Source: Heterostelium multicystogenum (taxonomy: Eukaryota > Evosea > Eumycetozoa > Acytosteliales > Acytosteliaceae). Taken from it: a stretch of 63,472 bases of DNA. The position numbers and the translations under genes were made by a program. The DNA lies in NCBI GenBank assembly GCA_003667245.1, contig RCNN01000177.1, forward strand, positions 1 to 63,472. The letters are read 5' to 3'. Below the pieces are notes generated by a model. The model was not told where the DNA came from, did no database searches, and worked only from the letters and a program-made list of their open reading frames with translations. Positions 1-63,472 of this stretch are shown piece after piece; positions within the stretch are counted from its first letter, which is position 1, and each line of letters opens with the position of its first letter.

Positions 1-1375
1 ATTATATATCTAACTATTATTTTATCTATTCAATAAATAGTTTAAACTTAATTGTGATTATTGTGATTAATTAATTTGTTGTTATTTATTAATAATCATA
101 TTATTAATTAGTTGTTGATATTGATAAAGAACGTTGTGTGGTCTGCCGCACTGCTATACTGAACCAACAGGAATTTTGAAAAACTTTTAATTTAATTTGT
201 GGTATCATCATTTTGGTGGATCTAAAAAGATATAGTATAGATATAAATCTTAGAATAGGAGATGGAAATGTGGTTTTTAAGTATTCTGTAATTGTATATT
301 CACCATCAATTACTTCATTCAATTAAATCATTTACATTACCCTTATGTTTGTGTGTGTGTGTGTGTGTAAAGTGTCGAATCGACACAGATTAGAAAGGTT
401 AATTTTATTCTTTTAATGTTTTATTTTATTGATCTTTATCACACTCTCTAATCTAATTACTTTAATTTTGAAGTAACTATCATATTTATTCTTGAATGAA
501 TCGTTAAAAGATTATTATTAGTTTTTCTCCAGCTGATTATAAAATCAGGATCTAGGGTATCTGGGATTTCCTATGTTCATGTGGACGACAAGATGTTAAA
601 TCTTAAGTACCAAAGTGAAATGGAATGTGATATTATCAATTGAGAATTGTTTGAAATATTCCTACAAGCATGAGCTAAATCATTTTTATCATTGGATGTT
701 GATCCAAACAAAGCTGAATGACAAGTCATTTGGAACCAATCTACAATTATTTTAAATCAATAAAATACAATAGCTTAGAAACAGCAAGTGTTAGATTTAT
801 TTCTTTGGTCCCAGCATCACCTCTGAGAATCTTCTCTTTGCCACTGGATTTGTCAAATTTAAGGAGCAACAAGGATCAACGAGATCAACAGTAACCGCAC
901 AACAAACTCAAAAATGACAACAACAAATGAAAATGGGATGTTCCAAAAATGTTAATTTAATTTCAAATTCTATTTTTTACATTGAATTGCAGAACAGAAC
1001 TAACTACTTACAATACTATACTATATATTATTATATTAATATTATTTGCAATATAACCTATCATAGAAATAGCAACAGCAACTGTATTGCAATTGTACAA
1101 TAGATATACTCATACACCATATACACATATATATATATATATTTATTATTTATAAATAAATATAAACAAACAAAATAATGAATATAATATAATATAACTA
1201 TAAATAATAATAATAATAATATTATACATTACAGATAGATCATCAATATTTATAGTTATCTATAACAATTACAATTAATAAGCCAATCAAGTTGAATCCA
1301 TTTATCAATCAAACAATCAAATCAATCAATATATCTATCTGAATAGTAGTTATTTTAACAGACAATTGAATCGAA
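1..1375. other. Gene-poor flank upstream of the KATNIP homologue
   Basis: This AT-rich stretch has no coding region that I can support. A 72-codon reading frame on the minus strand at 104-322 has no recognisable domain and no intron context, so I do not call it. A (GT)9 dinucleotide run lies at 351-368, followed at 372-386 by a short near-palindrome (GTGTCGA/TCGACAC arms). The last 300 bases hold TA- and TAA-repeats typical of dictyostelid promoters ahead of the ATG at 1376. Confidence 0.5.
351..368. repeat. (GT)9 microsatellite
   Basis: Nine uninterrupted GT units in a non-coding stretch. It is a simple sequence repeat with no visible function. Confidence 0.9.
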
Positions 1376-4300
1376 ATGAATACTCAAAGTCCAAATGTAT
1401 GTATGATTGCTATTTCTTATTGTTATTACAGTAACAATGTGATAGTTAACTAATTATCTTATTTCAATCATTTATAGTCTAATAATCAAAATAATAATAA
1501 TAACAGCAAGAGGAGGATTACCAACTATAATAATAATAATAATAATAATTAATAATAAATAGTAGTTCTGAAGTTTATTCAAGCAGTCCAACAAATAACA
1601 GTACAGCAAACAAACAACAATCAGTATCTTTGCCAAATTTTTATCAACATCATCAACAGCAACAAGTATCACCAACAATAACAAACAGCAGTAATGTAAC
1701 TGCTGGAAAATAATAATAATCATGATATTCCTTTATTATTCACTTCACCTCTTTTAATTGGAGAGAGTCGTAGTAAGAGTAAAAGTAATACTTCAATAAA
1801 TAATATCAATAATAATAATAATAACAGTAGTAGTAAGCAAGTAAAAATATCACCAAATAGCTCACCACCTGTACCTTTGTCACCTTCTTCTTCAAAACCA
1901 CCATTATCACCAAATGTTTCTTCATCGTCTTTGTCAGCTTCGAATAGTACTGCATCAAGCAATAAGGTACAACTTTCATCAGGTGCACTCTTACCAACAG
2001 CAACAGTTTCCGCAATTCTTTCCTCCACTAATACACTACCAAATAGTGGACAGCTTCAACTATCAAGCTATCACCACGGAACCATACACCTAGCAGCAGT
2101 ACCGAGGAGCAAACACAACCATCAAAGAAGAAACAACAGCAACAATCACAACAAAACGAGTTGCATCAAAAATCACTGTCGTCGAACAATGGCTCGCCAA
2201 TGAACTCACCTTTGAACTCTGGCCATAGCTCTCCCTTGAAATCCCAATATAATTTCACCTCGTTCAGCGAAGTACACCAAATATTTTTAGCTGTTCCATT
2301 GAATTTAGAACCTCCCTGTTATCCTCACCAAGAAATATATCAAGAAAAACAACAACTTCAACATTGGTAACTTCATCGTCAACAACATCAATAACCACCA
2401 GCAATGAGAAACCCAAAACTACAATATACAAATTCAAAGAGTAGATTCACCAATTTCGATGAGCTTATGGATTTGAAACAACAGCAACAACAACATCTGC
2501 AATCATCAATACCAACTGCTACAGTACCAAAAAGTCACAGTTCACCTACATTCAGTTTGTCTGGTAAAGCCAACTCGCTACACAACTCATCGACAATTAG
2601 CAGCAATAATGAATACGACTATGACGATGATTTCGACGAAGACTCTGACACAGACACCGACGAAATTGGGGGTAGAATCGATGATGATGTTGCTGATGAT
2701 AATAGCAGCTTCACTGATGATTCTATGGAGTTGAATTCTACAGATTTCGATTCAACAGATTCAGATGACTCCGATTCCTATGATTTTGAAACAACTGTAA
2801 AACTACAGCAACAACAACAGCAGCAATCAAAATTTAAACCAAAATTCCCACAACTCCAACTCTCAAATATACAGACAAACATGGAGAACAATATTCATCA
2901 AAACAATCCCCACAGACTAGGCACTGTTAGTGCAAGATCACTTTCCAGCAAAGAACAACACAGCTATCACCAACAACAACAACAACAACAACCAATTCAC
3001 CTAGTGCTGGATCAGCAACCAATTCGCCCAATCGTCGACCTCTGAACCAGAGTCAGTCAACATCATCTATCTTGAGTGGCTGGGCTGATAAGTCGAAAGA
3101 ATTCATGAAAGTCGATCGCAATAAACAAGTTGTTGCCTCAACGACAAAACAGCAACAACACGCAGATGATACTATAGAGCTTGGCAGTAGCAGTGAATTT
3201 GAGCAAAAAGATGGAAAGTTGAATTTAGTTTCAATTACAACCAAATCGTCATCAACTCCATCACTTGGCAATGAGTTGGAAAGTAATTCAACATCATCAA
3301 CTATCATTCCAGCAATGGCAACTGCTGAAAATACCAACCAACGTGTCTCAACCTTCGAACAATCTTGGATCTACTTTATTGTCAAATCACAGATTATTGA
3401 CTAATAAACCTATGCCAAAGCTAGACACTCTTAAGGAAAAAGATAGCGAATTAACACCACAACAGCAACAACTACCTCAGCCACAACAAAAACAATACAA
3501 ATCATCGAAGCATCCATTACAAAGAGGCTATTCTGCTCCCACTATAAATAATACAGCTACAAGAAAGTTGACTCTACAGGAGATTCTAAATTCATCACCA
3601 CCTCTTATCCCATCCGCAAATCGACCTCTGCATAAACAATCTCCTTTAAATGTAACCAAAGAGAGCACCAACATTCCCACCTCTATCACAGCTGCACCCG
3701 GTACATCATCTAAATCAACTTCATTGCCCATCACTGCTACATCTTCACCTGTTAGAGCAGTTCAACAATCCATTTATACATCACCCATCAATATAAGCCC
3801 ATCAACATCACCTATTTCCTCACCATCGATGAGATCCAAACCTCAGACAACTACAATATCCACCTCACCCAATATCACATCATCAGCAGTTATTCAATCA
3901 ACCTCACCCATCCTCGTCAAATCAAATATCAACAGTCCTATGTCAATGTCGCCAGGCGGAGTGTCACCACCAATGTCTACTCCATCTATGCCATCTTCAC
4001 CAATGCCTTCAAACACCCATTAGTATCATCGCCACCGATGCTATTTACACTTCAAAAACGATTACTTCCTATCTCTGCCTATTCGCCATCAGTTAGTCCG
4101 GCAGCTGCCACACCTGCATTAGAGTCAACTTCACCTCCCATCAACAGACCAGAGCAGGAAATCCTACAACAACCCCAAGCTTTAGCCCAATTCTCCTCAC
4201 GCCTCACCTCCTCAAACACCAATTCCCAACTCACCTACCTTCCGACACAAACTAAACCCACATCTAACTCGAAAATACCCTCCCATTTGAATTTCCATCA

Positions 4301-7300
4301 AACAACAATGATAGTGGACCTTTGACTACACCTTCTTCATCATCCTCCTATTCAAATCAAGATCAATCTCAGCAACATACAGCCAATCTTTTTTTACAAC
4401 AATAATCAACACTCGCCAAAAGATAAACTCCTTATCACAATTAATCAACTCTTGGATCACCCTGAACACCTTTCAAAACTACAACATTTTGTACAAAGTT
4501 TACTCTATGAGCGATTGGAAAAATCTGTACATCTAGAAAATGAAAACAACCCAAAAGTCGCTGCTTGTCCGCAATTCATCTCTGTCTGTCAATGAAAAGA
4601 TGAAATAACAATGATATCAAATAATTTAGAAACCAGTTCTGTGTTTTGAAAATGTCATGAAAAAGGACATCTCTCAATCCGGAGATACATCTTCCAACTC
4701 AACTCCATCACTCAATAGCAGTACAACAACAAGCAATAATGAAAGCAAACTAAACTTTGGTCATATAAATATGAGTAATAGTCAGAGCTTTAATACAACT
4801 ATTAGAAGTCATATGCTGCCACCATTATTCACACAGGTTCCAATTTATAAGTCAAAACCTCATCTTTTAGTTTCCAGAAAATCAACATCTAGTATCCACA
4901 GCGAGTACAAGTATACTCCAAGCTCATTGACCACATTTTCTACACCGACAAATAATTCTTCATCAACCAATAGCTCTGAATCCTCTTCGAAAAAAATCAA
5001 TCACCTCAAGAATCGCCTGTTCTTTCACCAACACTCTCACCCAGATTTGGTCAAGCTCCACCACGTATAGTTGATCTTTTCGATCAAAAGAAAGAACGCC
5101 CATCTGCTGCTAGAAAGAGATCTGAACCAACCCTCATGTCACCAAGCTTACAGACACCAAGACAAAAAACAATATCTACAACAACAACAACAACCAACGG
5201 ACCAAGACTATCACTTTCACCTTTGGATTCACTCAATGCAACAATCAGCAATATTTCAAACAATAACAACACAACTCCAAGTACTACAAGTCCCTCAAAT
5301 TCATCTAACTCCTCACCCATCAAAAGTGATCAAATAACACAACAACAGCAGCAACAGCAACAGCATGGAGTACTTTCACCAACTATTACAAGGCCATCAC
5401 TCTGTAGACGTTTGTCTGGAAATATCATTCGTTCACTACCTCCATTAAGTACAACCTTGATATCCCCAAGGAGGCCTGATATTCCAACGCGCTTTACCAA
5501 CCGTTGTACCAACAGCACCACCTAATATATCAACCTCTCCACTTGTTGCTCTATCGGATCAACACTCCCAGTGCACGATTTAATTGAACCATCGATGTCA
5601 GATCCATCATGACTTTGCAACAATTATTGGATAAGCTTCAGCAACAACCTGAAAAAAGACAAACTAGTTTTAGAAGCTAACCCAACAGGAAAGGTTATGG
5701 TTATTTCGTTATTGAAAATTGGGGCGATGCACAATTCATAGGATTGGCAGGTATTGACATATTTGATAACAAAGGCAACTATGTTACACTTTCCGATCCA
5801 AAATCTCAACTAAAGACATCGAATGCAAGCTATGATGATAGATCGATTGAGAGAATCATAGACAAACATCGAAGAACTTTAGATGACAATCATCTTTGGT
5901 TTGTGCCTTATCATAATCAGCCTGCTAGTCGAGAGTCGATCACTTCATATTTGATACTCCTATAACCATTGCAATGATCAGAATATGGAATTACAACAAG
6001 TCTAGAATTCATAGCGCAAGGGGTGTCAAAGAAATTGAAATTCGATTGGACAATCTATTGGTATTTAAAGGTACTATCAAGAGAGCATCAGGTTTGCTTT
6101 CTGAATGTGACGAATGTGCTGAATATATAGTATTCAACAATGATGAGGCAGTACTTGACTTAATAGAACAGAATGATCCATTCTCACCTTCATCACTCGA
6201 ACCGAAGAAGATGACAACTCATTTATTGATGATGATGATATGTCGGATCCGAAACTTCCAAAGTTAAGAACAACTGATAGTGAAGATAAACTTGCTTCTA
6301 GACTCGCAAGTGAGAATGACTTTTCAGCTCTCAATCACCAACTACAGGTTGCAGATAATCAATCATCAATCACGAACATCTGTACAGAAACTATTGATAA
6401 TGGATCACTCCCTAGAGGAAGAGTGTTAAAGATTCAGTTTAAATCAACTTGGGCGATCGCTACTATCTTGGTCTAACTTCCATTGAGGTGTACGATGAGA
6501 ACTACCAGATGATAAGTACAACTCTCAAACCTTTCAGCAAATCCAAAGGATATTAATGACCTTCCTGGGCATAGCGGAGAATTATCGTACACTGGACAAG
6601 CTGATCGACCAGAAGAATGTGACTACGGACGACCAACACATGTGGCTTATTCCATTTAAACAGAAATTCCAAGAAATCAAAACAGATTTTCACCTTTCGA
6701 TTGACCTTGGTACCGAGACTACAATTAGCTGCTTGAGAGTTGGAACTACAACAAGAGTGCAGATGATGCATCCAGAGAGCCAAGGATGTGGTGATATCAC
6801 TCGATGGAGTAGCACTATCCTCTGGATACATATTTAGAAAGGCACCAGGTGAATCAAATTTTGACTTTGGTCAAACTATTTTCATTTATTCATCATAACC
6901 AACATTCACAATCAAACGAATCCAGCAAATACGATACCTTTAACCAAAATATTTCAAAAATGATTTCCTACATGCCACAAGATTACAAAAACCTTATCCA
7001 TACCATCTGGATGTAAGTATCATTAATACCAAGAAGTATATCTGAATATTGCTAACATTAATTACAAACTCCAGTTGTATTCAAAATTGGTTATACTATC
7101 ATCTTGGGGAGATAAGAATTATATTGGATTGAATGGTATTCAACTATTCGACTGGAACGATGTCCCTATTGAAATTTCAAACAGTAGTATGTATCATTTA
7201 CAATGAGCCTTTTCACCAGTTAATAATTTACTAATGATAATAATCAATCAGGAACTGTACTATTACCTCCGGAACTAAATCAAAATAATGATGGACAATC

Positions 7301-7704
7301 CTTACAAACACTATTTGATGGAATCAATAATAGCTATGAAGAAAAGAATGCTTGGTGCACTCCTGTCATGTATCCTCATGATAGATCATCTACAAACATC
7401 ATACCAATCAGTATTTTGTTTGTATTTCGACTATCCAGTGGCAATATCGATGGTTAAGATTTGGAATTATTTGCGCACTCCATCTAAAGGCGTAGATGAA
7501 TTTGCAATGTACATAGACGATCTCCTCATTTACAAAGGAAAGCTCTCGCCTTCACCTTCATCCACCTCTGTAGATAACAACATTGATTTTTCCCAAACAA
7601 TTTTATTTAGACATCAGGCCCCTAATAACCAAAAAGCGAAGATCACCAGATTCAATGAACAAAAAGTCAACTTTATAAACAACAACATATCTGTAAAGAA
7701 CTAA
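1376..7704 (+). CDS. Katanin-interacting protein (KATNIP/KIAA0556) homologue, frame-broken
   Basis: KATNIP family proteins bind katanin and microtubules and in animals act at the ciliary base. The first exon starts at the ATG at 1376 and is followed by an intron at 1397-1477 (GTATGT...TAG) that leaves the frame intact. The region 1478-5530 encodes a very long low-complexity section rich in Ser, Asn, Gln and Thr, with an acidic patch (about 2600-2790) and a helical island near 4395-4580. The conserved C-terminal part (about 5690-7700) holds three repeats of the family module. Diagnostic strings are FIGLAGIDIFDNKG, HLWFVPYHN, IRIWNYNKSR, HMWLIPF, SSGYIFRKAPGESNFDFGQT and VKIWNYLRTPSKG. Candidate introns lie near 7015-7076 and 7188-7251. 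Several single-base frame breaks interrupt the reading frame, so exact exon limits are uncertain. That the N-terminal low-complexity part belongs to the same gene is inferred from continuity. Confidence 0.8.
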
Positions 7705-8075
7705 TGATCCTTATGATATATCAATAGCCAATCACTCTCAGCCCCATTGATGATCAAAAATCCAATTATAGTTGTAACAAGTAATGACATGAACCATACA
7801 ATAAATGACTTTTGTACATAGAAATCTGCAAAACAAAAAAAAAAGTTTAGCAAAAAAAAAATGATTATTTTTTTTTAGTTTTTATTTCATTTTGAAAAAA
7901 ACGTTGAATTCGATTGATCATTGTTGCTGCTGTAACACTCAATATTATTCGATTTATTAAATTGGTCAACTTTCATTTCTATCTCTTTATTTTGTTTATT
8001 GGTATATTGTTTGTGGTGGACCTGTCGATTGCACAGTACAGCACAAGATAGCATAGATAGAAAAGAGAGAAAACA

Positions 8076-9625
8076 ATGCAATCTTCATTGTCAGTCTTAA
8101 ACAGATTCACTAGACAATGCTTGTCAGTTGGTAGATCATCCTATTTGGTTGGAAGCAGCTTCAACTGCAATAGCTCTGTTCAAATCAGATCGTATTGCAA
8201 TCACAAGAAGAAACATCATCATCATGGCATGGGTACATCTGCTAAAGACGAAGAGGAATTAGAAAATGCTGCTGCCTACCCAATACAGATGCGTCGTGCC
8301 GATCTCCTTAAGAAGATGGATCATCGTGAGAAGGAAGAAGCAAAGGAGCTTGAGCAAGACGAGATCGATGAAATGGAAGAGGACGAACAGTTCAACGAAG
8401 AGATGTTCGACAATCAAGAAGACGACGACGACGAACCAACTTTCAACTCAGAGGAAGTCAAGCAAAAGCTAGCAATGCGTCGTAAGAAGTTGGCAATCGA
8501 AGACGAGTTAGAATCGATCAGTCGTTTCGGATCTGGAATCGAGAATAAATATCACTCAGATGTCTTGTCACCAGAGCAATTGGAGCGTGCAGTCTTTGGT
8601 GAAGACGGTAAGATTATCCCACCCGATGAAGTACCAGTCGTGACATGTACTTGCATTTGATGCGTAAATATCGTGGATTGAGAACAAAGGTCTCCAAGGA
8701 ACACGATATCGATGAGCATGACATGCTTGATGAAGATCATGACGATGAATGCGACCACGGTCACGACCACAGTTTGTCCCAGCTTTCAAAAGAGAGAAAA
8801 CAAATACTACTCCAAAAGAGATTGGACATTTTAGAGAAAGAGAAAATTCATGAAGAGTTGTTAGAGAAGGCAGAGAAAGCCCACGCTGAAAACATTGAAA
8901 AGTATCGTGTTAATCCACAGCTCGAGAAGTTGCGTGCCCAAAAAGCAGCCAAGCAAAACGAAGATAAATCATCCACAGAGTACCTCTTGAGACAAGTTTC
9001 TAAACTGCAGAAACAAGGTGCATTCGACGAACAAGTCACACGTTCACCAACAACCGGAAAAGAAGTTGTAGGAAACAAGAAGTTCCCTAAATGTCTATTA
9101 TGTTTTGATTATGGATGGAAAGTTGAACCAATGGTAAGTTAAGATGATTCTAATTTCGAGAATGAACATCAAGATGACTAATCAATGATTGACAATCAAA
9201 TTTAGAATATTCCATTATTGAGTATCTATTTGAATAATGACGGAGATATTTTGCCAAGATATATTACAGGAAATTGTTTGAAGCATCAAAAGAAGATTGC
9301 TAGAACCATTAAACAAGCCAAGCATCTTGGATTGTATTCATATAAGAAAGGTACTTTTACCATCTACGATCCAAATGTTGTACCACCAACACCTAAGGAA
9401 GATGCCGAGTACGACAAATGGTTCCGTGGTGACTTTACAGATAAGGACTGGATTGGAGATGAATCAATCGAAGAGATTGATGACTTTGAGAGTCCAATCG
9501 ATACTGAAAAAGAGAAACTCAAACAGAAGGAGTCTATCATGTTGGATATGGGTGTCAGTGAAGTTGAAGCCGACCATATCTTGGCTGGTAAATTCTTTAA
9601 GATTAAAGATTCAGAAACCAAATAA
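8076..9625 (+). CDS. Mitochondrial small-subunit ribosomal protein bS18m with long extensions
   Basis: This is a bacterial-type S18 protein of the mitochondrial ribosome. The first about 50 residues are rich in Ser, Arg, Asn and Val with almost no acidic residues, like a mitochondrial presequence, and end in a His-rich patch (KKKHHHH). A long charged, coiled-coil-like middle follows. The S18 core lies across the intron at 9134-9205 (72 nt, GTAAGT...TAG). It begins with CLLCFDYG, continues with a segment ending in GDILPRYITG, and ends with CLKHQKKIARTIKQAKHLGL, matching the S18 pattern G-x-I-x-P-R-x-x-T-G-x-C-x-K-H-Q. About 75 acidic residues follow the core. A one-base frame break at about 8635-8643 splits the middle part; the ATG at 8076 is chosen because it gives the targeting-like start. 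Bacterial S18 is about 75 residues, so this protein is several times longer. Confidence 0.85.
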
Positions 9626-9756
9626 TAATTTAAAAAAATAATATCATAACAATATTAAATTATAATAACAAATTTAATTATAGCTACAACTATATATAAT
9701 AAAATAAATGAATCGTATTCGTTCTAATATAAATATAATTGTTTTGTCTGGCTTTA

Positions 9757-11237
9757 TTATTTAACCAATTGATTGGGATCTTTACAACAAAATATTTGGA
9801 ATATTCTCGACGATAAAACCGGTCCAAGTTTCTTATTGGTTGTTTCAATCTTTAGATCTTTGAGTAATGCATTGCGCTTGGGATCTGTCATTCCTTCTTT
9901 GTAGTACTCGGTATACAAAGATTTCAATGTTGGATATCTCAATATAATAGATGATGCAATACTCTTTGAAATTCCGCTTATCATACACAACTGTGCGACC
10001 CATATGTCGCCAGGGGTCTTGTATTTCTTCTTTATAGCATCAGGACAAAATCCTTGAAAAAGTTTTGAATTATCTTCGCGGTATGGCATCATACTGATGG
10101 TCTCTGTACATTTTACCAAAAACAACGAACTTTCATCCCTATTATTTACAATCCTTATCATTAAATCCGAATATTTAAACTGGTTTATTAAATAGCATAA
10201 TAAAATGAATATTAATTATTTTTTCATTTTGTCAGATTATTAGGAAATAATAATTACCTGTATTTCTAAAATACTTTGTCAAATTCTTGGCGGAAAAGAA
10301 CTTTTTGAAACTCCCTCATTGGAAGCTGCTTGGGAACTATAATTACTTTGGTCCTGTGATGCTTTTAACTCTGCCGATTTGAGATTTGACTTGTGCTTTA
10401 AAATAGAAATCCAATCCTTCAACTAAAATAATGAACTTTCTAGTTCTGTTGTTGTCCAAGATATTCGAAATTGTCGTTACCAATGTGTTTGTTTCCATCA
10501 TTTTATATAAAACCTCGGATGTATATTTCAATACAATAATATCTTGATCCTCTTTTTTCCACCTGTCAATGTCTAAATATCGATAGTGATTAATATCTAC
10601 TTATTAATGATCGGTATATTCATTAATGTCAAAATACTCTTTTCCATTGAATCGAATAGTCGATTGGTAGCTTTTCTTGTTTTAAATCCGCAGCACACAC
10701 AAGATCTGTACATTTCATTGTCATCATTTGTAAGAGGTCTTCCACTTCGGCTGGCGGAAGGCATCTATCAAAATGAATCGTTGTTTCTTTAAGTGCTTCT
10801 TTTTTTGATTTCTTTTTGCTTGCTTTTATATCATCTGTAGTTTGTCTGGTTCTTCGAGAAGTGGTCGTACTTGTTTTTGGTGCAGGTGCTTTGAAATCAT
10901 CATTGTCCAAATCGAACATTGTACTCTTATCAGCTTCGCTGTCTACATCAGATGAAGCGATGGTAGCTAATCTCTTTGTTTGCCTTCTCGTTGCCGTGAC
11001 TGCAGACGACTTTACAACACTAGATTTCTTTCTCTTTCTTGGCTCATCTCTAACGAATTTCATTTGTATTTCTACATCATCTACATTGTCAATTTCATCC
11101 AAACTACTTTCAATACTTTGGAATGTTCTATTTGCAGTTGTGCTTCGTTCATTGGCTACTATTTTACTACTACTACTAATGTTGTTGCTCAAGTCATCGT
11201 CATCATCATCATCTAAAGATATTACATTACTATTCAT
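9757..11237 (-). CDS. EME1/MMS4-type structure-specific endonuclease subunit
   Basis: EME1 is the non-catalytic partner of MUS81 in a nuclear endonuclease that cuts replication forks and recombination intermediates. The N-terminal half is acidic and basic low-complexity sequence with a run of seven Asp. It is followed by a segment like the start of the EME1 nuclease-like domain (CLPPAEVEDLLQMM, then YSIQWKR). An intron with GTATTT donor (about 10560-10625) leads to a second part containing KFIILVEGLDFYFKAQ. A third part (9757-about 10180) carries the C-terminal helix-hairpin-helix-like region, with VAQLCMISGISKSIASSII and KLGPVLSSRIFQIF, where the family has a GP-x-L-S-R pattern. The MUS81 catalytic motif ERKxxxD is not seen, which favours EME1 over MUS81. 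The gene converges on the bS18m gene, with about 130 bp between the stops. There is at least one frame break near 10345-10390. Confidence 0.75.
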
Positions 11238-11641
11238 TCTGTAACTTTAATCTACGGTGTCTCAACCTTGATAGACTTTAAAAAAATATTTTCAAAATTT
11301 TGAATCAACAGAACTTGAAACATCAAGAAGTGAATCCAATCAAAAATAATACTTGGAAAAGCTGGTTCTCAACTGTATCACAAGATAGATAAAACAAGAT
11401 GTATTTGATGAAATATTTATATTATTATTTTATTGCTATGAACTGCCATTGACTTTGCCAGTGGTTTACAATATTGTACAAAAGAGGATTTCTTCTCATT
11501 ATTGGTGTTGTTGTTTGAATGATTCGTTGAAGGTGAGTTGCTGTGGCTATTTGTGTTACTACTACTGTTGTTATTATTTGTTGTAACTATTACTATTTGT
11601 ATTATTATTATTACTATTAAAATTATTTTGAAAAACTACTG

Positions 11642-12746
11642 CTAAATGAACCTAGAAGAGTAGGTGAGCGAATTGCCTGCTTGGGTTTTAAACTTTGTCC
11701 AGTTCTCTTCTGCGTACAACTTCTCGCCTGCACCCTTGACCACCAAATATAAGAGCTCCTCAACACCACTTCCGGTGAAGAGCTGGTCTGTATATAGCTG
11801 ATTCCCTTGGACTGTGCAAATTGCTGAGCTTCGGGCAACACTGACAATGTCAGCGGTGTTGGTTGCAGAGGAGTTTGTTGAAATGGTTGCTGTGGTGCCC
11901 GAGGTGGTTTGCTGTAGTTGATGACGAAATTAAAATCTGACTTTGTGCTGGTCAGAGCCACATACAGCTTAGGGTTACGTGCATATCTCTCGACCTCTGT
12001 ATTCCAAAGCTGCAATCTTTCAAATGACGATCTGTTAGTGGGGATCGAACGCCAAAATCACCACATCTGTGTTTGAATATAAACTTCTAGATATAGTTTC
12101 TAAATCTTTCCTGTCCCAATGTATCTATCTGCAGAATTATTAAATATAATATCAATACGCCAGTGGTGTAAAGGATGTAACATATTTAATGAACGTAGAT
12201 GGTAATTTGTTAGTTAAATGGTTCAATCTATTCTCAAATTGTGTTGATAATGCTGATGATAATATTGTTGTTGTTGTTGTTATGTGCTGATATTAATACT
12301 AATACTGATACTAATGCTTCTTTATTCACATTAACAACAACAATAATAATCATAACTCGCTAGTATAAACTTACAAATTTAACAACAATTTGTTTTTTAC
12401 CACTAAATGGAATTGCTTTTGTTTTCTTTAATTAGGATGTTTATTAATTAGTATATTGATGCTAATGTTAATGTCTATCATTCATCGTTTGCAGAGTGCT
12501 GCGATGTTCAATTGAATATACATACATGAGTCTGACCTGAAGTAATATTTGCTTGCTCAACCGATGGATGAACATTCTCACACATTCGCCATAGCAAAGA
12601 TGATTTACCAACTGATGCGTCACCAACCAATAATACTTTTACAGTAATATCACTACGTATTATTGTAATTAATAAACTAATAATGGACCTAAAGCAAACT
12701 TGCAACTTAGGTAAACATACCAATTTGAAATTGAAGTTGTTGACAT
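11642..12746 (-). CDS. Atypical Rab-family small GTPase
   Basis: This is a small GTPase of the Rab group, expected to work on vesicle membranes. Exon 1 (12721-12746) encodes MSTTSISN. After an intron at 12655-12720 the frame continues as CDITVKVLLVGDASVGKSS, giving the P-loop GDASVGKS. A short exon near 12373-12430 (AIPFSGKKQIVVKF) fits the switch I/beta-2 region. The next exon (about 12130 downward) has DTLGQERF, DVVILAFDPTNRSSFERL and LWNTEVERYARNP, and then TSTKSD in the position of NKxD. A run CCCC at about 12034-12037 where the frame needs CCC, and one missing base near 11787, break the frame. Correcting the second gives FTGSGVEELLYLVVKGAGEK and a stop at 11642. Unusual points are DTLGQ instead of DTAGQ, TKSD instead of NKxD, and no visible C-terminal prenylation Cys. 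Confidence 0.75.
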
Positions 12747-13837
12747 AATTTCAATAAAGTTTCTTCTAACTTCTTACTTCTATCTGCTTGTTATTATTGT
12801 ATGTATGTTGTTGCAATCCGAATTAACGCTTTTATTTACATAAATATTAAATGTTTGTTGTTTTTCCAATCAATCTAATATATGTATGTAATCTACAATG
12901 TTGATATTAATGTACTATGTTTAATGGCTGTGGTATCTACAAGTACAAAAGATCCAAGATAGTATATATCTTTTTATTTTTATTTTTTTATTATTATTTA
13001 TCTTTTTCTTTGTTTTTTTTTTTTTAAGCTACTGTCAGACAGAATCTTACTAGGATGAAAAAAAAATAAAAAATGTTTTTGCAAAAAAAAAAAAAAATAC
13101 AAAAATACAAAAACAAACAAAATTTTTTGAATTTTGAATTCAAAGTGTACATAGTTGCAATATGTTTCACGAAAACAAAGAACTACTTGAATCATCGTAC
13201 CGGTTCTATTTGATTTGAATATTCGAGCATACATGCTAGCAGTTCACCTCCAGCGACCTCCGTCTTTGGTTAACATGTGTAATAGAACAAACACATGGTT
13301 GGAAGAAAAGAATACAATTAATCATCAGTCGTATCAATTATAACCAACATAATGCTGGTGGTCCAACTACTACTATGCTTGTCTCATGAGACATAATTTA
13401 GATAAGATAGAAGACTTCAATGAGGATGAGATGATGTCAAGATCTAGATTTAGTCTACCAAAACATCCATCTTAATTCATGGAACCAAACCAATCCAAAT
13501 TTTAACAGTTCTTTTTTCTTTGTTCCACAACTCTACCTCTTTTGTAAATTTTAATTATTTTTAATTTAATTAATTATTTTTCAGTTTATTTAAAATTTTA
13601 ATTTAAGTTGAAGTTGATGAATCATTTGTTTGATTATTAAATTCATTTGTGGAAATCGCGATTTACATATATATATATTATTTTATCTCTATTTTGTATA
13701 CATTTAATTACATTACATTACTTTTACTTCATAAGTTATCTTTCAAATTCAATATATATATAATATTTAGTTGTAATAATTTTTTAATTAAAACAAACAT
13801 TTAATATTTATCTAATAGTTTTCTCTTTAGTTATAAA
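12747..13837. other. Intergenic region between the divergent Rab and NPL4 genes
   Basis: This region separates the divergently transcribed Rab-like and NPL4 genes and so holds both promoters. It contains long T and A runs (for example about 13010-13025 and 13084-13096) and a 12-bp perfect palindrome at 13381-13392 with core TCTCATGAGA. I see no RNA gene or coding region. Confidence 0.6.
13381..13392. promoter_or_regulatory. 12-bp perfect palindrome (possible binding site)
   Basis: The sequence GTCTCATGAGAC reads the same on both strands. The core TCTCATGAGA recurs in another gene-free stretch at 52391-52402. A role as a dimeric protein-binding site is only a guess. Confidence 0.25.
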
Positions 13838-15811
13838 ATGGTATGTTTAGATTTATCTCAAGGTTGTTTAATGCTTGAACTAGTATATTAATACATTTAT
13901 ATTTAGTTAATTGCAGTTAGAACTCCTGTAGGAACAAAAAGAGTAGAGGTTGCTGATGGATCAACTGTCAGATCAATCTATGAAGGTTTACGTAATATGG
14001 GTGTTGAAGTGGAAGGAACAGTATTAACAAGCACACCACGTGATCCTCCAATTAAAACAGAGTTGACTCTTTCACAAGCTGGAATAAAGCAAGGTGATAT
14101 GTTATTACTTATCTCTGTACAGACAAACAACAATAATAACAGCAACAATAGTAATAATAATAATAGTAATTTTAGTGTCATCACCAGCATCAAGTCATTC
14201 AAGTTCAAATAGTTCAAATATATCAAGCAGTGGAAAATCATTGTCAATGCAAACATGCACCAGGAGACAAATGTGTATTTTGCTCAGATAGCTTAGGTGA
14301 GAAGAAATGCACTCACCCAGAGTCGGCCACATGTCCCAACTGTCAAGACAAGAAATTCACTGGTAAGAAGTTGAAGTGGCTATGCAATCATCCACCCGGT
14401 GGAAATGTAGTAACTGCATCAGAGTACCAAAGAAGGTATCGTATAAATGTACACATGGTCCCAGTGCTGTTTGTGCCAATTGTATAGATAAAGTAAGCTC
14501 AAACAATAAAACAGAACCAAACAGTAGTGGAGCTTCTTCGCCAGCGGATAGATCTTCAGCACCATCTTCTCCACCCAATCTCGATACAAACAACAACAAC
14601 TTCGTCGAAGGAAAATCATCACCTTTGCCAGCAAACCAAAACAAACTGCACCTACAACAAAGTGTTTGCATGGTCCCAATGCAAAGTGCACTAACTGCTT
14701 GCCAAAAAGACGACCCCAATGACACTGAGCCACCCAAACGTCGTTGCAAAGAACCACGGTATCCATGGTAGCTGCATTGAATGCATTGAGTGGCGTGAGA
14801 GTCTCAAGATGAAGCTAAAGAGTCAAGACTCTGCACACTGTCCTGGTGCAGCAATTGCTGTCACTCCAGCCAACGAATTCCAACATTATGTCAGCAGCCG
14901 CAAGTTTGAGGAGCAGCGTATTGGATTCCTCTATGGTAATTTCTTACAGGACGGATCGGTGCCTGTAGATGTAATATACGAACCACCACAAAAAGGAGAT
15001 AAAAAATCAGTGACACTCATTGAAGATCAATCCATCGACAAAATTGAATCACTTGCAGCATGCTTGGTATGTGCCGTGTCGGTTGGATCTTCTCACATCC
15101 TTCAAGAAAATATATAATGTCATCATCAGAAATCATGCAAGCTGCTCACTACCAGAATAAGTTTGGTAACTCTTTGTAACATTAATTCTATCTGGTAGGT
15201 ATTAATTGTTGAACAACGCTGACTACGGTTAACTAACTTTTGTTTGGATCATATATAGTTAATAGTGAAGGTAACAGTAATTTAGAAGCTTTCCAAGTAT
15301 CCGACCAGGCAATGAAAATTAGAGAAAACTGGAGAGTTCCTACCGAATCAATCAGAGCCAACCGTTTGTAAATTAAATCACCAGTATTAGTCGAGGGCTC
15401 AGAGACAGTCAATGCAGACAACAATTTCTTTATTGTAACTGTTCCAGTTAAAGCAAGAGATGACAACCATTCTTGAATTGTACATTCCCAGTCAACAACA
15501 GATCTCCACCTACCTCTGATTCTGACTTGGCTTCCTAACAAGATGGACAATCAATATCAATCAAAGTTGACATTCTTTTCAGACTTCCACTTTTTAGTAT
15601 AATTTACTAAATCAAGGTATATTTGATTTAAATGTAAGTCCTATCAAATAACTATTTCAATAACTTGAACAATTTTCTAATTATTCCTTAATTTAGACTG
15701 ATCTTCCACTTATTTGTGACAATGTTAAATCAAGAAACATCAAATAGTTTAGATATTTACTATGAACTAATTGAAGCTCATGTTGGTGAGCTTATTGGTC
15801 ACGATCATTAG
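13838..15811 (+). CDS. NPL4, ubiquitin-binding cofactor of the CDC48/p97 segregase
   Basis: NPL4 pairs with UFD1 to bring ubiquitinated proteins to CDC48/p97 in ERAD and other extraction reactions. The start codon stands alone in exon 1 (13838-13840). The intron 13841-13906 must end at the upstream TAG, because the downstream CAG acceptor would give an immediate stop. Exon 2 then begins LIAVRTPVGTKRVEVADGS, an N-terminal ubiquitin-like domain ending near QGDMLLLISVQTN, followed by poly-Asn and Ser. A Cys/His-rich region (about 14240-14700) repeats CxxC pairs spaced by CxHPP and CxHGP motifs. The NPL4 MPN-like core follows: FEEQRIGFLYGNFLQDGSVP, VIYEPPQKGD, then (after a frame break near 15067) CRVGWIFSHPSRKYI and EIMQAAHYQNKFG. 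More C-terminal pieces are found at 15262-15590 (VEGSETVNADNNFFIVTVPV) and 15723-15811. Several frame breaks and introns leave the C-terminal half fragmentary. Confidence 0.85.
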
Positions 15812-15976
15812 ATATCATATTTACAATATTACTAGAAATGAATAGTTAGTGATAATGGACAATCTTCCAATATCATAATGAATAAATATATATATAAGTA
15901 TTTAAATACTTTAATACTACTATTTTAATTAGGATTATTATTATTTTGTTTATTTATCATTCTTTCATTTCTCTAA

Positions 15977-16834
15977 TCAACTTGATTCTGACTCTGATGA
16001 CGATGATTCTGACTCCGACGATGAAGATTCTGAACTTTCTACACTTGCTTTCTTTCCATTACTTGATTTTTTAGAACTTTTCTTTTTGGACTCTGATTCT
16101 GAAGATGATGATTCTGATGATTCTGATGATTCTGATGATTCTGATGAATCTGATTCTGATTCAGATTCAGATGACTCTGATTTCTTTTTGTTCTTTTTCT
16201 TGCTATCTTCTTTGTTGTCTGTTTTAATCTTACTTGTTTTTACTGCTGTCACTTGATCCAGCTCCAGATGTAGATGCCGAAGAGTTCTCTTCGTCGCTCT
16301 CTGATTCGGACTCTGAAGAATCTGATTGGTTCTTTCTTTTCTGTTGCTGCTCTTTCTTTCTCTTAAAACCTCCACCATAGTCAGAGTTTCTCTCTGAGAT
16401 GTCTCCATCATCTGTCTCGTAGTTGTTTGATTTCAATGGTGTGGTAACCAGCTCGTCAAGTGGAACTGGTGCTGATTTATCGCTATTCTTATTAGCACGT
16501 CTGCTGGTACCGTCGTCCTCATCGTTGACGGCGGTGCTAGCGGATCCCTCGATTTCCATCATTGATTGATTGCTAGCCTCTATACCGTCGTCAGCATTCT
16601 CTAATGTTTGTTGGTCGTTGGCATCAGTATCTCCATAGATTGATTTAGAGAGATACTTTTGGAAGTGCTGTAAATTGTTTGAAATAATCTGGAAGAAGTC
16701 ATCGTTACCACCGTTACCGGTGATGAACAACCTTGTGGTCGCTCTGTAGCTTACGTTCTTCATTGAACTTTGACAACAAACTCCAATGCCTTTTCATTGG
16801 AAATCTTTGATCTCTTGATAACTTCGATATCCAT
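15977..16834 (-). CDS. Acidic Ser/Glu/Asp-rich protein of unknown function
   Basis: I do not recognise this protein. An ATG at 16834 starts MDIEVIKRSKISNEKALEFV, continuing after frame breaks near 16765 and 16740 into LFITGNGGNDDFFQIISNNL and LQHFQKYLSKSIYGD. That amounts to about 70 structured-looking residues. The rest is low-complexity: an acidic stretch, a Lys/Arg patch (FKRKKEQQQKRK), then alternating SES/SSES repeats broken by Lys clusters (KKKNKKK, KKKSSKKSSNGKK). The pattern of acidic-Ser blocks alternating with basic Lys blocks resembles nucleolar phosphoproteins such as NOLC1/SRP40, but this is a composition match only. A further frame break sits near 16235. The stop is at 15977. 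Confidence 0.6.
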
Positions 16835-17491
16835 CTCTATATATATAGTAAAGAATAAATAAATAAAACAAACTTTAAATTAACAAATATAAAAACTAAA
16901 CAATAAATAAAACAAATCAAAAGATAAAAGGGGCAATACAATACAACAGCAAGTCTTTTGAATCAATGACTCTCGTTTCATTCGTCTTTTTTTATTTTTT
17001 GATTTTGGCAATTTAATTTTAATAATTATTATTATTATTTATTTTAGAACTTTTTCTAGTTATATTTATGTCCTCAAACTAAAGGAAGGGAGGTAGTAGA
17101 GTTGTTCTAGTCTAGTCTAGTTAGCTATGTTTTTCTTTGAAATATTGGGAGATTGGAAGGGAATCAGTATTGTATAATTTGTGATAGATTAGTTAGTATA
17201 ACTCTTTATAAAGAGTCTAAGACAATTGACCATTAGTTCCGATCGTTATCAAACAAGTATCCTTACATTGTCTATAATGATGATTAATATTTTATTGACA
17301 ATGTAAGGATGTCTAAAAATATTGAAATGATCACCAAGATATCTTCAAAATATTAATCAAAAGAAATAATATTAATTAAAAAAATTAGTGAAGATGAAAA
17401 AACTAGTCATCTCTCAATAAAAAAGGTTTATTTATTTTGAAATTAAAATAATAATAATATTATCTTTTGATAAGGATTATTAGAGTTAAAT
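16835..17491. other. Intergenic region between divergent acidic-protein and PTPA genes
   Basis: AT-rich promoter region between two divergently transcribed genes. Its only distinct structure is the inverted repeat at 17259-17310. Confidence 0.6.
17259..17310. repeat. 14-bp perfect inverted repeat with 24-nt spacer
   Basis: The arm ATCCTTACATTGTC (17259-17272) is exactly complementary to GACAATGTAAGGAT (17297-17310). An RNA from either strand could form a 14-bp stem with a 24-nt AT-rich loop. It lies about 180 bp upstream of the PTPA start. It could be a small RNA, a regulatory hairpin or a relic of a small mobile element; the sequence alone does not decide. Confidence 0.5.
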
Positions 17492-18638
17492 ATGTCAGAT
17501 ACACCATTATCATCATCATCATCACCACCACCAGCCAAGATACTATCAGATCATGTATATGTTGTGCCTTCGAAAGTGATTATAAATGAACATGATTTGA
17601 ACTACTTCTTGTCAACTATATCATTCAAATCGTTGATGGCTTTTATACAGAGAATGGGTGATAATATCATAAGCAAACCAAATTCATATCATCTTCAGCA
17701 AGTCTCACCTGTATGTTATGCAGCTGCTGTGCTAGCAATCGAAATGATAATTATGTGCTAATCACTCATTTGAATCTTAGGTTGTGGATGCTATTCAAAA
17801 CCTGTTGAATCAAATCAATGCGTGGATCGATGACATCCCACCATTGGCACAACCAATGAGATATGGAAACAAGGCATATCGAACTTGGAATCAAAAATTG
17901 GTGGACAATGTTATTGAGCTGCACAAGGCTTTTATTCCAGATGAGCTTCACTCTTCCATACAAGAGTTGTCACCTTACCTGATCGATGCAATGGGAAATG
18001 CTACACGTCTTGACTATGGAACGGGACACGAGCTACACTTTGTTGCTTGGCTCTACTGTTTGAGAGCAATCGGTGTTGTCAATCTCGAAGATGAAGTCGC
18101 ACTCGCACTTAGAGTATTCCCAGCATATCTCACACTAATACGTAAGCTGCAGAGAGTCTATGGATTGGAGCCAGCCGGAACACATGGTGTCTGGTCACTC
18201 GATGACTACCAATTCATCCCCTTTATTTGGGGTGCTGCACAGCTTACAGACACAGAATTCAAGCCAACAGACATATTGTCAAGTGCCATCATCGACAAAA
18301 AACTATGAAAACTTTATGTATTTTGCATGTATTAAATATATTAACACTGTATGTAGCCCCACATTGCTGTTCTAAAGGTCTTTGGATGATGAAGACCAAT
18401 TGATCAAAATTCACTAACAACGCCCTCCCACTCCAATACCTATCCAACCCCAAATTTGTAGGTTAAAAAAGGTCCTTTCCATGAGCACTCACCAGATTTA
18501 TATAATATAAGCGGTGCTGCATCTTGGAGTAAGATTCACCAAGGAATGATGAAGAAGTTCTATGCCGATGTTGTAACCAAAGTACCCATTATGCAACACT
18601 TCCTCTTTGGTTCCATCCTTGTATTAAAATTAAAATAA
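17492..18638 (+). CDS. PTPA, serine/threonine-protein phosphatase 2A activator
   Basis: PTPA is an ATP-dependent chaperone and peptidyl-prolyl isomerase that activates the PP2A catalytic subunit. Exon 1 (17492-17710) encodes a Ser/Pro-rich start and the first helices. Intron 17711-17780 has GTATGT...TAG. Exon 2 carries [30 protein letters not shown] and [20 protein letters not shown], the family's nucleotide and substrate-binding signatures. Six A residues at about 18297-18302 break the frame where five are needed. Correction gives [17 protein letters not shown] and the next intron, 18349-18461. Exon 3 encodes [20 protein letters not shown] and [17 protein letters not shown], and ends at a TAA at 18636-18638. 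With the corrected frame the length (about 310 residues) is normal for PTPA. Confidence 0.92.
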
Positions 18639-21600
18639 ATTAAAATAAATTAAAATAACAATTTAAATAAAAAATGCAAATATCTTCAAAACTCTTGTAA
18701 TTAATGCGCTTATGTAACACTAACAAACTAAACATTCCCCTCTTTCTCTTAAGAGAATCAACAGCTCTTGTAAGTGAACTTTGAGTGGTGACTGTCGAGT
18801 GAGATTGTGGGTGAGTTTAGTCTTTTGATGAACCCTGTATGTTCTATAACTTCATGTGTGTGTTGTATCATATCTTTCATTTGGTGTGTGTTGGTGATTG
18901 ATGAACCTGCAGGATGTTGTGCCGCCTAAAAAACTAAAAAACAAAAATAAATAGTATTTTGCTGTTGTTTTTAATACTTAGTAGTTCCCCCCACTTTTTC
19001 AAAAAAAATAATTATTCAAAAATATAATTTTGAAAATCCCATGCCTTATTAAGATGATTGATGTTTTTGTTTTTGGTTGGTGGTGATGTGTTGGTTGGTG
19101 TGTTACTCAAACACTCGATAGTCATTATTATTATTTTCATTTTTTTTGTTTTTCCATTAATATTTTGTTATTTGTTCATTAGTAGTAGTTTATTTTGTGT
19201 AGTTTCAAAAGAGATTGATTTCTTTCTTATACGATTTAGATATTAGTTTATACAACAATTAGATCAGTATCATTACCACCAATATTGTAGAATTATAAAA
19301 GGAAATCAAATACTTATTAAAAGATAGAGTTAGTTAGTTATTGTGGTGGAAATAGATAACCTCAGATTAAAAGACACTTAGATTAAAACGCACCAAACTT
19401 AATAAATAATAATAATAGAATCATAATTAACAAAGAAAAGATTAGTAGTGTCAGTTGAACTAAAGATAAAATAATAGAATAACTTTTAAAAACCAGAATA
19501 ATAACAAAAAGTTAGTTTAGAATATTATATTTAATAGGAGTTCTAGTAGTTTATAAAGGCAACAGCAATAATATTGTTATTGGTAGGTATCATTGTTTGC
19601 ATATCAATCATTTTGCAAAATAGTTAGGACATACTATTATGATAACAATAAAATAATATGGGTCATCAGGATTGAAGAGGATTGGAGAAGATCGAAGAGG
19701 ATTGATAGGGGCTTAGGGTAGCATAGATATCCATCAGCAAGCAATATAGTAAATCATGTTCGAGATATTCGACTGAATTTAAATTCAATTGGCAGAATAG
19801 AGATAATTTAACAAAAGATTGGTTAAAGTTTTAATTGAATTCTCTCTTGCTGCCATGACAGTCCGTTTCTTGTTCTATTGTAACCACATAGATGAATACA
19901 ACTTGTATTGTATTAAAGTTGTATACTCTACTCTGTTGTATTGTTCTAGTGGTTATATTGTCACCAGAATAGTGTATTAATATTATTTGTATATTTGTGT
20001 TAGAAGCTGAAATATCAAGCTTATTCCAAATTTAGACTTCTGTTTATAATATACCAGCCAATCATTTGTCTAACTCATCCCTCATTGTCTTGGCATTCAA
20101 CACTCACCATTACCGTCATGAAACATCTACTTAATTTGTCAATCAATTAAAAAGATTACAATGAGCGTGTGTCTAGTGAAGTTGTATAGATTCAATCTAC
20201 AGATTCCTCTCAATGCCAATAACAATACATTATATTCTTGACACATTGCTAAGCATAGGAGTAATCTTTCAATTGTAGTATTACGAAAAGCTTATCATTC
20301 ATTCATTCCTTTGCTGTTCATTCACTCATCCATCTAATTGTTTATTAATATTATTACTTTGTTGTTCTCTCACTCACTCAACCACCCATAATTTCTCTAA
20401 CCACACTTACACCTCTGATAAAAACGATGAATTAGATAGATTTTATTATTACCCCCATTTTCTAAAATAACACTTGTTTCTTACTTATTTGCTTTCCAAT
20501 GTCATCATAAATCATCATCATCAGATAGCTAATATATGTGTGTGGGTGTGTGTTGTGGTTGTTTTGATTACTTTATTTTCGGATGATAGGTCATCATCAT
20601 TTGTTATATTAAATGTTATAAATACCAGAGTGTAGAAGATCATCAACAAGTTGAACAACACAATACTAAAATCAACATCAACATCAACAACAACAACAGT
20701 AATAATAAAAACATTTTTAATACAACAAATAAATTATTAATATCTTTGATATCAGATTTTATGATCTAATAATATTTTATTAGCTAACCAAAATAACATT
20801 TACAACACACCACCATCACAAGCAGATAATATATTCTTGGCTAATTGTAGCTAATTGTAGGTAGTGTATACTGATCATGTCTGCACCCATTCATCATCTA
20901 GCCAACACTTAACCACATACTTCACACATCAATCAGTCACACGCCAATCATCTCAACCGACACTTATCAGTTTCACCTCAATAACCTATTTTAGTAGTAA
21001 TGTAATGATTGGTTTTGATCAAGACATAAACATCACCCTTCACACCAATACCCAATAGTTCTGCTGTTAGAAACACTTGCTTTACACCATCTTTATATCT
21101 ATCTATTTCTAAATTGGATACATAAGTTGGAGCAGAAACATGTTAGATAGATATATTAGATAGGGATATTACAAGCGGATGGAGGTGGATGAGTGGGCTC
21201 ATCAGATTACTATGAGTATTACAATACAGATATAAATTTATTTGGTCAATTTATAAATATTCTTTCTGTTGAAGTGATGTGGTCAGATTTGATGCTTTCT
21301 TTGGCAGAAATTGGACGTTCCACAATTGAGCCACCACCCTAAAAACCAACCAATTGTTTACTGTGCTGATTATGTCAAGCCTTAACATTTCAACATTATG
21401 ATATTTGCCATAATTAATCACTACTCTAATATTATTAACTAAGATTGAAGTCGATGGTTTTGAGTCATTGCCATCACCGACATCATCCCCGAATCAATCA
21501 TATTTTTAATCTCATCTCCCCATCATCCACATCAAAATACTACTTTGTAAGAGAGTAGTCCAACGGTTTATATCAAACAACACCCACAAATCCAAGCTTT

Positions 21601-23182
21601 TATTAATGTCTGATCTGATGTATCATATGTTTCTCTGATAAACAATTTATTTAAGTTTGGGATTGAAACAAAGTAAGGGTTATAATAATGGCAGTAATTA
21701 TATTAATAACAATATGTGCTGATTAAATATTTGATTGCATGTGATTAATTAATCACATCTCACTATCTTATAAATCATACTCACTCCACTTACTCATCAC
21801 TTTCATTTTATCTTAATATTACTCTTTTTGTCGATATTTGATGTTGCCCACCCACCACCATCTGTGTTTTAAATGAACAACAATAACAAACACCCACTAT
21901 CCCTCTACTACTTCACCACTACCACCAATCATAATTTGAAATATAAAAAGATTTTGACGTAAACAAAGCTGGTTTGTGATGGAGTCCACCATTCACCAAC
22001 CATCTGTTTAGTTACTCAAATATTTTAAATCTGACTCTCTCTCTCTCTATATTATCTGTATTGCCGTTGATATGCTTGTTTATATTTTAATAAATCGAAA
22101 AATCAATCTGAATCCAAAATATCCTATCCGCATCTCTATGTACGAGTCATCCAACAAAATGTTAATAAATACTGCAGCATCAGATATCTACTTTCACTTC
22201 ATTTATATACATATATATATATTTCCAAGGACGTACATTAATTTGTTTATTCATTTTGTTTTTTTTAATTTCAAAGTACTTGTTGTACTATAATTTTTTA
22301 TTAACAAATAATTATATATATTTATATTTATATTAAATAATTATTATTATAATAATAATAATATTTAACCTTAACCTCACCATCACTCTGTTGTATTGAC
22401 AGTAACCTAATAATTTAAATTATCTACGGTTTCCAAACAACACCAGATATTTAAATTCAAAATTCTGATTTTATCACTTTTCTTTTCTTCACATATAATT
22501 CATTCAATTTTTATGTATATACCTATTTTATTTATTTTAATAATTATTAGCTGAATCCTATCGAAAGGAAAATCTTATACACCTTGTTTATTTATTGTTA
22601 AACCTAACCTTTTCTTTCTTTAAAATAATAACAATATTAATTTTTGCATTCCCTCCTCTTTCGTCCGTCCACCCAGACAGACATCCATTCAAAATAATAT
22701 TTTCCTTCTTTCTATTTATTGATTGGTAATAACTCTGCCCACTTCACAATCATTGTCTACTTGTTTTTTTCAAAAACAAAAATATTTAGACATTTTTCCT
22801 ATCCCTATTTATTTGTTCTATTATTTGTAAAGAATTCTGTTGTTCTTTACATCCTGTAAATATTTATTTTTCCCCTAAACCTTAAATTGTGTTTGTTCCA
22901 AACCCAATATATTATTACAATAAATTAAGTTATTTGTTGTATGTTTTTTCTCTTTTGTTTAAAATTGGCAACTCTATTCAATTGTAAGCCATCATTATTG
23001 TTGACAACGTTGTGCTATTTATAAAATTAATTTTAAGAGTGAGATAATAGATTTAAAATTTTCAATATCCTGACCCCAAATATAACGTCCAATAATAATA
23101 ATAATTATAACAATTTTTATAACTTTAAATTACAATTTATTAATTTATTATTATAAATTATAATTCAATATTAATTCCAAAA
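18639..23182. other. 4.5-kb gene-free region upstream of hmgA
   Basis: I find no coding region with recognisable domains or plausible exon structure here. The sequence is AT-rich with scattered TGTG, CATCAT and ACAACA short repeats, a tandem CTAATTGTAG duplication near 20841-20860, and an ACCCATAA box at 20384-20391. It is unusually long for a dictyostelid intergenic region and may hold distal control sequences or unannotated non-coding RNA. Confidence 0.5.
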
Positions 23183-25108
23183 ATGTTGGTACTTCCAAAG
23201 TTAGACATCAAGGACATCTTTTGGGTTTTCTATATAGTTTTCTTAATTCCAAAGTTAAACTTTTTTCAGCAGCTTTGGCTATCAAACAATAATGTCTGTC
23301 AGAGAATTATTCCCTTTTTTCAAATGGGTAAGTTAACTTTAGAATAGTTTCCAATTGGAAACATCATTAATAGCTTATATGTTATTTCAAATAAAAATAG
23401 GGTTTCAACATTAGAAGATCAAACTTCTTGGTTCCAATCCTTAGTAATAATATAATTGTAACTGGTGAGGAGGCAGTTAGTTTCGAAAAGCCTTTGCCAA
23501 TTAAAGATTCACTACAGCTTTTGGGTGATAAATCACTCTCTGTCGTATGTTCAGCCGATTCCGTTTCTCCTCAAAATTCTGCTCCAGTCACCGAAAAAGA
23601 TATCATCGTTGCTTTGCTAGAGAAGAAAAATTTACAAAACAAAAGTCAAATTAAACATCAAACAACAACCATCACCTCAATCGCCTCAACAACAAGATTC
23701 AGATAAAGATCAAAAAGAGAAACAACATGCAAACCAATTCCATCACCACAATCCCACACAACAATCACTATTATATTTATCAGACAAAGAAATTATTGCC
23801 AAAATTGAAAAAGGTGAGATTCCACCTCTATCGATTGGAAGCCGAGCTTGGTGACTGCAGCAGAGCCGTCGAAATCCGAAGAGCAGTCCTCGAAAAGAAT
23901 ATCGAAAAGACCATTCCCGAACTCCCACATACTTCATACGACTTCTCCAAGGTTCTCGGTGCCTGTTGTGAGAACGTCATTGGTTACGTACCCATTCCAG
24001 TCGGTACTGCCGGTCCACTCATGTTGAACAACCAGCCAGTTAACGTTCCAATGGCCACCACAGAGGGTTGTTTAGTTGCCAGCACACACAGAGGTTGTCG
24101 CGCCATCTCCGAGTCTGGTGGTGCCAAAGCAACCATCATTTCTCGAGGAATGACAAGAGCACCAGTTGTTCGTTTCCCAAGTATTATTAGAGTTGGTGAA
24201 TGCGTAGAATGGCTCAAAGAATCGGCAAACTACGAAACCGTAAAGAAAGAGTTTGATTCAACCAGTAGATTTGCAAGATTGACTGGACTTAAAACCACAG
24301 TTGCTGGTCGTTCTTTATATATTAGATTCAAATGCGATACTGGAGATGCTATGGGAATGAACATGGTATCCAAAGGTGTAGAGGCAGTGCTTAATTTATT
24401 AAAAATTCAATTTAAAGATATGGAAATATTAAGGTAACTATACATGATTACAATTCAATATCAGAAAATAGATAGATATTAAACATTTTACATTATAGTT
24501 TATCAGGAAATATGTGTACAGATAAGAAACCATCAGCAATCAACTGGATTGAAGGTAGAGGTAGAACTGTTGTGAGTGAAGCAATTATCAGCGGTGAAAT
24601 TTGCAAAAAGTCTTGAAAACTTCTGTTCAGGCAATGGTCGATTTGAATATTTCAAAGAATTTAGTTGGTTTCAGCTATGGCTGGTTCAGTTGGTGGTTTT
24701 TAACGCAACATGCTGCCAACATCGTCACAGCTATCTTCTTGGCAACTGGTCAGGACTGTGCTCAAAATGTAGAGTCTTCCAATTGCATAACACTCATGGA
24801 GGCCTGCAACGATGGTAAAGATCTCTATATAAACAGTTACAATGCCCTCGATTGAAGTTGGTACTGTTGGTGGTGGTACTTTCTTACCAGCACAATCTTC
24901 ATGTTTAGATATTATTTGGTGTCAAGGGATCCAAGCCAGGTTTTCCAGGTCAAAACACGCCGACCAATTGGCAAGAATAGTATGTGCTACTGTAATGGCT
25001 GGTGAGTTGAGTTTAATGGCAGCCCTATCAGCAGGTCATTTAATGAAATCCCATCTTCAGCTAAATAGAAAAACAAGTAGTACAAGTTTGGAAATAAAGA
25101 GTGTGTAG
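23183..25108 (+). CDS. hmgA: HMG-CoA reductase (hmgA type)
   Basis: This enzyme reduces HMG-CoA to mevalonate with NADPH at the ER membrane, feeding sterol and isoprenoid synthesis. The clear reading begins at an ATG at 23292 ([12 protein letters not shown]), with an intron at 23328-23400. An upstream ATG at 23183 opens a frame with a hydrophobic segment ([15 protein letters not shown]) that is probably the membrane anchor, joined by a one-base frame break. The linker region contains [18 protein letters not shown]. The catalytic domain shows [11 protein letters not shown] with the catalytic Glu, [15 protein letters not shown] with the catalytic Lys, GDAMGMNM with the catalytic Asp, and [11 protein letters not shown] with the catalytic His. 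A second intron lies about 24435-24499. Frame breaks cluster at about 24603-24715 (three short runs one base too long or short), and others lie near 23690-23870 and 24930. All four catalytic residues are present. There is no multi-pass sterol-sensing domain. Confidence 0.92.
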
Positions 25109-25270
25109 TTTATATATATTATAGAAAGAGTTAATTTATATTCTTCATCAATGAATGAATTTAATTATATTTTTAACTTTGATATTTGGTCTGTTAAGTT
25201 GGAATAAACACTTGGTGCATCTCTTGGAGGGGCGATTGGAGTGATATATTTAACTGTCCCGTCCATTTCA

Positions 25271-28200
25271 CTAAAATTCTGTGGCATTAGGAATACCAAT
25301 ATGTCCAATTACTTCTCCATTCTCATTCGTTACTTCTTCATTGAGTTCATGTTCTGTATACCTCAAAAGTGCATCTAAGGCGGTGTTATAATCCAAAAGT
25401 CCGTTTAAAGGATCTATCGTTTGGTTCATTGCGTCAGTGAGACCCATTAGAGCGTGTCCCCAGGTAATTCTTGTTGGATCGCAAGTTGGGAATCCATAGA
25501 AATAGAAGGGATTGATACCCTGTTCTACCACACTCTCAAAGTATAGTCCAGAATGACAAGCATCGATCAGGATGGTTGTGTTGACTGTATCCTGGCATGG
25601 TAGAATTTGATGTAGTTCAAAGTTCTAAAATAGATTGATTATCAATGCATGGCATCACATATCTTTGATGTCCTTGTATAGGGAATAATTCCTCCATGCC
25701 CAGCATAAACAACATACAATACATCTTCCTTTGATCGGTACCAGCTGCTAGGGTTGTAAGTTGATTGAAATATTGGTTTTTGTGTGGATAGCACTTGCAT
25801 AGGAATTTGGAATTGTTTCTGGATCTGATTTAACTTTATCTTCTGATGATGATGCCTATATTCATTTTGGTGAAATTGAGGTTTATTTCCAGAGACTGTC
25901 TCAACAAATCAGTCAAAGTAATCCAGATACAGATGTGATTATACAAATAGTTTCTCTTGTTGAAAATACCGACATGAATGACAGAGCTCCCACAAAAACC
26001 CAATAGCCTTTAAATAACATATCTGTCTCTTATTTCCTTTTTTTGCCTTATTACTTTTGTTGGAAATCATATTAAGTTGTGAGTTTGGATAGAGTCCATA
26101 TTCTTCATCTATTTCATTGTGGGACCTCTTTTTCTTGTTTGCAGTATCAAAGGCTGTTACTTGGAAAGGCATAGGAATTGTTTCTGGGTTATCAGCATCT
26201 GTTGGGTTCAAGTGATGATAGTGTGTCCAATGGATTGGTATTGAAGTTATCTGGGAATGAGTATGTCTCAATTGCAGTACCACTTGAATATCCACGACGG
26301 ACCAATGATAGAGTAATAAAATGCACCATCTTTTATTGCTCTGTCAATCAATCCAGCACCAATTAATCGCAATGCTGTTTTGATATCATCTGATATTGTA
26401 TTGAGGTTCTGGTTGATGTTGACCAGCAACTATTGTTCCAACAGCCAATGATAATATTTTTGTTAAAAAGGAGTCAGTAGCTTCTGACATTACCTTTTTG
26501 ATTGGCATTGACAAGATTGAGCTGATCTCATGTTTCCAGGTGTAGCATAATAGGTGATGTTATTATTAAATGTTGTTCCTGATGATATTCCATTGACCAT
26601 CTATACCTGATGATTGAGTTGTGATTGATACAAATGGCATATTTGGAGAATAAACAGAGGTGGCTGGCATTCGGTATGAACTACTGACCTTTATATTGTG
26701 GATCTGCTGGTGATACTGATTGACATGGATTAGATTCCTTTACCAACGACACCAATGATACTGAATGATGATTTGGCTAGGGAACCCGGAGTGTTTGCTC
26801 CAAGTTTGTTGATCATTGCATTTTTTGCCGAGAGTGTGAGTGATGTCAACCAGTCACCCATTGCTGCAATAGCCACTACCTTTCCATTTTCAAGTCCATT
26901 TAAATACTGAAGCAAATTGATCTGATTCACTTGTGCTGGTACATGTATTAAATGACTGAACAAGTTCTATTTACTCCATTTATTGGAGAAACTACCATCA
27001 TATTAAGTCCAGGAGAGCTCTCAAAAGGCAGTAATTGGCTCAGAGATTGATTAAGAAAATTAGCAAAACTTCACTTGGGTCAATCTAATATTATTAATTA
27101 GTAATCAAATTTAATGATCTTGATAAAAATAACTTACACCTCCTTTGCTTATAGCTTGAATTTCAACAAATGGTTTTGACTGAAAAGTATGGACCATTTA
27201 AATATGAAAATAGAGAAACGGGACCTTTCGGATTGATAATCTCAGGAACAGATCCAGGTGGACATCCTTTACGTCCAATGAGCGCATATGAGCTTCCAGA
27301 ATTTATTGTTTCGGATAAATTGGCACCAAGTGTACGGAGGAGTTGGTTAGGTAACTAGGAAGTTGATTATATTTGCTTGGAATCACTGATGAGCATATGA
27401 TAAACCATTGACCCAACAGATATTTGAGAGTTGATATAATTAGCGGCTTGAGTGATGGTAAGTTGTGATTTTGATGGGAGTAACTCCATCATCAATAATT
27501 TGGAATGTTCCCAGGTTGATTCCAAGTGCTTCATCATAAACAGCCATGTTGAAGAGATAACTACCAAGTTGAGGCATTGGCATGATTGGAACCACCATTG
27601 ACAGAGGTATAACAATTACTTCCTCCCCATTAATTGATTACATGAACCCAACTGAGGCCATTGGAGCATATTGATCGGTTATTTTTGGATAGAAAAGCCC
27701 ATTACATACAGATGCTGGGTTTGAAGTTGATTCACAACAAACAATTGATGCTTTTGAGATGATAAACCATTTTTGATTCAGAACTATTGATATACTTATC
27801 TATTTAACGACTTTTCCTAACTTCTTATTATGAGATCTGATGTTGATTTCATCAATCCCAAAATCCATCACTATTTTTTTTTCCAATGACCAAGATGATT
27901 ACGTCCTCCTTTTGTTCTTTGATAACATTGACCAAAAATCATAGTTGGCTGAAATGGATGTTTCTGTGGAAACAGTATCAAATGAAGAGTTGTAAAAGTA
28001 GATTTAATTGAGGAGTAAAGATCATTACATTCAATTCCAAGATTGTATGTAAATTTAATTGGTTTTCCATAGCTTTCACAAAGGGCGGTTTGAGAGTCAA
28101 CAATTGTAACTGATAAGTTATTTGGAGTTGGGACAATACTGCTGATCGGAGTTGATAGTGTAGATCCAATTGTTTCTATGGCTGTTCCCATTGGTTTTCC

Positions 28201-28548
28201 TTTGTATCCAACAATATTATAGTAAGTGGTAGTAGGTGCAGTCAATGTATAAATCATAATTCCTCCAATTGACATCAAAGCATTCTTTACTGTGTTTGAC
28301 ATGTAAGTTGTACCTGACTTGATTCGACATGCAACAAGGGTTCCAATAGGCAATGATGAAAAGAAGTTGGAAAATAATGAGTGCGTCATTCTCATCCCTC
28401 AAGAAAAAGTACTATTTTGGAATGGAGGATCTACACCTCCATTCGTATACATATAGATCTATGCTCCTATTTGATGAATTTGGCCAAAGGATTCCATTGT
28501 ATGTGATACCAGAGTCCCCATACTAATAGTACTACTGTTATTTCCCAT
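25271..28548 (-). CDS. Five ILEI/FAM3-like domains fused to a caspase-fold (C14) protease with intact catalytic motifs
   Basis: The family is the same as the three plus-strand copies to its right, but clearly diverged. It probably starts at 28548 (MGNNSSTISMG). ILEI-type cores are visible as LPIGTLVACRIKSG (about 28360), a second near 27730-27960, INSQISVGSMVYHMLIS (about 27400), YLNGLENGKVVAIAAMGDW (about 26900), and LSLAVGTIVAGQHQ (about 26430). The string SSYALIGRKGCPPGSVPE is nearly identical to the plus-strand copies. An intron at 27085-27137 sits at the same place as in those copies. A basic linker (ANKKKRSHNEIDEEYG, then KAKKGNKR) precedes the protease domain. YVVYAGHGGIIP (about 25690-25715) and TILIDACHSGLYFES (about 25535-25580) are the His and Cys motifs of clan CD proteases, and an in-frame intron-like gap separates them. 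It ends at NATEF. There are many frame breaks, so whether it is functional must be checked. It converges on hmgA. Confidence 0.7.
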
Positions 28549-29585
28549 TGTTATAACTTTAATTAATTTGTAAAATATTAATTGTATTTACAATAGAGAG
28601 TAAAGTTACTTTGGTATAACTCTAAATTTATAAATGATCCAAGATATATATGGATATCTTAGCAAGTTGAATCCCTCATCCAAAAAATATTGACGACATA
28701 TTATCCTTAATTTAGTTTATCCGTTTCCAGTATTTCCAGCTTCAATACTTAAACCTGGTTATGATAAATCAAGATTTTTACTAAATCTTAAAAACATTGT
28801 ATCAAAAAATCTTTCAAGATTTGCATGGGACTTTTATTTTTTCAAACAACCCCAATGTTTTTATTTTAATTAATGTGTTTTATTTGGTTTTTTTCTGGGA
28901 CATGAATGTCACGGAACAAAGTGGGTGTTTTTCACACCAATGACTACGTATGCATATGTTATCAACGTGGCAATCTAAAAACTATATATAGATTCTATAT
29001 CATTCTAGACACTCTATCTATCATTGACCTTAAAAAAGTATTACCAAGGTGAAAACCAGTTTCAATACCTAAAAAGAACTTTCTGGATTAAGATTCAAGC
29101 ACAACAGCCTACCATTGATTTGCTACAACCAATGAGAGCATGGTCGAATCAATCAATTTGAATCAAATTCCAGCAACTTCTAATGAGGTTCCTTCTACTT
29201 CGTCTGCAAAGAAAATGCCAACCATTTCTCCCTGGTGGTGCACAACCCTGCACAGTTGGAAAAATATCTGATTGCCACATAAATTACATGACACTAAAAC
29301 AAATTTATTTATTTTATAAATATATTTTACTAAAAGAATCTATATTTAAAGTCATTGTCAAACCGATTTCCCTGATTAAACGCCAGGAAACCGCTCGAAT
29401 TTTATTCCCTCATTTGTAACTGTAAAGTAAATTATTTAAATCTCAAAGAGAAATAGAATAATAACACAAACTGTTATTTTAATTTCATCAAATAATATAT
29501 CTTCATTTAAAAGGTAAGTTTAGAAATCTTGAAATGATTGCAATAACATATATTAATACAATATTTAACAATAGTAGATATTGTA
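28549..29585. other. About 1-kb divergent promoter region of the ILEI-caspase cluster
   Basis: This region separates the minus-strand ILEI-caspase gene from plus-strand copy 1 and must hold both promoters. A short open stretch at about 29140-29271 (MVESINLNQIPATSNEVPST, then KKMPTISPWWCTTLHSW) has no recognisable domain; it could be an unrelated small gene or a fragment. A short hairpin (GGTGT/ACACC arms) lies near 28930. Confidence 0.4.
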
Positions 29586-32500
29586 ATGACAAACACTTAT
29601 CCGATTAAGTTAATTTCTCGCTCACCTCCTTCCAATACCATCGTTTATTTACTTTGGTTTGGATCATATTGAAAGTATAATGTTGGTCCCGGATTCAACA
29701 TCTGGGTGTGTGATCGTTCAATAGAGTTCCCTCCTTTTTCGTTCAAAAATTAACTCATACCAAAACATAGATACCCTTATATCATATATCAAAAGTATTC
29801 CTATGGGTACTACAGTGGCAATAATGGGCATTGGCAAACTTGCCATCAATGCCAAGCAAAGCACTTTGCAATGCATTCTCATCATTGGGATCAGCACTCA
29901 TATATATGGTTGGTATTTCAAATCCAAACTATTGTCTGGTTGGATACAAAGGTATGGCTCCTGGAATGGCAAGTGAGCAATATGGTGATTCAATTCAGAA
30001 AGAAGTATCTGCAGAAGCACCGTTATCCAAAAAGTCAATTTTGATCAGAAGAATAGAAACATCTTTTCCTGCAACAACACCACCTCCAACTGGTCCAAAT
30101 ATCAATTTCAATAATTTTGGAGTAAACAATTGGTTCAAGGATTTGGGAAATGGATTCAATGTTATTACTTTCGATCAAGATGTTCAACTGGGACGTGGAA
30201 CAACAACTCATCAATTTCCCAACCTCGAATATCAACTCTAATGCATCAGAGTCACTCTCAAGGTATCTTGATTCACTCTCTTTGAACACTTTGGTCATGA
30301 TTTTCACAAAAGGACTTAATTTGGCCAAGAACAACTTACATGACAATGCAATCACGAGTTTAACGAATATTGGAAGCAAATTTATCAGTAACTTCTCTCA
30401 GAACTCCTCAAATGATTGTTGGTTTATGATAAAGAAGATTGGATCAAACTCTATCTTCAGTGAGTTGGCATTCAATCATCTTAAACCATGTTCTTCATCA
30501 TTCTTCTTTAATACGAATACAAATTTGAAAGATTTACCAGGATTGAGTATCAAAGATGATGATATATATCTATCAGTGATGTCATCCAACACCACACTCA
30601 TCGGAATGAATGAAGCATTCTATATGTATATTGGTGGAGTCTCAATATCATTCAGTGACACCAAAGGATTGCTCATGTGTGTTATAAGTGAAATCGATGG
30701 AATACCATACATTAATAAAAGTTATGATATCAGTACAACTCAAGGATCTCAAGATATGGTCACAGATATCTTGGAGAATATCACAATTGGATCATTAGTC
30801 ATCATATGCTCTGGATCAAACTCAAAGAGCACATTCACAATATCTGATTCACTTGCCGATGCAATGGGTAGTCTTGGTGCTCAATTAGCCTCTGATATTG
30901 TACCAACAAGTTCATATGCACTCATTGGAAGAAAAGGAGCTCTTGTTTGGATCAGTTCCAGAGAGTCTCTCAAACAATGGTCCTGTTGTATTGTTCTCAA
31001 ATTTTCCAAAATTAGTCAAACCTGTCAAATCATTCATTGAAATAGATGCATTGTCAGTTAGTGTAAGGTCTATAAATTTATAGAATATAATTCATGATGA
31101 TTAACAATAAATTATTTCAATAGGCATTCCCTGGAGGAGGTGGTGGATATTCAAACTTCAGGATCAATAATCAGATAGTAAAAGGACCATATTCATCTGG
31201 ACTCAATGTATTAACGATCAATTCCACTGAATGGAACTGTTATGAGTTCTAAAAACTATGATACAAACCATTGATGCATATAATGATATTAAATTTGTTC
31301 AAGATATAGAATCACTTCCAGTTGGAACAATTGTTGCAATATCAACCATAGGACCAGCTGGATCATATCTCAACAATGGAAGAGATGCAATTATCAAATA
31401 TCTTGGAGGAATGCTCATCAAATCATATTCTTCTCAATCATATTGTATCATTTCAACTGTTGGACAACAACTCACTGGAGATAAACGAGTAATCAGTGAA
31501 TGTATGTCTGATAATAGTTATTTGATGACAATTTGTTATTCCAGATTCCCAATTAAATCACTTTTCACAGGTTCTGGTCTTTCATTTTGTGTTACATCGA
31601 TGGCTCAATCAAGTTCGGCAACAAGAATTATGGTTAATGATCAATCAGTATTACAAACAACTTCAAGTGGACTCAATGTTGTAACTGTTGATCCAATCAC
31701 TGGTTCTTTTTCAGAGAACCATTTTGACACAGCCAACGATGAGCAACAATGGCTTACATTCTTAAAATATATCCAATCATTGAGTGTTGGTACATTTGTC
31801 TTGATATCAGTTCAAAATTCAATTGGCAACTTTACTTCGAATGGAACAAAAGATATTATGAGAATATCATTATCATTGATTGGTGCATCAAAGTTCATCA
31901 AAGTTGAACCATCATTCTCATATGCCATCATTGGAACCAAAGGATCTTCAGTTGGATCAGCATTTGAAGCAATCAGTGCAAATTCACAAGTTTGTGTTGC
32001 ATCATGGGAACCAAAACTATCTTCGTCACTAAAATCTGGTACAAATTATGGAGTTCTACCAGATGAACAATGTATATTTTCAGTTCCATCATTGAGCAAC
32101 TATCATTCAAACATCAGTCCAATACCAATTTTGGAAAACTTCAATCCAATGGGTAACATTTATGTCAATGAACCAGCAAATTGGATTACATATAGATCAT
32201 CAACAGAGAACATTGTCAAAGCACTTCTAGTTGGAGTTTCATATAACGATAATCCATCTGGAAGTTACCCTGGAATGAATTATGCAATTCAAGAACATGC
32301 CAGATCACTTGTCCAATGTGGATATGTCCAAAAAGAAAACATTCGAATTTTGACAGAAGATATTTCACAAGTTTCAAATGATGGAACATATATCAATCGT
32401 CCAACAACAGTTTGTATTCGAGATCAAATCAACAATTGGCTCAAGAAGGATGTTGTTGCTGGAGATGTAATATATTTTGTTTTTGCTGGAAGATCATTCA

Positions 32501-35022
32501 GTAACACTGTCAATGGACAGACTACATATGGTCTCTGTACCATTTGTTCAAGACCAACAAATGGGATATCGTACAGATTATTCTATTACTTCAGATGTGA
32601 TTTCGCAACTATTTTCAGATTTACCAGTGGGTGTTACAATGACATTCCTCTTGGACTGTTTCAAATTCATTCTCAATGATGACATCTGGAATTAATTCAG
32701 GTTCCTTCGAAAATTTAATGAATGGATTGTTTTCAATTGAATCTGGAATTCAACCACAACCAACCACAACAGACGATAAACTTCCTTCCAATGATAAATG
32801 ATATTCTTAAGAATGGATATAGTCAATCTCCAACACCAATGACCTTTAATGATATTTTTGCCAAAGCATCATCGAATAAGCTCTATCCAACAACACCTTA
32901 TCTTTATAAAGGTGGTACTCTTAAAATTCCTCAGTGCAATGCCCCACGATATTTATCCTGTGTACCGATACCAAAAATCTATTGAAGCAAATTATCAATA
33001 TGTTTATACAACAAATCAATCTATGGATGGTTGGTTAGGAAAGGACTTTGGTATGGAGAGTATTTCGTACAGGATTTTCTAATCGAGCTCGACCACTATA
33101 TCAATTCACAAAGCCTCAATCTAATGGTCCATTGCTCTACTTTTTATCTTTGGATCAAAATATTGGTGATGGTTGGACGAATATTGGAACAATTGGAGAT
33201 GTATTATACTTCCCCATTATCCAGAGGACTTCCAATTCGACAATTCGTTTCCTCTTTAGGCGTGAGCAATACAAAAATGTATGCTTTTCAAGAAACTATA
33301 CCTCCTGCAACAGGTAATCAAGTATGGACTGATAATGGAATTGTTTTTCTTTGCTCCTCAAGATGAGAAACAATCGGAATTAGGTGCAGTGTTCACTCAA
33401 GGAGGAATGATATCATGTGATCATATTACAGCATACAACTTTGGTACCAATGATTTCTCAATATCGGTATCATTTAAGACCTCAAAAGCAGGTGCACTTG
33501 TTTGTTGTAAAGGAATAAATGGGAGGAGCCGGTACTGGAGGTTTTACAGTTGATATTAAAGTTTCCGATATTGAATTCATTGTGCATAATGGAAGTTCTG
33601 GAATAACACTAAGAAGTAATTTTGCTAAAGTTACTGATGGAAAATGGCACGATCTTGTCTGTGTTCGTAAATCTGGTGTATTATCTATATATATAGATAA
33701 AGGGCTTAACGGGAGGGCAAGTACACCGACACCACTTGATGTGAGCAACAATACCGTCTTGACTTTTGGTGAAAAACATCCCGACACCAAATCAGTTCAT
33801 TGGAGTCATGTCTCATGTTGGACTCTGGAACATTGCAATCGATCCTGAAACATTAAATCATTCAGAGATCAGTACTCAGAAAGATGTGAAGTTAATACCT
33901 GGTTTGGTTGGATTTTGGAACTTGCTCAGAGATTCATTTGATACTTCACCCAATGGTAATAATGGTAAAATAACAAACAATGTACAGTTTACTCCACCTG
34001 GCCCAGCAACAGATTCAATTCAAATCTTTAAAAAAGGTCAAGTCTTGATACCATCAAATAACATCTATAACTTCTCTTTCTTGGATTTTTCAGTGACATG
34101 TATGTTCCAAACCAAGTCAACTGGTTTGAGTCCACTTGTCATCCGTAAACCTGCGGCAGGCGGACGCAATAATGGTGGTTTCAGAGTGGAAATTCGAGAT
34201 GGAGGATATATAAATTTTACAGTTGATGATGGAACTAGTGGACATGATTTGGTATCTCCGGTTGCAATTCCATTAAATGGAACTTGGACGAGTGTGGCTT
34301 GTGTTCGAAAGGGTGGTATATGCTATATCTACATAAATGGTACACGTGTGGCCGATTCCAGTCCCTTTACGACATATGTCGATAATTCCAATCCAGTGCA
34401 ATTCGGACAATCACAACAACAACCCAATGCTCAGTTTATCGGAAGAATGAAACATGTTAGTATTTGGAATGTTGCAATTGATCAAAATACGATCAACAAA
34501 GCAGCGAATGGAAATATTTCGCCAAGTGATCCTGGATTGGTTGGATACTGGAAATTGATGTCAGATGCAATTGATAGTTCACCGATTGCCAACAACAATG
34601 GCACCACAATGATGAATACAGCCTTTGTCAATGCAAGTGATAATCTCATGACAGCAACGGAGAGTGACTCAGAATCCATACAATCTACAACAAAAGATGG
34701 TGTGGTTGGTGAGAACGAATCCAATGATCAAGAAGATAAAGAGAATCTAGAGTCAATTTTGTCACGACACAAAAAGGAAATCGAAGATTATTTTGCTACC
34801 AAGAAAACAATAAACATACATTATCATCAATTTAGAATAAATAATCTATCTATCATTATTTTCTTTCAAGGATAGTATTGTTTTTGAGTTCTTGTCGGAT
34901 GTGATGACACAACAACTCAAGATACTCATGCTGTTCTGGCTGAGACCTATTCAACTATGACAACGACTATGAAAGGAAATTTTTCTTTATACAGATATAT
35001 CTTATTTCATTTAAATTTTTAG
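29586..35022 (+). CDS. Copy 1: ILEI x5 - pseudo-caspase - DUF5648-like - LamG x2 protein, frame-broken
   Basis: The start is the ATG at 29586 (MTNTYPIKLISRSPP), aligned with the starts of copies 2 and 3. Five ILEI-like domains run to about 32090, with a conserved intron at 31063-31123. Next is a C14 caspase fold. It opens with NIVKALLVGVSYNDNPSG, then has IYFVFAGRSF where GHG is expected, and LPVGVTMTFLLDC followed (after a one-base frame break) by SNSF where a DxCHSG motif is expected. Both catalytic residues are therefore replaced (His to Arg, Cys to Ser). After it comes a region with YRYQKSIEANYQYVYTTNQS and RARPLYQFTKPQSNGPLLYF, resembling DUF5648 repeats. Two LamG/ConA-like domains follow (about 33380-33970 and 34010-34620; for example WTSVACVRKGGICYIYING and LVGYWKLMSD). 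The end is an acidic tail, then RHKKEIEDYFATKK and a Thr-rich end near 35020. Single-base insertions relative to copies 2 and 3 (for example AAA for AA at about 29836) break the frame. Confidence 0.7.
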
Positions 35023-35279
35023 ATATATATAGATATATGTTTGTGTTGTTTTTTTTTAGTTTATTAAAATTGATTGATTGATGGATGCTTACAATAAAAC
35101 AGTGTGATTTAGTGTGTTATACCTCTCAATAACTGAAGATAATTGTAAAAAAACTTTTATTAATTTAATAAAATCAACTTTTTTAGAAACTGTGCAAAAT
35201 AATTTAAATTTTATAACATTTTTGTGTTGCCCAATTTTTTCATCCGTAGTTGTAGTACTGAAAACTTCAAATAATTGAG

Positions 35280-37896
35280 ATGGTATACATCATTAAGTTA
35301 ATTTCTCGCTCACCTCCTGCAAAACCATCGTTTATTCACTATAGTTTGGATAATATTGCATCTTATAATGTTGGTCCCGGATTCAACATCTGGGTGGGTA
35401 ATCGTGCATTAGTGCACCCTCCTTTTACTTTCTACAATTACTCATACCAAAACATAGATACCCTTGTATCATATATCAAAAGTATTCCTATGGGTACTAC
35501 AGTGGCAATAATGAGCATTGGCAACTTGCCATCAATGCCAAGCAAAGCACTTTGTAATGCATTCTCATCATTGGGATCAGCACTCATATATATGGTTTGG
35601 TATTTCAAATCCAAACTATTGTCTGGTTGGATACAAAGGTATGGCTCCTGGAATGGCAAGTGAACAATATGGTGATTCAAATCAGAATGAAGTATCTGCA
35701 GAAGCACCATTATCCACAAAGTCATTTTTGATCAAAAGAATAGAAACATGGTTTCCTGAAACAACACCACCTCCAACTGGTCCAAATATCAATTTCAATA
35801 TTTTTACAGTAAACAATTGGTTCAAGGATTTGGGTAATGGATTCAATGTTATTACTTTCGATCAAGATGTTCAACTGGGACGTAGAACTCAACAACTCGT
35901 CAATTTCCCAACCTCTAATATCAACTCTAATGCATCAGAGTCACTCTCAAGGTATCTTGATTCACTCTCTTTGAACACTTTGGTCATGATTTTCACAAAA
36001 GGACTTAATTTGGCCAAGAACAACTTACATGACAATGCAATCACGAGTTTAACGAATATTGGAAGCAAATTTATCAACAACTTCTCTCAGAACTCCTCAA
36101 ATGATTGTTGGTTTATGATAAAGAAGATTGGTTCAAACTCTATGTTTGGTGAGTTGGCATTCAATCATCTTAAACCATGCTCTTCATCATTCTTCTTTAA
36201 TATGAATCCAAAATCGAAGAATTTGCCGAGATTGAGTAGCAAAGATGATGATACATATCTATCAGTGATGTCATCCAACACCACACTCACTGGAATGAAT
36301 GAAGCATTCTATATGTATGTTGGTGGAGTCTCAATATCATTCAGTGACACCAAAGGATTACTCATGTGTGTCATAAGTGAAATCGATGGAATACCATATT
36401 TTAATAAAGGTTATGATATCAGTACAACTCAAGGATCCCAAGATATGGTCACAGATATCTTGGAGAATATCACAATTGGATCATTAGTCATCATATGCTC
36501 TGGATCAAACTCAAAGAGCACATTCACAATATCTGATTCACTTGCCGATGCAATGGGTAGTCTTGGTGCTCAATTAGCCTCTGATATTGTACCAACAAGT
36601 TCATATGCACTCATTGGAAGAAAAGGAGCTCTTCCTGGATCAGTTCCAGAGAATCTCTCAAACAATGGTCCTGTTGTATTGTTCTCAAATTTTCAAAAAT
36701 CAGTCAAACCTGTCAAATCATTCATTGAAATAGATGCATTGTCAGTTAGTGTAAGTCTATAAATTTTATAGATTATAATTCATGATGATTAACAATAAAT
36801 AATTTCAATAGACATTCCCTGGTGGAGATAGTGGATATTCAAACTTCAGGATCAATAATCAGATAGTAAAAGGACCATATTCATCTGGACTCAATGTATT
36901 AACGATCAATCCACTGAATGGAACTGTTTTGAGTGCTAAAACTATGATACAACCATTGATTCACATAATGATGTTAAATTTGTTCAAGATATAGAATCAC
37001 TTCCAGTCGGAACAATTGTTGCAATATCAACCATGGGACCAGCTGGATCATATCTCAAAAATGGAAGAGATGCAATTATCAACTATCTTGGAGGAATGCT
37101 CATCAAATCATATTCTTCTCAATCATATTGTATCATTTCAACTGTTGGACAACAACTCACTGGAGATAAACGAGTAATCAGTGAATGTATGTCTGATAAT
37201 AGTTATTTGATGTCAGTTTGTAATCTCCGATTCCCATTAAAATCACTTTTCACAGGTTCTGGTCTTTCATTTTGTGTTACATCGATGGCTCATTCAAGTT
37301 CAGCAACAAGAATTATGGTTAATGATCAATCAGTATTACAAACAACTTCAAGTGGACTCAATGTTGTAACTGTTGATCCAATCACTGGTTCTTTTTCAGA
37401 GAACCATTTTGACACAGCCAACGATGAGCAACAATGGCTTACATTCTTAAAATATATCCAATCATTGAGTATTGGTACATTTGTCTTGATATCAGTTCAA
37501 AATTCAATTGGCAACTTTACTTTAAATGGAACAAAAGATATGATGAGAATATCATTATCATTGATTGGTGCATCAAAGTTCATCAAAGTTGAACCATCAT
37601 TCTCATATGCCATCATTGGAACCAAAGGATCTTCAGTTGGATCAGCATTTGAAGCAATCAGTGCAAATACACAAGTTTGTGTTGCATCATGGGAACCAAA
37701 ACCATCTTCGTCACTAAAATCTGGAACAAATTATGGAGTTCTACCAGATGAACAATGTATATTTTCAGTTCCATCATTGAGTAACTATCATTCAAACATA
37801 AGTCCAATACCAATTTTGGAAAACTCCAATCCAACTGGTAAAAGGAAATTGGACGATGATACTCCTCAAGTAGACAATAAATTCTTTAAATCATAG
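35280..37896 (+). CDS. Copy 2: short-form ILEI x5 protein, frame-broken
   Basis: This is nearly identical to copy 3 through its whole coding length. It starts MVYIIKLISRSPPAKPS and has an intron at 36751-36811. It ends in the same basic/acidic tail (TGKRKLDDDTPQVDNKFFKS). One extra T near 35600 and one missing A near 36943 relative to copy 3 break the frame; both are in short homopolymer runs. If these are sequencing errors the product would be an intact protein of about 850 residues. No signal peptide or membrane segment is visible. The region immediately after its stop (37897 onward) matches the 3' flank of copy 3 for about 75 bases and then jumps into caspase-domain sequence (see the pseudogene entry). 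Confidence 0.7.
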
Positions 37897-37974
37897 ATTT
37901 TTATGAATGTATACTTTCATATTGATTCACAAAAGGATACTTATTTCAATTGCCACTGTTTCTTACTTTAGACT

Positions 37975-38828
37975 TATTGGATTTACCATTTGGTGTTACA
38001 ATGACATTCCTCTTGGACTGTTCAAATTCATTCACAATGATGACATCTGGAATCAATTCAGGTTCCTTCGAATCTTTTATAAATGGATTGTTTTCAATTG
38101 AATCTGGAATTCAACCACAACCAACACAACAGACGATAAGCTTCCTTCCAATGATAAATGATATTCTTAAGAATGGATATAGTCAATCTCCAACACCAAT
38201 GACCTTTAATGATATTTTTGCCAAAGCATCATCGAATAAGCTCTATCCAACAACACCTTATCTTTATAAAGGTGGTTCTCTTAAATTCCTCAGTGCAATG
38301 CCCCACCATCTTCGTCCTGTATACAGATACCAAAAATCTATTGAAGAAAATTATCAATATGTTTATACAACAAATCAATCTAGATGGTTGGTTAGGAAAG
38401 ACATTAGTATGGGAAGTTTATCGTACTGGATTTTCTAATCGAGCTCGACCACTATACCAATTCACAAAGCCTCAATCTAATGGTCCATTGCTCTACTTTT
38501 TATCTTTGGATCAAAATATTGGTGATGGTTGGACATTTGATACTTCACCCAATGGTAACAATGGTAAAATAATATTATCACGACACAAAAAGGAAATTGA
38601 AGATTATTTTGCTACCAGGAAAAAAATAAAATACCATCATCAATTTAGAATAAATAATCTATCTATCATTATTATCAAGGATAGTATTGTTTGTTCATGT
38701 CGGATGTTATGACAACAACTCAAGATACTCATGCTGTTCTGGCTGAGACCTATTCAACTATGACAACGACTGTGAAAGGAAATTTTTCTTTTTATACAGA
38801 TATATATCTTATTTCATTTAAATTTTAG
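37975..38828 (+). pseudogene. Remnant of a long-form gene: half caspase fold, DUF5648-like region and tail, both LamG domains deleted
   Basis: The sequence resumes abruptly inside the caspase fold (LPFGVTMTFLLDCSNSF), just at the position of the catalytic-Cys loop of copy 1. It then continues through the DUF5648-like region to IGDGW. There copy 1's first LamG domain (about 33177-33935) is missing. After 30 shared bases around FDTSPNGNNGKI a second gap removes the other LamG domain (about 33970-34755), and the end resumes with LSRHKKEIEDYFATRK. A final open stretch reads SDVMTTTQDTHAVLAETYS and stops at 38828. It has no start of its own. I read it as the decayed 3' part of a long-form gene left behind when copy 2 acquired the short-form end. 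Confidence 0.65.
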
Positions 38829-38966
38829 ATATATGTGTAAATTCGTAAAAATTAATCAAAATTTTCTGTTTTTCAGTTTTGACTTAGTTTTTTTGAATTA
38901 TCAAATATTGCTGAATGTTAATAAAAACATCATTCTTACTGAAAACTTCAAATAATAGAGATAGTA

Positions 38967-41583
38967 ATGGTACACATCATTAAGTTAATTTCTCGCTCAC
39001 CTCCTGCAAAACCATCGTTTATTTACTATAGTTGGGATGATATTGAAAGTTATAATGTTGGTCCCGGATTCAACATCTGGGTGGGTAATCGTTCAATAGT
39101 GCACCCTCCTTTTACTTTCTACAATTACTCATACCAAAACATAGATACCCTTGTATCATATATCAAAAGTATTCCTATGGGTACTACAGTGGCAATAATG
39201 GGCATTGGCAACTTGCCATCAATGCCAAGCAAAGCACTTTGTAATGCATTCTCATCATTGGGATCAGCACTCATATATATGGTTGGTATTTCAAATCCAA
39301 ACTATTGTCTGGTTGGATACAAAGGTATGGCTCCTGGAATGGCAAGTGAACAATATGGTGATTCAAATCAGAATGAAGTATCGTCAGAAGCACCATTATC
39401 CACAAAGTCATTTTTGATCAAAAGAATAAGAACATGGTTTCCTGAAACAACACCACCTCCAACTGGTCCAAATATCAATTTCAATAATTTTACAGTAAAC
39501 AATTGGTTCAAGGATTTGGGAAATGGATTCAATGTTATTACTTTCGATCAAGATGTTCAACTGGGACGTAGAACTCAACAACTCGTCAATTTCCCAACCT
39601 CGAATATCAACTCTAATGCATCAGAGTTACTCTCAAGGTATCTTGATTCACTCTCTTTGAACACTTTGGTCATGATTTTCACAAAAGGACTTAATTTGGC
39701 CAAGAACAACTTACATGACAATGCAATCACGAGTTTAACGAATATTGGAAGCAAATTTATCAACAACTTTTCTCAGAACTCCTCAAATGATTGTTGGTTT
39801 ATGATAAAGAAGATTGGATCAAACTCTATGTTCGGTGAGTTGGCATTCAATCATCTTAAACCATGTTCTTCATCATTCTTCTTTAATATGAATCCAAAAT
39901 CGAAGAATTTGCCGAGATTGAGTAGCAAAGATGATGATACATATCTATCAGTGATGTCATCCAACACCACACTCACTGGAATGAATGAAGCATTCTATAT
40001 GTATGTTGGTGGAGTCTCAATATCATTCAGTGACACCAAAGGATTACTCATGTGTGTCATAAGTGAAATCGATGGAATACCATACATTAATAAAGGTTAT
40101 GATATCAGTACAACTCAAGGATCTCAAGATATGGTCACAGATATCTTGGAGAATATCACAATTGGATCATTAGTCATCATATGCTCTGGATCAAACTCAA
40201 AGAGCACATTCACAATATCTGATTCACTTGCCGATGCAATGGGTAGTCTTGGTGCTCAATTAGCCTCTGATATTGTTCCAACAAGTTCATATGCACTCAT
40301 TGGAAGAAAAGGAGCTCCTCTTGGATCAGTTCCAGAGAGTCTCTCAAACAATGGTCCTGTTGTATTGTTCTCAAATTTTCAAAAATCAGTCAAACCTGTC
40401 AAATCATTCATTGAAATAGATGCAGTATCTCTCAGTGTAAGTCTATAAATTTTATAGATTATAATTCATGATGATTAACAATAAATTATTTCAATAGACA
40501 TTCCCTGGTGGAGATAGTGGATATTCAAACTTCAGGATCAATAATCAGATAGTAAAAGGACCATATTCATCTGGACTCAATGTATTAACGATCAATCCAC
40601 TGAATGGAACTGTTATGAGTTCTAAAAACTATGATACAACCATTGATTCACATAATGATATTAAATTTGTTCAAGATATAGAATCACTTCCAGTTGGAAC
40701 AATTGTTGCAATATCAACCATAGGACCAGCTGGATCATATCTCAAAAATGGAAGAGATGCAATTATCAACTATCTTGGAGGAATGCTCATCAAATCATAT
40801 TCTTCTCAATCATATTGTATCATTTCAACTGTTGGACAACAACTCACTGGAGATAAACGAGTAATCAGTGAATGTATGTCTGATAATAGTTATTTGATGT
40901 CAGTTTGTAATCTCCGATTCCCATTAAAATCACTTTTCACAGGTTCTGGTCTTTCATTTTGTGTTACATCGATGGCTCATTCAAGTACATCAACACGAAT
41001 TATGGTTAATGATCAATCGGTATTACAAACAACTTCAAGTGGACTCAATGTTGTAACTGTTGATCCAACCACTGGTTCTTTTTCAGAGAACCATTTTGAC
41101 ACAGCCAACGATGAGCAACAATGGCTTACATTCTTAAAATATATCCAATCATTGAGTATTGGTACATTTGTCTTGATATCAGTTCAAAATTCAATTGGCA
41201 ACTTTACTTCGAATGGAACCAAAGATATGATGAGAATATCATTATCATTGATTGGTGCATCAAAGTTCATCAAAGTTGAACCATCATTCTCATATGCCAT
41301 CATTGGAACCAAAGGATCATCAGTTGGATCAGCATTTGAAGCAATCAGTGCAAATACACAAGTTTGTGTTGCATCATGGGAACCAAAACCATCTTCGTCA
41401 CTAAAATCTGGAACAAATTATGGAGTTCTACCAGATGAACAATGTATATTTTCAGTTCCATCATTGAGTAACTATCATTCAAACATAAGTCCAATACCAA
41501 TTTTGGAAAACTCCAATCCAACTGGTAAAAGGAAATTGGACGATGATACTCCTCAAGTAGACAATAAATTCTTTAAATCATAG
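38967..41583 (+). CDS. Copy 3: intact short-form protein of five ILEI/FAM3-like domains with basic tail
   Basis: This is the only unbroken member. Exon 1 is 38967-40436, the intron 40437-40497 (61 nt, GTAAGT...TAG), and exon 2 40498-41583; the join is in frame and gives 851 residues. Five ILEI-like domains are at about residues 34-130, 187-295, 360-460, 515-620 and 672-780. Each shows a GFN/GLN-V-hydrophobic strand, an 'I-x-S-L/I-P-x-G-T-x-V-x-I' strand (for example IKSIPMGTTVAIMGIG, IESLPVGTIVAISTIG), a helix with SLG or LGG, and a 'Y-x-x-I/V-G-x-K-G' turn (SYALIGRKG, CLVGYKGM, SYAIIGTKGS). In animals ILEI/FAM3 domains occur in secreted FAM3 cytokines, POMGNT1 and CEMIP, where some bind sugars. 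This protein has no signal peptide. It ends KRKLDDDTPQVDNKFFKS, which looks like a nuclear-localisation-type basic patch. The function is unknown. Confidence 0.8.
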
Positions 41584-41921
41584 ATTTTTATGAATGTATA
41601 CTTTCATATTGATTCACAAAAGGATACTTATTTCAATTGCCACTGTTTCTTACTTAAGACTTATTGAAATGGAGAATGTAAGAATTCTTTAATAATTGTT
41701 TAATACATTTTATTTGTTTTAAATTATATTTTATTTTAAGGAGGTACTTTAACCAACTTGTAATTAATTGAGGTTTTATATTATATGGTGAATGAATGTG
41801 TTTGATTGTTGGTTGGTGAAATGTTTAAGTGAAAATGGAAAACTATTATATGATTGAAAAATTTTTATATTATGTATATATATTATTATAATTATATTGA
41901 ATATATTCCAAATGTATTGAA

Positions 41922-44900
41922 TTATGCAACACGTGGAATACACACTTTGACTTTGACGAACAAAAGTACCAAGAAACCGAGAATGACAAAGATAACGATA
42001 TTGTGTGCATGGTATGAAGAGGCATATGGCCATTGTTTTTCGGTTTGACGCAAAGCCATAGGAATGAATGACCACAGATGCCAACAGGTAGAGAAGGCGA
42101 AACCAGCTACGACAATCAAGAGCCACATATCATCTTGGAAACAATTGAAACGAAGCATTGTCAAAAGAATTGCAACAATGTTAGCACCGAAAAGGAAGAT
42201 ATTAGCTAAGAACAAACGGGAGTTCTTGATGGTGTCTGACTCCTTGTTTGAAGAACGGAAAGATTGTTCGGCTTTCTTTGGTCCAGTTGATTCTTCAACT
42301 CCGGCGGCGGTAACAAGCTTGGCTTGACGGAAGGACTCAACGATAACTGGTTTCTTGACAAAGTCACGCTTCCAGTTCCACATGGCTAATTTGTGACGAC
42401 TAATACGACGTTGCTTCAAAAGACGAACAATTGAAGCGGAACCTGCTTTCCAGGCGGCAATGTAGGTACCAGCAAAGGCAAAGAAAGTTTGTTCGGCTCT
42501 CCACAAGTCAGTGGCTTCGACCCAAAGAGATGGACCTGAACGACCGGCTTCATATGGACGACGTGCTCTGAGGATCATGTATTGGATGACACGTGGCAAA
42601 ATCATGACTGGAATCATACCGACGAGAATGAAAATGACTGGATCAGTTACAACGATTGGAACAGTCCAGAGACACATAATCAATGGTGAAAGACCATAGA
42701 AGAAGGCAGTTGGTGACAAGAATGGATAGATACATGAATCGAGGTTATAAAGCATCTTACGCCATCCAAGCTTAGATCTGATGAATGACCATGGAGTGAG
42801 TGAAAAGATTTCAACGGCACCCTGAGCCCAACGCTTACGTTGTTCCAATGTTTCCTTGATATCAACTGGAGCAGTACCAACGACAAGGACTTCATTGTGA
42901 TACCATGACTTGTAACCACTGACTTGCAACTTCATACCGGTATACATATCTTCTGTTACAGAGTTATACATAATACCTCCAATGTCATAGAGTGGTTGAC
43001 GACGGAAAACAGCATTAGTACCTACGAATGGACAAGCACCGTTGGCAGAACGACCTTCCATTACTGGACCGTAGAACTCCATATTACGATGACCCAATGG
43101 ATCGTCAACTGGATAGATGTTACTGAAGAACTGTGGAGTCTGGACGAATGCACATTCGGCACCCTCATCAGAGTAGAAATATGGCATGACACGTTTCAAA
43201 AAGTCTGGATGTGGCTGTTGATCGGCATCAAGCAATCCAATGAATTCAAAGTCGGCCTTTGTTGACTCATTGAAGAGTGCATTGTTAATGTTACCTGCCT
43301 TGTTGTGTGGAATGGGTGGTTTACGACGACGCAAGTAGGTGCATTTTGGTGAAATAACGGTTCCTGATGGCTCAAAGTCGATACGGACATTACCGGTAGA
43401 GATTTCTTCGAATGGAACTTCTTGACGTCCCATCATCAATACTGAGTATTGTGCCATGGCCAATGCTTCAGTGTTTAAGAAACGCAAACGGTGACTGTTG
43501 TTGAGATCACGGATAAAGTTACGGACATAGTCTTTCTTGATCAAGACGGAACGGACCAATGGACGATACATTGCATTACCGTGCCACAATGATTGGAGTG
43601 ATTCAATTGTGAAGTTATTGATCTTTTCACGCTCCAATGCTGAGAAGGTACGGTATGGAGAGAAGTTGTCTTCACGTAACTTGCTGATCAATGATTTCTC
43701 ACTATCGTCGGCTTCACGTTGTTCCTCTTGGTTGATACCAAAGAGTGAGTTGAGTTGGAAGTACTCGATGAACCATTGGACTTCAGCTTCGATGACTTCC
43801 TTGGTAGTGGCAGCAATACGATCGGTGGTTTCAGAGAGAATACCATGTGGATCTTCGTTGGCTTTAGCTACTGGTGGTGCAATATGATGAACTGCATAGA
43901 TCGAACGTTGCAAAAGTTGGAAGAGGAAATTCTTCTCAACTGATTGGAGATGTGCCCAACCACGACTCTCACGGAAATTGGCAGAATCGTCTAGCAAACC
44001 AATCCAGAGATTCTCTGATGGATAGTCCATAGCGATGGCGGTTCTGAAGGTACGAGAAACGATTGAGGGTGGCTCCTTGTAAGTGGTGATGTACATCATG
44101 ACATTGGGGAACTTCTTTCTACGCTTGGCAAGGATTTGTTCAAGGGTTACAACCAAGATGAATGTGCATGGATTGGTAAAGTTATTCAAATGGAGTGCAG
44201 TAGCCAAGAAAGACACAAACTCAACGATGAAGAAGAGTGCTGAGAAACCCATGGTGTAAACATCGTGAGTATTGATAGTCCAACCGGCACGATATGCGAA
44301 ATAGAAAAGATTCCAAACCAAGAAGACAGCCATGGTAGCTTGGAGAATTGAGTGTGAGAAGTATGGCTTGACTTCGAAGACGACTTCCTTCTTTTCCTCA
44401 CCGATAATGGTTTCGAGGGTTTCAAAAGAGTCGTCTTGCATGTTGGTTGTGGTGGCTTTACGCTTAACTTGCATCTGAGACTTCTTCTTGATCATTGCTT
44501 GCTCACGTTCCTTGGTCTTCTCCATCTCGAGGTGAGCCTTGTGTTGACGCATCTTCTCTTCCATCTCGGCAGGTGTGATATCTGGATCTATAAGTGTTTC
44601 GAAACGTGGAGTGGTCATTGAGCCACGGGCTGGTTCCATCAGTGGGGAATGGGCATTGGTGTCCTCAGTTCCGTCGCTAATGGGAAGACCCTCAGTTCCG
44701 TCGTCGGCATTGAAACCGTCGTCTTCGCCAAAGTCCATGATCGTGTTCTTCTTCTTGAGCATGGAGGTCGACGACTTGAGTTTACGCTCGCTGTCCTTGC
44801 GACCCGAGATTTTCTTCTTGGCCAACTCTCTGTCCATTGGCTTCTCCTTGTTGTTCCACTTCCACTTGATGTTGTTGGACGATGGTTTTGGCTTGAGATT

Positions 44901-45131
44901 TCGGCTGGATCCCGAACCACTGAGACCCATCAGCTGATGGCTGCTATCCATTCTCGATGGATAGCTGTTGTGACCGTCTACACCATGACGACTGCTACTC
45001 ATGCTACTACCAACACCACCATTGTTATTGTTGTTATTATTACTCGATGATGATGATGATGATGCTGTAGTGGTAGTGCTAGTTTGTTGTGTTGGAGCAG
45101 AAGGTGTATTTAATGGTATATCACCTTCCAT
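41922..45131 (-). CDS. dcsA: Cellulose synthase DcsA
   Basis: DcsA makes the cellulose of stalk, spore coat and sheath from UDP-glucose at the plasma membrane. The gene is a single unbroken exon of 1069 codons, close to the length of the known dictyostelid enzyme. The cytosolic N-terminal about 260 residues are low-complexity (poly-Ser, poly-Asn), then basic and acidic. Two membrane segments follow (about residues 262-312, with MAVFLVWNLFYFAY and ALFFIVEFVSFLATAL). The GT2 domain has the four hallmark sites: LLDDSANF, LLDADQQPHPDF (DxD), SVTEDMYTG (TED) and QRKRWAQG (QxxRW). A C-terminal cluster of membrane segments completes the channel, ending VKVKVCIPRVA. It is preceded by an 8.2-kb gene-free region that may contain developmental control elements, and it converges on ILEI copy 3. 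Confidence 0.96.
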   Translation of the reverse strand: MEGDIPLNTPSAPTQQTSTTTTASSSSSSSNNNNNNNGGVGSSMSSSRHGVDGHNSYPSRMDSSHQLMGLSGSGSSRNLKPKPSSNNIKWKWNNKEKPMDRELAKKKISGRKDSERKLKSSTSMLKKKNTIMDFGEDDGFNADDGTEGLPISDGTEDTNAHSPLMEPARGSMTTPRFETLIDPDITPAEMEEKMRQHKAHLEMEKTKEREQAMIKKKSQMQVKRKATTTNMQDDSFETLETIIGEEKKEVVFEVKPYFSHSILQATMAVFLVWNLFYFAYRAGWTINTHDVYTMGFSALFFIVEFVSFLATALHLNNFTNPCTFILVVTLEQILAKRRKKFPNVMMYITTYKEPPSIVSRTFRTAIAMDYPSENLWIGLLDDSANFRESRGWAHLQSVEKNFLFQLLQRSIYAVHHIAPPVAKANEDPHGILSETTDRIAATTKEVIEAEVQWFIEYFQLNSLFGINQEEQREADDSEKSLISKLREDNFSPYRTFSALEREKINNFTIESLQSLWHGNAMYRPLVRSVLIKKDYVRNFIRDLNNSHRLRFLNTEALAMAQYSVLMMGRQEVPFEEISTGNVRIDFEPSGTVISPKCTYLRRRKPPIPHNKAGNINNALFNESTKADFEFIGLLDADQQPHPDFLKRVMPYFYSDEGAECAFVQTPQFFSNIYPVDDPLGHRNMEFYGPVMEGRSANGACPFVGTNAVFRRQPLYDIGGIMYNSVTEDMYTGMKLQVSGYKSWYHNEVLVVGTAPVDIKETLEQRKRWAQGAVEIFSLTPWSFIRSKLGWRKMLYNLDSCIYPFLSPTAFFYGLSPLIMCLWTVPIVVTDPVIFILVGMIPVMILPRVIQYMILRARRPYEAGRSGPSLWVEATDLWRAEQTFFAFAGTYIAAWKAGSASIVRLLKQRRISRHKLAMWNWKRDFVKKPVIVESFRQAKLVTAAGVEESTGPKKAEQSFRSSNKESDTIKNSRLFLANIFLFGANIVAILLTMLRFNCFQDDMWLLIVVAGFAFSTCWHLWSFIPMALRQTEKQWPYASSYHAHNIVIFVILGFLVLLFVKVKVCIPRVA

Positions 45132-48100
45132 TGTTTTTTTGTTATTGGTTTTTTTTACTTTTTTTGTTTGTTTCCTATTATGGATTTTCCCAAGTTAGTT
45201 TATGTTTCCAGGTTTTTCCAAGTTATTCCAGTTTTCTAGAAATGTACATACTCTTTTTTGTTAAAAATTTATAAATGCTATTTTATAATAGGAATTATTT
45301 TAATTATAAATTCAATTAAAAAGGAATCAACACCAATATTTTGGTTGAAAATAATTTCAGTGTTGTTGTGCTACTAAACTATCTAGTTGATTAAAAATAT
45401 AATGTATATTATAAAATATAAGTATTAGTACTACTTTTAATTAAATCATATATTAATAATGATTATTGTTATTATTATTAGTTATACTATTATTAATATT
45501 ATTAATGTCTAATCAATGAATTGAATTGAAATGAAATGAAATGAAATTGTGTTTTATATTTAAATTTAGAAATAAATAAATTGTTTGGTTTTAATTTAAA
45601 ATTGATAATTGCTGGTGATATTTGGGGTGGTAAGAATAAAAAGAATTGATGATGTTGGTTTGATGATTAATCACGGTTTTAATGATCGTAATATCATCGG
45701 ATAGGTATGAATATGGTTAAATGTTAACAACAACCATCAACTATAAAAATAATGAATAAATTGTTTAATGTGAGACAAACATACAGACGACACACTATAA
45801 ATCATACATTTATCAATCAAACAATCAAACAAACAATCACCAAAGATATCTTGTCATCATTATTATCATCATCATATTATTATTATTATTTAATAAAAAT
45901 CGTCATGATGTACCAACACAACACACAAATAAATACAATGAAATTATTTTCATATATTCTTTTGACAATGTTGTGTTTTAAATACAAATATTGTGTTTGA
46001 GGAGTGTTGTGTGTGTTTGTTTGGTTTGGAGAAATTATCTAAAAATAAATCATTGTTTTTTAAAATAGCAATATGATTTACTATTCTATGATATTTTTAG
46101 GGTGGTCAAATATGCATGGGATTGGATTGATCACCCGGCTGATTTGATGTGATTTGATTGATTACCGAATATTGTGACTTTCTATTACTCTTTAAAATAT
46201 TCTAATGTGTAATTGTTTTGTTATTGTTGTTATGCTTTAAAAATAGATAATTAAGAATAGTTCTTAGAGTTGTTATTTGTCATTGAATTTTGAGTGAATG
46301 AGTTTCTATGTAATAATAGTATATGTAATAAGCGAGAGAAATTTAAGTAATAATTATGAAATGATTTCGTTAAATTTAAAGAAATGGATGATGGGTCGGT
46401 AACAATAGAATACAATAGATATGAGTTTAGTTTAAAAGGTGTAGTGGAAGAAGTAACCGTTATGTTATTATTATTGTTATGAATATCTAATGTCTGTCTA
46501 TTTGTTTCTGACTGTCATTCATCATCATCTCTCTTAATCCAATCGTCAATCAACACAACACATTGTTGTTGTCCAATCATTCCAACCATATTTCCTATCA
46601 AAATATTATTATAATAATAATTTTGTATAGAGTATTGGTTTGTTGTTGTTGTTATTGTTGGAAATTGTTGGATGACGAAGAGTCACGAAAGAATTAACAG
46701 ATATTGATATATTCCTAAAAAATCTATATATTTTCCTACCTCTTTGAAATAGTTAATAAATTATTATTGCTCTATAGAAGAGACTCTACCACTATTAATA
46801 TTACAACAACATCCAACCACTACGACAATTCCTCCCCTACTACTACAAACTACTACTTATCAATATTAATATTACTTTACTTTATCTTTCTTAATTATTC
46901 TATAATATTATTTTTATGGTATTATTAAATAAAATCAACAACAATAAAATAACAATATATTACTAGATTGCTACAAATATGAAGAGATACACACAATTAT
47001 GAACTTTTGATGATTGTTGATTGTCTGGTGATATTGATACAATATCTATCTGTTGAATTAATTTAAAATAAATAAATAAATATAATTTTATACTTTTATA
47101 TTTCTTTGTAATATATACAAATATATTTATATATATATATGTTAATAAATTATCCAACAAACAAGTATTATTATTATTATTATTATTGTTATTACTATTG
47201 TTATTATTAATTGTTGTTGTTATTATTTGTATAATATTATAGCTTGCTTGTTGTTGTAGCTGTTTGTGTTGTTTTTGTTGGCAAATTATTTATTTGATGA
47301 TGTTTAGAATTAAATAATAAAACACCAAATCAACCAAACAATTGTTTTATAGATAGGATAGTTAGGAATGATTTGCTAGTATCTGTGTGTAGGTATGTGT
47401 GTGCATATTTATGTGTGTGTATGTGTATGTGTTTGTGCTATTTATTATTATTATTATTATTATTAGTATTTTAAATAAAATTATATAACATAAACAATTC
47501 AAATATTATTATTGTTGTTTGAAATATGGAGAAGGTGGGAGAGAGATAGATAGTTTGATTGATTGATTGATTTGATGATCATGAATATCATTCACACACT
47601 TTAACAGCCCCAGTCAAACACAACACAACACATATTATATGTTTTATTAAAAACACAGAGTTGCCAAACCCACACATATATATATATATATTATTTTCTG
47701 AATGATGAAAATGTATATGAAATTATGATCGTTTGACTTGCTTGCTGAATGTTGAATGGCATATACTTCTTGAAAGTGGAGTGCCCCCATTTCCACCACA
47801 CCTCTTTCCTATTCACACATACTTCACACACTTTCATTTATTTAATTTTATAATTAAATGTGTTTAAACATTTCTTGAATAGCAAACATTTAGCATATTA
47901 CCACTACCAATCATGGTCGCAAATCAAAAAAAAATATTAAAGTAGTGTGTGTATGAAGATGTGAGGGTAGTGACTCGAAGGTGAAAATAATATGACCAAA
48001 GTGAGTAGTGAGTGAGTGTGAATAAGTCAGTAAGCAGTAAAGCATGCTGTTTTGCATACAGCAGCGCTGTGTTGAATTGAGCTGACTGCTGCCATTCCTT

Positions 48101-51100
48101 TAATTAATGAATTATAAAAACCACAAACTAATTAATCTAAACAAATCAAAACAAAACAAAGAAAGCAAAGGACAACTAATACTAATAATAATAATAATAA
48201 ATAGAATAATAATTTAAATAAAATTGTTTGAATTTAAACAAAAATGGATAAACATAAACAAGTAATAATGGAATATCAAAATTATTGGTTTTTGGTTATT
48301 GTCAGTGTGTTCGTTGTTGTTGCTGCTGATGTTAATATTGATGTAGGCTTATACATCATGTAAATATATAGTGATAAATTGTTTTATGATTTATAATAAT
48401 CTAATCATAATAATAAAAATAATAATATATAAAATAGGAAATATAGATTTAAAATCTTTTAAATATTGTTATGATGATGATGATAATGGTGATGAGGTTA
48501 TTTGAACTATTGTGATGTATTCATTTTTTGACATACCAATAAATAAATAAAATATGAAGAGTCGGACTTTGAATGATGCTTCTTTCTTTCTTCTGGAAAA
48601 CACGACACTGTTTTCGCTTTGGTTCTTCTTCTACTACTACTACTACAAAAGTTAGTACCTTTATTTTTTGTAAAGGTATCAGTTATTTAGAATTTGGTAA
48701 AGAATTGTTAATATAAATATATTTTTAAGTAATGTTACAATAGAAAGAATAGAATTGAATGATTAAATAAAGAAATGGAATAGGAATTGGAATTGATTTG
48801 AATTATATATATAAATCTAAAACAATAATATAATGTTTAGAATGATTAATTTTAAAATACACTTTTTGAAATTGATTGATTAATTGTTGTTGTTTTTGTT
48901 TGTGGATGTTGTTGTTGTTATTGTTGTTGTTGTTGTTGTTGTTGGCAAATACGATATTTGATAATGGATAGTGGAAGTTGGATTATATCGACGACGTTAT
49001 TTTAATAAAATTGCAGTCAGTCGAAAAGATATGATATAAATTATTAAATAGCATAGGTATGTATTTTTGAATATTAATGGATTGGATTGGATTGATTGAT
49101 TGTTATTGATGTCACCTACACAATTCTTATTATTCTTTTTATAGTAATAGATTATAATATGATTTGTTTATTGTGAATTGAAATTAAATTGTTGTGAAGA
49201 GATGATCAGCTTAACACAAACCTACAAATACATTAATATTATACCAACTCTAACCAACTGCTTAAACTAAACTAAAACTACACTATTCGCAACAACTTCA
49301 AATTAAACTAACGACTTCCACAAATTTTACTATTTTATTGTTGTTGTTGGATTGATTGATTGATTGATTATTATTATTATTATGTTGTTGTTTTTGTTGT
49401 TGTTTAAATTCAACAAGTTGTATAATGCGAAATTAAAGTTTATAAAGGATGATTAGATTCAATTGAAAGACAAATAAATAGATAGATAACAAATAGTATC
49501 TAATACATGAATGTATTTTAATAATAATTTTAAATAAATAATATAAATAAGCAAATTAATATAATATGATTCGCTATCTAGCTCATCCAATCACCACCAG
49601 TACCAAAAACACCATAAATATAAGGTGGCTAAACACAACACAACACTATACATATCAATTATAATTAGATTGATTGATGTCATTTTATGGACATCCCATT
49701 TAAAATTTATTATTGGATTCTACTACTTCTATATAACAATAGTATTATTTTACTTGTTTATAACCCACTCCACATCAACTTCACTCACTCCACTCACTCA
49801 CATTCACACTCTAATAATTAATTAATACTAAAGTGAACATTTATATGTTGGTGGGGAGGGTTGAGTGTTGAAGTGATGTAGAAAAAATATATCTTGTGGT
49901 GATGGTAGGTAGTGGGGTTGATGGATTATGAGATGAATTGTGATGGTATATGTGTATTGTCAGACACTTTCATTCTACTAATTAACGAAATGATGTACTC
50001 TTTTTCATTGGAATATGAGGTATAATTGATTTGGACAACACATCCAATAATTGTTGAAAAAATGAAGCAAAAGCTACTCTGTGTTCACTAAATACATACC
50101 AAACTAACAGTTTTGGATTTGGAGTATTCTCTAAAATTGTTGGTGAACCTCTTTCTATGTTTTGATAATATTCAACAAATTTTATATTGACCGTTGTGTA
50201 AATTAGGGATTCGCAATTTTAATATCACAAAAAGCTAAGTTTGGATTATTTAGTTAGTTGGTCAGTGAGCTTGAATTATTATTCAGAAAAAAATTGATGA
50301 ATTTTAAATTGGTCAATGATTGTCTATCTTTGTATCTAAGGTGATAGAGTGGAAATACGATTTATTATTAAAACAATGAATAAATGAATGAATGAATTAT
50401 ATAGATCAGTGACTTGAAGGGTGAAGTGATTTATTAATTAGAATGATTTAAAAGTAATTAAATTATGATTGTGTGATTCAGCTTTATAATATTAAGTTAA
50501 CTAAAAATACATACCTAAGACGATTAAATATGTTGGATATTATTTTATTATTGGTTGGTGTAAAGAAAAATATTTAATTGAATAAGAGGACTTGAAATGT
50601 TAGGTTTGTAAACTTTGATAATGATTTTAGTTGATTTAGATTTGTAATACAATTAAGTGTAATATTAGATATATATATATATATATTTATGTATATTTAC
50701 AATGTTTAATTGAATAAATATTTGGATTAGTATTAATAATTTATAAAGAGTAATATATTTCGAAAAACTTTAGTTTATAGATGGATTGATTGAATAGATG
50801 AAGTATTTATGTTGATTGATTGATTTGTGATTTATATTTAAATACAATTCTTGTTTGGCTTTGCTTTTAAATTTAGTATTTATTAAATGAGTGATTGTTT
50901 GATCAGGTTTGAGTTGTGCTATGCTGTGATCGTATGGTCTAACTCAACTTATATTCCTTCTTTTTTTATTATCAGAATTTTGTATTATAAAATTGATGAA
51001 CAATGTGATGTATTTCACAAGTTGCAATTGATACTTCTAATAATGAGAGTCAACTAACTATAAATAATTTTATTGTTGATGTCACATCCAACTTTAAAAG

Positions 51101-52115
51101 AAATAAGCTCAGCAGAACTCTTCTTAAATTCAGTAATTTCAACGACTACGATCATGGTCACACCCATCACATCACCTACAATGACCCCTCAACCAACACA
51201 ACACAGTATTTAGGTCACCTGAAACATATGAGAAAAGAGAAGTCATTTGATCAAAATTGGTGTCATCTAATTTAAGAGGTGTAAGTTAATTATAAATTTA
51301 TACTGTCATTCCTCCACTTGTTACCTACATATAAAATACGCCAATAACAACAGGAGCAAGAGTAGGTTGGGTTTTACAATCAATCACAATCAAATATCAA
51401 TATCTTAACTTTAACTTTTAAATTAAATTACTATAGTATATATGTATGTATGAAAGTGCCTCACCCATAGGTGATATATTATATATATTATATATATGTT
51501 CTGTTCAATGTGGTAATGATATGTTATGATAGAAAGTGGTGTGCTATTGTTGCTGTTGTTTTATTTATCGAATCACATCAGAATCAGAGATTTGAATGGA
51601 TGGTTGTATTCATCAGTCAGTTTAGAGATGATTATATGTACATACAACAATAACAATAATCAAATTCATTTCAGAATCCAATAAAAACAACTACACTTTT
51701 ATTCATATGTATATTCAACTGGTATCGGGGTATTATATTGTTGTTGGTATCAATTAGTTTTCGTGATTTGATTGTGGGTGAATTTGATTGTGAGTGGGTG
51801 AGTGTTAAGATTTACATTGTTAGTATTTAAAAGTAAATGTTTATTTTTTAGAGAGTTATATAAGAATTCTCACACTATTTCAGAGATTGATTGATATGTT
51901 GTTGTAGTAAAATACATCTAACTAATTATTATTATCATTGTTTGTGTGTTGGATCACATATGTGAGTAAGTGAGTGAGTCGGCGGATGGTGGTGTAAGTG
52001 GTGGGTGTTAGTTAGACTTCTCAATGTTTTGTTTTGTACATTAAAAGAAATAGTGAAGTGAACCATTCATGCATACACACACACATAATACATACTTTTA
52101 ATTAACTATAGATTG

Positions 52116-52127
52116 TGATCATGATCA
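52116..52127. promoter_or_regulatory. 12-bp palindrome TGATCATGATCA
   Basis: A perfect palindrome containing two overlapping TGATCA units, at the left edge of a composition-distinct island in the gene-free gap. It could be a protein-binding site; chance is not excluded. Confidence 0.2.
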
Positions 52128-52390
52128 TTTTAAACAGAACGATCATGTCATAAGCAGTCAATTACTATTCACTGTCGTAGCGGTGGCACAGCAGCTGCAC
52201 AGAAGTGACTCATATTCATTTGAGGTGTGTCGTACTATTGTAATACTAGGTGACACTAAACTGACTGATTTAAGATTGATCTTTTATCTCAGTGACTGTT
52301 GGTAATTACTGACGCCTACACTGCACTTCGTATTAAATCAATAACCACGACTAACTGCATTGTAATATACTCGATGCTTTCCTGCTTTTC

Positions 52391-52402
52391 ATCTCATGAG
52401 AT
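52391..52402. promoter_or_regulatory. 12-bp palindrome ATCTCATGAGAT
   Basis: A perfect palindrome at the right edge of the same island. Its 10-bp core is shared with the palindrome at 13381-13392 in the Rab/NPL4 divergent promoter region. Confidence 0.25.
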
Positions 52403-53144
52403 GTTGGTACATGTTTATAATCTAATCAAGATGATCATCATCATTGTATTTTACTAATACTACGAATATCCTAAAGTTTAACTAAGCAATAACAACAACA
52501 ACAACAACAACAACAATAACAACTATTGAAGTTGATTGTTGTCTGATGAAGATATTATTATTATTAATAACATTGATGTTTCCGTATTGATTATTAATCT
52601 AAATGTAGCTGATAATCTTTTAAGCAATCACGTGTTACTTTGATATTTATTTCGTTGCATCCCATTTAAATGATAAACAGAATGTTTGAAAAATCATCAG
52701 AATAGTAGTAGTTCTGTTTTTTGATGAATTTTATTTATTTAAAACAATATTTTTTGTTTGATCAAACATAGTGAAAGTTTCCACTTCAAGTTGTTTTAGA
52801 ATGATATCATCTGATTGTCATCATAAATATTATTAATATATTTATACATAACATAATGAAAGAAATAAAAATTAAATTTTAAAATATAATATATTAATTT
52901 CACTCTGTATATTTTATAATATGGCAATTTCATTTTTGCTAAATTAAATTAAACATATCTGTTTCAGATTTTATTTTATACATATTTGCTGCATTTTAAT
53001 GAGTTTTTGCTTTTATGTTTTTTTGCATTAATTTTTTCTTTGGTTAAAAAAATATCTGAAGAACACCAGTGGAATTTCATATCATTGGTCATTTTAAGAC
53101 ACTTGTCAATCACAATTTTAGTAGTCTGTCTCTATACAATATAA

Positions 53145-53213
53145 ATAGATAGATAGCAGATAGCTAGTAGATAGATAGCTAGATTGATAGGTAGATAGAT
53201 AGATAGATAGATA
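53145..53213. repeat. Degenerate (GATA)n tract
   Basis: Many TAGA/GATA units, uninterrupted from about 53190 to 53213, lie just upstream of AP5B1. This is simple repeat DNA; it could attract GATA-type factors, but that is speculation. Confidence 0.8.
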
Positions 53214-53310
53214 ATTAGTTAGATCTAACTTAATAGTACTCTAGGTGATTGAGTATAATCTAATATCAAATATAGAGTACAGTAGAGTAAAAGAGATTCA
53301 AAAAGGGGTT

Positions 53311-56300
53311 ATGGATTCAGTTCAGGCTTGGACTGCTAATGAGTGGTATGCCATCATTCAAGGATGGAGAGTTGTAAAGCCAATCGTCTCGTCGTCTGCC
53401 AATGCTGTTATACCTTCTGCAAATACAGTTCAGCAGAATAGCCAGCTGCAGTCGGTCGGAGACCAACAGAACCTTATTGGCGGCGTTGTTGATGACCATA
53501 TGAAAATAGGCTCGGCTGCTGGTGTAGGTGTTGGTGTTGGCACTGCAGGTGGCGATCCATCGTCACTGAAAAGTGGTGTCAGTGGCGTGGGTGTCGGTGA
53601 TGCCATGCACGACTTGAGTGGATCAGGAAATGAGCAGTCGAGTGGTCTCGGCGTGTCTTCGTCGGTGACCTCTGCATCGACAGGTGTATCAACTGGTCCT
53701 GGCGGTGTCGGCGCCGATATTGACAAGCATTTGCACGAGCAAGACAGCGTCAAATTGGCAGTATCATCACAGTACCCAAGTCAGGCGTCACAGCTGCCCT
53801 CGTCACATGCATCACAGTCATTCTCTTCGATTCTCGCTGACAGCAACATCCTAAACACACCTTCACACATCATCATTGAAATTCTACTTAAAAGTCTAAA
53901 GTTTGAGAAAGATGACATTCTGCGTATCAACTTGTTGCTATTCCTTCAGGAGAACTCGACATTGTTGTTGGAGGAGGATTCAAAGCGGTAAGCATCTCGA
54001 TACTTAAGACCCAAAGTATAACACACTCATGCGCTTTTCTTTATCTATAGGTTTGAAAGAGTGTTTAGTATATTGCAGTCATTGGTCAACTCTCAGGTCG
54101 ACAGCTACCCGGTGAAGAGCCAGGTTCTATCGACAATGACCACGATTTTGATTTGCGAGTCGATCATCAAGACACATCCAAGACTCGTCGAAACATTCAT
54201 TGATCTACTTTTGGACATTGTTAACAAGATCAACAACAGCTCTGATCGTCTGTTGAGAGGATCTGCTTGTCTTTGTTTGTTGGAGCTGGAGCTGACCTAC
54301 CCATGTCTGCTGTCGCCATTCATCCCGGCACTACTGAAACACTTGCAGAATGAGAATACACACTTGATACAATGCTACACACAGCTATTCACGACAATCA
54401 TACAGCATGCGATGGTTTGCGAGTACGAGGAGTTGGTCAACAGAGAGAACACAGGTTCGTCATCAACATCGACCAATACACCCACCTCTCCGATCTACTC
54501 TTCTTCCAATTCAAACAGCAGCAGCAATATCAACAAGTCAGGATTACCATCAAACCAAAGCTCATTAAAATTACAGGCGATCTCTCTCTCGTATTCCTTC
54601 GTCCACAAATATTCAAACCAACATATTCTCAGAGAGCAACTCAGTTTCACCTATATCTTCATTTGCCATTCCTCAGAACATCAAGTACTCTCCCATCACA
54701 GCAACCATGAAGCAGCTTCAGGACATCGTTACAAACTCTGGTATGACAAATACCAAGCTGCCGGACAATATTGGAAAAGAACTTCTCAAGTGCATCAGTG
54801 TAGTGATCGACCAGTCTCCCCAACTGAATCAGTGGGGTCTAATCTCTGTTATTCTTCAGCTGGTGCCACTGGTGGACTTGACCACATCAATTCCACCCAG
54901 CGCCTTCAAACATCCTCATCTCTACAAGCTATTCTTTATCAAAAATCCACTACAATTCCACCTACTCCTTTATCTTGCACTGAAATTCCCAGACATCTAT
55001 TCCAACGATGAATTCGATCTATTCTTTAAACGTTTAATCTTTATTATCAATGATATTTCAATGTAAGTCAAGATACTATCGATTCCATGACAATGATTGC
55101 TTAACTAATATGTATACATGATAGATCACAAGAACATAGAGTTTTGGCTATTGACTGGCTCCTTTCAATTCCAAACAAAAAGAAACAACAACATTTCTAT
55201 TTATAATTACTATAAACAATTCTACCCAACTGCATTCGATAACCTACTCTTGAAGGAAGTTAAACTATATGCCATGTGTAAATGTATTTTAGACAACAAT
55301 AGCAACAGTTCTACTCCTGGAAAAGTAGCTGCAATTCCACCCAATGATCTACTGAAATCATTAATATGTCTAGATGAATTTAGATACCACCAGAATGCCA
55401 ATTCTACTCCAACCAAAATTGTATTTTCCATACTACTTCAATATCTAATATCATTCCCAACATTTGTATTTAAAAATATAGAATCGTAAGTTGAAATAGA
55501 ATAGTGTCCAACCATAAAGGATCCAAGTCCCAATCGACTTACTAACCTCAACTTCCAATTCTCAAATGCGCAGATTTATTTCAGAATTAATATTAAATTA
55601 CAACCAATTCTTGACTAATATTATTGCACTTATGAATGGAATTCCAAACAGGAAAACAAGAATCAACTTATTCCTTTCTATTTCAAGAGTTGTCATCTCG
55701 ATGAAACCATCAAAATTCTTGGCTTATTTACCACTGGTCGAAAGAATCGTATTGGAGGACCAAATCAATCCGATGGTATTGCTCGACAAGGTCTATGATA
55801 CCGTTAGAAGACGCTCCATTTGCAAGGAGGGCAATTGGTACACTGGAAATATCATCCTATCTATTTGCCAGCGTGTATTGATCCATCACAAACACTCAAC
55901 ATCTATTTAAAACAACTCCGTATGATCTTGACAACACTTTCATCCTATTTCTGTAATTTGGAATTCGTGATCGAGCCAAGTTCTATGATCGTATCCTCAC
56001 ACATCTTCCAGATGATAAAATCAAACCACTACTAACAACTACATCAACCGATGATTCAAATAGTAAGTCCGGACAAAAGATACATTATTAAGAGTAAAAT
56101 ATTAATATTTTCTATTTATCAGTTAGTGGAATGGGAATGTCCTCACTCTCAACAATGAAGATTATCAAATCACTTAATAATCATATTGCAATTTCACCTA
56201 TCAAGGATTTGAAACCAATCCAGCATCAATTTAACATTCCAGTAAGATCAACAACAGCCATTCAAAGCGATAGTGATTTACTTCAGGTCCAAATGATTGA

Positions 56301-57148
56301 ATATCAAAATATGATCAAGGGAATTCGACCAACTAAGTGCGAAAATAGTGATACCATATCGTAATAAGATATAGCCAAATATTGTAGACAACACATTCCC
56401 ACAGAAAGTATATGCATTACTCATACAATCCGCCAAGCAACATCACCTTCTCTTTATGCCAATATCAACCCAATCAGAATTCCATACTTGTGTTACAATG
56501 AAAAGGAATCCATCGAATTCCCATATTGCTTTGACGTCGATATTACCTTTATTCCACACCATCCACTACCTAGTGACATTCGAGTGAAAATGGTTTTCCA
56601 ACGACGACGAGGGTAAAACTTGCAAGGCAGCTGGTGCTAAAAATATCCGTAGAATTCCAAGACCTATTCATGACGGTCCCAATCCCACCATCAGCTACAC
56701 AGTCTCCGGAATTGTTCAAATCAGAGCTATTTGAAAAGCTATGGAAGATGATGATCGAAGAGCAAAATGATAAGAGCAGAAAAAGTATGTATACAATGAT
56801 GATCAATAATATTTTTTTATGGACCATAAATTATTAATAATTTCTTCCAATTTGAAACAAACCATAATACATAATAGTCCACTATTTATGCATTCTGTTA
56901 AGCATGTTAATGTAAATAGGGATTCAATTAAACAATCAATCACCAAGAATCTCAAACAGTATATCATCAATGAGAATGACAAACAAAGTACCAATAGTGT
57001 GAAGGTTTTGATATTCCTTCCTCCACAACACCATTTGCTATTGATGTTTGAAATTGGTGTCCAATCAACTATTGTACATATAAAGACTGACTACTGGAGA
57101 TCACTTGCATACATAGATCCATTCCTATCATCTTTAGTAGAGAAATAA
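53311..57148 (+). CDS. AP-5 adaptor complex subunit beta-1 (AP5B1)
   Basis: AP-5 is a clathrin-independent adaptor on late endosomes and lysosomes that works with the SPG11/SPG15 proteins in retrieval. The start at 53311 gives MDSVQAWTANEWYAIIQGW. A Gly/Val/Ser-rich insert (about 53400-53860) follows, then alpha-solenoid helices with NILNTPSHIIIEILLKSLKF. Intron 53988-54050 restores the frame (R-F-E-R). The next part includes LLRGSACLCLLELELTYPCL, matching the beta subunit trunk. Further introns with GTAAG donors lie near 55063-55124 and 55487-55572. The C-terminal appendage-like part has SVEFQDLFMTVPIPPSA, where the family has a conserved ADLF-x-P segment, and VLIFLPPQHHLLLMFEIG near the end. 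Several frame breaks occur (about 54640, 55830, 56600, 56800). The identity rests on the order of these segments and not on one diagnostic motif. Confidence 0.75.
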
Positions 57149-57391
57149 TAAATAGGACTATTTAATTAATTAATTAATAATAATACTTATTTGGTGTGAA
57201 CTGTGTTTTTCAAAATACATGGGAGAATAACAAATAGATTTTTTAGTGATATAGATAGATTTTTTTAAATATTTTTTCAAATCACCATCTATCATTGTGA
57301 AGTTAAGATGATTCTCTATCACAGCAAATATATGTATATATTGTGGATATATGATAAATAAAAATAAGATAAATATTATAGTTTTATAGAA

Positions 57392-59371
57392 ATGTCAAAA
57401 GTTTATGTAAGTTTAAAGTTAAAATAGATTTTAGAATTTAATCATTAAGAATGGTATTCCAAAGGCTCGAGATGTAGAAACTATTTCATTTTTTAGTAAA
57501 CACTGCGATATTTCAACAGAAGATCCTAGTTTTAGTTCCATCTATGAGCCATCACGACTTGTTAGGATGGTAGAACCGAGTTTAGAAAAATTATTAAATA
57601 AGATTCTTAATGATAAAGTTCTAAATTTTATTTCTGAGGAACTTTCAAAGAATCTACGATCTAAACTTGATAAATCAAAACATGAAGAAAGAAAAGGAAT
57701 TGCAGGAAAAAGAAAAATAATACCAACAATACATCAAAAAAAAAAAAGTAAATATTCATAAAAAATATTATTATACAAAGAATAATAATATTAACAATAT
57801 ATAACAAAGAAACCAAAAAACTTTATAGAAAATCATTTTCTTTATAGAGATGTATCAGTCAATGAGGTCAAGCAATTTTTAGCTATTTCAATTTATAGAA
57901 ATAGGTACGGAGTTGAATCTATTGATCAACTCTCAGATTACTTCAATAACGTATATGAATCAATGATAGAGTATGCTCCATTGATTGTTATTGATAAAAC
58001 CCAATCATGATACCTTTTCATATGAAAGGTGATATATCTACAACCACAGCTCCATACACAGTTATCCCAAGTAAGCATGAATATGCCTTACCCTGCTACC
58101 AATTAGCAACTAAACTTTCTTCGTCAAGCCAAAAATATGACTTACCTTTCATAATTAGAACCAAACCAAAATTACAATCTTCAGATCAGCCATCAGATAT
58201 TGCTTTTCAAACTATTGGAGGATCATTTAACAAGAACAATTCACCCTCGATTCTCTCAAAAACACCTAATTGCCGATGCTGAATTTTGTACTGATACCAT
58301 TATACGTACTATTTTACAATATAACATCTCTTGTACACTATCATCATCTAACTATCTCAAAGAAGTTTCTCGTGCTCTGGATTGGATTGATATTCCAAAA
58401 AACAATTACATCGGAGTGGATGTCAATAATGGTACTTATTATAGGTATCACCAGGTGATCAAAGGAATAAGGCATGAAAATTCAAGAATAATCTCATTGT
58501 TTTGTATTAAACCAACAAAAGAGGTCCCCCCTCCCATAGCTACTTCACAATTCAACGAAACCGATATTATGAATTTACTCAAGTTGAAACCAAAACTGTT
58601 AAGGAAGCTGGCAAACACCAACCACACTGATTCAATAGAAAACATTAGGAAAATAACCGGAGTAAAGAGACACTATGCTCTTTTATCGTTAGAAGAGCAA
58701 GCTGAAATGTTTTATCAATCGGTAGAAGGTAAGGATTAAAATTTTCAAACATCTATTAGAAAACAAAAACTGACATTTCACTTAAGAAAATAAAGAAAGC
58801 AAAGTGATGTCCCAATCCACTTTAGAAATCATTACAACCATTCAACAAATGAAAAAGGAGGATTTAATTTCTATTTTGAGTGGTTACAATAATCCTCCGC
58901 CAGAGGATCAGACTGAATCAAAGTTTGAGAAAAACTTGCATCACTAAACTCATAAATGGTACTCTTGCAAAGACCTATATTCAAGATATGCTCCGTGTTC
59001 ATTGCCGTCCTACTGAAAGTTTCCAACCTTCACTTTTATATATAGAGACGCATTTAATGCAGTTCATAGGCATAATTATTATCTCACCAGGGCTCGTCAT
59101 CCCAAATCAAAAAAGAATTGGCAAACACTGACCACTCTGGGTATCATTCACTCTTCAATCATCAATATTTATTCTGCCTTCAAGCATTACAAACCAAATG
59201 TCCCATTAACGTTTGACTTCTATATAGAGAGAATCATTTACAAGCTTTGTCCCAACTTTAAACGTATAAAATTCTTCGGAGATATAGCAAAGAAAAAAAA
59301 CTCAAAACTGATCAATAAATATTTGAAAAGTTTAGAAGTTTCTCATTTGATTGGTAGTTCCACATGTCATT
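57392..59371 (+). CDS. piggyBac-like transposase (DDE_Tnp_1_7 type), possibly domesticated
   Basis: The gene may begin MSKVY at 57392 with a short intron, continuing NGIPKARDVETISFFSKHCD. A second intron is likely at 57748-57847. The core then reads VSVNEVKQFLAISIYRNRYG and SIDQLSDYF, like the piggyBac 'F-x-G-I/L-x-x-x-G' helix. The three Asp positions expected of the fold are seen in PLIVIDKTQS/MIPFHMKG (first Asp and the IPF string), HLIADAEFCTDTII (second) and YRDAFNAVH (third). The C-terminal helix matches the family: KSKKNWQTLTTLGIIHSSII, then INIYSAFKHYKP. There are frame breaks near 58007, 58240 and 58900-59040. I see no TTAA-flanked terminal inverted repeats, and the end lies only 30 bp from SKI2. 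Apparent introns and missing termini suggest a host gene rather than a mobile copy, but the frame breaks leave decay possible. Confidence 0.65.
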
Positions 59372-59401
59372 AAATTTCTTTTTATTGGTGTTATATCTTT
59401 T

Positions 59402-62400
59402 TTAAACGATATATAGTGATGATGCAAATACAATATCTCTTTTAATCAATTTGATTGATTCGTCCATCTTTTGATAGAGTTTGGTGTCACCAATAATTCT
59501 TGCACAATTTCTAACCTCTTGGCAAGTTTCACCTATTCTTGTTATTGCTCTGACAATTGTTCCTTCCAATACATTGGTGAGTTTACAAATCTCGTGGAAT
59601 GGCATACCTTTTGCCCATTCATAACAAACCTCCATCAATCCAAAATTGAGTACCTTTGAGGTTTCACTATTGCTTGGTGTCTCAAGTCCATGGTCTACCT
59701 CCATAGTCTGAATTCTGTCAGCAAGCTTTTCAAGAGAAATTCTAGCTTCATTGAGACGAGGTGTTAAAGCTGGTGGTGTTGCATCTTTCTCATGGAAAAT
59801 CATTGATGATAATACTGCTACAATTTCAGCAGGCTCAAGTGCCAAGAAGAAGTTTTCAAAGATCAACTCTGGGACAATTAACTCCTCACATGTGTTGACT
59901 TCACGTGATACCTTTCCTTTAAGAAGAACATTGTTTTCTTCATCGATGTATCCAAGAGTACGTAAAATCTTGAGTCGAGTCTGGAACTCTGGCATCAATG
60001 CCAAGTTTTCGTCGGAAGCAGAGTGAGTAACATGTGATAGTTGTTGGTAAATCTTGGCACGTTTCTCAGTGAGTGCGAAATGTTCAGATAGTTTTGGACA
60101 TTTGTGACACTTTGATTCGGGCAAGAGTTGCTCCAACTTTTGTAAACGCTGATAGTTTTTCAACGAACTCCACACCCTTCAGCTTGAGTTTGGTGATTGG
60201 ATCTAGTGCTGGTGGACCCAATGGAAGTGGATTTTCTTCGACCAAACGGTGCAATTGTTGCACGAGAATAGAGCAAGAAGCGGTATCACCCGATTCAATA
60301 GATTTTGTATCAATCTTGAGCTTTTCATTACAAATTCTCTTGATTTCTTCATCTGAAGACTCACTGTTGACGATTTTATAGGAACCATCTTCATGTGCAA
60401 CAAATACACGGAATGTTCTGTTAATGAGTGAGTTTGCAAATTGACGTCCACTGCCTGAGTGAGTGCAACTAATTAAACAACCAATGTATGCTGTAGTTTG
60501 GTCTTTTGGTACGATAACAACAACACGTCCTGCTTGGAAGTGAGCATCGGACTGAGATGACAAAATGGCACGTTGAGTGTATGAGCTGGAGGACTTAATT
60601 TCAGAATACATGTTATAGTAGTTTTCGATATCAGGCTCACCAAGTATACAGGAAATTGGTGGAATTGCTTCGTAATCTTTACGAAGATTCTCAATTGCAT
60701 TACGCATCTCTGGAAGTTCTTTTTGTGTAGCAAACTCAGAGAATGAACGCTTAATCATATCTTCTACCTTGAAGTCTTGCACTCTAAGCAAGTTGAGAAT
60801 CATATTGTAAGTGAGACGGAATTGACTGTGCAATTTTGATGGTACACCAAGAATCATTGATTCCATGGTAGTTTGATCAGGCAAATCCTTCCAACATGCG
60901 AGAATGACAGTTCCCACTGAATCCAAACCACGACGACCTGCACGACCAGACATCTGGGTGTACTCTCCAGGAAGTAGCTCACGGAATTGGGTTCCGTCAT
61001 GCTTTCTGATGTGACTGTATACCACTGTTTTAGCAGGCATATTCACACCCATGGCGAAAGTTTCTGTGGCAAACAATACTTTTACCAGAGACTTTGAGAA
61101 GAGAATTTCAACGAGTTCCTTGACAATTGGTAACAAACCACCATGGTGCACACCTATACCACGCTCCAAAAAGTCCCTAATTTGAAGAATCTGTGGCAAT
61201 CCCTTGTCTTCGGTACGTAGTCTAGCAAGGGATTCTTCAATGAATACCTTGATGATGGATCTCTCACCTGAGGTTGTAAGAACAACATTGGATCCCAAAC
61301 TGAATGCATAGTCTTGGCATTTAGCTTTGCTGAAAGAAAAGATAATGACAGGTAGCTGGTTTTTTTTCTTTCAACATTGTTATAAGTTTAGACCAACCTG
61401 ATGAACGCTTGGCGCCACCACCACCAGCCATATTTCCACCACGACCACCTCTGTTTCCAGATTGATTATTAGTCTCCTTGTAGATTGAAGCGTAAGCTTT
61501 GTTGTAACCTTCACTAAGGAATCGACGTGAGCTATCAACAATCTTGAAGAGTTCATTAGATTGAGTATGGATAAAGTGCTCCAATGGGACAGGACGCTTG
61601 GTAGTTCCAATAACATAGATATTCATCTTCTTGGTTCTACCAATCCAGTCTGCAAACTCGAGTGGATTGGCAACGGTAGCAGAAAGGAGCACAATCTTGA
61701 CATGTGCTGGCAACATAATGATGACCTCCTCCCAAACTACACCACGATCGATATCATTGAGATAGTGAACTTCATCAAAAATGACCCATTCGATGTCACG
61801 AATCAGGTCAGCACCTTTATAAAGCATAGAACGTAGAATCTCAGTTGTTAAAACTAGACATGAAGCAGAAGGATTCACTGAAACATCACCAGTAATGAGA
61901 CCAACGGAATTGAAAGTTCCCTTGAAGTCACGGAACTTCTGATTGGAAAGTGCCTTGATTGGCGAGGTGTAGATGGCACGAGTCATATTCTTGGATGCCA
62001 TGGCAATTGCATATTCTGCAATGACTGTTTTACCTGCAGAGGTGTGTGCTGAGATGAATACACTATCACCTTTTTCCATATGGTAGATGGCTTGCTTCTG
62101 GAAGGAATCCAACTCGAATGGGTATTCAATTGCAGGATTTGCAATAAGCTCCTTGAATGGCGTAGTAATCTCTTTGGTATCGTTGAAGGCCCATTGTTTT
62201 CTCTCAACTTTAGCATCAGAAACTGTAGCAGCATGCTCGGACGCCTTGACTTTGATCTCTTGAATTGACAAGCTCTCTAACTTGTTCTCCAATGATGTGC
62301 TGCCACTGTCGTCAATTACATTATCCAATGGGTCAACAGTAGATGATGTTTCCTCGACTGTACTCACACCATCATCTGCTTCTACATCTTCTTCTACTTC

Positions 62401-63309
62401 TTCTTCTTCTTCATACTCCTCTTCTTCTACTTCCTCTTCTTCTTCATCTTCATCGATTAATTCAAATGTTGGTTGCTGTTGCAGTTGTTGTGCATTGGCG
62501 TTGTTGCCTGCGAGTGTTTCAATCGTCAAGCCATGCGACAAACCAGGTACTTTTGTTAATAATTGAGTGGGTTGCTTCCAGAATGAAACCCAATCGACGG
62601 GCTCTGAAGCTGTGCTGGTATTCGAAGTACTTGACTTGGCGAGAGGTTCCATTCCACCAGGCAAGAATGGGAAATGCCTGTGCATCACCACGATGAAAAC
62701 TCAGTACCATTTTCATTCCAATTACGCAACAACGAAGTGGAATTTGTTGAATTCAGGCTAGTGTTCAACTCTATCTCTTTGTAGTTGGACATTGACAGCT
62801 GGTGATTCACTTGATCCACCTCCAACTGAATAGTGGTCGTTGGCTGTGAACCTTCGATGCTCAACAATGCCTTAAAAGAGAGAGAACCACAGTTTTACAT
62901 CTCTTGGCCAGCAACCCATATAGTCACTCTTATTCAATGAAACACTAGTAAAGCTATCTCTAACCTTCTCTAAAAGATCTGGAGTATCATTATTAAACAA
63001 TGGAAAACAACTCTTGAATGAATGAAATAAAAAGTAAGTAAGAGGCATTGCATCGTATTCATAATAATAGATGTTATAACATACATTTAAGGAGATTGGC
63101 AATAGATTTGTCTGAGTGGTATTGCCATCGATGTTTGTTGTATTATGTACAGATAGATCTGGTAAAGCGTTGATTGGTGTCGATGTTAAGATTGTAGTTA
63201 CAGAACCATTTTCAAAAGTAAGTGGAGCATCTTTTGGTAAGTTTGATTGCTTCTTCTCTAAATTATCCAATTCACTTAAGAACTGGTCAATTGACAATGT
63301 TGTACTCAT
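59402..63309 (-). CDS. SKI2 (SKIV2L) DExH-box RNA helicase of the exosome-associated SKI complex
   Basis: SKI2 is the cytoplasmic helicase that, with SKI3 and SKI8, feeds mRNA into the exosome for 3'-5' decay. The start at 63309 ([20 protein letters not shown]) is followed by an intron near 62880-63085. The N-terminal arm includes [13 protein letters not shown] and an acidic Glu-rich run. RecA1 has [14 protein letters not shown] (motif I), [15 protein letters not shown] (Ia), [11 protein letters not shown] (DEVH, motif II) and LLSATVANP (III). RecA2 has [24 protein letters not shown] and [12 protein letters not shown] (VI). The stalk/helical-bundle region ends with [15 protein letters not shown] run of 8 T at 61360-61367 breaks the frame; seven restores [20 protein letters not shown] across the junction. 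A second break is at about 60130-60160. The motif set (FLPGG and the DIVFASSLY end) favours SKI2 over MTR4. Confidence 0.93.
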
Positions 63310-63472
63310 TAGTAGTAATCTTACTATGAATAGGATATTATTATATATGATTCAAATGAAGTTGTAATGTTTAGTCAGTCTACTTTATTTTTTAAAAATT
63401 GAAGTTGACAAACTAACTTTGAGTAAACCAACTTATTTTTTAGATAGTTAGTTTATCTTTCTTATTAATATA
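63310..63472. other. 5' flank of SKI2
   Basis: AT-rich upstream sequence of the SKI2 gene running to the window edge. No other feature is visible. Confidence 0.5.

Follow-up and report, generated by a model that had tools for sequence, protein, structure and literature searches.

Metacaspases are assigned broadly to protists, fungi, algae and plants in a table that places Dictyostelium under the paracaspases, and the available part of the same article describes TbMCA1 and TbMCA4 as metacaspases in which the catalytic dyad is replaced (PMC6657590). For ILEI domains, the excerpted part of a study on POMGnT1 describes a stem in which Arg129, Asp179 and Arg207 hold GlcNAc, and it also reports FAM3C to bind sugar (PMC9802357). 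A preliminary description of the locus investigated here had joined both subjects by claiming an undescribed architecture, in which a possibly sugar- or protein-binding ILEI array steers or restrains a caspase-like protease inside the cell. As far as can be read from its genome, related five-ILEI genes form a small cluster in this social amoeba, and some of them contain a metacaspase-like domain.

Layout of the ILEI gene cluster

The window, contig RCNN01000177.1 (C177) of Heterostelium multicystogenum, comprises the whole stretch of 63,472 nucleotides that was analysed, and the genome searched along with it amounts to 29.7 Mb in 528 contigs. The window holds four ILEI gene copies. M occupies 25.2-28.6 kb of the minus strand; A, B and C form a tandem array within 29.5-41.6 kb of the plus strand and are mutually 95-98% identical in aligned DNA. 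M and A are divergently oriented, facing away from each other. The features are:

23655..25105, plus strand: HMG-CoA reductase, the sole one detected in the genome, split into consecutive pieces whose frame changes, adjoining M
25168..28566, minus strand: copy M, frame-broken, with four to five ILEI units, a basic linker and a caspase-clan (C14) segment
25280..25751, minus strand: C14-like segment of M (PF00656 on read-through)
25548..25564, minus strand: Cys motif DACHSG of M, GATGCTTGTCATTCTGG, sole match in the window
25691..25707, minus strand: His motif YAGHGG of M, TATGCTGGGCATGGAGG, sole match in the window
25775..26000, minus strand: disrupted stretch of M between linker and His motif, with an inverted repeat and a shared 31 bp
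25984..26199, minus strand: basic linker of M, KKKRS...KSNKAKKGNKR
26742..26924, minus strand: ILEI unit 4 of M (Pfam 37.1 bits, over the cut-off in the raw frame)
27085..27137, minus strand: probable intron of M (GT...AG), read from the sequence, between ILEI 3 and 4 as in copy C
27169..27471, minus strand: ILEI unit 3 of M (match to Polysphondylium violaceum P0005, E 2.7e-7)
28198..28383, minus strand: ILEI unit 1 of M (Pfam 32.4 bits, over the cut-off in the raw frame)
29560..32913, plus strand: copy A, five ILEI units followed by a metacaspase-like domain, with frame breaks
33519..34872, plus strand: two LamG-like domains downstream of A, part of its gene or separate
35262..38435, plus strand: copy B, five ILEI units, a basic tail and the remnant of a metacaspase-like domain
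38967..40436, plus strand: copy C exon 1 (ILEI 1-3), intact
40498..41583, plus strand: copy C exon 2 (ILEI 4-5, tail GKRKLDDDTPQVDNKFFKS, stop), intact
41925-45194: cellulose synthase, open over 1090 codons

A six-frame Pfam search of the genome detected at least 17 ILEI stretches, 16 in C177 and one on contig C89, and all 17 of those listed pass the curated cut-off of PF15711 (two in M, four in A, five each in B and C, one in the C89 copy). A profile of eight units (five from C, one from the metagenomic protein P0004 and two from the cyanobacterial protein P0007) retrieves FAM3B, TMEM2, POMGnT1, FAM3A and FAM3C from the PDB at 1.3e-13 to 3.4e-9, and the ILEI identity of the amoeba units is firm at the level of such profiles. 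In the corresponding six-frame search for Pfam C14, the genome has a single listed match, on contig C197, and none in the window. On C89 (L010 2244-3814), we found a partial and frame-broken copy of the ILEI gene.

Two exons, with a 61-base GT-AG intron between them, give copy C an open frame of 851 amino acids that encodes five ILEI domains without a protease domain. Its terminal tail is common to B and C and differs by one residue in the C89 copy. In B, LLDCSNSF is readable in one frame. Four ILEI domains of A exceed the Pfam cut-off and the first was identified by alignment to P0001 of Cavenderia fasciculata and to C; with four stops, A aligns with residues 540-1110 of P0005 at 29% identity, and of the eight indels that disrupt its frame compared with B and C, six insert a single base. 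Of the LamG-like part downstream of A, copy B contains, according to a DNA search, only the 3' tail and a piece of 39 bp. A DUF5648 domain, considered as a candidate for the region downstream of A, was not found by Pfam.

The catalytic motifs claimed for the minus strand, YAGHGG and DACHSG, are found exactly and uniquely in the window, and the basic linker is present at 25984-26199. Neither motif is matched in 100 shuffles each, and with a distance of about 47 codons both dyad motifs of M are proper in form and spacing. Reading through M required 25 joins in frames picked by eye. In this read-through, four ILEI stretches pass Pfam and a wider profile aligns five rows of 39 to 94 residues, one near full length, so that the ILEI identity of the five proposed cores is upheld but their number is four to five instead of five clean units. 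In the HMM searches, ILEI exceeds its cut-off. For PF00656, the cut-off is 21.4 bits and the chosen frames score 21.3 (E=2.5e-4); neither of the raw frames in which the two motifs are located yields a Pfam C14 match. Since the C14 piece of M shows no convincing match to a profile of the C-terminal domains of its sisters, it may be of separate origin. A DNA search of the genome found no second copy of M. A protein search with the M read-through returned nothing at E<=0.01, and since it also missed P0001, P0004 and P0005, it is uninformative on the relatives of M.

Between the linker and the His motif of M, a perfect 10-bp inverted repeat brackets 206 bp, whose opposite strand is open over 25803-26003 (67 codons). 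Within this stretch, 31 bp are identical to a gene on contig C232 (L036 2634-2664), which we labelled copine-like from its sequence. We considered the stretch as a flipped piece of the C14 domain and found no support for this: the open strand has no C14 match in Pfam, the PDB or the sister profile. Its best matches are a sub-threshold Fn3_VIN3 in Pfam (E 0.013) and an oxidoreductase in the PDB (E 0.2).

ILEI arrays and C-terminal domains in other proteins

Protein searches with copy C and with P0004 each yielded four proteins, in the latter case including P0004 itself. The closest named match to C is P0001 (DFA_00561) of Cavenderia fasciculata, with 58% identity over 91%. Five ILEI domains are followed by a C-terminal domain in P0005 of Polysphondylium violaceum (CYY_004688, predicted, 1122 amino acids) and in the metagenomic P0004 (predicted, 1123 amino acids), which are 55% identical over their length. 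The gene model of P0001 contains a shortened C-terminal domain lacking both motif regions, and P0006 (853 amino acids) stops before this domain. In P0003 (EukProt gene3515-4016_t), two ILEI stretches are joined to a GNT-I domain, which is the pair found in POMGnT1; this could be a chimeric gene model. The fusion of an ILEI array with a caspase-clan domain exists beyond the window in the form of single predicted proteins, and the search for the same architecture in other species has thus succeeded in P. violaceum and in a metagenome. Its designation as undescribed is in line with the open-licence full-text literature, where no description of an ILEI-metacaspase architecture was found among the matches listed. 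While each part is of a known kind, the combination of an ILEI array with a metacaspase-like domain is new. The assumed location inside the cell agrees with a simple hydropathy check, which detected no obvious signal peptide in the proteins.

Judged by sequence profiles, the C-terminal domain of A, P0004 and P0005 is of the metacaspase type and derived from metacaspases. Pfam C14 matches neither P0004 nor P0005, but for a profile of P0004, P0005 and A, built without M, the sole PDB matches up to E=10 are three sequences of T. brucei MCA2 (8.5e-8 to 1.3e-7), which bears out the caspase-clan nature proposed for the joined domain. After addition of P0001 and M, the profile finds eight PDB matches, all of them metacaspases, the best at 1.4e-10. 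AlphaFold models of P0004 and P0005 (mean pLDDT 56.9 and 61.6) are usable in their ILEI parts. In both, the C-terminal domain follows the order beta-alpha-beta-alpha-beta-alpha-beta of a caspase fold at low confidence, with blocks of ten residues reaching at most about 66 and many below 50. Metacaspases are the first high-probability non-ILEI matches of both models in Foldseek, with best probabilities of 0.97-0.99 and E-values of 0.011 to 0.26, which are too weak to stand alone.

A different picture emerges for the catalytic residues. At the position of the His, P0004, P0005 and A contain an Arg (GRG, GRG and GRS) compared to GHG in M, and at the position of the Cys they contain Asp, Asp and Ser (DCDYS, DCDYS and DCSNS) compared to DACHS in M. 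P0001 lacks both columns and M is the only one of the five aligned rows to show GHG together with DACHS. The dyad is lost in all three domains that are readable at both motifs, where for copy A the motif FAGRSF is located in one frame and the Cys motif was read across a manual join. The term protease is therefore not supported as a general property of this architecture. With both catalytic residues replaced in A, P0004 and P0005, their C-terminal domain is likely a pseudo-protease, and the sequences suggest a pseudo-metacaspase.

The proposed sugar-binding role of the array is not supported by the sequences, as the R-D-R triad of POMGnT1 is present in none of 36 amoeba-type ILEI rows (M, C and P0001-P0006), 12 of which are readable at all three columns. 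Among the 36, the Asp is found in two rows and the second Arg in one. In the five rows of M, the first column is always a gap and neither Asp nor second Arg occurs, with one row carrying no letter at the latter column. A sugar site elsewhere in the amoeba units is possible. Of 11 cyanobacterial rows, which come from P0007, L013 and two of the three L014 frames (with L015 left out), 9 retain the triad, as do 3/3 animal segments, all three of which were used in building the profile.

Contrary to the statement that ILEI domains are mainly known from animals, cyanobacteria carry ILEI arrays. We observed proteins with two to five such domains at L013 3532-5640, at L014 2483-3748 and 5497-6594, and in P0007. 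When bacterial and archaeal genomes were scanned, P0007 as query found no relative; with its repeat alignment as query, three loci were identified. Within the cyanobacterial phylum, ILEI matches occur in 3 of 386 genomes, two of them over the cut-off, and one of these genomes was chosen as centre for having ILEI.

Frame breaks of copy M and competing explanations

We consider it moderately probable that the described genes belong to a dictyostelid family of intracellular five-ILEI proteins, some of which carry a dead metacaspase-derived domain, and that M, if expressed, is an active member. Of this, the domain architecture, the dyad loss in the members readable at both motifs, the missing triad and the intact ILEI-only copy are evident from the sequences. 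The C-terminal module would be a pseudo-protease, whose most likely role is binding or dimerisation. Since the ILEI units contain no POMGnT1 sugar triad, the array would most likely act as a protein-binding scaffold that positions this module. M would be a diverged and divergently transcribed sister, which has kept both catalytic motifs. In enzyme/pseudo-enzyme pairs found elsewhere, the inactive partner restrains the active one or competes for its partners; the dead and protease-free sisters could similarly bind and restrain M or compete for its partners. A narrower version, where M and A are enzyme and pseudo-enzyme arranged head to head around a shared promoter region and the protease-free ILEI copies act as competitors, appears unlikely; if true, the M/A pair would constitute a metacaspase regulatory system in social amoebae.

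That M is instead a decaying pseudogene, whose motifs are relics and where only ILEI-only copies such as C work in this species, is possible though in our view doubtful. It would account for the 25 joins needed for its reading and for the stretch inside its C14 part, which is bracketed by an inverted repeat and shares 31 bp with a copine-like gene. It would also agree with the indels and losses of A and B while C is intact, and with dN/dS ratios of 0.76 (A:C) and 0.43 (B:C), the former of which is weak evidence for constraint on A and leaves unsettled whether this copy is dead. However, the adjacent sole HMG-CoA reductase is itself frame-broken, and the breaks in M are thus no proof of a pseudogene. 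Four pieces of this gene match PF00368 at 1-188, 187-226, 224-296 and 297-368, with the frame changing each time; a 41-bp gap at the first change provides room for a short intron, whereas the pieces overlap at the other two and leave none. Similarly, the C14 gene on C197 is spread across frames that overlap, so that such breaks can result from assembly error. Since both genes are broken while cellulose synthase and C are open, local indel error in the assembly is likely and uneven, and M adjoins a bad stretch. A further argument against decay is the third-position bias, which M has kept like C: GC3 of its read-through is 0.30 compared to 0.41 and 0.40 at positions 1 and 2, and none of 2000 random-frame draws is as low. 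With GC3 values of 0.271 in C, 0.376 in a piece of HMG-CoA reductase and 0.463 in cellulose synthase, where the bias is missing, this test is soft, and a live gene and a young pseudogene would look alike in it.

The reading closest to the preliminary description, in which M acts as a caspase-like protease that an ILEI array with sugar-binding function directs or holds in check, draws on the exact and well-spaced motifs, the 21.3 bits for PF00656 on the read-through and the sugar binding ascribed to FAM3C and the POMGnT1 stem in the excerpted study (PMC9802357). We regard it as improbable in light of the triad, whose Asp or second Arg is found in none of the five rows of M, the sister domains devoid of a dyad and the lack of a readable frame in M. 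Even less probable is an ILEI gene placed beside an unrelated C14 gene by chance or misassembly. The disruption immediately upstream of the His motif and a C14 piece that is not detectably close to the sister domains would both fit such a juxtaposition, but the same order of domains recurs in A, P0004, P0005 and, with the domain shortened, in P0001.

Relation to known systems

The dictyostelid paracaspase shares with the C-terminal domain of the amoeba ILEI proteins its membership in the caspase clan. Paracaspases are recognised by Ig or death domains or by their grouping in trees. The C14 gene on C197 (L011 2585-3768), which contains YSGHG and DCCRSN followed by cysteine-rich stretches, is probably the paracaspase of this organism, and no ILEI match was found on its contig. 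The protease-clan architectures of social amoebae would be extended by a metacaspase-derived domain combined with an ILEI array.

With respect to the array, the amoeba units share their fold with FAM3/ILEI, the POMGnT1 stem and TMEM2, as reflected in profile and Foldseek matches, but they differ in the tandem arrangement of five domains, in that no triad is seen and in that there is no obvious signal peptide. Several tandem ILEI domains are also found in the cyanobacterial arrays (Microcoleus P0007, L013 and L014), with a match of P0007 to P0004 at E 6.7e-49 that covers 71% of the latter. In contrast to the amoeba proteins, the cyanobacterial arrays have kept the triad in most rows, and P0007, the one scanned, is without Pfam C14. 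The triad, absent in amoeba units and present in the cyanobacterial and animal units examined, would define a testable split in ILEI function.

With respect to the C-terminal domain, the closest relationship is found to type I metacaspases of family C14, such as T. brucei MCA2 and yeast metacaspase-1 (Yca1), where about 150 residues align with MCA2 through the His and Cys region. Metacaspases cut at Arg or Lys and depend on calcium. Unlike these enzymes, the amoeba proteins carry an ILEI array in front and have their dyad replaced in all three readable cases. We know of no ILEI array in TbMCA1 or TbMCA4. Both proteins, as portrayed in the available part of the article cited above, resemble the amoeba domains in their replaced dyad and offer precedents for dyad-less metacaspases, although the replacements are Tyr/Ser in the trypanosome proteins and Arg and Asp/Ser in those of the amoebae. 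The dyad loss common to copy A and Polysphondylium would represent a natural case of a pseudo-metacaspase that is kept for a non-cutting role.
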